From positions 1-61,660 of the forward strand of contig NZ_VKDC01000036.1 of the NCBI RefSeq assembly GCF_007097395.1: DNA of 61,660 nucleotides, read 5' to 3'. The notes beneath the pieces were generated by a model, which saw only the letters and a program-made list of their open reading frames with translations, ran no database searches and was not told the DNA's origin. The stretch comes from Fulvivirga sp. M361 (GTDB lineage: Bacteria; Bacteroidota; Bacteroidia; Cytophagales; Cyclobacteriaceae). This document shows, piece by piece, positions 1-61,660 of the stretch. The translations under genes and the position numbers were made by a program. Each line of letters begins with the position of its first letter. Within the stretch, counting starts at the first letter, position 1.

Positions 1-912
1 CCATTGATGCCATCGCTAATGCCAATGTCAATGAAAATTCGGTCTATACTTCGGTGACCCCTAACCTTAGTGGTGATATGCCAATAGGCAATGTGACCTA
101 TACCATCAGCGGCGGAGCAGATGCAGTAGACTTTACGATCAACGGCACTACCGGTGTGGTCAGCATGGTAGTCAGAGACTTTGAGTCACCGGTAGATGCC
201 AATACTGACAATGTATATGAAATTGAAATCACGGCTACCGATGACGACAATAACTCGGATACGGAAACCTGGACGGTAACCGTAACCGACCAGATAGAAG
301 TCGCCAACTTTACCATTGATGCCATCGCTAATGCCAATGTCAATGAAAATTCGGTCTATACTTCGGTGACCCCTAACCTTAGTGGTGATATGCCAATAGG
401 CAATGTGACCTATACCATCAGCGGCGGAGCAGATGCGGCAGACTTTACGATCAACGGCATCACCGGTGTGGTCAGCATGGTAGTCAGAGACTTTGAGTCA
501 CCGGTAGATGCCAATACTGACAATGTATATGAAATTGAAATCACGGCTACCGATGACGACAATAACTCGGATATGGAGACCTGGACGGTAACTGTAATCG
601 ACCAGATAGAAGTCGCCAACTTTACCATTGATGCCATCGCTAATGCCAATGTCAATGAAAATTCGGTCTATACTTCGGTGACCCCTAACCTTAGTGGTGA
701 TACGCCAATAGGCAATGTGACCTATACCATCAGCGGCGGGGCAGATGCAGCGGACTTTACGATCAACGGCACTACCGGTGTGGTCAGCATGGTAGTCAGA
801 GACTTTGAGTCACCGGTAGATGCCAATACTGACAATGTATATGAAATTGAAATTACCGCTACTGATGACGACAATAACTCGGATACGGAGACCTGGACGG
901 TTACTGTAATTG
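1..912 (+). repeat. Three tandem 312-bp near-identical coding repeats
   Basis: The phrase CCATTGATGCCATCGCTAAT recurs at positions 1, 313 and 625, giving an exact 312-bp (104-codon) period. The copies differ at only a few scattered bases, for example GCAGTAGAC versus GCGGCAGAC, and ACCGACCAG versus ATCGACCAG. The array continues to the left beyond the window and decays after about position 912. Such identity implies recent duplication or gene conversion. It is protein-coding, not CRISPR. Confidence 0.95.
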
Positions 913-1781
913 ATGATGTAATTGATAATTTCAGCCCACCGACCGGCTTGAGTCTATCCAATCAGCAGATTAATGAAAATGAGCCGGCCGGAACATTCAT
1001 TGGTATTTTAAGCGCGCAGGATCCTGATACAGGTGATAGCCACACGTTTAGTTTATTAGGAACCAATGCATCATTATTCACTATACAAGATGATTCACTG
1101 AAGGCTGCCGGTCCTTTCAATTTTGAACAACAAGATGTTTATACCCTAACCATACAGGTTGAAGATGCACAAGGGTTTACATTTTCAGACCAGTTTGAAA
1201 TCCTTGTTCTGAATGTAAATGAATCTCCGACAGAAATTATTCTTTCAAATAATACAGTAAACGAAGAGGATATTGTCATTGAAGTAGGCATACTATCGAC
1301 AGTAGATGAGGATGTGGCAGATACTCATAGCTACACCATCCTGGCCGGCGATCATTCCTCATTTTTTAACATAGCGGATGATAGATTAATTACTGATGAA
1401 TCATTAGCATCGGATAACGGAACACAATATACTATTTCTGTTCAATCTGAAGACCTTGGGGGATTAACAATAACAAGAGACTTTGTAATAACCGTTGCCC
1501 GTAAGGTACAAAATGAGTTTAATTTTCCCAATGCCTTTACGCCAAACGGAGATCATGAAAATGATACATGGGAAATTCCGTTTCTTGACCTGGTAGATGA
1601 TTGTAAAGTACTCATAATGGATAGGGATGGAAATGTAGTTTTTGAATCGATAGGCTATGATGCTCCCTGGGATGGGACCTATGGAGGCAACAAACTTCCG
1701 AAGAGCACATATTTCTATATAATACGGGAAAGTCGCCAAGGAGAAAATCAGATTCACAAAGGCTATGTAGTAATTCTATAG
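3..1781 (+). CDS. C-terminal part of a giant cadherin-repeat adhesin with a gliding-motility (CHU_C-type) C-terminal domain
   Basis: The frame is open from the first bases, so this is the 3' end of a longer gene; any start inside the window would be artificial. Visible residues 1-305 are three almost identical 104-residue cadherin-like repeats, each with an acidic calcium-site-like stretch (DFESPVDANTDN then ATDDDNNSD). Two more diverged cadherin-like domains follow (about residues 310-400 and 405-495). The last 90 residues (from NEFNFPNAFTPNGD to HKGYVVIL) match the gliding-motility-associated C-terminal domain, a type B signal for the type IX secretion system. It is followed at 30 bp by a PorP/SprF-family gene, the arrangement known for SprB-like adhesins. 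Role inferred: a long filamentous cell-surface adhesin used in attachment or gliding. Export and domain type are well supported; ligand unknown. Confidence 0.88.
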   Translation: MDAIANANVNENSVYTSVTPNLSGDMPIGNVTYTISGGADAVDFTINGTTGVVSMVVRDFESPVDANTDNVYEIEITATDDDNNSDTETWTVTVTDQIEVANFTIDAIANANVNENSVYTSVTPNLSGDMPIGNVTYTISGGADAADFTINGITGVVSMVVRDFESPVDANTDNVYEIEITATDDDNNSDMETWTVTVIDQIEVANFTIDAIANANVNENSVYTSVTPNLSGDTPIGNVTYTISGGADAADFTINGTTGVVSMVVRDFESPVDANTDNVYEIEITATDDDNNSDTETWTVTVIDDVIDNFSPPTGLSLSNQQINENEPAGTFIGILSAQDPDTGDSHTFSLLGTNASLFTIQDDSLKAAGPFNFEQQDVYTLTIQVEDAQGFTFSDQFEILVLNVNESPTEIILSNNTVNEEDIVIEVGILSTVDEDVADTHSYTILAGDHSSFFNIADDRLITDESLASDNGTQYTISVQSEDLGGLTITRDFVITVARKVQNEFNFPNAFTPNGDHENDTWEIPFLDLVDDCKVLIMDRDGNVVFESIGYDAPWDGTYGGNKLPKSTYFYIIRESRQGENQIHKGYVVIL

Positions 1782-1811
1782 TATAGTCAAGGGAAAACAA
1801 AAAAACTATTG

Positions 1812-2795
1812 ATGAAGAAGATATTAATTATATTATGCTTGTTCTTATCAGGAAATGCAATTGGTCAAAACCATAATTTGATTAGTCAATATTTTCAGGT
1901 TATGCCATTTTATGCGCCTGGGTTAACCGGTGCAAATGATTTTCTTGATATCAGAACCGGAATAAGAAAGCAGTGGACTGATATTGATGGCGCCCCAATA
2001 TCCTACTTCATTGGAGGGGCCGGAATACTTAAAATTGGTCCGCATAATCCCAATAAATATAATTCTGTCAGGGTGGGCAATGATTCACCTTATCATGAGA
2101 AAACTACAAAGTTTGGAGTGGGTGGGTATATTTTTGATGAGAGAATCGGAGCAGCCAGGCAAACTGGCGCCATGGTTTCCACGGCCGTACATGTAATGAT
2201 CACCAATAGTGCTTACTTGTCGCTGGGAGTCACTACAGGATATCATAATACCAGAATCAATCCAACCAAACTTCGAGTGTTAAACCCCGATAATGATGAT
2301 CTTTACCAGGAATTACTCAATAATGGGGAAAGTGAGAGTTATTTTAAATTAAATACAGGCATTGCGGTATATTCAGAATCTTTTTACCTGAGCTATGCCC
2401 TGTTGAATGCTGCAGATCCCCATATTAGCGGAAATCAAAATTTGTCCGGTAATTCATCAGAAATACTTCACACCATTGTTGGTGGATACAGAATTAGTAC
2501 AGGGCAAAATTTAGAAGTAATTCCGGCTTCCTATATTCGCTTTTCCCAAACCACTCCCTTGTTATTTGATGTTGGTGCGCGCTTTAGATATAATCAAAAT
2601 TTATATATGGGAATGTCTTATAGAAATGATCAAACTCTTATTGCCCTTTTTGGAATGACACTTGACAATACCTATAGTTTGGGATACTCATTCGAGCACA
2701 AGCAAATTGACTTTAGCGGTTTTAATCCGTTAAGCCATGAAATTGTTATAGGGGTTAAACTTTTTGATTCCAAAAATTATACATCACTATGGTAA
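1812..2795 (+). CDS. PorP/SprF-family type IX secretion outer-membrane protein
   Basis: 327 residues from ATG 1812 (a TTG three bases upstream is less likely). An N-terminal signal peptide (KKILIILCLFLSGNAIG, then QNHN) precedes a beta-barrel-like protein of alternating polar and hydrophobic strands. The early LISQYFQVMPFYAPGLTG segment is the family hallmark: PorP/SprF proteins begin with a similar 'Q..FN..L.NPA..G' region. The family assists surface export or anchoring of proteins carrying type B C-terminal domains. It sits 30 bp after exactly such an adhesin and 22 bp before a PD40/OmpA protein, so the three probably form one transcription unit and this protein serves the neighbouring adhesin. 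Confidence 0.85.
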   Translation: MKKILIILCLFLSGNAIGQNHNLISQYFQVMPFYAPGLTGANDFLDIRTGIRKQWTDIDGAPISYFIGGAGILKIGPHNPNKYNSVRVGNDSPYHEKTTKFGVGGYIFDERIGAARQTGAMVSTAVHVMITNSAYLSLGVTTGYHNTRINPTKLRVLNPDNDDLYQELLNNGESESYFKLNTGIAVYSESFYLSYALLNAADPHISGNQNLSGNSSEILHTIVGGYRISTGQNLEVIPASYIRFSQTTPLLFDVGARFRYNQNLYMGMSYRNDQTLIALFGMTLDNTYSLGYSFEHKQIDFSGFNPLSHEIVIGVKLFDSKNYTSLW

Positions 2796-2817
2796 TGTTT
2801 AATCTACGGCTTTTACT

Positions 2818-4992
2818 ATGAAAGTGTCTCTTTATATATTAATTATTGCTTTAAGTCTGTTAACATTCAATCTCAGCGGTCAGATCCGAATATTGATTGA
2901 ACCAACTCAACTTGGAGATAGTATAAACTCTAAGTCAGAAGAGGCAAATCCATTACTTTCACCCGATGGCAATACATTGTTTTTTGTAAGAACATTTGCC
3001 GATAATAATGTTGGGGGAAAATTAGCAGGGCAGGATATTTGGTATTCCAAACGCAAAAATGATCGTTCATGGACCTTCCCGAAGAATCTGTCTGAATTGA
3101 ATAATGAATCTAATAATGTGGTTATTGGATTTAGTCAGCAAGATAGCCTCATTTATGTTCTTAATACCTATTCTTCACCGCTGAGATGGAAATACGGGGT
3201 GGCATATTCAACGTTTGTGAATGATGTTTGGACTAATCCAAAAGAGTTAAATTTAAAATTCAATATAAAAAACGCCTATCGTAATTACTACATGTCCACA
3301 TCCGAGGATGTATTATTGATTTCAACCGATAGTAAGGATAGTTATGGGAATGAAGACATTTATATTTATTATAAAAAAGGAGAAAAATGGCATGGACCTG
3401 TTCATTTAAACCAAAATATTAATTCCGAAGCGTCTGAAATTTCACCGTTTTTATCATCTGACAAGGAGGTATTGTTTTTTGCAAGTAATGGACACGGGGG
3501 GTACGGTGATATGGATATCTTCATGTCAAAAAGATTGGATAGTACATGGGCTAATTGGTCTCAACCTGTAAACCTTGGGGAACAAATAAATACTTCAAAA
3601 TTTGATGCATATTTTTCTACCTATGCTGAAGGTGAATCCTTTTTTGTAAGTAACAGTGAGGGTTATTCAAATATATATTATACGGTACTGAATTATGATT
3701 TTGATGACCGCTCTCTGGAGGAGTTGCAATATTTGATGACGCTGGAACTTTCAGATCCCGCTGATGAAAACCAAGAGGTTGAGATAGAAGAGATCATAGC
3801 CAACTCCTTTAGTTTCAATTCGGAGGTGGCTTACTATTTCGATATTTTCAAGTTGGATGAGTCAGGCGCTGTAAAAGACTCGGTACGCGTGGAATTGAGT
3901 CCGAATGTACAATACAATTTTAACCGCTATGATGACGGGATAGATTATGCAGAGATAGCGGAAACACTAAATTCGGTAAAAGGACCGTCAGAAGGGGAAG
4001 CGTCATCAAAGGTGGTGTTGCTATCCAAGCGTTTGAACCTACAGGAGGATGAGACCTACGTATTCAACCTGAAACCAGTATATGCCGACACCGAAGGTGA
4101 ATCAGTAATAATAACCGATGAGAAGGCCTATCACCTGAATGTCAAGGAGCCAAAACGCATTATATTTAAGATGGAGAACCTGGGAGAGATGAGCATCCAG
4201 ACCGACATGACTTACCTGCAGTCACAAACTCAACCGGTTGCCGACAATTTTGAAGCCGATACCGATGACTTTTTTGAAGATGAAGATAATGAAGTTATAG
4301 AAGATGAAGGAATCAAATATCGTGTGCAAATTGCCGCATCCAGGCAAGAACTATCTGAAGAAGAATTAAGAAGAATATACACTGGGAATAGAGAAATTAA
4401 GATGCATACTGAGGATGGATGGTATAAGTACTATATCGCAGATGACCCATCCTATTTTGAAGCAAGACAAATTTTAAAAGATTCGAATGTTGACAGGGCA
4501 TTTATTGTAGCTTATACTCAGGACAGCGAAAAAGTTGATTTGCAGGATGCTTTTACATATCATTATCAAAAACGAAAAATTGAAAGGGATAACTTTGTGT
4601 CTCGAGACTCAGTAGAAAGTGAGGTTAAAGTTCATTTTGAATTTGATAAATACGTTCTTGAGCCTGATGTATGTGCTTACCTGGACCAAAAAGTGGTGAC
4701 CTCTTTACAGCAGAATAAAAATTTGATTGCTGTTGTCAACGGCCATACGGATATAAGAGGCTCAAATACATATAACTATATTTTATCTAAGGCCCGGGCA
4801 ACTTATGTAAAGGATTATATATTAAGCAAGGGAATTGAAGAAACCAGGGTAAGGTTAAAGTTTTTTGGTGAAACCAGGGCAATTGGAAAATGTTATGAAA
4901 TTTCGGATTGTGAGGAACACATTCACGATGCCAATAGGAGAGTAGAAATTTTACTTATTCAATTAGAAAAGAATTATATTCCTTCAGGTTAA
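2818..4992 (+). CDS. PD40 beta-propeller / SPOR-like / OmpA-family outer-membrane protein
   Basis: 724 residues starting at ATG 2818, with a signal peptide (KVSLYILIIALSLLTFNLSG). Residues about 30-290 contain repeated WD40-like PD40 blades (NPLLSPDGNTLFFVR, SPFLSSDKEVLFFASNG). A middle region about 330-470 has no recognised fold. Residues about 500-570 (YRVQIAASRQELSEEEL... YKYYIADD) resemble a SPOR-type repeat. The C-terminal 110 residues are an OmpA peptidoglycan-binding domain (VHFEFDKYVLEPD, NGHTDIRGSNTYN, SKARA, NRRVEI). The architecture resembles proteins co-encoded with PorP/SprF genes that tether T9SS-associated complexes to peptidoglycan (PorE-like). Partnership with the two upstream genes is inferred from operon order. 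Confidence 0.85.
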   Translation: MKVSLYILIIALSLLTFNLSGQIRILIEPTQLGDSINSKSEEANPLLSPDGNTLFFVRTFADNNVGGKLAGQDIWYSKRKNDRSWTFPKNLSELNNESNNVVIGFSQQDSLIYVLNTYSSPLRWKYGVAYSTFVNDVWTNPKELNLKFNIKNAYRNYYMSTSEDVLLISTDSKDSYGNEDIYIYYKKGEKWHGPVHLNQNINSEASEISPFLSSDKEVLFFASNGHGGYGDMDIFMSKRLDSTWANWSQPVNLGEQINTSKFDAYFSTYAEGESFFVSNSEGYSNIYYTVLNYDFDDRSLEELQYLMTLELSDPADENQEVEIEEIIANSFSFNSEVAYYFDIFKLDESGAVKDSVRVELSPNVQYNFNRYDDGIDYAEIAETLNSVKGPSEGEASSKVVLLSKRLNLQEDETYVFNLKPVYADTEGESVIITDEKAYHLNVKEPKRIIFKMENLGEMSIQTDMTYLQSQTQPVADNFEADTDDFFEDEDNEVIEDEGIKYRVQIAASRQELSEEELRRIYTGNREIKMHTEDGWYKYYIADDPSYFEARQILKDSNVDRAFIVAYTQDSEKVDLQDAFTYHYQKRKIERDNFVSRDSVESEVKVHFEFDKYVLEPDVCAYLDQKVVTSLQQNKNLIAVVNGHTDIRGSNTYNYILSKARATYVKDYILSKGIEETRVRLKFFGETRAIGKCYEISDCEEHIHDANRRVEILLIQLEKNYIPSG

Positions 4993-5191
4993 TTATTGTA
5001 ACCTAAATCGCCATGGCAAAAAAATTGTTCTACGCCATATTTTGCTGACTTTTCCGGTAAGCTTGTTTCTGAGGTCATTAGTTGGTCTACTTGCGCTTTG
5101 GATAGAGTAAACAATGAAAAGTATTTTAAACTCTAACAGGCATCACCCGCCCAGGAAATTATTTACCTAACCAATTTCGAAGAAATGTAAC
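4993..5191. other. Intergenic stretch without recognisable features
   Basis: About 200 bp between the OmpA-family gene and the tRNA operon terminator. I found no ORF with a recognisable product, no clear hairpin and no consensus promoter here. Confidence 0.5.
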
Positions 5192-5228
5192 AAAAAAGCC
5201 CGCCTTCGCTCAAAGAGCTTCGACGGGC
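5192..5228 (-). terminator. Rho-independent terminator of the tRNA operon
   Basis: On the minus strand a GC-rich hairpin (GCCCG..CGAAGCTC, loop TTTG, partner GAGCGAAGG..CGGGC) is followed directly by six T residues. It lies 5 bp downstream of the tRNA-Pro 3' end. The stem has one or two mismatches. Confidence 0.75.
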
Positions 5229-5232
5229 AATG

Positions 5233-5307
5233 TCGGGGCGGCAGGATTCGAACCTGCGACCCCCTGGTCCCAAACCAGGTGCGCTAACCGGGCTGCGCTA
5301 CGCCCCG
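5233..5307 (-). tRNA. tRNA-Pro (anticodon TGG)
   Basis: The reverse complement folds as a cloverleaf: acceptor CGGGGCG/CGCCCCG, D arm with AGC..GGTTAGC, anticodon stem CCTGG/CCAGG around loop TTTGGGA, T loop GGTTCGAATCC, discriminator A. The 3' CCA is not encoded. It is the last gene of a three-tRNA minus-strand operon. Confidence 0.96.
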
Positions 5308-5342
5308 AACTGATGGTAACTTAAGCTCAAAAACTCAAGCTG

Positions 5343-5416
5343 TGATTCCGGAAGGACTCGAACCTTCAACCTACTGCTTAGAAGGCAGTTGCTCTATCCA
5401 GTTGAGCTACGGAACC
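5343..5416 (-). tRNA. tRNA-Arg (anticodon TCT)
   Basis: Reverse-complement acceptor GGTTCCG/CGGAATC (one G-T pair), anticodon stem ACTGC/GCAGT with loop CTTCTAA, T loop GGTTCGAGTCC, discriminator A. CCA is not encoded. Middle gene of the operon, 35 bp upstream of tRNA-Pro. Confidence 0.96.
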
Positions 5417-5458
5417 ATGAAAAATGCTGTCACAACGTTTTGTTTCAGCAAATCATCC

Positions 5459-5548
<90 letters not shown>

Positions 5549-5572
5549 GTAGCTGTCCCTCAAAAGGGAGTG

Positions 5573-5605
5573 CAAATATAATGGAAGTCATTTCACTATT
5601 GCAAT
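5573..5605 (-). promoter_or_regulatory. Bacteroidota-type promoter of the tRNA operon
   Basis: On the minus strand TATATTTG (5573-5580) is a perfect match to the Bacteroidota -7 consensus TAnnTTTG. ATTG (5602-5605) lies 21 nt upstream, approximating the -33 TTTG element. The -7 box lies 24 bp before the tRNA-Ser 5' end. Confidence 0.65.
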
Positions 5606-5741
5606 AGTACCCGCAGCATTTTTATTAAATCATTCATTAATAAATTGACTTGAAGTGACATCACCCAAATTAGATTTATATGAAACGCGATTTTCAGTAT
5701 TATGAAGTAATTTTATAGATTCAAAAAATCAAAAATCCCTA

Positions 5742-7205
5742 ATGAATAAATATATCTTATTACTGTCAATAGTCACTTGCTTTTCTGCTTATGCACAAAG
5801 TGATGAAGAATTTGCAAAGTCTACCAATAACAAAGCGACGATAGAAGGACATATTTATTTCCTGGCCTCTGACGAATTGCGAGGCAGGGACATGGGAACA
5901 CCGGAAATAGATATTGCAGCAAAATACCTCGCTACTACTTTCCGAAGGTACGGAGTGAAACCAGTATCAGGCGCGGATAATGGTTATTTTCAACCGGTGA
6001 TCGTAGAAAATGTTAAGCCGGCACAGGAGATATCGTTTCTACTGGCGGGAATTAAGTACGATGATCTGGTGATACTCGAGGGAACAAATGCTGAGTTGGA
6101 TGCGAATGTAGTTTTTGCAGGTTATGGCCTGGAAGATGATTATGCTAAAAAAGAGGTAGAAGGTAAACTGGTGGTAGTATGGTCAGGGTCTGAAGGACAT
6201 AAAGACCCTAATTCCGCGTTTTCAATGGTCCGGAAAAAAAGGGAAGTAGCCAAGGCTAAGGGGGCAGTAGGTTTGATAGAAGTAAATGCAGCAGGAAGTG
6301 ATTTATGGAAGCGGATAAAATCTTATTTAAATCGTGAACAATTGTCAACAGGTTCTGATGAAGAAGACAACTTTATCCATGCATGGTTGGAAGATACAGA
6401 AAACAAACTGTCCTCTGCGATCAAGAAAAACACAAAGGCCTCATTTCGTATCAGCGGAATGGAGAAAACCCGAATACCCGCCCAAAATGTTGTGGGTATG
6501 GTAGAAGGTACTGACCCTGAATTAAGGGACGAGTTTGTGATTTATTCTGCACATTATGATCACATAGGGGTGGGGACACCGAACGCTGAAGGCGATTCTA
6601 TCTATAATGGTGCTCGTGATAATGCTGTTGGTGTGGTGACCGTCTTGAGTGCAGCGGAAAATATTGCTAAACATCCTACAAAGCGTTCTGCATTATTTAT
6701 CCTCTTCACAGGTGAAGAAAAAGGACTTTTAGGAAGTAAATGGTATACTGAGCATCCACTAATTCCTTTGAATCAAATGGTGTATTGTTTCAACAGTGAT
6801 AATGGGGGGTATAATGATACGTCTGTCGCGACCATTATCGGATTAGAGAGAACCACAGCGACTGATCATATCAAATCGGCCTGTACAGCATTTGGGTTAA
6901 CCGCTATCGATGACCCTGCACCGGAGCAAGGCCTATTTGATCGTTCGGATAATGTGAATTTTGCAAGTAAGGGAATACCCGCACCTACATTTAGTTTGGG
7001 GTTCAGGGCATTTGATGCTGAAATAGGAAAGTACTATCATCAGGTAGAGGACAACCCGGACAATATAGATTATGATTATCTGACCAGCTTTTTTGGGGCC
7101 TATGTTCTGGCTTGTAGATTAATTGCCAATGATCCCGTAAAACCTTTTTGGGTGGAAGGTGATAAATATCATTCGGCCGGCGTCGATTTGTATAAGGATA
7201 AGTAG
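5742..7205 (+). CDS. Secreted M28-family zinc metallopeptidase
   Basis: 487 residues from ATG 5742 with a signal peptide (NKYILLLSIVTCFSAYAQ). The C-terminal half carries the M28 di-zinc ligands in order: H271 (SAHYDHIG), D293 (GARDNAVG), E325/E326 (LFTGEEKGLLGS), D353 (NSDNGG) and H433 (YYHQVEDN). The region about 110-220 looks like a PA-type inserted domain, as in bacterial aminopeptidases of this family. Predicted to release N-terminal amino acids from peptides in the periplasm or outside the cell. It is followed 40 bp later by a lipoprotein gene; no pathway link is evident. Confidence 0.9.
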   Translation: MNKYILLLSIVTCFSAYAQSDEEFAKSTNNKATIEGHIYFLASDELRGRDMGTPEIDIAAKYLATTFRRYGVKPVSGADNGYFQPVIVENVKPAQEISFLLAGIKYDDLVILEGTNAELDANVVFAGYGLEDDYAKKEVEGKLVVVWSGSEGHKDPNSAFSMVRKKREVAKAKGAVGLIEVNAAGSDLWKRIKSYLNREQLSTGSDEEDNFIHAWLEDTENKLSSAIKKNTKASFRISGMEKTRIPAQNVVGMVEGTDPELRDEFVIYSAHYDHIGVGTPNAEGDSIYNGARDNAVGVVTVLSAAENIAKHPTKRSALFILFTGEEKGLLGSKWYTEHPLIPLNQMVYCFNSDNGGYNDTSVATIIGLERTTATDHIKSACTAFGLTAIDDPAPEQGLFDRSDNVNFASKGIPAPTFSLGFRAFDAEIGKYYHQVEDNPDNIDYDYLTSFFGAYVLACRLIANDPVKPFWVEGDKYHSAGVDLYKDK

Positions 7206-7245
7206 TAGGATCATCTTATTATTGTTAATTAAAATAATTTAGATC

Positions 7246-7767
7246 ATGAAAAACACACTTTTATATAGTTTGTCCATATTCTTTTTAGTTGCCTGTGGGT
7301 CGGCGCAAAAGGAATCCAATGAAAACGAAAGTAGTGCATTACAGGAAGGTGATGCAAAGGCAGAAACTGTGCTTACAGGTAATTACGGAGAGAAGATCGA
7401 TGAAACTGGCGCCATTTCTACCACTGAAATGCTTGCATTACTTGAAGATGCTGATTCCATATCACTGAAGGTGCAAACTAAAATACTGTCAACATGTGCC
7501 ATGAAAGGCTGTTGGATGAATGTAGCACTTTCTGACGAAGATCAAATGAGAGTGACCTTTAAAGATTATGGATTTTTCGTTCCTAAAAGTGGTGTGGAAG
7601 ATAAAAATACTATCGTTGAAGGATATGTAAAGAAAGTAACAACGGATGTCGAAACATTAAGGCATTTTGCTGAAGATGCGGGTAAAAGCCCGGAAGAAAT
7701 TGAATCAATAACCGAGCCTAAACGAGAGATAACATTTGTAGCATCCGGTGTTATTATCCAGAACTGA
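7246..7767 (+). CDS. DUF4920-type lipoprotein
   Basis: 173 residues with a lipoprotein signal peptide (YSLSIFFLVAC, lipidation at C17). The mature protein starts with a low-complexity Glu/Asn/Ser linker, then a compact domain with a conserved STCAMKGCWMNV segment containing two Cys, and a C-terminal EITFVASGVII strand. This pattern matches DUF4920, a Bacteroidota family of unknown function; the Cys pair suggests metal or disulfide chemistry, which is speculative. The 3' end faces the convergent gene at 7791. Confidence 0.75.
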   Translation: MKNTLLYSLSIFFLVACGSAQKESNENESSALQEGDAKAETVLTGNYGEKIDETGAISTTEMLALLEDADSISLKVQTKILSTCAMKGCWMNVALSDEDQMRVTFKDYGFFVPKSGVEDKNTIVEGYVKKVTTDVETLRHFAEDAGKSPEEIESITEPKREITFVASGVIIQN

Positions 7768-7790
7768 AATTAACCATTTGTTTCTACAGG

Positions 7791-8156
7791 CTATTTATAA
7801 AGGTTTCTCTCCTTTTTTCTGAAAAGATGTACAAATTGACTGCCCGAGAGAGCACCAAAGCCACCGACCAGGCCTCCGATCAGTGCAGTTAATATAATTA
7901 GTAATAGGCTGGAAACAGAAAAGAGCTTTGCTATTTTTACCGTCAATATAGAAGATGTATCTACGTCGATGAAGTAAGCCATACCGAACCAAAGCAATGA
8001 AATGGAAAGAAAGCCGGCCATGAAAGACACGCCACTTTTAGATTGAAACAGGACGCTAATTACAAAAGCGACCAGAGCTGTACTCCAGAAAGGCAGGTAT
8101 ATCTGAAGAAGTGCACTAATAACCATTATTAAGATAATTTGAGTGAGGAACTTCAT
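7791..8156 (-). CDS. Small integral membrane protein of unknown function
   Basis: 121 residues from an ATG (complement of 8154-8156). Four hydrophobic helices (about residues 5-20, 24-40, 43-62 and 80-105) are followed by a basic C-terminal tail (RKKERNLYK). I recognise no family motif. It starts 4 bp after the stop codon of the penicillin-acylase gene on the same strand and is probably co-transcribed with it. Confidence 0.65.
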   Translation of the reverse strand: MKFLTQIILIMVISALLQIYLPFWSTALVAFVISVLFQSKSGVSFMAGFLSISLLWFGMAYFIDVDTSSILTVKIAKLFSVSSLLLIILTALIGGLVGGFGALSGSQFVHLFRKKERNLYK

Positions 8157-8160
8157 CTGA

Positions 8161-10581
8161 CTATTTTGTTAAAGTTTGCTTAAAGAATATTTCATTTTCT
8201 GACGTTTCATTTTGCATGAAATTGAGTTTAATATATTCACCATCGCGCCATAGCGGGATCATGTTTTCGTACAAGGGATTGCCTGGGTTTCCTGATTGTC
8301 CTCCGGGTAGTACCACCCAGGCCTGGGGGGGCGAAGTCATTTCTACCACTAATCGTTGTGAAGGGCCGTGGTTTGGTTTTGTGGAGTTGATCGTTTTCGA
8401 CTGCCCGTCTACCTGGATATTATATGTGCCAAATGCCGGTATCCGTGATAAATGAATGATCGATGTACCTTTGTAATTACCCCATGTAGCTTCCAAACCT
8501 TTTTTATCTTCCCATGTTTGAATTTTTGTTTTAGCTGAATCCAGGCTCATACTAAGTAATTCCTTAAATGATTCTACTTGCGATGTACCTTGGTGATCAT
8601 AGAATTCTTTTGGGAAATCATTTTTCAGCATCCAGATAGTATGATAGTCTGAAGGTCGCCCCATCGGCAACTCAGAGTCAATAAATTCATCCCACAAGAG
8701 ATTTCTGAAGCTTCTCCACCACACTTCAAAGTAGGTAGGTGCTTTGGAAGGAACGGTGTAAAAATAGTCCCATTCTTTTAATGCTGTCATGAATTCACTG
8801 TTCTTCGATTTATCTATAGAATCTAAAAACACGGGAAGTATTTCTGATGGCTTGATACCGTAAGCGTCATTTTGAAGTTTCATCATATCCTGTGGAGTGA
8901 TACTGCTACTGTCAAAGGCATTAAGTTGGTTATTGATCCTGCGGTTTCTGTAGAACTCTGAATTGTGCAGGTTCATTTCATAAGGATATTTTTGATCCAC
9001 AGAATGTTGATTGGCAGAGCTAATAAAGCCACGGGGGGGATTATGTTCAAATGCGTAGTGTTCGAATGGAATAAATTCTCCCCAGTCAAATGCCGGATCC
9101 GACCCGTCCATAATGAAACGGCCATGTCCCTTAAAGCGGTTGGGGAGCAAGCCCTGTACCCTGATAGCCACATCAGCCTGATCAGAGGCAAAAGCAACAT
9201 GCTGACTGGGCGCATCCCATTTTCTAAGGGCTTCAGTATATTCATTATAGTTTGAGGCCCTATTCAGATCAATTAGAGCATCCTGTACTCTTGAAGGAGT
9301 ATGACCTATCCATTTTAATGCCAGGTAGTCTTTCTGACCATCACTTAAAAAACTGTCATCATAGACAATAGGTCCGTGAACAGTAGTTAATATTGTGTCT
9401 GTATATGGAGTCGAATCCCGGATCTTTATTTCTTCATAGCTAGTTTCAACAGGGAGCGTTTTGTCACCATAGAAATATTCGGACCGGGACCCTTCCTTAA
9501 ATTTAATACTGTACCAGTCACGCTCATCTCTGCTTACATCTGTAAATGACCAGGCGATATTTTCATTAAAACCAGATACAATCCCCACATTTCCTGTCAA
9601 TGCAAACCCCATCACATTGTAATTAGGGGAGCTGAGTTGCATCAAAAACCAAAGAGAAGGAGCATTTAGGCCTAAATGCATGTCACTGGCCAGTATGGCT
9701 TTACCACTTTTTGTTTTCCATCCGGCGACAGCCCAATTGTTACTGCCATTATCAGGGTCAGGCATCGGATGAACTTTTTTCATCATTGTATTAGATACGA
9801 TCAGTGAATCAGGCTTTTCTTTTGGGGCAGCTTCAAAGGACCATTGTTCCGGAGACTGCACTACCGGGTCGATACCGGCAGGCCATTGTGGGAACAAGGC
9901 TTTAAACCTTTCTTCTCCTAAAGTCAGGTAAGCGTTAGTATTTTGCAGGTCCCGGTCCCAACCTGTAAGGTTATCGTTCATGTATTGTAGAAGCAGTGCA
10001 GATTTTAAAGGTGTCCAGGGCTCAGGTTCATAATCCAGTATCTTATATTCCAGGGGTAGGTTTTTGTATTTTAATGACGAGATAAATGTGTTTACACCTG
10101 TTTGATAGGCTTCTAGAAATAATTTCAATTGAGTATTTTTCAACATAGTTTCCAGGCTGGTACGTGCACCGGAGACCATCCCTTTTCTACGTTGCAAACG
10201 ATCGAAATCCAAGGCTGCCTCACCTATAAGTTCGGAGATTCGTCCGGCAGCTGCATAAGATTGAAAGTCCATTTGCCAGAGTCTGTTCTGGGCTACTACA
10301 AAACCCTGAGCCATAAAAAGATCATGGTCATTCTGAGCAAAAATGTGGGGGATGCCATACTTGTCATAAAATACATTCACCGAGTCTTTTAAGGTAGTTA
10401 ACTCGCTGAGAGGTGCGAATGGAATACTGTCAGATTCAGCGTTTTGCCAAAAACCATGGAAGGGGTCAAGAAACTTACCCAGTGGAGGTACCGGATTTCC
10501 CTGGATAACCAGCCTGTTATTGAGGAAGTAAATAAGTGCAAGGGTTATAACAACGGAAATGGAGAATTTGATGATTTTCAT
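8161..10581 (-). CDS. Penicillin acylase-family N-terminal-nucleophile hydrolase
   Basis: 806 residues from the ATG at 10581 (MKIIKFSIS...). In-frame starts at 10620 and 10632 exist but would place extra residues before the hydrophobic signal or anchor segment. The alpha-chain region has the family pattern YDKYGIPHIFAQND...AQGFVVAQNRLWQMD. After a spacer, the catalytic Ser of the beta chain is S280 in NGSNNWAVAG, exposed by autocleavage in this Ntn-hydrolase family. The beta chain contains the typical HLGLNAPSLW, HGPI and MTSPPQAWVVLPGGQSGNP segments. Natural substrates may be acyl-homoserine lactones or other amides; that is family knowledge, not visible here. The gene diverges from the polysaccharide locus. 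Confidence 0.9.
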   Translation of the reverse strand: MKIIKFSISVVITLALIYFLNNRLVIQGNPVPPLGKFLDPFHGFWQNAESDSIPFAPLSELTTLKDSVNVFYDKYGIPHIFAQNDHDLFMAQGFVVAQNRLWQMDFQSYAAAGRISELIGEAALDFDRLQRRKGMVSGARTSLETMLKNTQLKLFLEAYQTGVNTFISSLKYKNLPLEYKILDYEPEPWTPLKSALLLQYMNDNLTGWDRDLQNTNAYLTLGEERFKALFPQWPAGIDPVVQSPEQWSFEAAPKEKPDSLIVSNTMMKKVHPMPDPDNGSNNWAVAGWKTKSGKAILASDMHLGLNAPSLWFLMQLSSPNYNVMGFALTGNVGIVSGFNENIAWSFTDVSRDERDWYSIKFKEGSRSEYFYGDKTLPVETSYEEIKIRDSTPYTDTILTTVHGPIVYDDSFLSDGQKDYLALKWIGHTPSRVQDALIDLNRASNYNEYTEALRKWDAPSQHVAFASDQADVAIRVQGLLPNRFKGHGRFIMDGSDPAFDWGEFIPFEHYAFEHNPPRGFISSANQHSVDQKYPYEMNLHNSEFYRNRRINNQLNAFDSSSITPQDMMKLQNDAYGIKPSEILPVFLDSIDKSKNSEFMTALKEWDYFYTVPSKAPTYFEVWWRSFRNLLWDEFIDSELPMGRPSDYHTIWMLKNDFPKEFYDHQGTSQVESFKELLSMSLDSAKTKIQTWEDKKGLEATWGNYKGTSIIHLSRIPAFGTYNIQVDGQSKTINSTKPNHGPSQRLVVEMTSPPQAWVVLPGGQSGNPGNPLYENMIPLWRDGEYIKLNFMQNETSENEIFFKQTLTK

Positions 10582-10690
10582 AAGAATAAAGCGGGATAAT
10601 TCCTGGTGATAAATTAACATAAATATTCGCAATTCATCGTTGGGATATTTACAAATGTGTATTTAATAGGACTTTGGAAAATAATACTTT

Positions 10691-10698
10691 TATATTTG
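10691..10698 (+). promoter_or_regulatory. Candidate -7 box for the start of the polysaccharide locus
   Basis: TATATTTG matches the Bacteroidota -7 consensus TAnnTTTG exactly and ends 14 bp before ATG 10713. A TTTG at 10673-10676 is closer (14 nt) than the usual 19-21 nt, so the -33 element is weak. If used, it rules out the TTG start at 10674 and gives a very short leader. Confidence 0.45.
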
Positions 10699-10712
10699 AG
10701 CGATTTTTCAAA

Positions 10713-11261
10713 ATGACCACCAAGATTTTAGCGAAATATACATTAACTCAGATACAGGCTGCGTCAAAAATTAAAGCTTTAATTTTTGACGTGGATGGTG
10801 TACTTACGGGAGGAGAGGTCATTTACACCAATACCGGTGACGAGTTGAAATTATTCAATGTGAAAGACGGTCAGATTATTCGATTCTTAAAATCCAGCGG
10901 TATAGTAGTAGGCGCTATTACCGGTCGCAAATCAGACCTGGTAGAACGTCGATGTAAAGAACTGAAACTTGATTTTTTTCATCAGGGGGCCAAGGATAAG
11001 TGGAAATTGATCGAAGAAGAAATCAGTGGCTTTAACCTTTTGCCTGATGAAGTATGCTACATAGGGGACGATCTAATAGATCTGCGATCTATAATTAATA
11101 GCGGTTTAGGCGTTTCACCCTCTGATGGAGTTGAATACATCCGGGACAAGGCTAATTTAATCACCCGATCAAAAGGTGGAGAAGGGGTAATAAGAGAAGT
11201 AGCTGATTTTATATTGGCTGCACAGGGTAAATTGACCAATATTATTAAAATATGCTCATAG
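10713..11261 (+). CDS. kdsC: HAD-superfamily 3-deoxy-D-manno-octulosonate 8-phosphate phosphatase (KdsC-like)
   Basis: 182 residues from ATG 10713; a TTG at 10674 would add 13 residues lying over the candidate promoter. The HAD catalytic motif is FDVDGVLTGGE (nucleophile D26, acid/base D28), followed by the motif II region (GAITGRKSD) and motif III (YIGDDLIDL). Small C0-type HADs of this size without a cap are KdsC, which dephosphorylates Kdo-8-phosphate. A kdsA gene two positions downstream supports a Kdo or related ulosonic-acid role. It overlaps the next gene by 10 bp. A dephosphorylase for another ulosonic acid cannot be excluded. Confidence 0.82.
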   Translation: MTTKILAKYTLTQIQAASKIKALIFDVDGVLTGGEVIYTNTGDELKLFNVKDGQIIRFLKSSGIVVGAITGRKSDLVERRCKELKLDFFHQGAKDKWKLIEEEISGFNLLPDEVCYIGDDLIDLRSIINSGLGVSPSDGVEYIRDKANLITRSKGGEGVIREVADFILAAQGKLTNIIKICS

Positions 11262-12340
11262 ATATGATAGCGGGCGCACGTCCAAACTTTATGAAAGTTG
11301 CGCCTATCATCAATGCCATTAAAAAGAGACGTTCAGAAGGCGCCGACCTTTCTTTTCGGTTGGTTCACACAGGTCAGCACTATGATAAGAAAATGTCGGA
11401 ATCATTTTTTGAGCAATTGAACATACCTAGTCCGGATGTTAACTTTGGCGTAGGCTCTGGTACACAAGCTGAGCAAACCGCTAAAATAATGACAGGCTAC
11501 GAGCAAATTATTCTGGAAGAGGTGCCTGATGTTTGCTTGGTAGTGGGAGATGTTACCTCAACGATGGCATGCGCGATAACTGCAAAGAAATGTGGTGTCA
11601 TAGTAGTACATGTAGAAGGTGGTATCCGATCAGGTGACTGGCGTATGCCTGAAGAGGTGAACAGGGTAGTGACAGATTCCATCACAGATTATTTTTATAC
11701 TACCTCGGAACATGCTAACAATAACCTTAGAAAGCAAGGAGTACCCGCTGAAAAGGTAGTGTACGTAGGGAATACGATGATTGATTCCTTGTTAGCAAAC
11801 CTTGAGAGGCTCCAAAAACCGGCTGTATGGGATAAAGGAAACCTCAGGCAAAAAGAGTTTATACTTATGACATTGCACAGACCGTCTAATGTAGATGACG
11901 GTGCAGGGTTAAAAAAGATCATAGACCGGGTATGTACACTATCCGGTGACTATCCTGTAATTTTCCCAGTCCACCCAAGAACTATGAAGATGCTGGATAT
12001 GGATGAAATGAATTATCCAAATTTGCTGGCCATAGAACCTATGGGGTACCTGGAGTTTATTTATTTGTTGAAGCATGCGTTGGCTGTCGTTACTGATTCA
12101 GGTGGCATTACGGAAGAGGCTACTGTGCTGGGTATTCCATGTATGACATTAAGAGATTCTACGGAAAGGCCTGAAACGATAGAGGAAGGTACCAATGAAT
12201 TACTAGGTACTGACCCTGAATCATTAAATGACTCTTTTGACAAGCTTATGAAGGGAAATTGGAAAAAAGGAAGCATCCCTTACCTTTGGGATGGCAAGAC
12301 TTCCACTAGAATAGTTGACCATTTAATGAGCATTTCCTGA
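11252..12340 (+). CDS. wecB: Non-hydrolysing UDP-N-acetylglucosamine 2-epimerase family (WecB/WbpI-like)
   Basis: 362 residues from ATG 11252, inside the end of the upstream gene. Family motifs: [12 protein letters not shown] near the N-terminus, [31 protein letters not shown], and [10 protein letters not shown] near the UDP-binding site. Converts UDP-GlcNAc to UDP-ManNAc. WbpI-type members epimerise 2,3-diacetamido uronic acids instead, and the [12 protein letters not shown] stretch is compatible with either. Because WbpB/D/E/G-like genes occur later in the locus and no other 2-epimerase is visible, the WbpI role is an attractive inference. Confidence 0.85.
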
Positions 12341-12341
12341 A

Positions 12342-13178
12342 GTGGATATATTTAAAGATAACGTCACGATTAATAAAAACATCTCACTCGGAGGTGATAA
12401 GATGGTACTTTTTTCCGGGCCATGTGCCGCGGAGAGCTATGACATCTGTTTACAAGTAGCGGAGACCATTAAGAATATTTGCGATCAATTGAATGTCAGC
12501 TATGTATTCAAGGCTTCTTTCGATAAAGCAAACCGTACGTCATCAGGCTCTTATCGTGGAAAAGGAATGGAACGAGGGTTAGAAATTTTATCTCGTGTTA
12601 AAGAGCAGTTGCATGTTCCTATCGTTACGGACATCCACGAATCGTATCAGGCAAAGGAAGTAGCGGAAGTAGCCGATGTCTTACAAATACCTGCTTTTTT
12701 GTGCCGCCAAACAGATTTATTGTTAGCAGCTGCTGAAACCGGTAAGGCTGTTAAAGTTAAAAGAGGTCAGTTTATGGCGCCTGAAGATATGAAATATGCC
12801 GTGGATAAGGTTAAAGAGACCGGTAATGCCAATGTCTTTCTTACGGAACGAGGCGTTTCTTTTGGTTATCATAATTTAGTGGTAGATATGCGAGCGTTAC
12901 CGATTATGAGGCAGTATAGTCCTGTGGTGTTTGATGTTACGCACAGCGTACAGCAACCGGGAGGTGCAGGAGGGAGTTCGGGAGGACAACGTGAATTTGC
13001 CCCTTACCTGGCCCGTGCGGCGGCAGCGGCAGGAGTAGATGGCTTTTTTATAGAAACCCACCCCGAGCCGGCAAAGGCGCTGAGCGATGGGCCTAATATG
13101 ATACCATTAGATGAAATGAGAGGTTTTCTGACGATGTTAAAGGAACTTTGGGAAGTGGGAGGTAGGTATGTTAATTAA
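12342..13178 (+). CDS. kdsA: 3-deoxy-8-phosphooctulonate synthase (KdsA)
   Basis: 278 residues from a GTG at 12342, one base after the previous stop; no ATG lies near the expected N-terminus. Contains the KdsA/DAHP-synthase barrel motifs [64 protein letters not shown] and [15 protein letters not shown]. Catalyses condensation of arabinose 5-phosphate with phosphoenolpyruvate to Kdo-8-phosphate in the cytoplasm. With KdsC it gives two of the Kdo steps; no arabinose-5-phosphate isomerase or CMP-Kdo synthetase is seen here. Confidence 0.95.
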
Positions 13179-13995
13179 AAGCAAAGTTTTTACTTCAATA
13201 ATGTGTAAATATCTTACTTTCATCGGGATTGGTGTATTGTTAATAGTTTCATCCTGCGTACCGAACAGAAAGACGGTTTTACTGCAATATGAAGATGAAC
13301 TGGAACAAGAAAATTACCCTACGGACACTACTTTGAGGTCTTATAAACCTGATCGGTTCGATTACCGGATACAACCCGAGGATGTTCTGTCTGTGAAGGT
13401 GTTGAGCCTGACACGGGAAGAGTATGACTTTTTCAACGAAACTAACGACACTAATTTAGTTAATCAGGGGCAGCAGGGAGGCATAGTTCTATCAGGTTAC
13501 CTGGTGGATTACAACGGAGAGATTGAATTCCCTGTAGTGAATAAAATTAAGGTGGCGGGACTGACCATTCATGAGGCTCAGAAGTTGATACAGAGTAAGG
13601 CGATGGACTTTTTGAAGGAGCCTGTAGTTAGAGTTAGATTACTGAATTTTAGAGTTACATTACTGGGGGAAGTTGCTCAGGAAGGTGTCATTTCCGTATT
13701 CAACAACAGAACAAATATAATTGAAGCGGTGGGTTTAGCTGGTGGACTTGATGATCTGGCGGACCGAAGCAAAGTCAAAATTCTTCGACATGAAAACGGA
13801 ACGGTTAATGTTTATTACATTAACCTGCTCGATGAGGACTTAGTCAACTCGCCCTATTATTATGTGCATAATAACGATGTGATTATAGTACCTCCGCTTA
13901 AGCAAAAACCTTTCCGACAATATTTAACTCAGAACTTTACATTGGTTATTTCCACTTTATCTCTCTTGTTCCTAACCATTAATCTGTTTAATTAA
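13168..13995 (+). CDS. Wza-like polysaccharide export lipoprotein
   Basis: 275 residues from ATG 13168, overlapping kdsA by 11 bp; ATG 13201 is an alternative giving a shorter signal peptide. The lipobox LLIVSSC directs outer-membrane attachment. A polysaccharide export (PES) domain starts at [15 protein letters not shown], followed by an SLBB-like beta-grasp region ([18 protein letters not shown]). The C-terminus ends in one hydrophobic helix ([16 protein letters not shown]), usual in Bacteroidota members. Forms the outer-membrane exit for capsule or exopolysaccharide together with the Wzc-like protein encoded 9 bp downstream. Confidence 0.9.
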
Positions 13996-14004
13996 TCTCT
14001 TCTG

Positions 14005-16401
14005 ATGCAAGATTCTAGAAATATTGGTCCTCAGGATTCTAACTTAGATATCAGGAGAATTTTCTTTTTGATACTTAAGTATTGGTACTGGGTAGTTCTA
14101 AGCGCAATACTGGCTTTATTTACAGCTTATACTATTAACAGGTATACGGTTAAAATTTATCCTGTATCGATGACAATTTTAATCAAGGATCAAAATGAAC
14201 AGGATAATTCCATCTCTGACTTGATATATAACAGCAGAGGCTTTATGCCGGGTAAAAATTACTACAACGAAGAGATATTACTTAGATCATATCCATTGAT
14301 AAGAAAGGCAGTTGAGAAACTGGATTTTAATGTTTCCTACTACCAGGAAGGTGATATTAAGACATCAGAACTATATCCTGGGCCGCCTTTAAAAATAAGT
14401 GTAGATTCTATTCATTCCCAATTGCCGCATGGCCGTAGCTTTTATTTGAATGTTGTAGATAGCCAAAGCTTTGAGGTAAGAGCATCAGATAATAAATCTG
14501 AAAATAAGGGTGTGAAATTTGGTGAATGGTTCGATTTTCAGGGGATTAGATATAAAATTGACGCTTTGAATGAGGCTAAGATAACGTCTTTCCAAGATGA
14601 GTTATTGGTTGTCTTCAGGAGTTATTCGGCTGTTGCAGGTTCCTATACCGGTAGAATCAATGTTAATTGGTTGCAGGAAGGTGCCTCCATTTTATCTCTA
14701 ACACTCAATGGACCCACACCTGCCAAAGATGCTGATTTCCTTAGGAGGTTAGCCGAAACCTATCAGGAAAGAGATTTACTAACCAAAAATGAACAAGCCA
14801 CCAGAACAGTCTCATTTATTGATGACCAACTTGCTATTATATCTGACTCATTGGTACTGCTGGAATTAGAAATTCAAAAATTTAAGGAAAATAATTTTTC
14901 TTCAGGCATATCAAATGAAGCGAGTAGATATCAGGATAACCTGGATGACTTGCTGGGAAAACAATCTGAATTGATTTTAGAAGAAAACTATTTCAATTAC
15001 CTGACCAATTACCTTGATGGTCAGGAAGACTTAAGAGAAATTACCATTCCAGCGGCGGTAGGCATTTCAAACAATTTACTAAACGATCTTGTAAAGCAGC
15101 TCATTGATTTACAAATTGAGAATAAACAATTGTTGCGAACCACTAAAACCGATAATCCATATTTGAAGGAGATTCAGAACCGAACAGACGAGATAAAATC
15201 AGGAATAAAAGAAGTTATTAATTCATTAAGACAATCACTGTCCATAGCGCAGGCTGAACTTACCAGGCAAATAAATAATGCAAAGTTCGGCCTTTCAGCA
15301 CTTCCTAAAGCTGAAAGAGAATATGTCAATTTGAACCGGCTTTACAAACTCAGTGAAAGTCTATTCCTCATTTTAATGGAGAAAAAAGCCGAAGCAAGTA
15401 TTACTAGGGCCTCTAATACATCAGACGTGGTCATCGTTAACCCTCCTGCTTTTGGAGGACCTATTACTCCTAAGACAAGTAAGAATTATATTATGGCTTT
15501 ACTGATTGGCTTAGGCTTGCCTATTGGACTAATTTTATTGTTCGATTACTTTAATGATAAAGTTAAATTCAAGGAAGATGTAGAGAGATATACAGATATT
15601 CCTTTTCTAGGTGTTATAGGACATAATAAAGACAAGGCAAATCTAGTAGTTCACCAATCTCCCAGATCTGCGATAACAGAATCGTTCAGATCTGTTCGCT
15701 CGAACATTAATTTTTTTGTTGGCAACGGATCAAGCAAAACGGTCTTAATTACCTCGTCAATTGCAGGAGAAGGAAAAACATTCTGTGCCGATAACCTTGC
15801 ACTCATTTTTGCTTCTACTGGAAAGAAAACTATCCTGATAGGCGCGGACATGAGAAGGCCTAAACTTTTCAGAGATTTTGATATCTCTAATGAATTAGGC
15901 TTGAGTAACTATTTGTCCTCTGATATAGGTGTGGATGAAATTGTCCAAACCTCTCCGTTTGAAAATTTACATATACTGAATAGTGGCACTATACCGCCGA
16001 ACCCATCAGAACTTTTGTTGAGGGATAGATTACCCGAACTCATGGCTGAGTTGAAGAAAGCCTATGATTTCATAGTTATCGATAGCCCACCAGTAGGTTT
16101 AGTTACTGATGCCATGATTCTGGCAAAATATGCTGACCATTCTATTTATATTGTCAGGCAGGGCTATACACCTGTAGGAACCGTTAAGAATGCAGATGAA
16201 ATGTATAGAGCTGGGAAAATGTCTAATCTCAGCATTATATTTAATGATGTAACAGTCAATAAATATGGATATGGATATGGATATAGCTATAAATATGGTT
16301 ATACCTATGGTTATGGATATAGTAATGGATCTGGCTACTATACTAATCAGAGTAGAACAAACTCTTTTTTGCAGAAACTAAGATTTAAAAAACGTAGTTG
16401 A
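14005..16401 (+). CDS. Wzc-like polysaccharide co-polymerase and BY-kinase
   Basis: 798 residues. A first transmembrane helix lies near residues 25-45, then a long periplasmic Wzz-type domain with coiled-coil segments (about 270-440), and a second helix near 490-512 after PKTSKNYIM. The cytoplasmic tyrosine kinase has Walker A SSIAGEGKT (K591), Walker A' ILIGADMRRP (D615) and Walker B VIDSPP (D693). The tail (about residues 752-780) is an extraordinary Tyr/Gly run built on YGYGYGYSYKYGYTYGYGY, the autophosphorylation cluster. Controls chain length and export with the Wza-like partner; cyclic Tyr phosphorylation is family knowledge. Confidence 0.93.
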   Translation: MQDSRNIGPQDSNLDIRRIFFLILKYWYWVVLSAILALFTAYTINRYTVKIYPVSMTILIKDQNEQDNSISDLIYNSRGFMPGKNYYNEEILLRSYPLIRKAVEKLDFNVSYYQEGDIKTSELYPGPPLKISVDSIHSQLPHGRSFYLNVVDSQSFEVRASDNKSENKGVKFGEWFDFQGIRYKIDALNEAKITSFQDELLVVFRSYSAVAGSYTGRINVNWLQEGASILSLTLNGPTPAKDADFLRRLAETYQERDLLTKNEQATRTVSFIDDQLAIISDSLVLLELEIQKFKENNFSSGISNEASRYQDNLDDLLGKQSELILEENYFNYLTNYLDGQEDLREITIPAAVGISNNLLNDLVKQLIDLQIENKQLLRTTKTDNPYLKEIQNRTDEIKSGIKEVINSLRQSLSIAQAELTRQINNAKFGLSALPKAEREYVNLNRLYKLSESLFLILMEKKAEASITRASNTSDVVIVNPPAFGGPITPKTSKNYIMALLIGLGLPIGLILLFDYFNDKVKFKEDVERYTDIPFLGVIGHNKDKANLVVHQSPRSAITESFRSVRSNINFFVGNGSSKTVLITSSIAGEGKTFCADNLALIFASTGKKTILIGADMRRPKLFRDFDISNELGLSNYLSSDIGVDEIVQTSPFENLHILNSGTIPPNPSELLLRDRLPELMAELKKAYDFIVIDSPPVGLVTDAMILAKYADHSIYIVRQGYTPVGTVKNADEMYRAGKMSNLSIIFNDVTVNKYGYGYGYSYKYGYTYGYGYSNGSGYYTNQSRTNSFLQKLRFKKRS

Positions 16402-16423
16402 TCGAACTAACCTTTTGACATAA

Positions 16424-17281
16424 TTGAAGGATCAGACAAAGGCATGGGACATGGTAATTCAGCCAAAAAGAGGCTGGCTGGAAGTCAATTTCAGAGAGTT
16501 GTGGAGATACCGGGATCTTCTTTACATGTTTGTTAAAAGAGATGTTATTACCATATATAAACAGACCGTTTTAGGCCCGATCTGGTTTGTAATTCAGCCC
16601 ATTTTAACAGCTGCGATTTTTATCCTCGTGTTTGGAAATATTGCAGGTATAAGTACCGATGGACAGCCTAAGGTGTTGTTTTATCTGTCAGGAATTGTTG
16701 TTTGGAATTACTTCTCAGAATCTTTCAGTACTACCTCGAAAACATTTATAGAAAATGCCAATGTGTTTGGAAAGGTCTACTTTCCCAGATTGATAGTGCC
16801 ATTTTCTAAAGTGGTTTCCGGATTAATTAAGTTTTTGATTCAATTTGCATTCTTTTTTGCTATCTATCTTTACTTTCTTGTAGGAGTAGATGACACGAAT
16901 ATCAAGCCGAATGAGGGCCTCTTAGTATTACCTCTTTTGATATTGATAATGGCACTCCTCGGGTTAGGTTTAGGAATAATTTTTTCAGCTCTAACAACTA
17001 AATATAGAGATCTAACATTTTTGATACAGTTTGGAGTTCAACTATTGATGTATGCCACCCCTGTTATCTACCCTGTCTCTACAATTCCTGAAAAGTACAA
17101 AAAATTCATTATGGCCAATCCTATGACGTCCGTTGTAGAAGGTTTCAGGTATGCATTTTTGGGTACCGGTGACCTGAATTGGTATGGTTTGTCTTACAGC
17201 CTTGTTTTTACTTTGATTACTTTATTTTTTGGTATAATTATTTTCAACCGGGTAGAAAAGAATTTTATGGATACAGTTTGA
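16424..17281 (+). CDS. ABC-2 type polysaccharide exporter permease (Wzm/KpsM-like)
   Basis: 285 residues from TTG 16424; ATG 16451 is a shorter alternative but would remove the conserved-looking Trp-containing segment before VIQPKRGW. Six hydrophobic helices fit the O-antigen/capsule ABC permease fold; LWRYRDLLYMFVKRD and GPIWFVIQPILTA are typical N-terminal features. Moves undecaprenyl-linked glycan across the inner membrane with an ATPase subunit. Its likely ATPase (18408) is separated from it by two regulatory genes, an unusual insertion. Confidence 0.9.
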   Translation: MKDQTKAWDMVIQPKRGWLEVNFRELWRYRDLLYMFVKRDVITIYKQTVLGPIWFVIQPILTAAIFILVFGNIAGISTDGQPKVLFYLSGIVVWNYFSESFSTTSKTFIENANVFGKVYFPRLIVPFSKVVSGLIKFLIQFAFFFAIYLYFLVGVDDTNIKPNEGLLVLPLLILIMALLGLGLGIIFSALTTKYRDLTFLIQFGVQLLMYATPVIYPVSTIPEKYKKFIMANPMTSVVEGFRYAFLGTGDLNWYGLSYSLVFTLITLFFGIIIFNRVEKNFMDTV

Positions 17282-17351
17282 AATACTCTTTTCTACTTGA
17301 CAAAATCATTTTATATCACATACTTTGAGTAATTATTTTACTCAATTTTGC

Positions 17352-17371
17352 GTCAGCGCATTGGGACTGAC
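17352..17371. promoter_or_regulatory. Short inverted repeat upstream of the regulatory pair
   Basis: GTCAG and CTGAC form 5-bp arms separated by 10 bp, ending 11 bp before the GTG start at 17383. It could be an operator or a leader hairpin. Evidence is the repeat only; arms this short can arise by chance. Confidence 0.25.
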
Positions 17372-17382
17372 ATGGCGAAGCT

Positions 17383-17922
17383 GTGCATACTTCAAACTTA
17401 GTGATAGACACTTTAATCACATCAAAAACACGAATTAAGCTTCTCTTAAAATTCTTCCTGAACCCTCAAAATACCTCTTACTTAAGAGGATTGGAAGCTG
17501 AATTTGGAGAGTCGTCTAATGCTATTAGAACTGAGCTTAACAGACTTGAGAAGTCTAATATGTTACTTTCAGTTAGCAAGGGGAATCGTAAAATGTTTAA
17601 AGTGAATGACAGGCATCCATTATACAATGAGATCAATAGTATAGTGAGAAAGTATCTGGGCATAGATCTGGTAATAGAGTTCATCGTAAATAAATTGGGG
17701 CATTTACATAGTGTTTATTTAATTGGTCAACTGGCTCGTGGTATTGACAGTCCCGTAATTGATTTGGTTTTGGTAGGAAATGTTGACAAGGTGTACTTGA
17801 TCCAATTAATTGATAAGGCAGAAAAACTGATTAATCGTAAAATCAAATTTATGATCTGTGATCAGGGTGAAGAGGATACTTATTTGGCAGAGGGGAACTT
17901 ATTAATCTGGAACAATGACTAA
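17383..17922 (+). CDS. Winged-helix DNA-binding protein with nucleotidyltransferase-like C-terminal region
   Basis: 179 residues from GTG 17383. Residues about 15-65 form an ArsR-like winged helix (RIKLLLKFFLNPQ, LRGLEAEFGESSNAIRTELNRLEKSNML). Residues about 95-165 resemble a degenerate nucleotidyltransferase-like fold (VYLIGQLARGIDSPVIDLVLVGNVD) in which the catalytic acidic motif is not convincing. It overlaps the NusG-like gene by 8 bp, so the two are translationally coupled and probably control the locus together. The specific function is inferred from position. Confidence 0.7.
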   Translation: MHTSNLVIDTLITSKTRIKLLLKFFLNPQNTSYLRGLEAEFGESSNAIRTELNRLEKSNMLLSVSKGNRKMFKVNDRHPLYNEINSIVRKYLGIDLVIEFIVNKLGHLHSVYLIGQLARGIDSPVIDLVLVGNVDKVYLIQLIDKAEKLINRKIKFMICDQGEEDTYLAEGNLLIWNND

Positions 17923-18391
17923 AAGCTGGTATGTGGCCTATACCAAACCACGAAATGAAAAAAAAGTGACGGAAAGACTGACCTCCAGAGACTTTGAGGT
18001 GTATTGTCCGTTGATAAAGGTTTTAAAACAATGGAGTGATAGGAAAAAAATGGTAAGTATGCCAATGTTCACTTCATACATTTTTGTGCGGCTCATGGAG
18101 CCGGAGCGGAAAAAGGTTTTGCATGATCCTGGGGTTTTGAATTTTGTTTATTGGCAGGGAGAGCCGGCAACTTTACGAGAAACTGAAATTGACTCCATTA
18201 GAAAAATTGAGCAAAACGGTCTGGAAATTCATGTAAGTGGAGATAGACCTAACCATGGAGAACCTGTAATAATTACGGAAGGAGTGTTTAAAGGATTAAG
18301 TGGAGAGGTAAGGCGTATTGATAAGAACCGATTATCAGTTTGGGTAGAATCTATTAAAAGTCTTGTGACCTTCACTTATGAACTAAACTAA
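17915..18391 (+). CDS. NusG-paralogue transcription antiterminator (UpxY/RfaH-like)
   Basis: 158 residues from ATG 17915. The N-terminal NGN domain is clear (SWYVAYTKPRNEKKV, FEVYCPL, PMFTSYIFVRL, GVLNFVYWQGEPA). A C-terminal KOW segment follows (GEPVIITEGVFKGLSGEVRRID). It is shorter than housekeeping NusG and lies within a polysaccharide locus, as UpxY proteins of Bacteroidota do. Such proteins travel with RNA polymerase and suppress early termination in long surface-polysaccharide operons. Here it is about 7 kb into the locus rather than at its 5' end. Confidence 0.88.
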   Translation: MTKSWYVAYTKPRNEKKVTERLTSRDFEVYCPLIKVLKQWSDRKKMVSMPMFTSYIFVRLMEPERKKVLHDPGVLNFVYWQGEPATLRETEIDSIRKIEQNGLEIHVSGDRPNHGEPVIITEGVFKGLSGEVRRIDKNRLSVWVESIKSLVTFTYELN

Positions 18392-18407
18392 TAACGTTAC
18401 TGTCCAA

Positions 18408-19667
18408 ATGTCGAAAACTGTTATACAAGTAGAAAACCTGGGAAAGCTGTATCGATTAGGTGAAGTCGGTACAGGCACTATTTCTCATGATCTTAACAGA
18501 TGGTGGGCACAGTTGAGAGGCAAAGAAGATCCGTTTTCAAAGGTGGGTACGGTTAACGACAGAACGCAAAAGGCTGAGAAAGGAGAACATGTTTGGGCGC
18601 TAAAAGATGTTTCATTCAATGTTGGTCAGGGGGAGGTTTTGGGTGTGATTGGAAAAAATGGTGCGGGTAAATCTACTTTGTTGAAATTATTAAGCAGGGT
18701 TACCTCGCCTACAACCGGCCATATCCGGATTAAAGGCCGTGTAGCTTCCCTTTTAGAAGTAGGAACCGGATTTCACCCTGAAATGACCGGTAGAGAAAAT
18801 ATCTATATGAACGGCACTATATTAGGAATGACGCGGAAAGAGATAAGTGCTAAGCTGGACGATATTGTGGATTTTGCAGGTGTCGCAAAATATTTGGATA
18901 CTCCTACAAAGCGTTATTCGTCCGGTATGCAGGTACGCCTGGCTTTTGCAGTAGCTGCATTTCTGGAACCTGAAATATTGATTGTTGACGAAGTACTGGC
19001 CGTCGGCGATGCTGAGTTTCAAAAAAGAGCAATTGGTAAAATGCAGGAAGTGAGTCAGGGTGACGGGAGAACCGTATTGTTCGTAAGCCATAATATGGCA
19101 TCTGTAAGCCAAATATGTTCTACCGGTCTTCTTATTGAAAATGGAATGATGGCCATGCTTGATGATGTTAAAACTGTAATCAACACTTATACAAATAAGA
19201 GAAGGGAGGTCTTTGAAGGATTTGAATATAGTGGACCGATCATGGACAGCTTCATTCAACGTTTTTCGTTGTGTAATACTGCCGGTGAAGAAAAATACGA
19301 ATTTCAATTTGATGAACCTATTATTCTAAAATACGAAATGATATTACGCAATTACTCCAAGGGCTTAAACCTTGGTCTTTATATACAAGACAAGCATAAT
19401 CAAAGAATTACGAGCATTGTAAAGGAACTTCCTGCACCCAATGATGATTCCGGATGTTTGTCCATTGAATTACATTTGTCAAAACAAAAATTTCTCAATG
19501 GATCTTATTCCATATCTACCGAGATTTTTATACCCTTTGTGGATAAGGTTCATTTGTTAAAAGATGTACTCTCTTTTGAGGTGGTAGATAATATAAGTCC
19601 ACTCTCCAGGTTCAATAATTATGATATGGGGAATTTCTATTTGGAACCAGAATTCATATTTAAATAA
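18408..19667 (+). CDS. Polysaccharide ABC exporter ATPase with C-terminal glycan-binding domain (Wzt-like)
   Basis: 419 residues from ATG 18408. Nucleotide-binding domain: Walker A GKNGAGKST (K88), signature YSSGMQ, Walker B ILIVDEVLAVGD, switch HNM. The extra C-terminal 170 residues after about position 245 (LCNTAGEEKYEFQFDEPIILKYE...) form a beta-rich domain like the Wzt C-terminal domain that recognises the finished non-reducing chain end. Pairs with the permease at 16424. An export signal on a capped glycan would fit the many modifying enzymes in this locus. TAATG overlap with the next gene. Confidence 0.9.
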   Translation: MSKTVIQVENLGKLYRLGEVGTGTISHDLNRWWAQLRGKEDPFSKVGTVNDRTQKAEKGEHVWALKDVSFNVGQGEVLGVIGKNGAGKSTLLKLLSRVTSPTTGHIRIKGRVASLLEVGTGFHPEMTGRENIYMNGTILGMTRKEISAKLDDIVDFAGVAKYLDTPTKRYSSGMQVRLAFAVAAFLEPEILIVDEVLAVGDAEFQKRAIGKMQEVSQGDGRTVLFVSHNMASVSQICSTGLLIENGMMAMLDDVKTVINTYTNKRREVFEGFEYSGPIMDSFIQRFSLCNTAGEEKYEFQFDEPIILKYEMILRNYSKGLNLGLYIQDKHNQRITSIVKELPAPNDDSGCLSIELHLSKQKFLNGSYSISTEIFIPFVDKVHLLKDVLSFEVVDNISPLSRFNNYDMGNFYLEPEFIFK

Positions 19668-20752
19668 TGATAAATGTAACTGAGCCTTTTTTACCTCCAT
19701 TTGATGAATATGTCAGCTATTTAAGCGGTATTTGGAAAAGAAACTGGCTGACTAACAATGGCCCTCTTCTGAATGAATTGGAATTAAGGTTAAAGGAGAC
19801 ATTAGGAGTAGAACACTTATTAGTAACTGGTAATGGAACACTTGCACTGCAAATTGCTATAAAAGCATTGGGTCTTGAGGGTGAAATTATAACAACGCCT
19901 TTTTCATATATTGCTACTACTTCTTCGGTAATATGGGAATCTTGCCAACCGGTATTTGCTGATATAAATGAGCAAACATTTAACATCGACCCCGGGGAAG
20001 TAGAAAAAAAAATCACCAGTAAGACAACGGCAATCCTCACGACTCATGTATTTGGTAATGCTTCAGAGGTTAAACAATTACAAAATATAGCTACTAAACA
20101 TGACTTGAAAATTATATATGATGCAGCTCATTGTTTTGGTGTAAAGTATGGAAATCAACCCATAATGGAATATGGTGACATTAACTGTTTGAGTTTACAT
20201 GCTACAAAACTTTTCCATACGATAGAGGGGGGAGCAATTGTATCAAAATCATCGGACTTAATTTACAGGGCATCCAAAATGCGAAATTTTGGGCATCATG
20301 GAGAGGGAATATTTGATGGAATAGGTATAAATGGCAAGAATTCAGAGTTCCATGCAGCTATGGGACTCTGTAATTTAAAGTACCTGCAAGATATTCTTAC
20401 TTCCCGAAGAGAACAATATCGTTATTATAAAGACAAACTTTCCGGAAGCCAGGTCAAATTTCAACAGCTTACAGATGAAGAGGGGTACAACTACTCATAT
20501 TTTCCTGTAGTATTTGAAAATGAAAATACTTTACTCAAAGTAAGAAAGGAACTGGAAGATCATTACATATACCCACGACGATATTTTTATCCTTCGCTGA
20601 GCTGTTTAGATTATGTTGAAAAGCATTCAACCCCTATCTCTGATTCTGTTTCAAAAAGAGTACTATGCTTGCCGATGTTTCACAGTCTGTCAAAAGAAGA
20701 CCAGGATTTAGTCGTAAGGGTGATTTTGAGGACTTTAAGATATAAAGGTTGA
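19667..20752 (+). CDS. DegT/DnrJ/EryC1-family sugar aminotransferase (VioA/WecE-like)
   Basis: 361 residues; ATG 19667 shares one base with the previous stop. PLP-aminotransferase features: TGNGTLALQIA near the cofactor phosphate, IYDAAHCFGV (the Asp pairing with the PLP ring) and the Schiff-base Lys in SLHATKLFHTIEGGAI. Closest in look to transaminases making 4-amino-4,6-dideoxy sugars on dTDP. It overlaps a PglD/NeuD-like acetyltransferase gene, so the pair probably forms a 4-acetamido-4,6-dideoxyhexose such as Fuc4NAc or Qui4NAc. The exact sugar is inferred. Confidence 0.85.
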   Translation: MINVTEPFLPPFDEYVSYLSGIWKRNWLTNNGPLLNELELRLKETLGVEHLLVTGNGTLALQIAIKALGLEGEIITTPFSYIATTSSVIWESCQPVFADINEQTFNIDPGEVEKKITSKTTAILTTHVFGNASEVKQLQNIATKHDLKIIYDAAHCFGVKYGNQPIMEYGDINCLSLHATKLFHTIEGGAIVSKSSDLIYRASKMRNFGHHGEGIFDGIGINGKNSEFHAAMGLCNLKYLQDILTSRREQYRYYKDKLSGSQVKFQQLTDEEGYNYSYFPVVFENENTLLKVRKELEDHYIYPRRYFYPSLSCLDYVEKHSTPISDSVSKRVLCLPMFHSLSKEDQDLVVRVILRTLRYKG

Positions 20753-21366
20753 TTATCGCAGGAGCAGGTGGACATGCCGAAGAAGTATTTAGTGTATGGT
20801 CGAGAATTGATCGACAAGAGGAGGTGTTTTTCTTTGATAATGTGAATGCTAGAAATACCCTATTTTCAAAAGCCATTCTTTCAACCGAAAAAGAGGTGAA
20901 AGAGATATTTAGAAATCATCCCGGGTTTATACTAGGAACAGGTAGTTCTAAGAATCGGCATGCACTGTCAAATTTATTGAAACAATGGGGGGGAAGTCTT
21001 TTTACTCTGATCAGCAGGAGTGCGGTAGTTGGAGATATTAATGTTAAACTGGGAGAAGGGCTGAATATAATGGAGGGTGTCATCATTTATAATAATGTGA
21101 GCATAGGTGAGGGGACATTGATAAATACGGCTACCTCGGTTCACCATGGTGTTGAAATTGGTGAATACGCTGAGATATCGCCGGGAAGTCGTGTTTTAGG
21201 TAATGTGAAAATAGGGAATCATGCCTTTATAGGCGCTAATGCGACGTTACTTCCGGGAGTAACAATTGGTGATTATGCCACCGTAGGGGCAGGCGCTGTG
21301 ATTACCTCGGATGTGCCCGAAAATTCTCTTGCTGTGGGAGTCCCGGGATTCGTTAAGAAAGAATAG
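20749..21366 (+). CDS. Sugar O/N-acetyltransferase, NeuD/PglD type left-handed beta-helix
   Basis: 205 residues from TTG 20749, whose last bases overlap the previous stop. N-terminal Rossmann-like segment IIAGAGGHAEEV is typical of NeuD/PglD. A left-handed parallel beta-helix of hexapeptide repeats follows (IGEYAEISPGSRVLGNVKIG, FIGANATLLPGVTIG) and the C-terminal GVPGFVKK closes it. The candidate catalytic His lies in SVHHGVEIG. Transfers acetyl from acetyl-CoA to a UDP/dTDP-amino sugar, probably the product of the overlapping aminotransferase; it could also serve the PglE-like aminotransferase at 47569. Confidence 0.85.
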   Translation: MIIAGAGGHAEEVFSVWSRIDRQEEVFFFDNVNARNTLFSKAILSTEKEVKEIFRNHPGFILGTGSSKNRHALSNLLKQWGGSLFTLISRSAVVGDINVKLGEGLNIMEGVIIYNNVSIGEGTLINTATSVHHGVEIGEYAEISPGSRVLGNVKIGNHAFIGANATLLPGVTIGDYATVGAGAVITSDVPENSLAVGVPGFVKKE

Positions 21367-21429
21367 ATATTTTCTTAATAATCTTTAATCGAAGTACTAT
21401 ACATGAAATTTCAATGAAAAGACAAGAAC

Positions 21430-22518
21430 TTGAATAGTCTGTCAACCTTATTTTTCCCTAACGATAGTAAGAAATACCATATAAAGTCATTAGACGGGCT
21501 ACGTGGTTTAGCGGTCTTGTTAGTTCTTCTGAGTCACAGCAGTTTGCTTGGGTTGAAATTTCTACCCTTCTTATCTTTTGAATATACCGGTACCTATGGG
21601 GTATATCTGTTTTTTGTTTTAAGCGCTTATTTATTGGATAAACAAATATGTAGGGCTTTTGTCGATGGGAATAGCGGCACGAAATTTTGGATTAATTATT
21701 TTCTGAGAAGGTTTTTAAGAATTTATCCGCTTTTTTTTGTCGCGGTTATCTTCAATTATTTTCTTTTCGTATCTGAATATAGTATATACTCAATTCCAAT
21801 TTCCAAAGAGGATATACCACCGCATTTACTTATGGTGTATGGGAAACATATTTTTTGGTCTATTCCAGTTGAATTCAAATACTATTTCTTAAGTCCTCTG
21901 ATCGTTTTCGTCGCTTATAAGTACTTAAATTTTGACAATGGAAAAACCCTTATCTTCTTCATTGGCCTTGTCTTTCTTTCATTGGCCTTAAGCTATTTGA
22001 GGGTGTTAGGATATTTTGGTACGGTATCCTATTTTCCGATTTTTCTTGCAGGGACTTTCCTGGCTATTATAGAAACTAATTCCAATGTCATGCAGGCTGT
22101 CAGGAAATGGATAGACTTTTTGACGATTATTTCATTACTAATAATAGTCCTCACTTCTAAGGTAATTTGGAAAGACCTTTTACACTTTGAACAATTTCCA
22201 TTTCATGGGTTGAAATTTTACACTTTATATGGTGTTTGTTGGGGGTTTTTGCTAGCAAAAGTCTTGAATGGAGGAAGAAATTTTATCACCATTCTGTTTG
22301 AATTCAAAGCGTTGAGGTTTTTAGGTAACATTAGCTTTAGCGCCTATTTATGGCACATACCTGTTCTCTATTTTACGACCAAAAGTGGTTTTTTTGATCC
22401 TGGATATGGGGTTTATTTATTCTTTACTGGTACTATTCTGATCTCATCGATAAGCTATTTTGTTATTGAGTATCCATTATCAAAAGTTAAGTTGAGATAC
22501 AATCAATCTACAAAATAA
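21430..22518 (+). CDS. Acyltransferase-3 family membrane O-acyltransferase
   Basis: 362 residues from TTG 21430; a nearby ATG at 21414 is out of frame and stops quickly. Starts with the family motif SLDGLRGLAVLLVLLSHSSLL (the motif His is in LSHS), then about ten hydrophobic helices, including RFLRIYPLFFVAVI after the second. Acetylates or otherwise acylates sugars of surface polysaccharides at the inner membrane. Acceptor unknown; one of several glycan-modifying enzymes in this locus. Confidence 0.88.
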   Translation: MNSLSTLFFPNDSKKYHIKSLDGLRGLAVLLVLLSHSSLLGLKFLPFLSFEYTGTYGVYLFFVLSAYLLDKQICRAFVDGNSGTKFWINYFLRRFLRIYPLFFVAVIFNYFLFVSEYSIYSIPISKEDIPPHLLMVYGKHIFWSIPVEFKYYFLSPLIVFVAYKYLNFDNGKTLIFFIGLVFLSLALSYLRVLGYFGTVSYFPIFLAGTFLAIIETNSNVMQAVRKWIDFLTIISLLIIVLTSKVIWKDLLHFEQFPFHGLKFYTLYGVCWGFLLAKVLNGGRNFITILFEFKALRFLGNISFSAYLWHIPVLYFTTKSGFFDPGYGVYLFFTGTILISSISYFVIEYPLSKVKLRYNQSTK

Positions 22519-22573
22519 AAGAAAAAAACAGCTAAGCAGCCAAAGGCATAATTCATCTCTTGATCATTCGTTA

Positions 22574-23758
22574 TTGGAGCCTCTGACCCAAAAAAAGATC
22601 TGCAACGTAAAAGGGCTTGGAAATTTATTGCCTGATTTTCTAAAACCTGCGATTAGGTTTCTTTACTATTCAAATGAAAGACGCAAAGTCTTCAAAGAAT
22701 ATCAAATTAGAAAACAACAGGACGAGCTTATCAGTAAACACTATAATAGCAGGACAACAAGACTGATAGTTTTTCTTGTGGAAGGAGCTGATTGGTTTAC
22801 CGGAGTTGATACTATATCCGGAGGTATATTGTCTATAGCTTCCATTTATGAAGAAACTGTTAGGCTCAAGGAGTTACATCAGGCCGAGGTGATCATGTGT
22901 ACCTACCCTGATGCATATCTAATGTGGAGGTTTTCTCAATTTGATGCTGATATTACAATTTTCAGATATGAGCAATTGCAAGATCATTTTAAAAATCTCG
23001 ATTTTCTTCTTTTTCATTCTATCAGTTACAGAACCCCTCATTTTGTTAAAACCGAAATCCATCAAAACAATTACTTTAAGAAAATAGAAGATTTTAGATT
23101 GAACATTCTAAATCAGAATATTCAATTAATGCCTACTCCTGAAGCTTTTGATTTATTGAAGAAATCTTGTAAACACCTTACTCAGACAACCAGTCATAAA
23201 CAATATAGTACTCAAGAATTTAAGGAAAAGTATGATTTCCCTCTGCATTATTTATCCGTTTTTGGTAGCCCGGAAAGGTATAAGCGCACGAAATTAGATG
23301 AGAAAGAGAATCTAATCCTACTCTCGCCAGATGAGAGCGCTCAAAAGACGGAATTGATGAATGCTTTGGAAAACCAGTTTAGCGAATTTGAAATAAAAAT
23401 TGTTAAAGGCCTTCGTTACAATGAATACTTAAGCCTGATTAGCCGTTCGAAAATAATGATCACATTGGGTGAGGGATTGGATTTTTATTTTATCGAGCAA
23501 GTTTTTTCTGGTGGAATAAGTATTGCCATCTATAATGATGAATTTTTCCCAGAGGATTTTCAGGCTAAGCATGGACTGTTCAGTAGTGAAGATGAATTAC
23601 TCAAAGAAGTTAGTACATATATAAGGCAGGCTTTGGAGAAAGAGAATTATGAAGAAATCAATAATGAACAATACCAACTTTGCTCCAAATTCTACAAGTA
23701 TGATGAATATAGAGAAAATTTAAAGCGATTTTATTCCGGTGATTACACTTTCAAATGA
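22574..23758 (+). CDS. Unrecognised protein of the polysaccharide locus, possibly a GT-B glycosyltransferase
   Basis: 394 residues from TTG 22574, soluble, no signal peptide. I do not recognise a family. The central part (LIVFLVEGADWFTGVDTISGG) and the C-terminal half (LILLSPDESAQKTELM, KIVKGLRYNEYLSLISRSKIMITLGEGLDFYFIEQVFSGG) resemble a GT-B fold, in which GEGLDFYFIEQVFSGG would be the donor-site loop with its Glu. It overlaps the sulfotransferase gene by 4 bp (ATGA), so it belongs to the operon. Glycosyltransferase is my best guess. Confidence 0.6.
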   Translation: MEPLTQKKICNVKGLGNLLPDFLKPAIRFLYYSNERRKVFKEYQIRKQQDELISKHYNSRTTRLIVFLVEGADWFTGVDTISGGILSIASIYEETVRLKELHQAEVIMCTYPDAYLMWRFSQFDADITIFRYEQLQDHFKNLDFLLFHSISYRTPHFVKTEIHQNNYFKKIEDFRLNILNQNIQLMPTPEAFDLLKKSCKHLTQTTSHKQYSTQEFKEKYDFPLHYLSVFGSPERYKRTKLDEKENLILLSPDESAQKTELMNALENQFSEFEIKIVKGLRYNEYLSLISRSKIMITLGEGLDFYFIEQVFSGGISIAIYNDEFFPEDFQAKHGLFSSEDELLKEVSTYIRQALEKENYEEINNEQYQLCSKFYKYDEYRENLKRFYSGDYTFK

Positions 23759-24648
23759 AAAGTGATAGAATAAAATTTGTTATTACAGGAAGTCAAAGAA
23801 GTGGAACGACACTTCTGAATTTGCTTTTAAACGCTCATTCTAAGATTGAAGTCATAGATGAGGACCAAGTGGGTTTTCATGGTGAAAGAGTACAAGTTTT
23901 TTTTGATGATTCTCAGGCATCTGTTGTCGGGTTTAAGTTACCTATGATCAGCAATGAGATAGTGACTCTTAAAAAGATCGGAGCTCATTTTATTCTATTT
24001 TTGATGCGACATCCACTGGATGTTATTAACTCTATGATTAGGCTTAGGATAAAATTTGACCATACTCAACCTTCAATGAGATGGAATGAATTGTATTCTA
24101 ATTTATTAATGTATATCGGCTCACCCAAAAAGTTTTTATTGTTCTTTTTGATCAAAATGCGGTTGTTTAGGAATTTCAACCTACCCTGGTATTTACATCC
24201 TGACTGCATAGACCCGGAGATTAGAAACTCTATTTTAAGTAATTCCACTGATGATAAGACAGAAGGGGCGTTGCAAGTCCATCCTTTATTTCGTGAAAGG
24301 CAGCAATTCTTACCAATTGCTGCCAAAGTGTGGTATCATAAGAATAATGTTCTTCCGGAATATAAAAAACAGAACTTATCGTTTATACCCCTTAAATACG
24401 AAGAACTCTTAGATGATCCGGAGCATTTTCTTCAATCCATATGCAGATATTTGGGTATTTCATATGAAGAAAATATGCTTTTGTTTTATCAACACGGAAA
24501 GGGCAAGTCAATAGGTAATACTTCAAATTCAGAGGACATAAAAAAGAACAATCATACCAAATGGAAGGGGAATTTTTCAAATTCCGAGTTGAAGATGATT
24601 AAAAAAGAAGTCGGAACTACTGCTGAAAAATTTGGATATGTCATTTAA
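23755..24648 (+). CDS. PAPS-dependent carbohydrate sulfotransferase
   Basis: 297 residues. The N-terminal 5'-phosphosulfate loop is VITGSQRSGTTLLNLLLNAH (residues 9-28), the hallmark of sulfotransferases. The region around residue 80 (FILFLMRHPLDVINSMIRLR) corresponds to the 3'-phosphate-binding Arg/Ser motif. The later LKYEELLDDPEHFLQSICRYLG is also typical. Transfers sulfate from PAPS to a hydroxyl, here most likely of the exopolysaccharide. Overlaps neighbours by 4 bp upstream and 11 bp downstream, so it is integral to the operon. Confidence 0.88.
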   Translation: MKSDRIKFVITGSQRSGTTLLNLLLNAHSKIEVIDEDQVGFHGERVQVFFDDSQASVVGFKLPMISNEIVTLKKIGAHFILFLMRHPLDVINSMIRLRIKFDHTQPSMRWNELYSNLLMYIGSPKKFLLFFLIKMRLFRNFNLPWYLHPDCIDPEIRNSILSNSTDDKTEGALQVHPLFRERQQFLPIAAKVWYHKNNVLPEYKKQNLSFIPLKYEELLDDPEHFLQSICRYLGISYEENMLLFYQHGKGKSIGNTSNSEDIKKNNHTKWKGNFSNSELKMIKKEVGTTAEKFGYVI

Positions 24649-25603
24649 AAATGTTTATCACCCTTTGGTAACCGTAGCAATGGTTACTTATAATTCTCAA
24701 GACTATGCTCGCATGGCAATGGAAAGCGTGCTAGCCTCCAGCTATGAAAATTTTGAACTTATAATATGCGATGATTGCTCTAAAGACGATACATGGAGTA
24801 TCATAGGTGAATACAATGATCAAAGAATCAGAGCCTTTAGAAACGAAACAAATATAGGAGAATACCCAAATCGTAATAAGTGCATTGATCTGGCTCAGGG
24901 GAAGTATTTTCTTTTCATAGATGGGGATGATCTGATTTTACCTCATGGCCTTGAAACCTATGTGCGTTATGCTGAATCATTTTCTAATATCGGCTTGGTC
25001 ATTCAGAAAGGTTATTTTAATAACCTTATATTCCCGATAGTACTTGAAAAGGAAGATATTTTTGATTGGGAATTTAATAGAAAAAGCCTGCTCACTTCCA
25101 GCCTGACAAGTAATTTTTTTGTAACAGATGTCCTACAAAAAGTGGGTAAACTATCTGTAGATTTTATAAATTCAGATGATGAGATAAGATATAGATTGGC
25201 CCTTAAATATCCCGTTCTTTTCATACCCGGTTGGCTTACCTGGCCAAGAGAAACACCTGGACAAGCATCTTCAAGGCTGAGTGGCGGTAGGGGGCAATTG
25301 GAATCCTTTAAGATGCTAAATAAGATTGTTAAAGATGAGACATCGCCGGCATTAATAGATGCTTTTAGGCAGCAAAATACCAGGAACAGGCAGGTATTGG
25401 CCCGATTTGCATTAAAGCACCTCCTTAAAGGTAATGTCAAATCATACAGAGACATCAGACAAGTCACTGATATGGGATTCTTTGAGTTGATAAGATTTTC
25501 TCTGAGCAGAAGTAATATTGAAGTAATTCCGGAACAGGAATATGACCCATCAAAACCTCTTCATAATTTTGATCATATAAGGTCATTTAAGTATGTTGAA
25601 TAA
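24638..25603 (+). CDS. GT2-family glycosyltransferase
   Basis: 321 residues from ATG 24638 (an upstream TTG at 24632 is less likely). GT-A fold: VTVAMVTYNSQDYARMAMESV at the N-terminus, ICDDCSKDDTW, and the DXD-like FIDGDD at about residues 98-103. Adds one sugar to the lipid-linked repeat unit in the cytoplasm. Donor and acceptor unknown. Its start lies inside the sulfotransferase gene and its end overlaps the following acyltransferase. Confidence 0.9.
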   Translation: MSFKNVYHPLVTVAMVTYNSQDYARMAMESVLASSYENFELIICDDCSKDDTWSIIGEYNDQRIRAFRNETNIGEYPNRNKCIDLAQGKYFLFIDGDDLILPHGLETYVRYAESFSNIGLVIQKGYFNNLIFPIVLEKEDIFDWEFNRKSLLTSSLTSNFFVTDVLQKVGKLSVDFINSDDEIRYRLALKYPVLFIPGWLTWPRETPGQASSRLSGGRGQLESFKMLNKIVKDETSPALIDAFRQQNTRNRQVLARFALKHLLKGNVKSYRDIRQVTDMGFFELIRFSLSRSNIEVIPEQEYDPSKPLHNFDHIRSFKYVE

Positions 25604-26243
25604 GCTCTTTTTTTTCCTTAGACGCCCTCTTCAAATACCAATTGTTGTCATCACCAGGCTTCCTTTCTTTGCTTTTATAAGGAAGACAAGTTCATATCAA
25701 AATCGGGTATCTTTTGGATTCTGGTTTAGACAGAAAGTATTAGGAATCGGAGGCAATAGAGGAGCATATTGGCCCGTGCATCCATCTAGCCAGGTTTATG
25801 ATTGGGAAAACATTTATGCAGGGATTGATACCTGTCCCGGTATTATGAAGGGTTGTTATATCCAGGGAAAAGGGGGTATTCATATTGGAGACTATACACA
25901 AATAGCACCAAATGTGGTAATTGTTAGCGCTAACCATGACGTTTATGATTCGCGAAATCACATACTTGAAAAAGTTATCATAGGTAAGTACTGCTGGATA
26001 GGAGCTGGCGCTAAAATAATGCCTGGGGTCATATTAGGTGATTTTACAATTGTTGGCGCAGGAGCTGTTGTTACTCAGTCTTTTCCAGATGGATATTGTA
26101 TTATTGGTGGGGTACCTGCAAAGCAAATAAAGGGTTTGGATAAAGAAAAATGCATACGTTATGAATTAAAACCGACGTTTTACGGATACCTAAAAGAAGA
26201 AAAATTCGAAAAATTTAGAAAAAAGCACCCTTCCATTCAATGA
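25593..26243 (+). CDS. Hexapeptide-repeat acyltransferase (LbH family)
   Basis: 216 residues from ATG 25593. After an N-terminal extension of about 85 residues, a left-handed beta-helix carries the xenobiotic/maltose-acetyltransferase-like signature: ANHDVYDSRNH with the catalytic His, CWIGAGAKIMPGVILGDFTIVGAGAVVT, and GGVPAKQIKG. Acetylates a sugar hydroxyl or amino group. Lies between a glycosyltransferase and the HisH-like amidotransferase with overlaps on both sides; substrate not deducible. Confidence 0.85.
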   Translation: MLNKLFFFLRRPLQIPIVVITRLPFFAFIRKTSSYQNRVSFGFWFRQKVLGIGGNRGAYWPVHPSSQVYDWENIYAGIDTCPGIMKGCYIQGKGGIHIGDYTQIAPNVVIVSANHDVYDSRNHILEKVIIGKYCWIGAGAKIMPGVILGDFTIVGAGAVVTQSFPDGYCIIGGVPAKQIKGLDKEKCIRYELKPTFYGYLKEEKFEKFRKKHPSIQ

Positions 26244-26860
26244 TCACCATTATCGACTACAAAGCAGGCAATATCCTCTCCATTCGAAATATGTTGAAGA
26301 AACTGGGGGTTGCATCAGAAATAGCCGAAACACAAAAACAACTTGGCGCGGCTAAAAAATTAATATTGCCTGGTGTTGGACATTTTGACCACGGAATGAA
26401 ACATCTGAGAGATGCCGGAATGGTCGATGTAATACGTGATAAGGTTATTGAAGAAAAGATACCTATTCTGGGGATTTGTTTAGGGGCTCAGTTGCTAGGA
26501 AAAGGCAGTGAAGAAGGAATAGAACCTGGATTGAGCTTAGTAGATATGGACGTTGTGAAGTTTGATACGAATAAACTTGATCAGCACCTCAAAATCCCTC
26601 ATATGGGATGGAGTAATTTGACGATTAAGAAAGTGGAAAACCCCTTATTTATAGACTCACAAGCCGAACCCAGGTTTTATTTCGTACATTCATATCACTT
26701 CAAAATGAATAAAAAGGAAGATGTGCTGTCTACCTCTTATCATGGATATTTCTTTACCTCTGCCTTTCATAAAGATAATATCTATGGAGTCCAGTTTCAT
26801 CCGGAGAAAAGCCATAAATATGGGATGAAACTCCTGGAAAATTTTGCAAAGCTCAACTGA
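26240..26860 (+). CDS. HisH-like glutamine amidotransferase for sugar amidination
   Basis: 206 residues. Class I amidotransferase with nucleophile C80 (ILGICLGAQ) and the His/Glu of GVQFHPEKSH (H187, E189). It resembles the HisH subunit of imidazole-glycerol-phosphate synthase, but the surrounding genes (a HisF-like gene and a WbpG-like gene, no other his genes) show it is the paralogue that supplies ammonia for making an acetamidino sugar. Starts with ATGA overlap; the HisF-like gene follows 9 bp later. Confidence 0.88.
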   Translation: MITIIDYKAGNILSIRNMLKKLGVASEIAETQKQLGAAKKLILPGVGHFDHGMKHLRDAGMVDVIRDKVIEEKIPILGICLGAQLLGKGSEEGIEPGLSLVDMDVVKFDTNKLDQHLKIPHMGWSNLTIKKVENPLFIDSQAEPRFYFVHSYHFKMNKKEDVLSTSYHGYFFTSAFHKDNIYGVQFHPEKSHKYGMKLLENFAKLN

Positions 26861-26869
26861 AAATATTCA

Positions 26870-27640
26870 ATGCGTCGTATCAGAGTAATTCCCATACTCC
26901 TTCTTTCTAATGGAGGTCTTGTGAAAACGGCACGATTTAAGAAACCAAACTATATTGGTGACCCAATCAATGCCGTAAGGATCTTCAATGATAAGGAGGT
27001 AGATGAGTTGGCGTTATTAGATATAGAAGCTTCCGGCTTAGGTAAGGAACCAAATTTTGAAAAGATCAAAAATGTTGTTTCAGAAGCTTTTATGCCAATG
27101 GCATATGGTGGAGGAATTAAGACATTAGACCATATTAAGTCAATCTTTAGAGTTGGTATTGAGAAAGTGGTCATCAATACTATGGCAGGGCGTGACCCTG
27201 GCTTACTTGAGCGAGGTGCTGCCATATATGGTTCACAGAGCATCGCCGTATCTATGGACGTTAAGAAAGACTTTTTGGGTAAATACAGGGTTTATCTGAA
27301 CAAAGGAAAAGAAAAGGTCAGGCTCAGCCCGGTAGAATATGCAAAACGGGCAGAATCCTTTGGAGCCGGTGAGATCATTATTACCTCTATTGATAGAGAA
27401 GGTACTTATTTGGGCTATGACCTTGACCTGGTCAATCAGGTAAGTGCAGCGATTCAAATACCTTTGGTAGTTAATGGAGGTGCCCGAAATATTAACGATT
27501 TTCTTATCGCTGCTCAGGCCGGTGCATCTGCAACAGCAGCAGGAAGCTTGTTCGTTTATAGCTCAGATGAAAAGGGAGTCATGATCAACTATCCAAAGCA
27601 GCATGAGCTGACAGACCATTTATATTCAAAATTAAATTGA
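26870..27640 (+). CDS. HisF-like cyclase subunit paralogue for sugar amidination
   Basis: 256 residues, a (beta/alpha)8 barrel resembling HisF (RVIPILLLSNGGLVKT, ELALLDIEAS, MAYGGGIKT, EIIITSIDREGTYLGYDLDL, VVNGGARNINDF). In HisF the early Asp and the later Asp in the SIDRDGT motif are catalytic; here D at SIDREGT is retained. Together with the HisH-like protein it forms an ammonia channel toward the WbpG-like enzyme. This trio is known from Pseudomonas aeruginosa O5 and similar loci. Confidence 0.87.
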   Translation: MRRIRVIPILLLSNGGLVKTARFKKPNYIGDPINAVRIFNDKEVDELALLDIEASGLGKEPNFEKIKNVVSEAFMPMAYGGGIKTLDHIKSIFRVGIEKVVINTMAGRDPGLLERGAAIYGSQSIAVSMDVKKDFLGKYRVYLNKGKEKVRLSPVEYAKRAESFGAGEIIITSIDREGTYLGYDLDLVNQVSAAIQIPLVVNGGARNINDFLIAAQAGASATAAGSLFVYSSDEKGVMINYPKQHELTDHLYSKLN

Positions 27641-27704
27641 TACACCTCCAGGCTTCCAAAGGTTTTAGACAGTTTCTTTATTATTTAGGATTTGAATTTT
27701 ATTT

Positions 27705-28904
27705 ATGATGAAAACTGATTCATCAGATAATATTATTAAAGATAGTTTCTATCATCCTGGACTGTTAAGCGACAGGTCCTATCAAATGTGTTCCAAAACC
27801 ATAATGGACACCACCGACCCCAATATAGATTTTGATGAAAAAGGGGTTTCCAATCATTACTATCAATATGAGCTGGCGGCTAGTCAGAATCTTTTGCCAG
27901 AACCTCGGCGGTCGCAAGAATTAGAACGATTGGTATCAGTTATCAAAAAGAATGGAAAAGGAAAAAAATATGATTGCCTGATAGGGCTTAGCGGAGGAGT
28001 AGATAGTTCCTATGTGGCATGGCTCGTTCATGATCTGGGATTAAGACCACTTGCTGTGCACCTTGATAATGGGTGGAATACTGAATTGGCCGTGCACAAT
28101 GTTCACGAAATTGTGAGTAGATTAAATTTTCGCTTACATACGCTTGTGGTTAACTGGGAAGAATTTAAAGATATTCAGTTGGCCTATTTAAAAGCTTCTG
28201 TGGTTGATATTGAGGTAGTATCTGATCATGCTATTTTTGCTACAATGTATAAGCTGGCCAAAGAGCGGAACATCCCTTATATCATATCAGGGACCAACAT
28301 TGTAACAGAAGAGATAATGCCATCTTCCTGGTTATATCATAAAATGGATTATGCCAACCTTAAAGATATTCACCGGCAATTTGGAACAACAAAACTGAAA
28401 ACATACCCTACTTTTAATTTCAGGAAATACGTGTACTACAGCGCTGTTTTTGGTCTTGTACCCATATCTATTTTGAATTATACAGATTATATCAAGTCCG
28501 AAGCTAAGAAGACAATAATATCAGAATTAGACTGGCGCGATTATGGAGGTAAACATTATGAATCTCTTTTTACAAAATTTTATCAAGCTTACATTTTACC
28601 TCAAAAATTTGGCATTGATAAGCGGAAGGCGCATTTAAGTACTTTAATATGCTCAGGGCAAATGACCAGGGCAGAAGCACTGGATGAGCTCAAAAAACCT
28701 TTATATGATCAACAGCAATTAGAGGAAGACAAGGAATATGTATTGAAGAAATTTGAATTATCAGAAGTGGAGTTTGAAGATATCATGAAAACCCCTCCAA
28801 GGCCGCATAGTGATTTCAAGTCGGATATACCATTGAAAAAGAAGTATATGGAATTACTAAAAAAAACATCATCATTCAGACGCTTTTTTAAATCAGGTAA
28901 ATGA
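27705..28904 (+). CDS. N-acetyl-sugar amidotransferase (WbpG/PseA-like) with degenerate zinc site
   Basis: 399 residues from ATG 27705. The ATP-pyrophosphatase P-loop SGGVDS (96-101) and HLDNGWNTELA are intact. Family members open with a four-Cys zinc motif (CxRC ... GVCNHC) around an invariant MDT(S/T)DP; here MDTTDP is kept but the four positions read C29, T32, S49 and Y52, so three Cys are lost. Converts an acetamido group into an acetamidino group using ATP and ammonia from HisH/HisF-like partners just upstream. Overlaps the Gfo/Idh gene by 4 bp. Confidence 0.87.
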   Translation: MMKTDSSDNIIKDSFYHPGLLSDRSYQMCSKTIMDTTDPNIDFDEKGVSNHYYQYELAASQNLLPEPRRSQELERLVSVIKKNGKGKKYDCLIGLSGGVDSSYVAWLVHDLGLRPLAVHLDNGWNTELAVHNVHEIVSRLNFRLHTLVVNWEEFKDIQLAYLKASVVDIEVVSDHAIFATMYKLAKERNIPYIISGTNIVTEEIMPSSWLYHKMDYANLKDIHRQFGTTKLKTYPTFNFRKYVYYSAVFGLVPISILNYTDYIKSEAKKTIISELDWRDYGGKHYESLFTKFYQAYILPQKFGIDKRKAHLSTLICSGQMTRAEALDELKKPLYDQQQLEEDKEYVLKKFELSEVEFEDIMKTPPRPHSDFKSDIPLKKKYMELLKKTSSFRRFFKSGK

Positions 28905-29923
28905 ATAATAAGGAATTGAAATTCGGGTTGATTGGCTGCGGACGTATTGCCGACAGACATGCCCGGCATATAGCTAATAGTGGAAATCTGGTAGCCGTTT
29001 GTGATATTGAAGTGGATAAAGCGAAGAAACTGGCTTCGGAATATAACTCACATTTTTATACGAATATCTCCGAGCTATTATCCAAAGAACCGGAAATTGA
29101 TGTGGTCTCCATTTGTACACCTAATGGACTCCATGCAACACATACGATTGCTTCATTAAAGGCAGGAAAACATGTACTTTGTGAAAAACCCATGGCTATA
29201 TCTGTATATGATTGTGGTGAAATGATCAAAGAAGCCGAAAAGGCGAACAAAAGGCTGTTTATTGTCAAACAGAATAGGTTCAATCCTCCGGTTGAAGCCG
29301 TAAAAAACCTGCTTGATGAAGGGAAACTTGGTAGAATATATAATGTTCAATTGAATTGTTTCTGGAATAGAAACGAAGCATATTATAATAATAGTTGGAA
29401 AGGTACCAGAGATATTGACGGAGGAACTCTTTATACACAATTCAGTCATTTTATCGACTTAGTTTACTGGCTGGTAGGAGATGTGAAAAATGCGCATGCC
29501 CTTCTGGGTAATTATGGTCATAAAGGTATAATTGAATTTGAAGATACAGGTGTAGTGAACCTCGAGTTTTACAATAATGTGATAGGAACTATACATTATA
29601 GTGTAAACAGCTTTGATAAAAATATGGAAGGCTCTTTAACCATTTTTGGAGAGAAGGGAACAGTGAAGATTGGAGGTCAATATTTGAATGAACTTGAATA
29701 TCAAAGCATTGATGACTTTCTAATAGAAGACCTGGCCCAGGGCAATCCTCCCAATAATTATGGTCAGTATCAAGGCTCAATGAGTAATCATGACAAAGTG
29801 TATGAAAATGTTGTTGAAGTACTGACGAACGGTGGTGTAATAGCTACTAATGGATTTGAAGGTTTAAAGACCGTTGAGATTATTGATAAAATATATTCCA
29901 GCGCTAAATGGGTAGCACGTTGA
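28901..29923 (+). CDS. Gfo/Idh/MocA-family UDP-sugar 3-dehydrogenase (WbpB-like)
   Basis: 340 residues. NAD-binding GLIGCGRIADRHARHI at the N-terminus and the family's HVLCEKPMAI motif at about residue 90-99. Followed immediately by a WbpD-like acetyltransferase and a WbpE-like aminotransferase, the order that converts UDP-GlcNAcA to UDP-2,3-diacetamido-2,3-dideoxy-glucuronic acid in P. aeruginosa and Bordetella. It would oxidise C3 of UDP-GlcNAcA. The required UDP-GlcNAc 6-dehydrogenase (WbpA) is not in the window. Confidence 0.88.
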   Translation: MNNKELKFGLIGCGRIADRHARHIANSGNLVAVCDIEVDKAKKLASEYNSHFYTNISELLSKEPEIDVVSICTPNGLHATHTIASLKAGKHVLCEKPMAISVYDCGEMIKEAEKANKRLFIVKQNRFNPPVEAVKNLLDEGKLGRIYNVQLNCFWNRNEAYYNNSWKGTRDIDGGTLYTQFSHFIDLVYWLVGDVKNAHALLGNYGHKGIIEFEDTGVVNLEFYNNVIGTIHYSVNSFDKNMEGSLTIFGEKGTVKIGGQYLNELEYQSIDDFLIEDLAQGNPPNNYGQYQGSMSNHDKVYENVVEVLTNGGVIATNGFEGLKTVEIIDKIYSSAKWVAR

Positions 29924-29944
29924 CAATATTTTGGTATTTGAAAT

Positions 29945-30409
29945 ATGAATGAACCTAGTTTGATACCTTCTTCCATTCGGGAAGTCCAATTTGGAGAGGA
30001 TGTGAAAATTGTTGAACCCGTCAATCTTTACGAATGTTCGATAGGAAATAACTGTTTTGTAGGTCCATTTGTGGAAATTCAAAAAGGAGTTGTTGTTGGG
30101 GATAATACTAAAATTCAGTCGCATTCTTTTATCTGTGAACTGGTGAAAATAGGGGATGGTTGTTTTATTGCGCATGGCGTAATGTTCATTAATGACGTGT
30201 TTGGCTCAGGGGGTCCCGCCGGAGGTGACTTAAGCAAGTGGAGGAGTACTCTTATAGGCAATAATGTATCTATAGGCTCTAACGCCACCATATTACCAGT
30301 CAATATCTGTGACAATGTTGTAATTGGTGCAGGGGCTGTAGTTACCAAAGATATTGACCTGCCGGGCATATATGCCGGTAACCCTGCTAAGCTCTTACGA
30401 AAACTGTAG
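29945..30409 (+). CDS. UDP-3-amino-sugar N-acetyltransferase (WbpD-like)
   Basis: 154 residues from ATG 29945; a compact left-handed beta-helix (VGPFVEIQKGVVVGDNTKIQSHSFI, GVMFINDVFGSGG, SIGSNATILPVNICDNVVIGAGAVV). The MFINDVF-type loop and the short length match WbpD/WlbB. Transfers acetyl to the 3-amino group of UDP-GlcNAc3NA. Between WbpB-like and WbpE-like genes. Confidence 0.86.
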   Translation: MNEPSLIPSSIREVQFGEDVKIVEPVNLYECSIGNNCFVGPFVEIQKGVVVGDNTKIQSHSFICELVKIGDGCFIAHGVMFINDVFGSGGPAGGDLSKWRSTLIGNNVSIGSNATILPVNICDNVVIGAGAVVTKDIDLPGIYAGNPAKLLRKL

Positions 30410-30458
30410 TAATCCATTTGTTTGTGTGTAAGCTTCTATACTTTCCCTTAAAATTTCC

Positions 30459-31580
30459 ATGAAAATACCTTTAGTAGATTTATATGCTCAATATCAATTA
30501 ATTAAACCTGAAATTGATGAAGCAATAGAAAGTGTCATCAAAAAATCATCGTTCATACGTGGTGAATATGTACAGGAATTTGAAAAAGGTTTTAGTGAAT
30601 TACTAGGTGTGAAGCATTGTATTTCATGCGGTAATGGCACCGATGCACTTTACATAGCTATGAAAATGATGGGTATTGGCCCTGGAGATGAGATCATTAC
30701 TACATCCCATAGCTGGATTGCCACATCTGAAACAATATCGCAGACGGGAGCAAAGGTCGTTTTTGTAGACACGGAAAGAGACACTTTCACCATTGATGTT
30801 AATCAAATAGAGCCTAAAATCAATTCAAGAACAAAGGCAATCATTCCTGTACATTTATACGGACATCCGGCGGAGATGGAACCTATAATGGAAATAGCGA
30901 AAAAGTATGGATTAAAGGTAATTGAAGATTGTGCCCAGGCTCACCTGGCTGAATATATGGGAACTAAAGTAGGAGGTATAGGTGATATTGCCACTTATAG
31001 TTTTTATCCTGGGAAAAATCTAGGTGCTTATGGGGATGCAGGCGCTATAGTCACTAATGATGCTACATTGGCCGAGAAATGCAGAAAGTTCGCCAATCAT
31101 GGGGCTTTAATAAAACACGAGCATCATATGGAAGGTATCAACAGTCGTCTGGATGGTTTACAGGCCGCTATCCTTAATGTAAAACTGAAATACCTTGAAG
31201 AATGGACCGCGCAACGTATAAAATGGGCGAATATGTATGATCAACTACTTCATGATATTGATGGTATTCAAATACCTGGCAAAAAAGAAGGTTGCAGACA
31301 TGTATACCATTTGTATGTCATTAGAACCAGAAAACGAGACGCACTGAAGGAATATCTTGCCGATCATGGTATAGGTACCACCATTCAGTATCCGACAGCT
31401 TTGCCATTCCTACCTGCATACAAATACCTGGAACACTCCCCCAAAGATTTTGAAGTATCTTTTGATCATCAAGATACTATATTGTCCATTCCGTTATATC
31501 CCGAGTTGGACGAACAGAAAGTGCAGTATGTCGCAAGTCATATGAAACAGTTTTATTACCTGAATGGAGCTAAAGGGTAA
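30459..31580 (+). CDS. UDP-2-acetamido-2-deoxy-3-oxo-glucuronate aminotransferase (WbpE-like)
   Basis: 373 residues, DegT family. Begins KIPLVDLYAQYQLIKPEIDEAI, very like WbpE/WlbC. PLP contacts: GNGTDALYIAMK, IEDCAQAHLAEY and the Schiff-base Lys in SFYPGKNLGAYGDAGA. Converts the WbpB product to UDP-GlcNAc3NA with glutamate as donor. The three enzymes WbpB/E/D are all present here, which supports the assignment. Confidence 0.9.
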   Translation: MKIPLVDLYAQYQLIKPEIDEAIESVIKKSSFIRGEYVQEFEKGFSELLGVKHCISCGNGTDALYIAMKMMGIGPGDEIITTSHSWIATSETISQTGAKVVFVDTERDTFTIDVNQIEPKINSRTKAIIPVHLYGHPAEMEPIMEIAKKYGLKVIEDCAQAHLAEYMGTKVGGIGDIATYSFYPGKNLGAYGDAGAIVTNDATLAEKCRKFANHGALIKHEHHMEGINSRLDGLQAAILNVKLKYLEEWTAQRIKWANMYDQLLHDIDGIQIPGKKEGCRHVYHLYVIRTRKRDALKEYLADHGIGTTIQYPTALPFLPAYKYLEHSPKDFEVSFDHQDTILSIPLYPELDEQKVQYVASHMKQFYYLNGAKG

Positions 31581-32706
31581 AAAAATAATGCTGATTTCAC
31601 CTCAACCCTGGGGTGTACTGCACTTATCCAAACATCATTATGCCATTGAGCTGGCAAAAGCAGGGAATACGGTGTACTTTGTAGCTCCACCTGACAATGG
31701 AGCGAAATCTTTTACCTTGAACCGGATTGAAGGATACAACGGGCTATTTGAAGTGAGGCATAAGCTGGACTTCAAAAGTAGTTTACGTTTCAGGTTTAGG
31801 TGGATATATGATCTTTATATGAAGCGGCATGTAGGAAGGCTCATAAATTGGCTTGGTTTCATTCCTGATGTAACGTGGTGCTTTGACCCTAATACTTATT
31901 CTAATCTCAAATGGTTTAGAGCTCCCCTTAAAATTTATCATCCTGTAGACCCAATTGTACGAGCTGATCAGATAAAACCTGCATATTCGGCAGACATTGT
32001 TTTCTCCGTTTCGCAGAAGATATTATCGGCTTTTAAATATGTGAAGGTACCACAGTATTTTATCAACCATGGGCTGAGCAAACCATTTGAAGAGCAGGCA
32101 TTAAAAAAACTTAAAAATAAGAACCAGTACATTCCCGGGAAGCCGGTTAAGGTGGGTTATGTGGGAAACCTGTTACGTGATGTTATAGACAGGAAAATTG
32201 TGATTAGGATCATTGAAAATAACCCGCAGGCAAGATTTTATTTTTGGGGCCCATTTAAAGCAGTACAAAGTAACATAGACGGGACTAATGATCAGGACAC
32301 CACGGCATTTATTACTATGCTTCATTCGTTGCAGAATGTAGTCTTATATGGTCCAAAATCTCCGGAAGAACTTGCTATTGAAATCCAGGACATGGATATT
32401 TTCTTTTTCACCTATAAACTCATCGATGGATTATCTGACCGATCCAATTCTCATAAAATACTGGAGTATCTTAGTACGGGTAAAGGAGTATTTTCCTGCA
32501 ACATAGAATCTTATAAAGACCTGGACCTTCTCCACATGACCAGCGAAAGTGCAGACGCACAATTACCCGAAAAAATTGGCAATGGGATAGAAGATCTGAG
32601 TGTAATTAACTCACCACAAAGAATGAAAGATAGGATTGAGTATGCCCTTGAAAATACATATTGCAAGCAAATAAATAGGATCCAATTGCATTTAAATACT
32701 AAATGA
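31564..32706 (+). CDS. Glycosyltransferase, GT-B fold
   Basis: 380 residues from ATG 31564, overlapping the aminotransferase by 17 bp. N-terminal half: KIMLISPQPWGVLHLSKHHYAIELAKAGN. C-terminal half: VGYVGNLLRDVIDRKIV, RFYFWGPF, and a donor-binding loop SDRSNSHKILEYLSTGKGVF. The look is that of family 4/TuaH-like transferases. Adds a sugar to the growing repeat; specificity unknown. Confidence 0.82.
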   Translation: MELKGKKIMLISPQPWGVLHLSKHHYAIELAKAGNTVYFVAPPDNGAKSFTLNRIEGYNGLFEVRHKLDFKSSLRFRFRWIYDLYMKRHVGRLINWLGFIPDVTWCFDPNTYSNLKWFRAPLKIYHPVDPIVRADQIKPAYSADIVFSVSQKILSAFKYVKVPQYFINHGLSKPFEEQALKKLKNKNQYIPGKPVKVGYVGNLLRDVIDRKIVIRIIENNPQARFYFWGPFKAVQSNIDGTNDQDTTAFITMLHSLQNVVLYGPKSPEELAIEIQDMDIFFFTYKLIDGLSDRSNSHKILEYLSTGKGVFSCNIESYKDLDLLHMTSESADAQLPEKIGNGIEDLSVINSPQRMKDRIEYALENTYCKQINRIQLHLNTK

Positions 32707-33806
32707 GAATTAACTACATCAGCAACCTTCCTTTAGATGAGGTCAGTGGTGGATGGAGTGGTATTAACTTCAGAATTTATCAGGAACTTACTAAACACTT
32801 CGAAGTAAATTATGTCGGACCAATTAATCCTGACAGCTTTTTTTTAGAGAAGGGTATTTCTAAGTTCAAAAGACTAACCGGCTCCAAAGGATCTTTTCAT
32901 TTCTTTTCGGAAAGGAGATTGAAAAAGATCAAAGAGCTTGTCAAAGGACAACTTAAAGAAGGACATTATAATTTTTTCTTTGGCCAGACTCCCTGGATCG
33001 GTTGCGATTTTTCGACTCCTTATGGTACATATATGGATGCCGCTTTTCCAACCTACATGGAAGTATATTCAGATGTCAATAGTTTCCTGGATTCTGACCT
33101 TGACAGGATTAACAAAAAAGAAGAAGAATGGCTCGGGCGAGCTAAGCATCTTTTTATGGGCTCAAATTGGGCCTGGGAAGAGATGAACAAATATTACACC
33201 ATCGACAACAGTAAAAAACGTATTGTTAAGGTCGGAGGCAATATATCCTTACCCTCAGAAGATAAATATCGAAATGAAACGATCTTACTTTTCATATCAC
33301 TGAATTTTGAGAGAAAAGGTGGATATACATGTGTTAAGATATTTGAAGAATTTAGAAAAATTTACCCGGAAGCTGAGCTTTTTATCATAGGGCAAAAACC
33401 CCCTGAAGAGGTATTAGGCAAAGCAGGTGTAAAATACCAGGGACTTTTGGATAAAAACAACCCTGAAGATCTTAATAAGTTCATTTCAATTCTGGAAAGA
33501 GCATTTTTCTTAATTCACCCAACAGTTATGGATACAATGGGTGCAGTCATTATTGAGGCGGGATATTTTGGATGCCCCACATTAGCGCCAGACTCATTTG
33601 GTATTCCCGACTTGCTTCTGGACGGAAAAACGGGAATTTTGATTGAAAATGTAAATGACCCTCAATTATATCTTAAAGAATTACTCTTTTATAAACATAA
33701 TCAAGAACCTTATCTCAAGATGCGTGATACTGCGATGACTTATTGTCAGATGGAACTGACGTATTCAAAAGTGGTTTCTAAGATTGTTGACGAAATAAAT
33801 CCGTGA
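32703..33806 (+). CDS. GT4-family glycosyltransferase
   Basis: 367 residues; ATGA overlap with the previous gene. GT-B signatures: ILLFISLNFERKGGYTCVKIFEEF at the start of the second domain and HPTVMDTMGAVIIEAGYFGCPTLAP with the conserved Glu near the nucleotide diphosphate. Cytoplasmic; donor and acceptor unknown. Ends in a GTGA overlap with the WecF-like gene. Confidence 0.88.
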   Translation: MRINYISNLPLDEVSGGWSGINFRIYQELTKHFEVNYVGPINPDSFFLEKGISKFKRLTGSKGSFHFFSERRLKKIKELVKGQLKEGHYNFFFGQTPWIGCDFSTPYGTYMDAAFPTYMEVYSDVNSFLDSDLDRINKKEEEWLGRAKHLFMGSNWAWEEMNKYYTIDNSKKRIVKVGGNISLPSEDKYRNETILLFISLNFERKGGYTCVKIFEEFRKIYPEAELFIIGQKPPEEVLGKAGVKYQGLLDKNNPEDLNKFISILERAFFLIHPTVMDTMGAVIIEAGYFGCPTLAPDSFGIPDLLLDGKTGILIENVNDPQLYLKELLFYKHNQEPYLKMRDTAMTYCQMELTYSKVVSKIVDEINP

Positions 33807-34936
33807 ATGAGTACTTACACATTTGTGGCGATGAAAAGTTCATTGACTTTGCCATTACACAATTCAACAAAAACACTTTTGCAAAACATACCTTCTATGT
33901 AGTTAGCGATAAAAGGGAGCTAGAATATATTACCAATGTTAAGCAAGTTAGCATAAAGTTAGCTGATGATATCATAAATGAATTAGCAAATAATACACCA
34001 TTTAACGGTGTCTTTTTTCACTATCTGGACAGTGATAAATTACCAATATTGCAAGCTATGCCGGACAACATCCTCAAAATCTGGATGTTTTGGGGGCAGG
34101 ATGCGCAAAAAATAATTTATGACCGTAGCTACCTTTTCAAAACATGGTTATTGAGTTATAAGATCTTTGGATTAAAAGAGTTTTTATGGCCATTTGTTAA
34201 CCCGATAAGGAGGTCTTTATTCAGATATACCAGCAAATGGCAAGTATTGAATAAAATTGATTACTGTGTGCCGGTAATTAAAAAAGAAGCTGAATTATTA
34301 AAGAAAAAGCTAAAGTTAAGCTTTGATATCTTATCTTTTACTTATGGGTCTTTACAGGAAAACTTTGGTGATTCACTACATAGTTCTGCCATCAAAGGAG
34401 CCGGTATTCTAATTGGTAACTCAAGTTCTCTTGCATCTAACCATATAGATACATTCGATGTTGTGTCCAATTATCTGGACACTCTTGAACAGGTCACCGT
34501 ACCATTGAATTATGGTAATGCGAAATATGCTGACTCAATTGAAAAGGTTGGGTTTAAGGTTTTTGGGGAGAAATTCAATCCAATAAGACAATACCTGCCC
34601 CGGGATAAGTACATTGAGAAAATGTCAACCTGCAGGTACTTCGTTTTTAATCACTTACGTCAGCAGGCCCTGGGGAATATTATGTTGTCTCTATGGATGG
34701 GGGGTATTGTATTCATGAATTCGAAAAGTATTTTGTATCAACATTTGAAATCAAAAGGCTTTAAAATTTATAATATGAATGAAATTCATCACCTTCTATC
34801 CTGGGAAGGTTACACTGACGACTTCTTCGAACAAGTCAAACAACATAATAGGAAGTTGCTGGACTCTGAATATGGTGAAAAAGCTGTAATAGATAAAACG
34901 AATATGTTATTAAAATGCCTTGATGTGGGAGAGTAA
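33803..34936 (+). CDS. TDP-Fuc4NAc:lipid-II Fuc4NAc transferase-like protein (WecF, GT56)
   Basis: 377 residues from GTG 33803 (GTGA overlap with the previous stop). WecF-like marks are ILKIWMFWGQD early, GAGILIGNSSSLASNHIDTF in the middle, TVPLNYGNAKYADSI and FVFNHLRQQALGNIMLSLWMGG. In enterobacteria WecF adds Fuc4NAc to lipid-linked ManNAcA-GlcNAc. Here the uronic acid could be the product of the WbpB/D/E genes, and Fuc4NAc could come from the aminotransferase/acetyltransferase pair at 19667-21366; both are inferences. An 81-bp gap without evident features follows. Confidence 0.83.
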   Translation: MNEYLHICGDEKFIDFAITQFNKNTFAKHTFYVVSDKRELEYITNVKQVSIKLADDIINELANNTPFNGVFFHYLDSDKLPILQAMPDNILKIWMFWGQDAQKIIYDRSYLFKTWLLSYKIFGLKEFLWPFVNPIRRSLFRYTSKWQVLNKIDYCVPVIKKEAELLKKKLKLSFDILSFTYGSLQENFGDSLHSSAIKGAGILIGNSSSLASNHIDTFDVVSNYLDTLEQVTVPLNYGNAKYADSIEKVGFKVFGEKFNPIRQYLPRDKYIEKMSTCRYFVFNHLRQQALGNIMLSLWMGGIVFMNSKSILYQHLKSKGFKIYNMNEIHHLLSWEGYTDDFFEQVKQHNRKLLDSEYGEKAVIDKTNMLLKCLDVGE

Positions 34937-35017
34937 CCTGTGGGCGTTGTCAATAAATTTATGTTGGTATGAAAAGGTATTACTCAACCCTGCTTCAATT
35001 TTTACTTTGCATTGTGA

Positions 35018-36037
35018 ATGATTAGTTCCGTTCTATACATTGGTCAGCATCAGGAAGGTTCAACTTCTCGAATGAGAGCTACAGCAATACGTGAAATATT
35101 GAATAAAGCCAGGTTCAGGGTTATTGACACTAACGCTCCATACCATAAGTCCAACCCGGTGTTCAGGTCAATTGCTTTTCGATATAAAACAGGGCCACTC
35201 ATCCCTAAGATTAATAGTTATGTGATTAACAACCTGGGGGATGAATCTTATGACATTATTTGGGTAGACAAAGCAGTTTATATTTCTCCGAAGACTACAG
35301 ATATTTTAAGGTCGAGGACTAAGCTTTTAATACACTTTACTCCTGATCCGGCGTTTACTTTTCATAAGTCTTCATTGTTTTATTTATCATTACCTAAGTA
35401 TGATTACGCCATTACTACCAAGAGCTACGAGCTGGATTTTTATCATAAACACCTCGATAAGGACAAGGTATATTTTATGTACCAGGGTTATGACCCTCAA
35501 GTACATCAAAACTCTGTTCAATTTAAAGATCGTGACCTTAGTATTGTTTTTATAGGCCATGCCGAACATGAACGTTTCCAAATGATGCAAACCTTGCTTA
35601 ACAATCAGTTTCATATTCGATTGGCCGGAAGGAATTGGAGTAAGTTTGCAAAAAAAAATAAGCATGTAAAGCATTTAGATTTTCGTGGGGAAGGTTTGTA
35701 CGGACCAGGTTATGTTTCCGCTTTAAATAACTCCAAATATTCCTGGGGGGCCCTTTCAAAATGGGTGCCTGAAAAACATACTACCAGGACATTTGAAATT
35801 CCGGCTTGTGGCTCAGCCTTAATTTCTGAAAGAACGACTGAAATTCAGGATATATTTTCTGATGACGAGGTGATTTTTTACTCAAACCTTGATGATCTTC
35901 AGGAAAAGATCAGGTGGTACAATACACACCCGGATGAGCTCGAAAAACTTGCAGGGCTGGGCTATTCAAAAGTAGTTTCGGCAGGACTTGACTATAGAAG
36001 TCAAATTGAGAAGATGTTTGATAAAATTTTCCAATAA
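35018..36037 (+). CDS. CgeB-like glycosyltransferase
   Basis: 339 residues from ATG 35018. N-terminal VLYIGQHQEGSTSRMRATAI and C-terminal GALSKWVPEKHTTRTFEIPACGSALISERTTEI, DDEVIFYSNLDDLQEKIRWY; the latter matches the glycosyl-transferase-1 variant found in CgeB-like proteins. The Glu of FEIPACG is the likely donor-site residue. Role in assembling this glycan is inferred from context. Confidence 0.85.
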   Translation: MISSVLYIGQHQEGSTSRMRATAIREILNKARFRVIDTNAPYHKSNPVFRSIAFRYKTGPLIPKINSYVINNLGDESYDIIWVDKAVYISPKTTDILRSRTKLLIHFTPDPAFTFHKSSLFYLSLPKYDYAITTKSYELDFYHKHLDKDKVYFMYQGYDPQVHQNSVQFKDRDLSIVFIGHAEHERFQMMQTLLNNQFHIRLAGRNWSKFAKKNKHVKHLDFRGEGLYGPGYVSALNNSKYSWGALSKWVPEKHTTRTFEIPACGSALISERTTEIQDIFSDDEVIFYSNLDDLQEKIRWYNTHPDELEKLAGLGYSKVVSAGLDYRSQIEKMFDKIFQ

Positions 36038-36055
36038 CATTAGGTCATTGTAACG

Positions 36056-37201
36056 TTGGGTAACAAATTGGAAAAGAGACTGGCTATTGTACATTTTTCT
36101 CCCCTGGAATACTTTCCGCCCACCATCAACTTATTGAAGTTTTTTTCTACTAAACCTTCAATCCATGTCGAGATTTTTACTTGTGAAAACCCCGGAAAAA
36201 GAAAAAAAACAACAATAGACAATACCAAAATCCGCAGGCATAAATTCCCTTCAACAGATTCCCCGGGCCCTGTAAGGCTTTTTAGATACATTATTTTCAA
36301 CATGGCCACATTAATGGGCCTTATTCGATCTAATCCGGATTATATATTATACTATGAAAGTTACTCCGTATGGCCGGTTTACGTTTACCTGAAGTATTTT
36401 AATAAATCTTCAAAGTTGTACATTCATTATCATGAGTACAGTTCTCCCGAATGGTACCAAAATGGTATGAGACTGGTAAGATTATACCATAACATGGAGG
36501 AAAGGTATTTGTACGGACGATCTGAATGGATCTCACAGACGAATGCGTACAGGAAGAGTTTTTTTCTGAGAGATAACCCAACATTGGATAAGTCCAAACT
36601 GAGGGTGCTAAGCAATTACCCTCCCGGGAATTGGTATTTTGATACTAAAGAAAGTACACTTGATAAAGAGCAGGTGAAGTTTGTATATGTTGGTTCCCTA
36701 TCGATAGCTGGTACATTTTTAAAGGAGTTTTGTGAGTGGGTGATAAATCAGTGTGGTCAGGTGACTTTTGATATATATTCCTTTAACCTGACCGGTCCTG
36801 CCAGGGAATATTTATCAGGGATAAATTCAAAATTTATAACATTCCATTCAAATGGACTCGAATATGGTGACTTACCAAAAACGCTTAAAAAGTACGATGT
36901 TGGTATAATATTCTACAAGGCAAGTAACGAGAACGTTATTTACTGTATTTCAAATAAATTCTATGAATACTATGCTTGTGGCCTGGACATTTGGTTTTCC
37001 AAAGAGATGGAGGCTACCTGGCCCATGGAGAAATTAAAAACGAATCAAGATATCGTTCGAATGGATTTTGAATCCTTAAAGAAGGGGTACACTGCCAGTA
37101 AAAATAAGAAAGTTGCGATCACAGGCGATAAAGATATTTTTCGGTATGAGGATGAATATCAGAAATTACTGGATCATTTTTTGAGCGTTCATGCTTTTTA
37201 A
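36056..37201 (+). CDS. Glycosyltransferase, GT-B fold
   Basis: 381 residues from TTG 36056; I saw no better start. Features: KLYIHYHEYSSPEWYQNG, a domain-two start VKFVYVGSLSIAGTFL, and VIYCISNKFYEYYACGLDIW resembling the donor loop (SNKFYEY is common in GT4-like enzymes). Overlaps the MBOAT gene by 11 bp. Specificity unknown. Confidence 0.8.
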   Translation: MGNKLEKRLAIVHFSPLEYFPPTINLLKFFSTKPSIHVEIFTCENPGKRKKTTIDNTKIRRHKFPSTDSPGPVRLFRYIIFNMATLMGLIRSNPDYILYYESYSVWPVYVYLKYFNKSSKLYIHYHEYSSPEWYQNGMRLVRLYHNMEERYLYGRSEWISQTNAYRKSFFLRDNPTLDKSKLRVLSNYPPGNWYFDTKESTLDKEQVKFVYVGSLSIAGTFLKEFCEWVINQCGQVTFDIYSFNLTGPAREYLSGINSKFITFHSNGLEYGDLPKTLKKYDVGIIFYKASNENVIYCISNKFYEYYACGLDIWFSKEMEATWPMEKLKTNQDIVRMDFESLKKGYTASKNKKVAITGDKDIFRYEDEYQKLLDHFLSVHAF

Positions 37202-38630
37202 CTCATTAGAGTATTTTTTCTTTTTACCGGTAGTAGTTCTACTTTATTATTTAATTCCTTTTAGGTACAGGTGGGGTCTGCTGCTTATTGCCAGTTATGT
37301 ATTCTATTCGTATTGGAAAGTTGAGTACCTTGTACTTATATTATTTTCAACGGCAGTTGACTATTATGCTGGTTATAAAATAGGAACAGAATCACAACCC
37401 CAACAACGAAAAGTCTATTTGTATTTAAGCCTGTTTGTCAACCTCGGCCTTCTTTTTTTATTCAAGTACTATAACTTCTTCGCCGCTGAATTTTTGAAAT
37501 TCTCAGGCAACAGTGAATATTCAAAAGACTTCATTCATCAGTTAATATTACCAGTGGGTATATCTTTCTATACCTTTCAGACGATGAGTTATACAATCGA
37601 CATTTATAAGGGTAAGCAGAAGCATGAGCGGCATCTTGGGATATTTGCTTTATATGTTGTTTTCTTTCCACAATTAGTGGCAGGTCCCATCGAGCGTGCA
37701 GGACATTTGCTAAAACAATTCAGGCTTAAAACGAAAATCACATTTTCTAATTTCCATTTTGGTTTTTTAAGAATTTTATGGGGACTGTTTAAGAAAGTGG
37801 TGATTGCAGATCGCCTGTCTTTTATAGTCAACGAAGTCTTTAATAATATTGAACAGTATAATGGGTTACACTATTTAATTGCAACTGTTCTTTTTGCTTT
37901 TCAAATCTACTGTGATTTTTCAGGGTACTCGGACATAGCTATTGGTTCGGCCAGGCTTTTGGGTATTCGTTTAATGGAAAATTTTAAAAGACCCTACCTG
38001 GCTGCTTCTATCAGTGAATTTTGGCATCGATGGCACATTTCACTCTCCACCTGGTTCAGGGATTATCTTTATATTCCGTTAGGAGGCAGTAGGGTAGTTA
38101 AATGGCGTTGGTACTATAATCTTTTTATTACATTTCTTATAAGCGGATTATGGCATGGCGCCAACTGGACTTTTATTATTTGGGGAGCTTTGCACGGAGC
38201 GTTTTTGATGGTAGAGAACATTATTCCTCGACGAACCAGGGAGTTTTACAACTCCTTTACACCGAAATTTGTTCAGGTGTCTATCGTTTTTTTCCTGGTA
38301 CTTTTATCATGGGTTTTCTTTAGATCAAACAACATTCATGATGTTTTCTATATGTCATCGAACTTTTTAGCTGATAACTGGAATATGTCGGTTAACGTGC
38401 GTGGACAGATACTTTATATAGGGCAGCCATTGTGGCGATTTACCGGTTCAATATCATTGATAGGTATATTGATTGTGGTTGATCTGTTGATAGAACGAGG
38501 GCTTATTTCTGAACCTGACTTCGTTAGATTTAACTTGGTCAAAAGATGGCTTGTATACCTTTCACTAATTTTTTCAATTTTGTTTTTGGGTGTATTTGAA
38601 TTAAATGAATTTATCTATTTTCAGTTTTAA
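37191..38630 (+). CDS. MBOAT-family O-acyltransferase (AlgI/DltB-like)
   Basis: 479 residues from ATG 37191, about ten transmembrane helices. Family hallmarks: FNSLEYFFFLPVVVLLYYLIP at the N-terminus, LPVGISFYTFQTMSYTID, FPQLVAGPIERA, SEFWHRWHISLSTWFRDYLYIPLGGSR and the catalytic His in LISGLWHGANWTF. Moves acetyl groups across the membrane for O-acetylation of exported polysaccharide, as AlgI does for alginate. The next gene encodes an AlgJ-like partner. Confidence 0.95.
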   Translation: MLFNSLEYFFFLPVVVLLYYLIPFRYRWGLLLIASYVFYSYWKVEYLVLILFSTAVDYYAGYKIGTESQPQQRKVYLYLSLFVNLGLLFLFKYYNFFAAEFLKFSGNSEYSKDFIHQLILPVGISFYTFQTMSYTIDIYKGKQKHERHLGIFALYVVFFPQLVAGPIERAGHLLKQFRLKTKITFSNFHFGFLRILWGLFKKVVIADRLSFIVNEVFNNIEQYNGLHYLIATVLFAFQIYCDFSGYSDIAIGSARLLGIRLMENFKRPYLAASISEFWHRWHISLSTWFRDYLYIPLGGSRVVKWRWYYNLFITFLISGLWHGANWTFIIWGALHGAFLMVENIIPRRTREFYNSFTPKFVQVSIVFFLVLLSWVFFRSNNIHDVFYMSSNFLADNWNMSVNVRGQILYIGQPLWRFTGSISLIGILIVVDLLIERGLISEPDFVRFNLVKRWLVYLSLIFSILFLGVFELNEFIYFQF

Positions 38631-38639
38631 GAGGTGAAG

Positions 38640-39620
38640 ATGAATGGCTTAGTGAGAAGGTTTATCTGGGTTGAAATTTTCGCCTTCATTTTTCTTCTTT
38701 TGGTATTAACAGAAATATCTAAAGGTATTTTAGGGTTTTTAGTAAGGTATTCTGATGACAGTCAAACGGGCAAAGTGAATCTCATAATGGAGCATAAAAT
38801 TGACCCTGAAATTGTTATTTTCGGTAGCTCTGTGGCTGAGGTAGGTTTTAATGCTAACCTGATTTCAGAAATAACGGATAACTTTGTTTATAATGCTGCC
38901 TTAGACGGAACAAGAATAGGCCAAAATAAGGGTCTTATAGATGAATTCAATACCTATTCAGAAAGGTGCCATACCGTGATTTTAGGCTTGTCATTTTTCT
39001 CGTTGTCTGAAGAGAGTCGTATGACGGAACCTTCACGTTTTTATGCTCATTTTAAAAATAAGAATGTGGAAAGAATGTTTTATGAATCGGATACTCATAA
39101 TTATATCAAACTCAAATATGTGCCATTTTATGCTTTTACTCAGTATACACATACCTACTATAAAAATGCAGGGATAGGGTTAAAGAACTTTTTGAAGGGG
39201 AAGGAGTTGGCCCCGGATGATCATAATGGATTCATACCGCACTATAATTCATGGTATGGTGAGAACATTGAAAGCAACGATTTTGGCTCAGTGGCTATTG
39301 ATTTTAGTGAAAAAACGTTAGGCCAACTTACAAATGTTATTCGGGAGCTTAACAATAAAGGGAGAAAAGTGATTATGGTCATATGTCCTATGTACATGAA
39401 TGGCCAAAAATACTACTCCAATTACCAGCAGCTTATTAATAAGGTTAAAGCCTTTGAGAAAGAGGGTGTTAAGGTGTACGATTTTTCGTCAATTCCTTTG
39501 AATACGGATAAAAACAATTTTTATAATAACGGACATTTGAACGTGACAGGAGCTAAGGAATTTAGTCGACTGATAGCTAATTCGTTGAAATCATCAAGAG
39601 AAACTAAAGAATTATTGTAA
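38640..39620 (+). CDS. AlgJ/AlgX-like SGNH-type partner of the MBOAT acyltransferase
   Basis: 326 residues from ATG 38640; GTG 38634 is a possible alternative, but AGAGGTG ahead of the ATG looks like a ribosome-binding site. One N-terminal membrane helix (IWVEIFAFIFLLLVL), then a periplasmic SGNH-like domain: IVIFGSSVAEVGFNANLI carries the GSS block with the nucleophile-position Ser, and FYNNGHLNVTGAKEFSRLIA carries the C-terminal His. It would receive acetyl from the MBOAT protein and place it on the glycan. Stop abuts the TTG of the next gene. Confidence 0.8.
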   Translation: MNGLVRRFIWVEIFAFIFLLLVLTEISKGILGFLVRYSDDSQTGKVNLIMEHKIDPEIVIFGSSVAEVGFNANLISEITDNFVYNAALDGTRIGQNKGLIDEFNTYSERCHTVILGLSFFSLSEESRMTEPSRFYAHFKNKNVERMFYESDTHNYIKLKYVPFYAFTQYTHTYYKNAGIGLKNFLKGKELAPDDHNGFIPHYNSWYGENIESNDFGSVAIDFSEKTLGQLTNVIRELNNKGRKVIMVICPMYMNGQKYYSNYQQLINKVKAFEKEGVKVYDFSSIPLNTDKNNFYNNGHLNVTGAKEFSRLIANSLKSSRETKELL

Positions 39621-40976
39621 TTGTATTCCAAAAAAGATTTATATAAATGTATTTTCATTGCTTCGCTTGTTGCGTTGTTAAGTATATTCTCATATGATTT
39701 ATGGTCTTCAATAGGCCTTGGATTTGTATCTTTTATTTTCGCCCTTTATATACTGAGGTTGGGTAAAACTATTCCATTACTCGAACTCATGGTCTTAATT
39801 GCAGCCATACAATGGATACTAGGACCTCATCAATCGTATAATTATAATTATCAGCATTTTAAATATTATATGTATGTCGGGCGCCTTGAATACATGCAGG
39901 TCATAGTACCGGGCACCATTGCCTTTGGAGCAGGTGTACTGTTTTTTTATCCCAAACTGGATTTTCAACGTGTGAATAAAGGGTTAATGGATCTTGTGGC
40001 AGCCAACCCAAACCTACCGATTGTCTTAATTGTAATTGGTATTTTGTCTTCATTCCTGATTAATCTACTTCCCCCTGCCTTTAGTTTTGTGATTTTTCTA
40101 ATGAGCAACTTTAGATTTGTTGGGGCTGCTTTGTGGCTATTCAAAGCGACCAGGGTGAACACTTTGATAAGCAGAATTGCTATAATAGGCTTGATACTAC
40201 TTTCATCCGTACAGGCAGGAATGTTTCACGAATTATTATTATGGTCAGCCTTGCTGTTGAGTTTTGTCGTATTGAGGTTCCAGTTAGGGATTTATTGGAG
40301 ACTTGTATTAGTGTTGTTTGGGTTTTCTTTGGCCTTTTTGATACAAAGCGTTAAAGCTGAGTACCGGGACATTATATATAGTGGTTTAGAATCACGTACT
40401 TCTACTACAGAAGTGTTTGCCGACCTGGTGGAGGACCGATTAAAAAATTTAAATACACTTCTATCGAATGAGGCATTTCTTGCAGAGATGAATGTTCGGC
40501 TCAATCAGGGCTGGATTATAAGTGCGATAATGAAAAATGTTCCCAACAATCAACCTTATGCAGAAGGGGAAACTATAGTTGAGGCAGTTAAGGCCTCTTT
40601 CTTACCTCGATTCCTTGCTCCGGGGAAGAAAATTGCCGGAGGCAGGGAAAATTTTGAAATTTTTACAGGACTCAAATTAAATAAAAATGCCTCAATGGGA
40701 ATAAGCATCATTGGTGAGGCGTATGCAAATTTTGGAAGAGAAGGGTCGTGGGTTTTTATGTTCTTTTGGGGGGCATTCATGGCTTGGGGACTTGGAAGAT
40801 TAGTGAAAAGCGGAGAAAAACAAGTAATAATTTTTGTATTTATTCCCTTAATTTTTCTTCAGGTGATAAAAGCAGAAACAGAGCTCTATGTTGTGCTTAA
40901 TCATTTTGTTAAAAGTACAATTCTTGTAGTTGTATTTCTTTGGGGTGGGAGAAAAATCTTGAATTGGAAAGTATAA
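39621..40976 (+). CDS. Polytopic membrane protein, Wzy-like polymerase candidate
   Basis: 451 residues from TTG 39621, directly after the previous stop. About ten to eleven membrane helices and a large loop (about residues 255-360, from EYRDIIYSGLESRT to FEIFTGLKLNKNASMG) ending in ISIIGEAYANFGREGSWVFMFFWG. The pattern EAYANFG before late helices resembles oligosaccharide polymerases (Wzy/O-antigen ligase type). I recall an annotated 'exosortase-associated Wzy-like' group in Bacteroidota; membership is unverified. Would polymerise repeat units in the periplasm. Confidence 0.7.
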   Translation: MYSKKDLYKCIFIASLVALLSIFSYDLWSSIGLGFVSFIFALYILRLGKTIPLLELMVLIAAIQWILGPHQSYNYNYQHFKYYMYVGRLEYMQVIVPGTIAFGAGVLFFYPKLDFQRVNKGLMDLVAANPNLPIVLIVIGILSSFLINLLPPAFSFVIFLMSNFRFVGAALWLFKATRVNTLISRIAIIGLILLSSVQAGMFHELLLWSALLLSFVVLRFQLGIYWRLVLVLFGFSLAFLIQSVKAEYRDIIYSGLESRTSTTEVFADLVEDRLKNLNTLLSNEAFLAEMNVRLNQGWIISAIMKNVPNNQPYAEGETIVEAVKASFLPRFLAPGKKIAGGRENFEIFTGLKLNKNASMGISIIGEAYANFGREGSWVFMFFWGAFMAWGLGRLVKSGEKQVIIFVFIPLIFLQVIKAETELYVVLNHFVKSTILVVVFLWGGRKILNWKV

Positions 40977-41016
40977 TTCCGGTATTTCTAAAGTGCTGTG
41001 AATTAATGGTATATAG

Positions 41017-42033
41017 ATGAAAATAACCTACTTTTTCAGGAGGCCAAGATCAGGGTTCAATAGTATAGAAGAACTGTTTTCCGGTATTATTCAGGGGATC
41101 AATAAGGTAAGGGAAACCGACATAATCAAAATTCCGCTGATTGGAGCTAGTCCGTTGAGAGTAATCTACAATATTTTTTTTGCCGTTAGAAATAAAGGTG
41201 AATTAAACCATATTACAGGTGATGCTCATTATCTGGCAATAGGATTAGGCAAGAATACGGTTTTGACCATCCATGATGTTTATTCGGCAATAAGAGGCAA
41301 TATCTTTAAGAAGGTATACATTAAACTTTTTTGGTTTATATGGCCAGCACGGTGTGTCGGCTCAATAACCACCATATCGGAGTTTAGTAAGCAGGAATTG
41401 ATTAAAACAATACCGTTTGCTGCTGACAAGATTAAAGTAGTGCATAATCCTTATCGGTATGACTTACTTAAGTACGAAAAAAAAAGTGCTGATACCTCAT
41501 TAGGAGTTGAACCCGTGAAGATTATGCTGGTGGGCACCAAGCCTAATAAAAATTTAGAAAGGACCATACGTGCATTGCAAAACGCCAGGGTGGAGCTATG
41601 TATTTTAGGAAAACTCACTCCCGCACAAATACAATTATTACAAAGTACATCCACCCAGTATGTAAACCGATATAATTTATCTTATGAAGATGTGATACGG
41701 TGGTATCTTCAATGTGATTTATTGTCGTTTATGAGTACCTACGAAGGTTTTGGAATGCCAATAGTTGAGGCACAAGTACTAGGTTTGCCAGTGGTAACCT
41801 CTAACCTTGGCGCTATGAGAGAAGTAGCAAAAGACGGTGCATGCCTGGTGGACCCTTACGATGAGCTGGATATGCGCAAGGGCATTGAAAAAGTCATTTC
41901 CCATAAAGAATATAGAAAAGAACTTATTCAAAAAGGCATCCAAAATGCGAATCGATTTGACCCTCATAAGATTACAAATCAATATATGTCCGTATATGAT
42001 GAAATGGGTGAAAGATTCAATTTGTTGAGTTAG
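41017..42033 (+). CDS. GT4-family glycosyltransferase
   Basis: 338 residues from ATG 41017. NKVRETDIIKIPL, GLGKNTVLTIHDVYS and TISEFSKQELIKTIP in the first domain; KIMLVGTKPNKNLERTIRAL and STYEGFGMPIVEAQVLGLPVVTSNLGAMREV in the second, with the EX7E-like donor motif. Likely a mannosyl- or glucosyl-type transferase, though donor prediction from sequence alone is unsafe. Confidence 0.9.
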   Translation: MKITYFFRRPRSGFNSIEELFSGIIQGINKVRETDIIKIPLIGASPLRVIYNIFFAVRNKGELNHITGDAHYLAIGLGKNTVLTIHDVYSAIRGNIFKKVYIKLFWFIWPARCVGSITTISEFSKQELIKTIPFAADKIKVVHNPYRYDLLKYEKKSADTSLGVEPVKIMLVGTKPNKNLERTIRALQNARVELCILGKLTPAQIQLLQSTSTQYVNRYNLSYEDVIRWYLQCDLLSFMSTYEGFGMPIVEAQVLGLPVVTSNLGAMREVAKDGACLVDPYDELDMRKGIEKVISHKEYRKELIQKGIQNANRFDPHKITNQYMSVYDEMGERFNLLS

Positions 42034-42062
42034 GTGGATGATTTCGATTTAAATTTTTTCTC

Positions 42063-43208
42063 ATTAAGCATTTAACAAAAACTACGGTCCTTATATTTTA
42101 TGATTATTTCGATCCGGCATACAAGGCAGGTGGGCCGATTCGATCATTGGTGAATCTTGTGAATTTCCTGGAAGACGACATTGACTTTTATATCATTACC
42201 AGTAATGTAGATCATGATGGTACTTGTTTATCAGTTAAGAAAAACATTTGGGTGGAATACGGTAGAAAGTCTAAGGTAGCTTATCTTGATAAAAGGCATC
42301 AAACCAAGTCTTATGTCAGTCACCTCATTGTTGGGAAGTCGATTGATGTGGTATACATTAATGGTGTTTTTTCCTTATTCAGTACAATAATCCCCCTTAG
42401 ATTGCCGGGCACGCACAAAGTTATAATTGCACCGAGAGGCATGTTACAATCCGCATCTTTATCACTCAAAGCAACAAAAAAGAAAATATATTTATCAGGG
42501 CTAAGGGCATTTTTTTTATCTGGTGAAATTTGTTGGCATTTAACTACAAGCCAGGAAAAGGAAGACTTCCTTAAGCGATTTAACCATTACAATAAAAATG
42601 TCCGATTAATTGGAAACATTCCTTCTTTAGAAAGTAATCCATCTAAAAAATGCAAGTGTGAAAATGACGTTTACATTTTAGGAAGCATTGCTTTGATAAG
42701 CCCCATGAAAAACATTGACCTTATACTTCGGGCATTAAAGCATATTAAAAAGCCCATAAAATATATTATTTATGGCCCAATCAAGGATAAATTGTATTGG
42801 GAAGAATGTCAGAAAGTGGTAAAGGAACTTCCGGATAATATTGAGGTTATGTACAATGGGGCCATTGATCCGGCTTTTGCAATTGATACGATGAAAGAGT
42901 TTGACTTTTACATTCAACCAAGCAAGAGTGAGAATTTTGGCCACTCGATATTTGAAGCTATGCGTACCGGCTTACCTGTGATCATAAGTGATCAAACACC
43001 CTGGAGAAATTTAAGAACCAAAAAAGCCGGTTGGGATATTGATACGTCTGATCTAATGAACCTGGTTGAAGCCATCAACGAAGCCATTAATTTATCTGAT
43101 AGCGAGTATCGAGAATATTGTCATGGTGCCATAAAGGTTACCGAACGTTATATAAAAGATTCAGATCTAAAGAATAAATACCTTAAACTGTTTTCGCCAA
43201 ATTCATGA
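42063..43208 (+). CDS. GT4-family glycosyltransferase with an apparent non-canonical start
   Basis: About 381 residues if initiated at ATT 42063. The reading frame is open from 42042, and TTVLIFYDYFDPAYKAGGPIRS (interrupted here for length only) before TTG 42147 looks like the conserved N-terminus of this family, but no ATG, GTG or TTG precedes it in frame. The TTG at 42147 would remove the KAGGPIRS glycine-rich loop. The second domain is normal: YILGSIALISPMKNIDLI, QPSKSENFGHSIFEAMRTGLPVIISDQTPW. Either ATT is used, or the sequence has an error, or the gene is truncated. Overlaps the next gene by 4 bp. Confidence 0.8.
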   Translation: MKHLTKTTVLIFYDYFDPAYKAGGPIRSLVNLVNFLEDDIDFYIITSNVDHDGTCLSVKKNIWVEYGRKSKVAYLDKRHQTKSYVSHLIVGKSIDVVYINGVFSLFSTIIPLRLPGTHKVIIAPRGMLQSASLSLKATKKKIYLSGLRAFFLSGEICWHLTTSQEKEDFLKRFNHYNKNVRLIGNIPSLESNPSKKCKCENDVYILGSIALISPMKNIDLILRALKHIKKPIKYIIYGPIKDKLYWEECQKVVKELPDNIEVMYNGAIDPAFAIDTMKEFDFYIQPSKSENFGHSIFEAMRTGLPVIISDQTPWRNLRTKKAGWDIDTSDLMNLVEAINEAINLSDSEYREYCHGAIKVTERYIKDSDLKNKYLKLFSPNS

Positions 43209-43756
43209 TCACGGAGTTAAGTAAATATGACAATAGTTGGTATAAGCCGGGAGGCACAGGTTTTAAACGATTCTTTTGGTTTTTCGTTAATTACCTTGTT
43301 TTTAAGAACGGACTATTGCCATTTTCCATTCTTAAAATAACTCTTTTGAAAGCCTTTGGAGCTAAAGTGGGTAAAGGTGTGAATATTAAGCCTTTTGTCA
43401 ATATAAAATATCCATGGTTGCTTGAGATAGGCAACTATGTATGGATAGGTGAGGGGGTATGGATTGATAATTTGACTAAGGTCAGTATTGGAAATAATGT
43501 ATGCCTGTCTCAGGGAGCTTTTTTGCTAACAGGAAATCATAATTACAAACGGTCGACCTTTGATTTGATAACAAAAGAAATTGTTATCAAAGAGGGTGTA
43601 TGGATCGGTGCTAAGGCTACGGTATGTCCGGGAGTGATCTGTGAGTCGCATTCAATACTATCTGTAGGTTCGGTGGCTACAAAAAAATTGGAACCTTATA
43701 TGGTTTATTCCGGTAACCCGGCTGTGAAGGTCAAAGAACGAATAATCGAGTCATGA
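43205..43756 (+). CDS. WcaF-like serine/hexapeptide acetyltransferase
   Basis: 183 residues, ATGA overlaps at both ends. Starts with a hydrophobic region, then VGKGVNIKPFVNIKYPWLLEIGNYVWIG, GNHNYKRSTFDLITK (catalytic His loop) and WIGAKATVCPGVICESHSILSVGSVATKKL; SGNPAVKVKERI closes the helix. This layout matches colanic-acid WcaF-type acetyltransferases. O-acetylation of a repeat-unit sugar is the likely role. Confidence 0.86.
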   Translation: MITELSKYDNSWYKPGGTGFKRFFWFFVNYLVFKNGLLPFSILKITLLKAFGAKVGKGVNIKPFVNIKYPWLLEIGNYVWIGEGVWIDNLTKVSIGNNVCLSQGAFLLTGNHNYKRSTFDLITKEIVIKEGVWIGAKATVCPGVICESHSILSVGSVATKKLEPYMVYSGNPAVKVKERIIES

Positions 43757-44499
43757 AGGTCTCTATAATCACGGTTTGTTATAATAGTGAACAAGTTCTT
43801 CAGGATGCTATTAATTCTGTTTCCGATCAAGATTATGATAACATTGAATATATTGTTATTGACGGTGGGTCCTCAGATAACACGGTGAGTATAATAGAAC
43901 GTAATTCCGATAAAATCAAAGTATGGATTAGCGAACCTGATGAAGGCATTTATGACGCTATGAATAAAGGTATTACACTGGCTACGGGTGATGTGGTAGG
44001 TATTCTGAACTCTGATGATGTATATACCCATAACGCAATAATATCTCAGGTGGTACAAGCCTTTACCTCTGATACCGATTCCGTTATCGGTGATATATTT
44101 TTTGTCTCACCAGGTAATTTGGAGCGTGTTGTTCGAACTTATTCTTCAAGTCACTGGTCACCGGTTAAGTTTGTATGGGGCTTTATGCCTCCTCACCCTT
44201 CATTTTTTGTAAGGAAAAAATATTATGATAAGCTTGGAGTATATAAGATCGATTATAAAATTGCTTCTGATTATGAACTGCTTATACGTTTTTTAGCCGT
44301 TAACAAGCTTAATTACAAGTATCTTCCGATAGAGATGGTTAAAATGCGTACAGGTGGCGCCAGTACTAAAAACTGGAAAAGTAACACTGTACTGAATAAA
44401 GAAATAATCAGGGCATGTCGTGAAAATGGATTAAAAACCAATTATTTAATGGTGTATTCGAAGTACTTCAAGAAAGTATTTGAACTGATTAACAGATAA
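43753..44499 (+). CDS. GT2-family glycosyltransferase (WcaA/WcaE-like)
   Basis: 248 residues. KVSIITVCYNSEQVLQDAI, YIVIDGGSSDNTVSIIE, EPDEGIYDAMNKGI, and the DXD-like LNSDD, typical of the short colanic-acid-type GT2 enzymes. The helical region PSFFVRKKYYDKLGVYKIDYKIASDYEL is also characteristic. Adds one residue to the lipid-linked glycan. Ends just before the exosortase gene. Confidence 0.92.
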   Translation: MKVSIITVCYNSEQVLQDAINSVSDQDYDNIEYIVIDGGSSDNTVSIIERNSDKIKVWISEPDEGIYDAMNKGITLATGDVVGILNSDDVYTHNAIISQVVQAFTSDTDSVIGDIFFVSPGNLERVVRTYSSSHWSPVKFVWGFMPPHPSFFVRKKYYDKLGVYKIDYKIASDYELLIRFLAVNKLNYKYLPIEMVKMRTGGASTKNWKSNTVLNKEIIRACRENGLKTNYLMVYSKYFKKVFELINR

Positions 44500-44505
44500 A
44501 ATTTG

Positions 44506-45075
44506 ATGTATAAAACCAGGCTTCATTTGGCAACCTATAAGACACAAATAGTATTCTTGGTTAAACTGATCACAATCTATTTAGCGCTATACTTTATTGT
44601 AAAAATATTTATTGGGGTGACGTCTGAAGGCGGAGCACTTTATTCACCTTGGCTGGACATTCATTTTGATGTTATATCCGGTTTTCGAAATATACTTTTA
44701 GGCTTTTCCGAGTATCTACTTAATACCTTGGGCTATGATCCTCAGCGTACTGAATTCACGCTCAATATTGATAATAGCCCTGGTATACGTTTGGTGTATG
44801 CTTGTATGGGTTTTGAATTAATTTGTGGCTATACAGCATTAATATTAGCTTATCCATTTTATGGAAAACGTACGGTTATTTATCTGCTATCAGGAATAGT
44901 TTTAATTGAATTATTGAATATCATAAGGATATGTGGTTTGACCATCTTGTTTTCCCACGGCCATATGTCATGGTTTGATACCGTTGACCACCATGATATT
45001 TTTAATTTTACCGTTGTTATAAGCTTGATTATAGTTTATATCACTTATTTGAAAGGGATCAAATCAGCAGAATGA
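44506..45075 (+). CDS. Exosortase/archaeosortase-family transpeptidase
   Basis: 189 residues from ATG 44506 (a TTG precedes it directly). Five to six membrane helices. The active-site residues of exosortases occur in the right order and context: C100 in LVYACMGFELICGY, R141 in ELLNIIRICGL, and H162/H163 in VDHHDIFNF. Exosortases recognise a C-terminal tripartite signal (short motif, membrane helix, basic tail) and are found in exopolysaccharide loci. A fitting 60-residue candidate substrate is encoded at 52221 in this locus. The subfamily cannot be fixed by eye; an XrtY-type enzyme is possible. Overlaps the epimerase gene by 4 bp. Confidence 0.87.
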   Translation: MYKTRLHLATYKTQIVFLVKLITIYLALYFIVKIFIGVTSEGGALYSPWLDIHFDVISGFRNILLGFSEYLLNTLGYDPQRTEFTLNIDNSPGIRLVYACMGFELICGYTALILAYPFYGKRTVIYLLSGIVLIELLNIIRICGLTILFSHGHMSWFDTVDHHDIFNFTVVISLIIVYITYLKGIKSAE

Positions 45076-46040
45076 ATATCTTGATCACAGGTATTACAGG
45101 CTTTATTGGTAGTAATCTTTATCACTATTTAAAGACAAAAACTCACGATGAGCATGAAATTAACTTCTACGCACTTACAAGGGATAGAGATAAGGTAGAA
45201 GGACAATTCAGAGATAATAACATACACATATTTACTAAAGTTGACAGCGCATTAATAGACCAATATAAAATAGAGGTCATAATTCATCTTGCAGGCATTG
45301 CACATGATCTTTCAGGAATTTATAAGGATAACGATTATGAACGGGTGAATTATGGTCTTAGCAAACATCTGTATGATGAGTTTATTGCGTCCGACACTGC
45401 AAGGAAGTTTATATATCTGAGTTCTGTAAAAGCGTTGGCAGACAGAGCCATGCAGGTGTTAACAGAAGAGCAAATGGCAGACCCCAAAACAGCCTATGGG
45501 AAGTCAAAACTTAAAGCAGAAAACTATATTTCCAGTATAAAGACTGATGGTAAAAAGACGTATGTTCTGCGTCCATCAATGGTATATGGTCCAGGTAATA
45601 AGGGGAATCTTAACCTGTTATATAATTTAATTAAAAAAGGGTACCCTTATCCATTAGGTGCATTTTATAATAAAAGGAGCTTTCTGTCTGTTAATAACTT
45701 GAACTTTGTTATGTCTCAAATCATAGCAAAAGAAATTCCGGAAGGTGACTACAATTGTGCGGATGGATCTGATATTTCGACCATCGAATTGGTGAAATTA
45801 ATTGGTATGACCATTAACAAACCGGCGCGAATTTTAAAGATCAATAAAAAAATGATCTTACAAATTTCCAAAATCGGAACATTGTTGAGATTGCCACTCA
45901 ACGAAAACACCTTGAAGAAGCTTGTCGAAAATTATCAAGTTTCGACAGATAAATTACTGAATGTACTGGGAATAGAAGGAATGCCTTACAATACATTAGC
46001 AGAATTTAGAGCAACGATAAAGAGTTTTGAAGACAGCTGA
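45072..46040 (+). CDS. NAD-dependent nucleotide-sugar epimerase/reductase (WbpV-like extended SDR)
   Basis: 322 residues. N-terminal NILITGITGFIGSNLYHYL binds NAD(P); LIHLAGIAHD-type segment, SSVKALA and the catalytic YGKSK follow. In loci that also contain a WbpL-like transferase (next gene) and a WbpM-like dehydratase (52408), such enzymes reduce UDP-4-keto-6-deoxy-GlcNAc to UDP-QuiNAc or FucNAc. That role is inferred from this trio; a plain UDP-sugar 4-epimerase is the alternative. Confidence 0.83.
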   Translation: MNILITGITGFIGSNLYHYLKTKTHDEHEINFYALTRDRDKVEGQFRDNNIHIFTKVDSALIDQYKIEVIIHLAGIAHDLSGIYKDNDYERVNYGLSKHLYDEFIASDTARKFIYLSSVKALADRAMQVLTEEQMADPKTAYGKSKLKAENYISSIKTDGKKTYVLRPSMVYGPGNKGNLNLLYNLIKKGYPYPLGAFYNKRSFLSVNNLNFVMSQIIAKEIPEGDYNCADGSDISTIELVKLIGMTINKPARILKINKKMILQISKIGTLLRLPLNENTLKKLVENYQVSTDKLLNVLGIEGMPYNTLAEFRATIKSFEDS

Positions 46041-47010
46041 GATCCTTGTTTATTTCTTCGCATTTGTTTTGCTGGAGTGGTCATATATCCTTGTGGCAAG
46101 AAGGCTAAGAATTATAGATAAACCCAATCATAGAACGATGCACTCCGGGCAAATAGTAAGAGGAGGCGGAGCGTTATTTGTGCTTGCTTACTGTGCTTAC
46201 TTTATATATTCTGATAACGATAATTATTTTTTCCTGATCGGACTACTACTACTGGCAGCAATAAGTTTCATTGATGATATAAGGAACCTGCCGGGTTCTT
46301 TTAGACTTGTTTTTCAAGTATTTTCAGTAGTTATGATGTTATATGATGTTGGAATATTTGAAATATGGAACTGGTTATTTATAATAAGCGCTATAATTAT
46401 TGTGACAGGAGTACTCAACGCATTTAATTTTATGGATGGAATAAATGGTATTACTGCGGGGTATAGTTGTTCATTATTACTTATTTTACTCATAATAAAT
46501 GAGCAATTAATTAAGTTTGCAGATACTAATGTTATAATATTTCTTCTTATTGGTACATTATCATTTAGCGTTTTTAACTTTAGAAAAAGAGCGTTGTGTT
46601 TTGCGGGAGATGTAGGAAGTATTACAATAGGTTTGATTATAGCTTACCTGATAATCAACCTGATCATAAGTTCAGGTAGCTTATTGTGGATCTTACTTCT
46701 TCTTATCTATGGGTTGGATGTAGTTATAACCATTGTGCAGCGAATTCGAAACAAGGAAAATATATTTGAACCTCATAGAAAACACTTATTCCAGGTGGCA
46801 ATTAATCGGTTGAATGTGTCGCATTTATTGGTTTCTACCATTTACAGTGTGGCACAATTTCTTATTGGTTTGATAGTTCTGCTGATTTATAGTTTTCAGA
46901 CGGAGCACCAGCTTTTATGGGCAATAGTGCTAATGATTTCTGGTGCCGCTTTTTATTTGATCATTAAAACCAAGATTACAGGTAGTGTTTGGTTATCAGA
47001 CTCATATTAA
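46027..47010 (+). CDS. WecA/WbpL-family polyprenyl-phosphate HexNAc-1-phosphate transferase
   Basis: 327 residues from TTG 46027, overlapping the epimerase by 14 bp. Polytopic, about ten helices. Cytoplasmic catalytic loops: the DKPNHRTMHSG motif, AISFIDDIRNLPG (the DD motif), NAFNFMDGINGITAG and the HRKHLFQ-type loop. Starts glycan assembly by joining a sugar-1-phosphate to undecaprenyl phosphate. A WbpV-like reductase precedes it, so QuiNAc or FucNAc is the likely first sugar. Confidence 0.92.
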   Translation: MKTAEILVYFFAFVLLEWSYILVARRLRIIDKPNHRTMHSGQIVRGGGALFVLAYCAYFIYSDNDNYFFLIGLLLLAAISFIDDIRNLPGSFRLVFQVFSVVMMLYDVGIFEIWNWLFIISAIIIVTGVLNAFNFMDGINGITAGYSCSLLLILLIINEQLIKFADTNVIIFLLIGTLSFSVFNFRKRALCFAGDVGSITIGLIIAYLIINLIISSGSLLWILLLLIYGLDVVITIVQRIRNKENIFEPHRKHLFQVAINRLNVSHLLVSTIYSVAQFLIGLIVLLIYSFQTEHQLLWAIVLMISGAAFYLIIKTKITGSVWLSDSY

Positions 47011-47572
47011 GAGGATTTTGGATGTTTTCCTGGCGTTAATACTTTCAATATTATTAATGCCGCTAACGGGGTTAATTGCCATGAGTATATTGGTGTTTGA
47101 TACCAGACCAGTGATGTTTAAACAATCGCGTCTGGGAAAAAACAACAAACCTTTTATACTCTATAAATTTCGGACTCTTGCAGTAAAAGGATATTCTGAT
47201 TTTGAATTTAGCCATGAGGATGTTACGAAAATGGGTCGGTTCTTGAGAGCTTCAGGTTTTGACGAGATACCCCAACTGTTGAATGTAATTAAAGGCGAAA
47301 TGTCTTTAGTCGGGCCAAGGCCTTTACCGGAAGAATATGTTGATTTATTAAATGGTTATTCAAAGACCAGGAGTCTGATAAAACCGGGAATTACCGGCCT
47401 GGTTCAAACGAAAGGAGGTAATGAGTTAGACTGGCCGGAAAGATTCAGGTTAGATGATGCATATGCTTCTGATATTTCATTCAAAAAAGATATAATCATA
47501 CTATTGAAAACTGTTTTGAGTCCTTTTAAAACAAAAATAACGCAAAGTAAAACGTTAACTCATTCCATTTGA
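46985..47572 (+). CDS. PglC-like bacterial sugar transferase (small phosphoglycosyltransferase)
   Basis: 195 residues from GTG 46985, overlapping the previous gene by 26 bp. A single re-entrant membrane segment (ILDVFLALILSILLMPL) then the monotopic transferase core: PVMFKQSRLGKNNKPFILYKFRTL, SGFDEIPQLLNVIKGEMSLVGPRPL with the DE catalytic dyad, and KPGITGLVQTKGGN. Length and lack of N-terminal domain match PglC, which uses UDP-diacetylbacillosamine. The next gene is a PglE-like aminotransferase. Second initiating enzyme in a row after the WecA/WbpL-like gene. Confidence 0.93.
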   Translation: MFGYQTHIKRILDVFLALILSILLMPLTGLIAMSILVFDTRPVMFKQSRLGKNNKPFILYKFRTLAVKGYSDFEFSHEDVTKMGRFLRASGFDEIPQLLNVIKGEMSLVGPRPLPEEYVDLLNGYSKTRSLIKPGITGLVQTKGGNELDWPERFRLDDAYASDISFKKDIIILLKTVLSPFKTKITQSKTLTHSI

Positions 47573-48720
47573 CCTCTATCTCAAAACCGATCTTACTGTC
47601 ACCTCCTCATTTTAGTGATGAGGAACTCAAATATGTAAAGCAGGCCTTCGGACAGGAATGGATTGCCGGGAGAGGGGAAAACCTGGATGAGCTGGAAGGG
47701 GCATTAAGCAATTTTCTTGGTATCGATCATGTTGTTGCATTAAATTCCGGTACTGCTGCGATACATCTTGCACTGGTTCTTCTTGGTATAAAACGCGGAG
47801 ACGTAGTGTTGTGCTCTACATTTACATTTGCTGCTTCGGCCAATCCCATTGTCTACCAGGGTGCGGAACCAGTTTTTATCGATAGTGAATCTGAGACATG
47901 GAACATGGATCCTGAACTGTTGGTTAAGGCCATAGATGAATTAATTAAAATTGGTAAAAAGCCCAAAGCCATCATTTTTGTTCATGTTTACGGAATGCCG
48001 GGTAAGATCGAAGAAGTAGCCAACATTTGTAACCACTTTCAAATTCCCTTAATCGAAGATGCTGCCGAGGCTTTGGGAGCTACCAGGAAAGGGAAGAAAG
48101 TCGGCACATTTGGGGATTTGGGCGTCTATTCCTTCAACGATAATAAAATAATTACTACTTCAGGGGGTGGGGCTTTAGTATCCAATAATGGGGATTGGAT
48201 TGAAAGGGCAAGGTTTTTAGCCTCACAATCCAGAGACCGTACCAATTATTATCAACACTCTGCCATTGGCTACAACTATGTTATGAGTAATATTGCTGCG
48301 AGTATTGGCAGGGGGCAGATGGAAGTACTTCAGGACAGAATAGAAAAGAGGCGGGAGATATTTGCATATTATAAGGAAAGGCTTGGTCAGATAGAAGGGG
48401 TGAAATTTCTGGAAGAACTACCCGGTGTTTATTGTAATCGATGGTTGACCACGCTACTTATTGATAGGGAAATTACTTCTGTTAGTGCAGAAACACTAAG
48501 ATTTGAATTGGAACAAGTAAGTATTGAATCCAGGCTTTTATGGAATCCTATGCATCGACAGCCCATATATCAGGAAAAACAGTATTTTGATAATGGGATC
48601 TCCGATCATTTGTTTTCTTCCGGCTTGTGTTTGCCTTCTGGGTCCAATATGGGGGCGGCAGATTTAGAGCGGGTAACTGATGCAGTATTGAAAGTACTTG
48701 ATCAGGTTACCAGGTCTTAG
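47569..48720 (+). CDS. PglE-like UDP-4-keto-sugar aminotransferase (DegT family)
   Basis: 383 residues from TTG 47569 (TTGA overlap). ILLSPPHFSDEELKYVKQAF and WIAGRGENLDELE are typical of PglE and related bacillosamine aminotransferases. PLP features: NSGTAAIHLAL, IEDAAEALGA and the Schiff-base Lys in SFNDNKIITTSGGGALV. It would aminate C4 of the 4-keto product of the dehydratase at 52408, giving UDP-QuiNAc4N for the PglC-like route. The PglD step may be done by the NeuD/PglD-like protein at 20749. Confidence 0.9.
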   Translation: MTSISKPILLSPPHFSDEELKYVKQAFGQEWIAGRGENLDELEGALSNFLGIDHVVALNSGTAAIHLALVLLGIKRGDVVLCSTFTFAASANPIVYQGAEPVFIDSESETWNMDPELLVKAIDELIKIGKKPKAIIFVHVYGMPGKIEEVANICNHFQIPLIEDAAEALGATRKGKKVGTFGDLGVYSFNDNKIITTSGGGALVSNNGDWIERARFLASQSRDRTNYYQHSAIGYNYVMSNIAASIGRGQMEVLQDRIEKRREIFAYYKERLGQIEGVKFLEELPGVYCNRWLTTLLIDREITSVSAETLRFELEQVSIESRLLWNPMHRQPIYQEKQYFDNGISDHLFSSGLCLPSGSNMGAADLERVTDAVLKVLDQVTRS

Positions 48721-48809
48721 TAATGAGGTATTTATGTTGTAAGATTCGGAGGATATACTGTATCTTATTATTAATTTCGTATTTTGTAATCAGAAGATTC
48801 CTAATGGGT

Positions 48810-51800
48810 ATGAAGAATATAATACTAGTTGTTGTTTTTTTTGCTGTTTTTACAAATTCATTTGCGCAAACGACGCTACTTTCTGAGAATTTTGATGTAG
48901 GTACCACCGTTCCAAACCCTCCATCAGGCTGGAGTAATACAGTGGACTTCGGTGAGCTATGGTCAACCACGTCAGGCGTTTTCAATTCTACACCTAATTG
49001 TGCTGACCTGACGATTCCTTCAAGTTCTGTGGCCATTAATTCAGCTCTGGAATCAACCAATTTCAGTACTTCAGGGTTTTCAAGCATCACCGTTCAATGG
49101 GAAGCCAGAGATGATTTGGGCGCGGAACCGTTGGTTCTGGAGTATGCTATAGGATCAAAATCAGGTTTTTCAAGTTCAGGTGTAACTTATACAGACAATG
49201 CTACCGCCGGATCTTTTGTGACACAATCGGCTACCTTACCCACCGCAGTCAATAATCAGTCCGTAGTTTACGTCAGGTGGGTTATATCAACGATTAATAA
49301 TGGGGCTAGCTATTTTATTGATGACGTTCTGATTCAAGGGACGGCTTCTGTTTCTTCAACCTTTTATTCCATTGCAGCTTCCAATACCAACTTGGATGAC
49401 CTGACAAGCTGGTCAAGCACTCAGGATGAACTTGGGGCCAATCCTCTTAATTTTACAGATGCAGGGGCTACATTCATTATTGATGATGCAGGAGGGACGT
49501 TTGATGCAAACTGGCCTGCGGCGGGTACAATTGAAAATGTTCGTGTAGAAAATGGAGCAGATTTGACAATTCCCTCAGGTTTTACACTTACCGGTACGGT
49601 TAATGTGAGCGACGGAGGGACGCTAATTTTAGCAAATACTACATTGCCCACTATTGGAACATTGGGTGAAACAAGTACTGTAGACTATGCACAAGGAGGT
49701 ACACAATCGGTAGATGTACAGAATTATGGTAATCTCACTATATCTAATTCAGGAACCTATGAGCTTGGTAATGCTACCAGGGTCAGAGGAACGCTTAATC
49801 TTGAAAGTGGAATATTAAGGCTTAGTATTTTCAATACGCATAACTTTATTGTGGAAGGAAATGTCATCCGAACTTCTGGTTCAATCAGAGGATCTAGCTC
49901 ATCAAATCTGACACTTACCGGAACGGCGAGTGTTGATAATCTCTTTTTTACTTCTGGTTTTGAAAATTTAAGACAATTATCAATTACTAAAAGTGGTGGT
50001 ACTGTAGACCTAACTTCAAACCTAACAATAGTAAATAACTTGTCTTTAACTCAGGTAACGCTTGACATTAATTCAAGTACCTTGTCACTTAGTAGTAATG
50101 TTAGTCTGTCGAGCAGTTCACTTACAAGCAATGCAAATGGCACTGTTCGGTTTGTGCAAGTCGCTGATGGACAAAGTGTTCCGGCTGGGACATACGGAAA
50201 TTTGCAGTTCAGTAATTTCAACAAAACATTACCTTCTTCCGGTACAATCAGTATCGCAGGTACTTTTACACCTAACGCTGCTACCGGTCATACCATTACA
50301 GGGTCGACGATTCTGTTTAACGGAACAACCCAGTTCATCCCGGATTTCACGTATAATAACCTGACCATTAATGCAGGCACTACCGCTACAGCTGCCAACT
50401 TTGATATTGAAGGTGATTTTACGAATAATGGAACATTTAATGCAGGCACCGGTCTGGTCACTTTCAGCGGTTCGTCCACTCAGGATATCAATGGAACTAC
50501 GCAATTCTATGATATGCAGTTGGACAACAACGTAAATAATGAAGGTACTACGACGCTTGAAAACATACTTACTCTAGGGAACGCGGTTACATTTGATGCA
50601 GACGGAGCTGCAGATACAGGGAGTTTTACGATAAGTTCAACAGGAGTATCGTCCACGGCCATGGTCAGCACTATTCCTGTTGGTTCTTCTGTTACAGGTA
50701 ATGTGACCACTGAGCGTTTCATACGGGCTTTTGCTATCGATAGATTTAGAAATATATCCATTCCATTAAATGGAATAACAGGAGCACAGTTGGACGAAGC
50801 TGATGACGTTCGCCTTAATTCAGTGAATGATGGACTGCCAAATGTTTTTAGTTACTCTGAAGCAATTACCGGTGATATAGATCAGGGCTGGCAGGCTGGT
50901 TTAACCAGTTCTACGCCTATGACACCTCATACAGGCTACTCGGTTTACAGGGATGTCAATGCCAATGTGACACTCGATGCTACAGGAACGCTTAATCAAG
51001 GGGATGTTGATTTTGGAGTGACCTATACCGAATCCTCACCGGGCAATCCGACAGGGGATGGATGGAACTTTCTTGGTAATCCTTATCCGGCTCCAATTGA
51101 TTATGACCTCCTGACCAGAAATGGTTCGGTAGGGGGTACAGTATCTGTATGGGATGCTGAGAATAATCAATATCTTTCCTATAATGCAGGTACTGCAACA
51201 GGGACACTTACAGATGGCATTATTGCTTCCGGCCAGGGGTTCTGGGTCCAGACTCAGGCAAGCTCACCATCTCTGACAGCGACAGAATCATCTAAAGTCT
51301 CATCGACGTCAACCAGTTTTTTTAGGACTAAAAGTACGGTTGAAAAGCTGGCTATAACCTTGACAGATACCATATCTTCTGACGTGGCATTTTTGGTATT
51401 AGATGAAAGAGCCACAGAGGGTTTTGATACTGAATACGATGGTCGAAAACTTGCTAATGGGATATTTAATTTATCTACTGTAATGGAGGGCCAGGACATG
51501 GTTATCAATACCATTCCCAGAAGTACTAGTTGCTCTATCACCACTGAATTAAATATTACTAATGTAAGCAGCGGTAATTTCGAGTTGGTTTTTGATAGCT
51601 TTAATAGTATTGGCGGATTAGATAGAATCACTTTGAAAGACAAATTTCTTGACAATGAAACCATCATAAACGACGCTCAAAACGTATATAATTTTGAAGT
51701 GACTGATGCCCCCGGCTCTCATGGAGAAAGGTTTTCGATTACCCTGGAATTTACCCCTGCTATCCCGGATATTCAGGTTAATAACAATGAGTTACAAATT

Positions 51801-52217
51801 TCAAGTACAGCGGAATCTATACAATGGTTCTTAAATGATGAGCCGATTGAAGGAGCAAATGAGCCTACCTTCCTGGCTGAAGAATCCGGAGTTTATAAAG
51901 TGTCATTGGCTAATGGCGACTGTCGTGTTTTTTCTGAAAACAGATCATTTGTAATTACTTCTCTTGAATCAAATATTGGGTCCGATTTACATATTTCTCC
52001 TAACCCATTTGAGAGTAATGTTATCTTGGGTATTGACTCTCCGGATGTTGATTTTGTGAGTGTTAACATTTATAATGCTAACGGTATTTTAGTTTTTTCA
52101 AAAAAGAATTTGGATCTTCGAGGAAATATAGACTTATCATCGCTTAAAAGTGGATTATATATTATGAATATAGACGCAGGAAATGAGATATTCGTAAGGA
52201 GGTTAATCAAGAAATAG
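48810..52217 (+). CDS. Large secreted protein with T9SS type A C-terminal sorting domain
   Basis: 1135 residues from ATG 48810 (ATG 48723 or 48804 are in frame, but 48810 puts the signal peptide MKNIILVVVFFAVFTNSFAQ at the N-terminus). An early region (TTLLSENFDVGTTVPNPPSG... SGFSSITVQWEARDD) resembles a jelly-roll domain. The middle is Ser/Thr/Asn/Gly-rich beta-repeat sequence with recurring LTGTASVDN and FNGTTQFIPDFTYNNLTIN-like strands, possibly a beta-helix. The end (HISPNPFESNVIL, VSVNIYNANGILVFSKK, LKSGLYIMNI, VRRLIKK) is a Por secretion-system tail. Probably surface-exposed. Embedded in the polysaccharide locus, 3 bp before the small exosortase-substrate candidate. Confidence 0.85.
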   Translation: MKNIILVVVFFAVFTNSFAQTTLLSENFDVGTTVPNPPSGWSNTVDFGELWSTTSGVFNSTPNCADLTIPSSSVAINSALESTNFSTSGFSSITVQWEARDDLGAEPLVLEYAIGSKSGFSSSGVTYTDNATAGSFVTQSATLPTAVNNQSVVYVRWVISTINNGASYFIDDVLIQGTASVSSTFYSIAASNTNLDDLTSWSSTQDELGANPLNFTDAGATFIIDDAGGTFDANWPAAGTIENVRVENGADLTIPSGFTLTGTVNVSDGGTLILANTTLPTIGTLGETSTVDYAQGGTQSVDVQNYGNLTISNSGTYELGNATRVRGTLNLESGILRLSIFNTHNFIVEGNVIRTSGSIRGSSSSNLTLTGTASVDNLFFTSGFENLRQLSITKSGGTVDLTSNLTIVNNLSLTQVTLDINSSTLSLSSNVSLSSSSLTSNANGTVRFVQVADGQSVPAGTYGNLQFSNFNKTLPSSGTISIAGTFTPNAATGHTITGSTILFNGTTQFIPDFTYNNLTINAGTTATAANFDIEGDFTNNGTFNAGTGLVTFSGSSTQDINGTTQFYDMQLDNNVNNEGTTTLENILTLGNAVTFDADGAADTGSFTISSTGVSSTAMVSTIPVGSSVTGNVTTERFIRAFAIDRFRNISIPLNGITGAQLDEADDVRLNSVNDGLPNVFSYSEAITGDIDQGWQAGLTSSTPMTPHTGYSVYRDVNANVTLDATGTLNQGDVDFGVTYTESSPGNPTGDGWNFLGNPYPAPIDYDLLTRNGSVGGTVSVWDAENNQYLSYNAGTATGTLTDGIIASGQGFWVQTQASSPSLTATESSKVSSTSTSFFRTKSTVEKLAITLTDTISSDVAFLVLDERATEGFDTEYDGRKLANGIFNLSTVMEGQDMVINTIPRSTSCSITTELNITNVSSGNFELVFDSFNSIGGLDRITLKDKFLDNETIINDAQNVYNFEVTDAPGSHGERFSITLEFTPAIPDIQVNNNELQISSTAESIQWFLNDEPIEGANEPTFLAEESGVYKVSLANGDCRVFSENRSFVITSLESNIGSDLHISPNPFESNVILGIDSPDVDFVSVNIYNANGILVFSKKNLDLRGNIDLSSLKSGLYIMNIDAGNEIFVRRLIKK

Positions 52218-52220
52218 CTA

Positions 52221-52403
52221 ATGAAGCAAAGATATATTTTTGTAATAATACTTATTTTCATTACCACTTCTTACGTATTTAGCCAACCCGGGGGAGGTGG
52301 CCCTGGAGATAGGGATATACCATTTGGTGGGATTGAATATTTGATGATTTTTGGAGGTGGATTAGGACTGGCTAAAATCATCAAAAACAAATCGAAAAAG
52401 TAG
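52221..52403 (+). CDS. 60-residue putative exosortase substrate (PEP-CTERM/PID-CTERM-like)
   Basis: From ATG 52221. Residues 1-21 are a signal peptide (KQRYIFVIILIFITTSYVFS), 22-32 a Gly/Pro linker (QPGGGGPGDRD), 33-37 the motif IPFGG, about 38-54 a single hydrophobic helix rich in Gly, and 55-60 a basic tail (KNKSKK). Nothing else is present, so the whole mature protein is a sorting signal plus a short linker. I recall a family of such mini-proteins in Bacteroidota called PID-CTERM and tied to an exosortase; the motif here (IPFGG) is a variant, and the match is unverified. An exosortase gene lies 7 kb upstream in the same operon. Confidence 0.75.
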   Translation: MKQRYIFVIILIFITTSYVFSQPGGGGPGDRDIPFGGIEYLMIFGGGLGLAKIIKNKSKK

Positions 52404-52407
52404 ATTT

Positions 52408-54324
52408 TTGTCCGTTACAAAACAGGTACTTAAACTTCGCATTTTACCGAGATGGGTCATTATTATCATTGACTCATTGATAATAATACTTTCCTCTTTA
52501 CTGGCTTACCTGTTACGGTTCAATTTTGATTGGGTCCAGGTTTTTCAATTTAATCTGAAAAACGGAATTCTAGCTAATTTACTATCGTTTCTTGTAGCCA
52601 CTTTTTTAACAAAAAGCTACTCAGGGATAGTCCGATATACAGGAATCCATGACGGCAAGAGATTACTCTCTACGCTTTTTTTAATGGGGGTCGTCGTGAC
52701 ATTCATGAACTTAGTTTTTTTCTATTTTTTTAGAAAAAACTTGATACCCTACTCCATTATTCTCATCACATTACTGGCCAGTTTTGTAGCACTATTTCAG
52801 TATCGTCTATTAATAAAAAATATCTTTTCTTACTACAGAAGTGCTAATAGTGGAAAAGTATCTGTGGCAATTTTTGGAGCAGGAGAACTAGGTATAGTCA
52901 CCCAATCGGTTCTTTTGGAAAGTAATGATGTTAATTATAAAATAGAAGCATTTTTCGAAGACGATAACAGGAAAGTAGGGAAAGTAATAAATGGGACACG
53001 AATTTACAGTGGGGGTGATGATTTTGCCAGGAAACTCAGAAGCCTGGGGGTTCAGGAGATGATAATTTCCACGCAAAATCTGGATACGGAAAGAACTAAC
53101 GAATTGGTAGATATATGTCTTAATCATGAAGTGCGTGTCAGATCGGTACCAAGTTTGGATCAATGGGTGAGGGGGGAGCTCAGTATTAAGCAAATAAGGG
53201 AAGTAAGAATAGACGACCTATTAGGTAGAGCATCAATTCGACTTAATAATGAAAAGGTAAAAGCCCAAATAACAGGTAAGTGCATTTGTGTAACAGGTGC
53301 CGCTGGGTCGATAGGCAGCGAATTGGTGAGACTGCTAATATACCATAAACCGGAACAGGTAGTACTGATAGACCAAAGTGAATCGGCGCTGTATGAGCTG
53401 CAGCGAGAAATATCAGATAAGGTAGTGATTAAGGCGTACGTGGCAGATATAACGGACGAGCTCAGAATAGATCAGATTTTTCAAGATGAACAACCTGAGA
53501 TCGTTTTTCATGCAGCGGCATACAAACATGTGCCCCTGATGGAGTTAAATACTGTGGAGGCTATTAAAACAAATATATTAGGGACAAAATGCCTTGCAGA
53601 CATTTCACTACGTAAAGGAGTGCGAAAATTCGTAATGGTTTCTACCGATAAAGCGGTTAATCCAACCAGTGTGATGGGATGTTCGAAGAGATTGGCTGAA
53701 ATGTACGTTCAGTCTTTGAATAACAGGGAACTGTCCCAACCGCAAAAATCATCAACAGTCTTCGTAACCACACGTTTTGGTAATGTTTTGGGATCAAATG
53801 GATCGGTTATTCCTGTCTTTAAAAAGCAAATAATGGAAGGTGGTCCCATTACTGTCACCCACCCTGAGATTACCCGTTTTTTTATGACCATACGTGAAGC
53901 TTGCCAACTTATATTGGAAGCAGGCGCTATGGCAAGAGGTGGGGAGATATTTATATTTGACATGGGGAAGTCAGTGAAAATAGTAGATTTAGCGAAGAAA
54001 ATGATTAAACTATCTGGCCTGGAGTTAGATAAAGATATTGAAATAGTTTTTACAGGTCTGAGAGAAGGAGAAAAACTATATGAAGAGCTTCTTGCGGATA
54101 AAGAAAATACTATGCCAACCCATCATGAAAAGATCATGATCGCCAAAACGCAACGGTTTGAATATGAGTTGGTGGATAAAGGGATGAAGTCTTTGAAGAG
54201 TGCTATTGACGAAGGGCACGATAGCTATACATCAGTTTCATTAATGAAAGCATTAGTTCCGGAGTATAAAAGTAATAGTTCTATTTATGAAGTGCTTGAC
54301 GGAATAGCACCACCCCAAATTTAG
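52408..54324 (+). CDS. UDP-GlcNAc 4,6-dehydratase, membrane-bound WbpM/PglF-like
   Basis: 638 residues from TTG 52408, 4 bp after the mini-protein. Four N-terminal membrane helices (about 17-130), a CoA-binding/NAD-sensor-like domain (VAIFGAGELGIVTQSVLL, about 150-235) and the catalytic SDR domain with TGAAGSIGSELVRLL (from residue 296), FHAAAYKHVPLME, MVSTDKAVNPTSVMGCSKR and TRFGNVLGSNGSV. Makes UDP-4-keto-6-deoxy-HexNAc, precursor for both the WbpV/WbpL-like and the PglE/PglC-like branches. Last gene of the polysaccharide locus. Confidence 0.93.
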   Translation: MSVTKQVLKLRILPRWVIIIIDSLIIILSSLLAYLLRFNFDWVQVFQFNLKNGILANLLSFLVATFLTKSYSGIVRYTGIHDGKRLLSTLFLMGVVVTFMNLVFFYFFRKNLIPYSIILITLLASFVALFQYRLLIKNIFSYYRSANSGKVSVAIFGAGELGIVTQSVLLESNDVNYKIEAFFEDDNRKVGKVINGTRIYSGGDDFARKLRSLGVQEMIISTQNLDTERTNELVDICLNHEVRVRSVPSLDQWVRGELSIKQIREVRIDDLLGRASIRLNNEKVKAQITGKCICVTGAAGSIGSELVRLLIYHKPEQVVLIDQSESALYELQREISDKVVIKAYVADITDELRIDQIFQDEQPEIVFHAAAYKHVPLMELNTVEAIKTNILGTKCLADISLRKGVRKFVMVSTDKAVNPTSVMGCSKRLAEMYVQSLNNRELSQPQKSSTVFVTTRFGNVLGSNGSVIPVFKKQIMEGGPITVTHPEITRFFMTIREACQLILEAGAMARGGEIFIFDMGKSVKIVDLAKKMIKLSGLELDKDIEIVFTGLREGEKLYEELLADKENTMPTHHEKIMIAKTQRFEYELVDKGMKSLKSAIDEGHDSYTSVSLMKALVPEYKSNSSIYEVLDGIAPPQI

Positions 54325-54430
54325 ACCTACATTAGAGGCTGATAAAATCGCACCCCAAAAAAACTTGTTATCCAATCTATTTCAGTGTTTTGATTTGTAC
54401 AAAGCTTATTTACTGTAAAGCGCGGCATAA

Positions 54431-54452
54431 TTGAAAATTTGGAAATTTTCAA
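54431..54452. terminator. Perfect 22-bp inverted repeat between convergent genes
   Basis: TTGAAAATTT and AAATTTTCAA flank GG, a perfect 10-bp stem, 5 bp past the stop of the minus-strand AraC gene and about 107 bp past the dehydratase stop. Likely acts as an intrinsic or bidirectional terminator, though no T-run follows immediately and the stem is AT-rich. The rest of 54325-54457 shows nothing else. Confidence 0.45.
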
Positions 54453-54457
54453 TCTAA

Positions 54458-55342
54458 CTAGAAACTCTTCTTATATTCCCGCGGAGATACACCCATAAAT
54501 TTTTTAAACACTCTCGAAAAGTATAATGGATCCTGGTAATCTAACTGGTAGCTTATTTCCTTGATAGATAGAGTCGTGAGGTTCATAAGCTCGCAGGCCT
54601 TTTGGATTTTTATCAAACTGAAAAAGTACATGATGGAATACCCGGTTCGTTCCTTGAAAATCGTGAATAATGTAGAAGAAGATTTTCCGAATTCGGAAAT
54701 GATATCATTCATGGTCAAGGTATTGTATATGTTTGAGTTGAGGTACTCTGTTATTTGCTTGGCAAGGTCGTCCCTACTGCGGTCGTTATGATCATTAGAT
54801 TTTATACTGTAGTAAATAAATGAACCAAGAAGTTTATGCAATAACATACTGGAATATTCAAAAATCTGGTCCGTGTAACCCATTTTGAATAGATCCAGCA
54901 GATACTCAAACTCTGCAACTTTGTTTTGATGAAAAGGGATGAAAATAGGTTTACTGTTATTATGCTTTTCAAATTTTTTATAAAGATAGGCTGCATTAAT
55001 GCCCTTGAAGTGGATCCAGTAAATGCTCCAGGGGTCTTTACCGTCTGACGCGTATTGGTGTGGTTTGTCTTTTTCTATGATGAAAAATGTGTTCGGCTCG
55101 AGCTTGTATTTTTTGTTTTTCGTTTTGATTTTTCCTCTGCCTTCCAAACAGTAGATCAAAATGTATTCCAGGCACCCCAAAGGGCGGTCTCTAAAGTGAT
55201 TCAGGGCTTTTGGAAAAAAACCGATATCGGTTAAATAAAGGTTACTGACAAGTTCGTGACTGCTGTATTTTCTTGTGGTTCCGCGTGGCACTACAATCAT
55301 CTTTTCACCTTTGAATCCACTCTTCAACTGCCTGCTCCTCAT
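54458..55342 (-). CDS. AraC-family transcriptional regulator
   Basis: 294 residues from an ATG (complement of 55340-55342); ATG 55300 is an alternative. N-terminal cupin-like sensor domain (LEYILIYCLEGRGKIKTKNK, NTFFIIEKDKPHQYASD). The C-terminal 100 residues hold two helix-turn-helix units: NTLTMNDIISEFGKSSSTLFTIFKERTG and LSIKEISYQLDYQDPLYFSRVFKKFMGVSPREY, the classical AraC signature. Divergent from the GH2-type operon, so it probably activates that operon in response to its sugar. Noticeably AT-rich. Confidence 0.92.
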   Translation of the reverse strand: MRSRQLKSGFKGEKMIVVPRGTTRKYSSHELVSNLYLTDIGFFPKALNHFRDRPLGCLEYILIYCLEGRGKIKTKNKKYKLEPNTFFIIEKDKPHQYASDGKDPWSIYWIHFKGINAAYLYKKFEKHNNSKPIFIPFHQNKVAEFEYLLDLFKMGYTDQIFEYSSMLLHKLLGSFIYYSIKSNDHNDRSRDDLAKQITEYLNSNIYNTLTMNDIISEFGKSSSTLFTIFKERTGYSIMYFFSLIKIQKACELMNLTTLSIKEISYQLDYQDPLYFSRVFKKFMGVSPREYKKSF

Positions 55343-55549
55343 AACGTATTGTATTCGATTATTGAATAATTGTCTATATCATCTTTGTATATGTCCATGT
55401 GATGAAATTAGCATTTTTATAAATTTGACAGTGTAAAAATGTATAAACATGCATAAAATCCAAATTTTATGTTTTTGAATAAAAATTATTTCAAAAATGG
55501 TGTTGAGGAATTTTGTATTTTTTTTCGAGAAAACATAAACTAATAATCT
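55343..55549. promoter_or_regulatory. Divergent regulatory region between the AraC gene and the sugar operon
   Basis: 207 bp, very AT-rich. No exact TAnnTTTG box on either strand; CATCTTTG near 55384 is a one-mismatch candidate. It presumably contains both promoters and the AraC binding sites, but I cannot place them. Confidence 0.4.
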
Positions 55550-55901
55550 ATGTTATCCCAAATCAAAACCGCAAAAACTGTTTTTTTACTCACGCTTTTA
55601 ATGACCATTGCGGGTAATGAAGATGGGCCTTCAGTATCCTCGGAATCCCTACTTGATAGAGGTTGATCCCGTCGTTCGGGTGGTCAACAATTTCGTGATC
55701 AACCGAAGTCCGGGCAATATTTTCAAGGCAAAGGCGGGAGAGGGTAAACTGCTACTCACTTCTATCGACCTAGCCAATGATCTCGAAAACCGGGTCGAGG
55801 CTAAGCAGATGAAAAGCAGTTTGATGGCCTATATGAATGGGCCGGATTTCAACCCTGGCCAGAAGATTGATTTTTCAAAAATTAAAACCCTTGCCAAATG
55901 A
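55550..55901 (+). pseudogene. Remnant of a GH2-like gene: signal-peptide head joined out of frame to a C-terminal tail
   Basis: ATG 55550 opens a signal-peptide-like sequence (KTVFLLTLLMTIAG) that stops at 55666. A different frame from about 55650 to 55901 encodes EVDPVVRVVNNFVINRSPGN, KLLLTSIDLANDLENRVEAK and FSKIKTLAK, which aligns with the last 80 residues of the neighbouring GH2-type protein (VDPVVRVIDDFLTNRN, KLLFSSIDLGKDLENRIEAK, FENILTAIKN). So the head and tail of a paralogue remain, with the centre deleted. Its end overlaps the intact gene's start by 4 bp, so transcription and perhaps coupling are kept. Confidence 0.8.
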
Positions 55902-58711
55902 TCAACCCTAAGACTTTCAAAAACAATACTATTCCAAGGAGTTCCATCGCTCAGTGGGGGCAAGAAGGAGTTATTATAATTTCAATCCTGTTTTCCTTTT
56001 TCCTATTCTCGTGCTCATCCAGGCAACCCAACTCTATCTCACTCCATGGCGAATGGACAGTCATTCTGGACTCTTTGGACCAGGGAGAGAAAGAGCAATG
56101 GTACACCCGACAAATCAAGGGAGTCCTGGTAAATTTACCTGGGACCCTGGCAGAAAATGAGCTGGGAGTCCCACACAGTTTGACCCCTGAGATCAGTAAA
56201 AAAACCATGTTTCATCTCACTAGAAGCCACTATTACACAGGTAAAGCCTGGTACCAACGCAAAGTGAATATCCCTGGAAATATTGTGAATGGTCGCAGTG
56301 TCCTGGAACTGGAAAGAGTGCTCTGGCAATCGAAAGTTTGGATCAATGGAAGTATGGTCGGGACCGATAGTAGCCTTTCTACTGCGCATCGCTTTGAAAT
56401 CAATGATTTTTTGGTAGAAGGAGAAAATACGGTCACGATCATGGTGGATAATTCATTTATTGAACCTGGTATAAGCTTTGAACATGAGCGATATCCTGCA
56501 CCCATATCAGTAGGGTTCTCACATGCTTATAGCAACCATACCCAAGGCAAATGGAATGGAATTATCGGAAAGATCTCGTTAACCAAGTTGGAACCAGAGG
56601 CTATTCGTGAGTTGGCGGTTTATCCTGGTTTGAAAAACAAAAAGCTCACGATCAACGCCTTTTTTTATGGTGATATAATTGACGATCAGGCTTTTAATTG
56701 GGCAATTTCTCAAAATGGAAAGATGCTGGAGTCGGGAGAAACTCCTGGAAAGGTCAATGGAAAGGCTGTTACTGCGACAATCCCACTCCCTGGAGAGATA
56801 GAAGTCTGGGATGAGCACAATCCAAATACCTATAATCTAACATTTGGTAAAAAGAACTCATCCGAAAATTTCACAACATCATTTGGTTTGAGAGATGTCA
56901 AAGCAGATGGAACCACTCTTATGCTAAATGACAAACGAATATTTCTTCGTGGCAACCTGGATTGTGCTGTTTATCCAATTAAAGGCCGCGTGGATATGAC
57001 GGAAGCGGAATGGCTGATGAGGTTGAAAGTCGTAAAATCCTATGGTTTCAATCACATACGATTTCATTCCTGGTGCCCGCCAAAAGCTGCTTTTGAGGTG
57101 GCAGATCAATTAGGAATGTATCTGCAAGCTGAGCTGCCGCATTGGAGTTTGACCGTAGGCAAGGATAAAGAGGCCCTCAATTTCCTCGAAAAAGAAGCAG
57201 ATCGAATTCTGAAGGAGTATGGCAACCACCCCTCTTTTGTCCTGATGTCTATGGGAAATGAGCTGGAAGGGGACATGAGTTGGCTCAACAGCCAGGTTGA
57301 AAGGTTGAAGGTGAAAGATGGCAGGAGGCTCTACACTACCACCACATTCTCCTTTCAAAAGGGAGTGGGCACTTTGCCTCAGCCGGAAGATGAGTTTTTC
57401 ATCACCCAATGGACGGATAAAGGCTGGGTGAGAGGGCAAGGGTATTTCAATGATTTTCCTCCCGATTTTAGCGGTGACTACAGCAATCGAATTGACCATA
57501 TCGACAAGCCCATAGTGGCACATGAGATCGGTCAGTATGCCATTTTTCCTGACTTGAATGAAATTGAAAAATATAGTGGGGTCGCCCAGCCTGTCAACCT
57601 CCAGGCGATCAAAAATGACCTGGAGAAAAAAGGGATGCTTGATCTGGCGCCGAAGTTTGCCAAAGCTTCAGGTCAGCTTGCGTCGATCTTGTACAAAGCT
57701 GATATTGAACGCAATCTCAAAACACCCGGATATGATGGATTTCAGCTTTTGCAGCTACAGGACTACCCTGGTCATGGTACTGCGCTGATAGGGATGCTGG
57801 ACGTGTTCTGGGAGTCAAAAGGTATCATTGACAGTATGTCTTTCAGAAGGTTCAATTCGCCGGTTGTTCCACTTCTTCGATTTGGAAAGGTAAGTTATCA
57901 ATCCAGCGAGACCTTTAACGCAGCAGTCCAGGTAGCGAATTTCCTGGAACCAATAGAAAATTACAAGATCAATTGGAGTATCAAAGATGGAGGAGAAGAG
58001 ATTGAGAATGGAGTAATTACCGGGACGCGGATCCCCTACGGAAATACCGATACTCTTGGCTTCATACAAGTAGATCTAAAAACTGATTTCGCAAAAGAGC
58101 TTACGGTTTCTTTAGAAATTGAGGGAACAGAATATGCTAACGATTGGTCAATTTGGGTTTTTCCTAAAGTAGGAATACCAGGGTCAGATGTCATCTATAC
58201 CCAATCACCCAAAGAAGCAAGAAAGTTATTGTCAGAAGGAAAGAAAGTCTTGTTCAATCCTCCTGCCAATAAAGCAATAGGAGAACCCAACCGATTCGGC
58301 TCTATATTTTGGGGGCAGCTTTTGTTTAAACAGGTTTCAAATATGGGATTGCTTATTGACCCCGACCACCCTGCTTTTTCAAACTTCCCAACCAACTATC
58401 ATTCCGATTGGCAATGGTGGGATCTCTGCACCAATTCCAGGATCATCACCTTGGACGAGTTGGATGTTGATCCTGTGGTTCGAGTGATCGATGACTTCCT
58501 CACGAATCGAAATCTTGGACTGATCTTCGAGGCAAAAGTGGGCAACGGAAAGCTTTTGTTTTCCTCCATTGATCTTGGAAAAGATTTGGAAAATCGCATA
58601 GAAGCTAAGCAGATGCGCATCAGCCTGGTGAACTATATGGAGAGCTCTGAATTCGAACCTAAGAAAAACTTGACTTTCGAAAACATTCTAACGGCCATTA
58701 AAAATGAATAA
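55898..58711 (+). CDS. GH2-family glycoside hydrolase lipoprotein (beta-galactosidase/glucuronidase-like)
   Basis: 937 residues from ATG 55898. Long N-terminus with a lipoprotein signal (IIISILFSFFLFSC). GH2 order: sugar-binding domain (SLHGEWTVILDS, KAWYQRKVNIPG, VLELERVLWQSKVWING), immunoglobulin-like domain, then a TIM barrel with NHIRFHSWCPPKAAFEVADQLG, acid/base E455 in MGNELEGDM and candidate nucleophile E543 in VAHEIGQYA. The C-terminal 250 residues end in a segment shared with the upstream remnant. Cleaves a terminal beta-linked sugar or uronic acid, probably at the outer membrane or in the periplasm. Overlaps the RraA-like gene by 8 bp. Confidence 0.87.
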   Translation: MINPKTFKNNTIPRSSIAQWGQEGVIIISILFSFFLFSCSSRQPNSISLHGEWTVILDSLDQGEKEQWYTRQIKGVLVNLPGTLAENELGVPHSLTPEISKKTMFHLTRSHYYTGKAWYQRKVNIPGNIVNGRSVLELERVLWQSKVWINGSMVGTDSSLSTAHRFEINDFLVEGENTVTIMVDNSFIEPGISFEHERYPAPISVGFSHAYSNHTQGKWNGIIGKISLTKLEPEAIRELAVYPGLKNKKLTINAFFYGDIIDDQAFNWAISQNGKMLESGETPGKVNGKAVTATIPLPGEIEVWDEHNPNTYNLTFGKKNSSENFTTSFGLRDVKADGTTLMLNDKRIFLRGNLDCAVYPIKGRVDMTEAEWLMRLKVVKSYGFNHIRFHSWCPPKAAFEVADQLGMYLQAELPHWSLTVGKDKEALNFLEKEADRILKEYGNHPSFVLMSMGNELEGDMSWLNSQVERLKVKDGRRLYTTTTFSFQKGVGTLPQPEDEFFITQWTDKGWVRGQGYFNDFPPDFSGDYSNRIDHIDKPIVAHEIGQYAIFPDLNEIEKYSGVAQPVNLQAIKNDLEKKGMLDLAPKFAKASGQLASILYKADIERNLKTPGYDGFQLLQLQDYPGHGTALIGMLDVFWESKGIIDSMSFRRFNSPVVPLLRFGKVSYQSSETFNAAVQVANFLEPIENYKINWSIKDGGEEIENGVITGTRIPYGNTDTLGFIQVDLKTDFAKELTVSLEIEGTEYANDWSIWVFPKVGIPGSDVIYTQSPKEARKLLSEGKKVLFNPPANKAIGEPNRFGSIFWGQLLFKQVSNMGLLIDPDHPAFSNFPTNYHSDWQWWDLCTNSRIITLDELDVDPVVRVIDDFLTNRNLGLIFEAKVGNGKLLFSSIDLGKDLENRIEAKQMRISLVNYMESSEFEPKKNLTFENILTAIKNE

Positions 58712-59414
58712 CACGGAAATAGACATGTACTGGGAAACCGATAAAGAGCTTTTTACCATTGTACGGGAAGAGCTTTACACCGCAGTAATAGGTGACATTA
58801 TGGATAAACTGGGGTACCTGCACCAGTTTCTTCCACCACAGATACAACCACTTCAGGATGACATGTTTTTAGTGGGCAGGGCTATGACCGTACTAGAGGC
58901 AGATTGCTTTGAGGACCTTCCGGAAAATAGTAATAATCCTGTCATGAAAAAACCATTTGGTTTAATGCTGGAAGCTTTAGATGACCTGAAGGAAGACGAA
59001 ATCTACATTTGTACCGGATCATCTCCATCTTATGCCTTGTGGGGAGAATTAATGGCTACCAGGGCACAACAACTGGGAGCAACCGGGGCAGTAGTCAATG
59101 GGTATTCAAGAGATACAAAGGGTGTTCTGGCGCTAAACTTTCCTTCATTTTCCTATGGCAGGTATGCACAAGATCAGGCGCCAAGAGGGAAGGTGATCGA
59201 TTACCGGGTACCTCTTGAAATTGAAGGCGTACGGATAAACCCGGGTGACATTGTAGTCGGAGATATAGATGGGGTCTGCGTTGTGCCCCAAGAAATTGAG
59301 AAAGAGGTGTTTAAAAAGGCCATAGAAAAGGCACGCGGAGAAAAAATAGTTCAAAAGGCCATTTTGGAGGGCATAAGCGCAAAGGCCGCTTTCGACAAAT
59401 ATGGAATAATGTAA
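58704..59414 (+). CDS. RraA/HMG-aldolase-like family protein
   Basis: 236 residues from ATG 58704, inside the end of the GH2 gene. Family features: YTAVIGDIMDKLGYLHQFLP near the N-terminus, GRAMTVLEADCF, GELMATRAQQLGATGAVVNGYSRDT (the G-Y-x-R-D core) and VVGDIDGVCVVPQEI with the metal-binding Asp region. In sugar-acid catabolic operons such proteins act as aldolases or lyases on 2-keto acids; none is a ribonuclease regulator in that context. Substrate inferred to be the keto-sugar acid from the next gene. Confidence 0.85.
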   Translation: MNNTEIDMYWETDKELFTIVREELYTAVIGDIMDKLGYLHQFLPPQIQPLQDDMFLVGRAMTVLEADCFEDLPENSNNPVMKKPFGLMLEALDDLKEDEIYICTGSSPSYALWGELMATRAQQLGATGAVVNGYSRDTKGVLALNFPSFSYGRYAQDQAPRGKVIDYRVPLEIEGVRINPGDIVVGDIDGVCVVPQEIEKEVFKKAIEKARGEKIVQKAILEGISAKAAFDKYGIM

Positions 59415-59424
59415 CGCCATCACG

Positions 59425-60591
59425 ATGAAAATAACGGATATAAAAGTTTGGTTGGTCGAGGGGGTAAAATACAACTGGACCATGCTGAAGGTCTACACGG
59501 ATGAAGGGCATACCGGTGTAGGTGAGTCCACTAATTGGCCAGGCAGCCCTATGGTTTACCATGCCACGCAACATGCAGGGGAGCGAATCATCGGACTTGA
59601 TCCCATGAAGACGGATTTTATTTGGACGAAGCTTTATCGTGATCTGAACTGGGTAGGACCACACGGCGTTAGTCTTTGCGCTATCAGCGGGATAGATATG
59701 GCGCTGCTGGATCTAAAAGCTAAGGTGCTGGGTGTGCCTTGTTACGATTTGCTAGGAGGAGGATATCGAAAAGAAGTGTTGCTCTACGCGAATTACTGGT
59801 TTATCAAGGGAGGACACACCCCCAAAGAATACGCTGAGCAAGCATGGAAAGTTAAAGAATCAGGGTTTACAGGATTAAAGTTCGACCCTTTTGCACATAC
59901 CAGCTACTTGTATGGGGAGCATCTGTCATCAAGTCTAACACTGACTAAAGAAACTCAAGATTTGGCATTCAATGTGAGTAAGGCCGTTCGGGATACTGTT
60001 GGACCTGATTTCGATATTATGATCGAGACGCACGGACTTCTCAACTTACGCATGGCAGTAAAAATGGCGCAACGATTCGCAGACTTAGATATCACCTGGT
60101 ACGAAGAGCCCGTGGGGCCGGAGAATGTTGATTCACTGGAAGCAGTAAGAAAGAGGCTCCCTGGAAATGCGCCAATTGTAGTCGGCGAACGACATTATAC
60201 GCGATATGGCATTCGTGAAGTGCTCGAAAGACAGCTGTGCGAGATCATGATGCCAGATATCACGAGATGTGGAGGTCCTTCGGAGATGAAACGTATGGCA
60301 ACCATGATGGAAGCTTACAATGTGCTCTTGGCGCCACATAATCCAAACGGCCCATTATCCACTTTAGCAAGTGCGCACGTTTGTGCATCCGTGCCTAACT
60401 TTTTCCGCCAGGAATTTATGTTTACAGATGTCCCGTGGAGAGATGAAATTATCACATCCCCCATCAAAGATATGGTGAGAGATGGTAAGCTGCATTTGAG
60501 TGAAGAACCCGGATTAGGCGTTGATTTGATCGAGGAAGAGATGGAAAAGCACCCGGGAGTAACCAAAGAAAAGGAGGGTTTTTACATTTAA
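59425..60591 (+). CDS. Enolase-superfamily sugar-acid dehydratase (mandelate racemase/GalD-like)
   Basis: 388 residues from ATG 59425. Capping domain at the N-terminus, then the barrel with K152 (TGLKFDPF), E201 and H203 (MIETHGL), E227 (WYEEPVGPEN), E255 (GERHYTRYG) and H305 (LAPHNPNGPLS). Glu at three metal positions with His203 and His305 fits the galactonate-type acid-sugar dehydratase subgroup, where one His removes the proton and the other assists loss of water. It would make a 2-keto-3-deoxy sugar acid in the cytoplasm. Substrate identity unknown. Confidence 0.9.
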   Translation: MKITDIKVWLVEGVKYNWTMLKVYTDEGHTGVGESTNWPGSPMVYHATQHAGERIIGLDPMKTDFIWTKLYRDLNWVGPHGVSLCAISGIDMALLDLKAKVLGVPCYDLLGGGYRKEVLLYANYWFIKGGHTPKEYAEQAWKVKESGFTGLKFDPFAHTSYLYGEHLSSSLTLTKETQDLAFNVSKAVRDTVGPDFDIMIETHGLLNLRMAVKMAQRFADLDITWYEEPVGPENVDSLEAVRKRLPGNAPIVVGERHYTRYGIREVLERQLCEIMMPDITRCGGPSEMKRMATMMEAYNVLLAPHNPNGPLSTLASAHVCASVPNFFRQEFMFTDVPWRDEIITSPIKDMVRDGKLHLSEEPGLGVDLIEEEMEKHPGVTKEKEGFYI

Positions 60592-60603
60592 ACATTTTCA
60601 AAA

Positions 60604-61392
60604 ATGTCATTTGAGATCAACCTTAAAGACAAAGTCGCGATAGTTACCGGGGTTACTTCCGGAATAGGCAGTGGTGTAGCTAAGATGTTGGCGCGAGCGG
60701 GATGCACAGTGGCAGGCTGTGGTCGCTCCGCTGAACTAGGGGAAGGTTCAGTAAGTTTTAAGAAGAAAGTTGAAAATGAAGGAGTAGCTTCATTGTATCG
60801 CCAGATAGATGTCACCTGTCCTGATCAGCTTGAATCTTTTGTACATGAGGTAGTTCAGTATTTTGGAGGGATTGACGTTGTAGTTTCTAATGCAGGCGTG
60901 AATGTTTTTAAGAAGCCAGGAGAATGTACAGAAGAACAATGGGCGTTTAACATGGAACTGAACCTGGCAGCCCACTGGAGGTTGGGAAAGCTCGCGCGAC
61001 CTCATCTCATGAAAAATAAGGGAGTGCTTATTATCATGACTTCTAACCATGCCTACACCACTATTCCAAATTGCTTTCCATACAACGTAGCCAAAACCGC
61101 CTTAACCGGCCTGGTCCGTACCCTGGCGATTGACTGGGGACCTGAAATCCGCACGGTGGGTCTGGCCCCTGGCTTCATCGAAACCGAGGGAGGTGAGCGG
61201 TGGTTCGATTCTTTTCCTGATCCGGAAGTAGCAAGAAACAAAGTAGTAGATATCCATCCCGTCAAGAGACTTGGATCGGCGGAGGAAATTGGAGGTTTCT
61301 GTGCTTTCCTGGCAAGTGAATATGCTCAATTCATTTCAGGAACTACTTACCTGATAGATGGCGGAAGGAGTGCAATCATGCAGGATGTATGA
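60604..61392 (+). CDS. Short-chain dehydrogenase/reductase
   Basis: 262 residues from ATG 60604. Classical SDR: cofactor motif TGVTSGIGSG at the N-terminus, SNAGVN, catalytic S147, Y160 and K164 (YNVAK), and the closing ISGTTYLIDGG. Likely oxidises the sugar or aldonate that the adjacent dehydratase uses, or reduces its product. Last intact gene of the operon. Confidence 0.92.
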   Translation: MSFEINLKDKVAIVTGVTSGIGSGVAKMLARAGCTVAGCGRSAELGEGSVSFKKKVENEGVASLYRQIDVTCPDQLESFVHEVVQYFGGIDVVVSNAGVNVFKKPGECTEEQWAFNMELNLAAHWRLGKLARPHLMKNKGVLIIMTSNHAYTTIPNCFPYNVAKTALTGLVRTLAIDWGPEIRTVGLAPGFIETEGGERWFDSFPDPEVARNKVVDIHPVKRLGSAEEIGGFCAFLASEYAQFISGTTYLIDGGRSAIMQDV

Positions 61393-61423
61393 AATCGAAT
61401 ATAAGATTGTTCAAAACAGCTGA

Positions 61424-61597
61424 GATTTTTTGGTGTGTCCAGTACAATCTGAGAAGAGATCAAAGGATGAAACCAGGATAACCGCTAATCTGGATAGTGA
61501 GGCCCTGGAATTTCTGCAAGAAGGAGATAAAGTGCTTTGTATCCATCCGAAGAACCGCATATTTCAAAGTTGGCCTAAACCCTGTAATCTTGCGTGA
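61424..61597 (+). pseudogene. Short open fragment resembling the C-terminal region of the GH2 protein
   Basis: The frame is open after a stop at 61421 and ends at TGA 61595. TANLDSEALEFLQEGDKVL then CIHPKN recalls YTQSPKEARKLLSEGKKVL then FNPPAN near residue 770 of the GH2-type protein. There is no start of its own. Probably a remnant of another GH2-like paralogue, cut by the element that starts at 61597. The match is short, so this is tentative. Confidence 0.35.
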
Positions 61598-61660
61598 TGA
61601 AAAGACACGACGCTTCAAAGATGCAAGAGCATTACGAAGAGTGGCTGCTATCGGGCAAGA
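61597..61660 (+). mobile_element. 5' end of a probable IS66-type accessory transposition gene (runs off the window)
   Basis: ATG 61597 (overlapping the previous TGA) opens KRHDASKMQEHYEEWLLSGK, continuing past the window edge. The pattern of a charged start then HYxxWxxSGxS is typical of the small first ORF of IS66-family elements. Only 21 codons are visible and no terminal inverted repeat was identified, so the assignment is provisional. Confidence 0.45.

Follow-up and report, generated by a model that had tools for sequence, protein, structure and literature searches.

We asked why a polysaccharide locus of a Fulvivirga encodes a 60-residue protein downstream of an exosortase, and whether the one is the substrate of the other. 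The window, by which we mean the whole stretch of DNA analysed, comprises 61,660 nt of Fulvivirga sp. M361 (GCF_007097395.1, contig NZ_VKDC01000036.1, positions 1 to 61,660 of the forward strand). The original prediction for this DNA had placed the exosortase and the mini-protein in one gapless run of genes, and this was borne out: the plus-strand genes from 43753 to 54324 form an unbroken run in which neighbours either overlap or lie no more than 6 bases apart. The relevant features are these:

39621..44499, + strand: genes upstream of the exosortase, encoding a 451-aa membrane protein, two glycosyltransferases, an LbH-type acyltransferase and a GT2 (the last four named by eye)
44506..45075, + strand: XrtY-like exosortase, 189 aa from the ATG (a TTG start at 44503 is also possible), by family models and invariant C100, N138, R141 and H162
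45072..46040, + strand: NAD-dependent epimerase/dehydratase
46027..47010, + strand: glycosyltransferase family 4 (WecA/MraY type)
46985..47572, + strand: polyprenyl phosphoglycosyltransferase-type protein
47569..48720, + strand: DegT/LegC-type aminotransferase
48723..52217, + strand: T9SS type A cargo whose first ATG gives 1164 aa, ending 3 bases before the mini-protein
51993..52214, + strand: the cargo's T9SS type A sorting tail, by its TIGR04183 profile score
52221..52403, + strand: 60-aa mini-protein, candidate exosortase substrate with the full substrate plan (signal peptide, linker, motif, helix, Lys tail)
52221..52283, + strand: mini-protein signal peptide M1-S21, with a predicted cut before Q22, which is invariant in 23/23 aligned members
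52284..52319, + strand: linker Q22-I33 (QPGGGGPGDRDI), 12 residues, QPGGGGPGDRD before I33
52320..52337, + strand: candidate sorting motif P34-F-G-G-I-E39 (after I33), by conservation
52338..52400, + strand: hydrophobic helix Y40-A51 and Lys-rich tail K52-K60
52408..54324, + strand: CapD/PglF-type nucleotide-sugar dehydratase, the next gene after that of the mini-protein, grouping with the CapD of Fulvivirga relatives

Is the membrane protein at 44506 an exosortase, and of which type? By model scores and conserved catalytic residues it is a member of the exosortase family, with a predicted peptidase/transpeptidase activity. It scored 42.7 bits against Pfam Exosortase_EpsH (PF09721, cut-off 25.7) and 45.2 bits against TIGR04178 (cut-off 23), and C100, N138, R141 and H162 (ATG numbering) are invariant in all 68 aligned rows, i.e. 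the window protein and 67 XrtF proteins. The original prediction had read C100, R141 and H162/H163 in the right order; the first three stand, while H163 is not invariant. A structure model was all-helical (mean pLDDT 78.7). Compared with solved structures it gave 49 matches at E<=10, the best at 1.8 and none at E<=0.001, and a profile search of solved chains returned one weak match (E 0.012 over 46 positions) that we take as chance. The best-scoring model was XrtY (NF046083), at 122.7 bits for the window protein and 130.8 bits for its 50% identical homologue in a sister genome (G529). Because the curated XrtY cut-off of 160, which none of the 291 genomes sampled in the taxonomic order passed, is missed here, we call the enzyme XrtY-like only, a label given by best score and clade. 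It is the single exosortase of the genome at E<=0.01, and a scan of the genome contigs with the protein itself as query found no relative.

We considered whether the mini-protein is a chance open reading frame, and rejected this. Among 6620 ORFs of 45-130 aa from related loci, a profile seeded from these loci matched 76, against 0/6620 once the residues had been shuffled. Relative to its G529 counterpart, the mini-protein shows 20, 12 and 36 differences at first, second and third codon positions (60 codons), a pattern that, as expected, fits a constrained coding gene. The original prediction that this ORF has the complete plan of an exosortase substrate was confirmed on 52221-52403. The HMM searches that it had proposed for both proteins recovered the exosortase above the TIGR04178 and PF09721 cut-offs and, for the mini-protein, no CTERM family; no Pfam or NCBIfam model matched the latter at E<=1. 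The genome holds one such protein, the next matches being at E 0.28 and 0.41. P34 and G37 are invariant in 23/23 aligned members, and this is the independent figure, because a larger set of 59 motif members was selected by a pattern that itself demands P and G, making their invariance there one of construction. Among these 59, the E is found in 55, helix residues G45 and G49 are invariant throughout, and the linker spans 10 to 22 residues (median 13). For this analysis we define a PxxGIE mini-protein family by three features: the core P-[ILF]-x-G-[ILV]-E, Gly residues in the helix 11 and 15 positions after the Pro, and a gene that comes directly after one for a T9SS cargo; the window mini-protein belongs to it.

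The nearest known signal is PID-CTERM (NF046080), which has a Pro-Ile-Asp motif and is linked to XrtX/XrtY, which agrees with the loci examined here. Like PID-CTERM, the mini-protein has a signal peptide, a short low-complexity linker, a Pro motif, a helix with spaced Gly and a basic tail, and signals of both kinds often sit on mini-proteins beside exosortases in this taxonomic order. Unlike PID-CTERM (P-I-D-G-G), its motif is P-[ILF]-x-G-[ILV]-E. All ten PxxGIE mini-proteins, that of the window included, fell under the curated PID-CTERM cut-off of 26 bits. Nine were scanned singly: three gave no match and six gave 12-23 bits, with matches beginning at model position 9 or 10 (five) or 5 (one). 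The window mini-protein, whose motif is PFGGIE, had no NF046080 match at E<=1. Classing it with the ordinary PID-CTERM proteins was thus rejected, since every PxxGIE mini-protein scanned missed the cut-off. A literature search found no paper that names PID-CTERM.

If the mini-protein is an exosortase substrate, the two should occur together; the original prediction had named a lack of co-occurrence as refuting it. Co-occurrence was found. In the family sample, 21/39 exosortase-bearing and 2/59 exosortase-free genomes had a mini-protein at E<=0.005, a threshold chosen after the list was seen (Fisher p 7e-9, kinship ignored). Within the genus, nine of 15 genomes had both, three neither and three only one, which alone is not significant (p 0.077). 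One genome (G460) has a mini-protein and no exosortase, with no contig end to account for the absence. Among 80 named XrtF loci of relatives, 54 extend 8 kb or more downstream of the enzyme; a homologous mini-protein is present in 48 of them, in 47 cases 3.0-8.2 kb downstream on the same strand. As for the other six, one ends inside the cargo gene, and three from Marivirga and two from Chryseolinea have none within 10 kb. The claim that the mini-protein is an exosortase substrate is supported as likely, and the pair co-occurs across genomes. The mini-protein is not the neighbour of XrtF everywhere, because XrtF loci outside the family mostly lack it: 12 top-scoring loci of two other families (f74, f42) had no such mini-protein within about 10 kb, and eight further loci had one of PID type (L295) and none in the other seven, giving one PID-like case and 19 without in all 20 examined.

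In relatives, the mini-protein loci carry the same pair that is known from Flavobacterium johnsoniae (Fjoh_1448/1449), namely XrtF (TIGR04128) and a companion (TIGR04127). The companion is present in 78/80 named XrtF loci, and the two models exceeded their own cut-offs in 4/4 exosortases and 1/1 companion scanned from related loci. XrtF is needed for F. johnsoniae biofilm formation, yet a 2025 paper calls its targets not yet known (PMC12188702). In another paper, strains of this species that lack xrtF, the companion gene, porU or porZ fall into one phenotype row (PMC10936215). The deletion of Fjoh_0651, which encodes a hypothetical protein so small that a 434-bp fragment suffices to complement it, shows the same row. 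The conservation described above suggests that the tiny protein is a likely target of XrtF in relatives.

Unlike the XrtF system, the locus studied here has an exosortase that is not XrtF, and no companion lies in the G529 locus (L162) or in the window, the latter searched with a profile built from relatives. We rejected the hypothesis that the window enzyme is the family's XrtF: it scored 49.3 bits against TIGR04128 (cut-off 90), and, with test groups picked after inspection of the first exosortase tree, a clade uniting the exosortases of the window and of G529 with the XrtF of the family (16 rows) was rejected at p-AU 8e-55, as was one clade of all ten Fulvivirga exosortases at p-AU 3e-67. 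An XrtY-like exosortase thus occupies the place of the relatives' XrtF in the window genome and one sister, G529, while mini-protein, cargo and CapD stayed. The CapD proteins of Fulvivirga loci (eight) form one clade (support 92/81). The eight Fulvivirga XrtF proteins do not: that of L179 groups with that of G350, and that of G144 falls among them. From these sequences, the exosortase here is one swapped for a type other than XrtF, the usual neighbour of this mini-protein family, a difference in type that the original prediction did not mention. A genome with a related XrtY-like enzyme (G340) has no cargo-mini pair between aminotransferase and CapD. The gene set at 39621..44499 is common to G529 and in part to G340 and G396; its 451-aa membrane protein is Wzy-like by length and place only, with no family match. 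The glycosyltransferases beside the window exosortase are not tied to XrtY alone, because they also lie near XrtX-like exosortases in G314 and G328 (L126, L151).

What does the mini-protein accompany most constantly? The gene in front of it, which had gone unremarked, encodes a T9SS cargo: TIGR04183 (cut-off 23) gave 49.9 bits for the whole protein and 54.5 bits for its last 110 residues. Judged by the signal peptide, ATG 48804 or 48810 is a likelier start than 48723. A gene of at least 500 aa directly precedes 68/78 unique mini-proteins (median gap 12.5 bases; GIE 27/27, PID 40/50, other 1/1), and 66 of these 68 carry a T9SS tail, so that 66/78 lie directly behind a T9SS cargo. The ten without such a large gene are all of PID type. 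In a held-out test the pairing was seen in 32/34 cases, compared with 30/736 background genes of at least 300 aa, and in named XrtF loci, from genomes partly shared with the 78-mini set, the mini-protein directly follows a T9SS cargo in 51/51. In Fulvivirga marina (L208) the pair lies upstream of XrtF. Cargo and mini-protein look like a constant unit, and these data suggest for the mini-protein a conserved partnership with a giant surface protein that is secreted. The accessible literature on exosortases with type IX secretion, T9SS with CTERM, and XrtX/XrtY/exosortase F, mostly outside subscription journals, yielded no paper on a cargo-mini pairing.

We consider it probable that the mini-protein serves as the dedicated substrate of an exosortase and acts together with the T9SS cargo whose gene immediately precedes its own, where cleavage, acceptor and peptide-cargo contact are what we infer. 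Signal peptidase would cut before Q22, so that a single membrane helix keeps a periplasmic arm of 12 residues rich in Gly, Pro and Asp. The exosortase (C100, R141, H162) would then cut at or near P34-F-G-G-I-E and transfer the short peptide to an acceptor in the envelope; the likeliest would be a glycan, lipid-linked or on the surface, that the surrounding genes make. The cargo would be exported via T9SS, and the processed peptide, one to one, may hold or place it on the cell surface or within the polysaccharide. In relatives with the cargo-mini pair the cutting enzyme would be XrtF, whose place the XrtY-like enzyme would have taken here, perhaps arriving together with other glycosyltransferase genes. 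PEP-CTERM, LPXTG, GlyGly-CTERM and PGF-CTERM signals are usually found on larger proteins. Unlike in those systems, the mature mini-protein would be a peptide of about 12 residues in all, with a gene of its own, that of the T9SS cargo, for the large partner. The systems are alike in that PEP-CTERM/XrtA (EpsH), sortase LPXTG, rhombosortase GlyGly-CTERM and archaeosortase PGF-CTERM likewise use a tripartite signal at the C-terminus, which a membrane enzyme cuts, a comparison drawn partly from PMC11980579. A bolder version, which we regard as a long shot, is that the exosortase attaches the peptide of roughly 12 residues by its C-terminus to a glycan or lipid of the envelope, with the cargo held by the peptide or joined to it by the T9SS sortase. 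The mini-protein would then be a gene-encoded peptide bridge between giant adhesin and polysaccharide, and XrtF and XrtY-like enzymes would be exchangeable on it as their substrate.

The original prediction had instead joined the processed peptide to an acceptor, perhaps the lipid-linked glycan, as anchor or primer of the polymer, which would make the cargo a mere neighbour. Polysaccharide genes do flank the exosortase-mini pair here, CapD comes next after the mini-protein in most XrtF loci read, and PMC1569441 ties exosortases to exopolysaccharide loci. However, mini-proteins also lie behind large genes in stretches of 8.0-17.2 kb where 14 window queries find no polysaccharide gene; in one genome (G250) all 12 follow genes of 753-2727 aa with no recognised polysaccharide gene in the stretches read; and the cargo-mini pair travels as a unit, as in F. 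marina. We find this reading unlikely, and a role with the T9SS surface protein is better supported than that of a polymer primer, because the cargo is the mini-protein's most constant neighbour.

Alternatively, the mini-protein could be left over from a lost XrtF system, with the XrtY-like enzyme serving another substrate or none. The change of exosortase type in this lineage would fit, as would three normally conserved sites at which the mini-proteins of this genome and G529 depart from the 57 other members: I before the Pro (V in 55/57), M42 (M in 1/57) and, at position 51, A or T where 45/57 have K or R. A relic is nonetheless improbable in our estimation, given a mini-protein that has stayed intact after this lineage and G529 parted, its changes biased to third positions and its linker near-identical, in a genome with no PID-CTERM match over cut-off and no second mini-protein. 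We give very little credence to an uncut mini-protein that would act as a membrane-held adaptor or small regulator of cargo export, its exosortase link being indirect. The 1:1 pairing with cargo, in some stretches with no exosortase nearby (L112, L116, L123, L130-L132), would suit it, but 4/6 of those genomes have an exosortase elsewhere, the tripartite signal and conserved motif resemble those of known exosortase and archaeosortase substrates, and mini-protein and exosortase co-occur strongly.

On the reading that we prefer, a dedicated substrate working with its cargo, the tiny exosortase substrates of these bacteria gain a partner in the directly preceding T9SS cargo, and their function can therefore be tested on a single pair of genes. 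The exchange of exosortases inside the genus offers a natural test of enzyme recognition, because the substrate stayed while the enzyme changed. For XrtF, the mini-proteins provide concrete candidate targets in one family.

The genome of Fulvivirga sp. M361 (8.13 Mb, of which the window is a single contig) encodes one exosortase only, and its gene lies in a plus-strand run in which neighbouring genes overlap or sit at most 6 bases apart.

43753-54324 (+), the run, in order: GT2, exosortase, NAD epimerase, WecA-type transferase, phosphoglycosyltransferase, aminotransferase, T9SS (type IX secretion) cargo, mini-protein, CapD/PglF-type dehydratase
44506-45075 (+), the exosortase
48723-52217 (+), the T9SS type A cargo, 1164 aa
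52221-52403 (+), the mini-protein, 60 aa, a candidate exosortase substrate

The exosortase passes the superfamily cut-offs, and its C100, R141 and H162, picked out in the original prediction, are invariant in all 68 aligned rows, as is N138. Of the subfamily models XrtY fits it best, with 122.7 bits against a curated cut-off of 160. AlphaFold predicts an all-helical fold (mean pLDDT 78.7, pTM 0.73), and none of the solved structures compared with it was similar. Because the genome has a single exosortase, this enzyme is the one that processes the mini-protein if any exosortase does.

Elsewhere in the window, 37191-39620 holds an MBOAT acyltransferase and, after it, a protein that matches AlgX/SGNH weakly and below the cut-off; the two may act as a pair in O-acylating the polymer. 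Within the polysaccharide locus, 26240-28904 encodes a glutamine amidotransferase, its HisF-like partner and then a 399-aa protein with no Pfam match at E<=1e-5, perhaps a set for amidation of a sugar. A PorP/SprF family protein (1809-2795) after a large repeat protein marks a further T9SS-related cluster at the start of the window. Finally, a 97-aa ORF (55608-55901) resembles by eye much of the C-terminal end of the following glycoside hydrolase family 2 gene (55898-58711; DPVVRV ... SIDL ... EAKQM), and is likely a partial duplication of that end.

The original prediction called for co-occurrence of the exosortase and the mini-protein across genomes, and this is what we found. Mini-protein homologues (E<=0.005) occur in 23 of 98 Cyclobacteriaceae genomes, this one counted, and an exosortase is present in 21 of these 23 versus 18 of the other 75 (Fisher p 7e-9, with kin genomes counted, so that independence is overstated). 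In 18 of the 21, including this genome, the exosortase lies upstream of the mini gene on the same strand and contig within 8 kb; in the remaining three it is on a separate contig (G333, G353) or 29 kb off (G328). In the two genomes with a mini-protein and no exosortase, G334 and G323, the mini gene sits on contigs 8.9 and 3.0 kb long, respectively. Within the genus (15 genomes), nine have both genes, three neither, two the mini gene only (G518, G460) and one the exosortase only (G524), a table that alone gives p 0.077. G518 has just 452 contig bases ahead of the mini gene and the G524 contig stops within the cargo gene; the absence in G460 is not explained by a contig end. The original observation holds up, and the link between the two genes is strong.

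The mini-protein matched none of the family models, and it is under constraint in this genome. Across 23 aligned members, Q22, P34, G37, G45 and G49 never vary (window numbering); Bacteroidota proteins tend to start with Gln after the signal peptide. In 59 unique members selected by the pattern P-x-[TGSQWN]-G, the helix Gly residues are present in all 59, E39 in 55, and the linker from Gln to Pro spans 10-22 residues (median 13). Three of the 23 genomes (G353, G328, G307) have PID (P-I-D-G-G) or near-PID minis. The PID-CTERM model matches 19 of the 23 aligned members at E<=1; when ten minis were scanned singly, the cut-off was passed solely by one with a true PIDGG, six scored below it (12-23 bits) and three had no match.

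The usual partner enzyme is XrtF. Exosortases of 18 mini loci besides this genome's form one clade (19 rows with locus L056; support 100/100), and all four of those scanned score 124-136 bits with the XrtF model (cut-off 90). One is followed by a 138-aa gene that scores above the cut-off of TIGR04127, the model for the membrane protein associated with XrtF. When named genomes were searched with an XrtF alignment, 97 relatives emerged; we used the top 80, and 78 of these have the companion. Among the same 80, a mini gene was found in 48 of the 54 loci with at least 8 kb downstream, and in 3 of the 26 with less. Forty-seven of the 48 lie 3.0-8.2 kb downstream of XrtF on the same strand, the other (F. 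marina) 8.2 kb upstream. By type, 50 of the 51 minis are GIE-like (P-[ILF]-x-G-[ILV]-E) and one is PID. One of the six mini-less loci stops within the cargo gene, and for M. sericea (L265, genome G333), one of three mini-less Marivirga loci, the cargo-mini pair is on another contig (L116). In two other families, the 12 XrtF loci with the highest scores had no mini within about 10 kb, so we restrict the claim to Cyclobacteriaceae and near relatives.

At the locus in this genome and in its sister G529, the exosortase is XrtY-like. The G529 enzyme is 50% identical to the window's and the gene order is the same; no companion gene was found in either locus. Tree constraints placing these two exosortases in one clade with 16 family XrtF (-85 log-likelihood units, p-AU 8e-55) or all ten Fulvivirga exosortases in a single clade (-95 units, p-AU 3e-67) were rejected, and the Fulvivirga XrtF proteins are not strictly one clade in the exosortase tree. 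CapD of eight Fulvivirga loci, these two included, groups in a single clade whose support is moderate (92/81, 94% of bootstrap trees). The XrtY-like enzyme may have been acquired together with neighbouring glycosyltransferase genes, since some of the same ones accompany related enzymes in G340 and G396 (G340 identities to the window genes: GT4a 53%, GT4b 44%, LbH 64%, GT2 59%). Against joint arrival, G314 and G328 have similar glycosyltransferase genes close to exosortases that resemble XrtX.

The mini gene's constant neighbour is the cargo gene, which in the window ends 3 bases before it. From all loci read, many of them orthologous to one another, we drew 78 minis that differ from each other within the last 40 residues. 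For 68 of them the preceding gene is on the same strand and encodes 500 aa or more (in 66 cases at least 700 aa, against a background of 10.8% of 1623 genes); it ends anywhere from 43 bases inside the mini gene to 342 bases ahead, with a median gap of 12.5 bases and 54 of 68 at 35 or less. By type, this holds for 27/27 GIE, 40/50 PID and 1/1 other; of the ten exceptions, five lack any gene of 150 aa or longer on the same strand within 600 bases, while the other five have just one below the 500-aa mark. A T9SS type A sorting domain is matched (E<=0.01) by 66 of the 68 large genes. A tail profile trained on half of the cargos recovers 32 of 34 held-out cargos; among background genes it picks up 30 of 736 when the minimum length is 300 aa and 21 of 110 when it is 700 aa. 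The same profile finds a cargo before the mini in 51/51 named loci, several of whose genomes are shared with the earlier sample. In G076 (L058, 5519-13910), a large gene, an identical mini and an exosortase occur in tandem copies. We take the cargo and the mini to be the constant unit, and the exosortase and glycosyltransferases to be exchangeable surroundings, because G250 (L135, L182-L191), with a single exosortase, has 12 PID-CTERM minis, each preceded by a separate gene (753-2727 aa), and because the pair sits together at a new location in F. marina.

The original prediction had the exosortase cleave the mini-protein and join the peptide to an acceptor, perhaps the lipid-linked glycan, as anchor or primer of the polymer. 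We favour a partnership with the T9SS cargo over this glycan-primer idea. The one-to-one pairing of cargo and mini suggests that the peptide serves its own cargo: after cuts by signal peptidase and then the exosortase, some 12 residues would be left, attached to an acceptor, and the cargo would be exported by the T9SS. In P. gingivalis, according to an excerpt of PMC7468200, T9SS cargo is attached to a linking sugar. Independent support for this scheme comes from a phenotype row of PMC10936215, which F. johnsoniae mutants lacking xrtF, its companion, porU or porZ share with those lacking the aminotransferase Fjoh_0334 or the small hypothetical protein Fjoh_0651, itself a possible XrtF target. 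A later paper, PMC12188702, describes XrtF targets as not yet known; through the mini-protein and its cargo, the question of what these targets are becomes testable.
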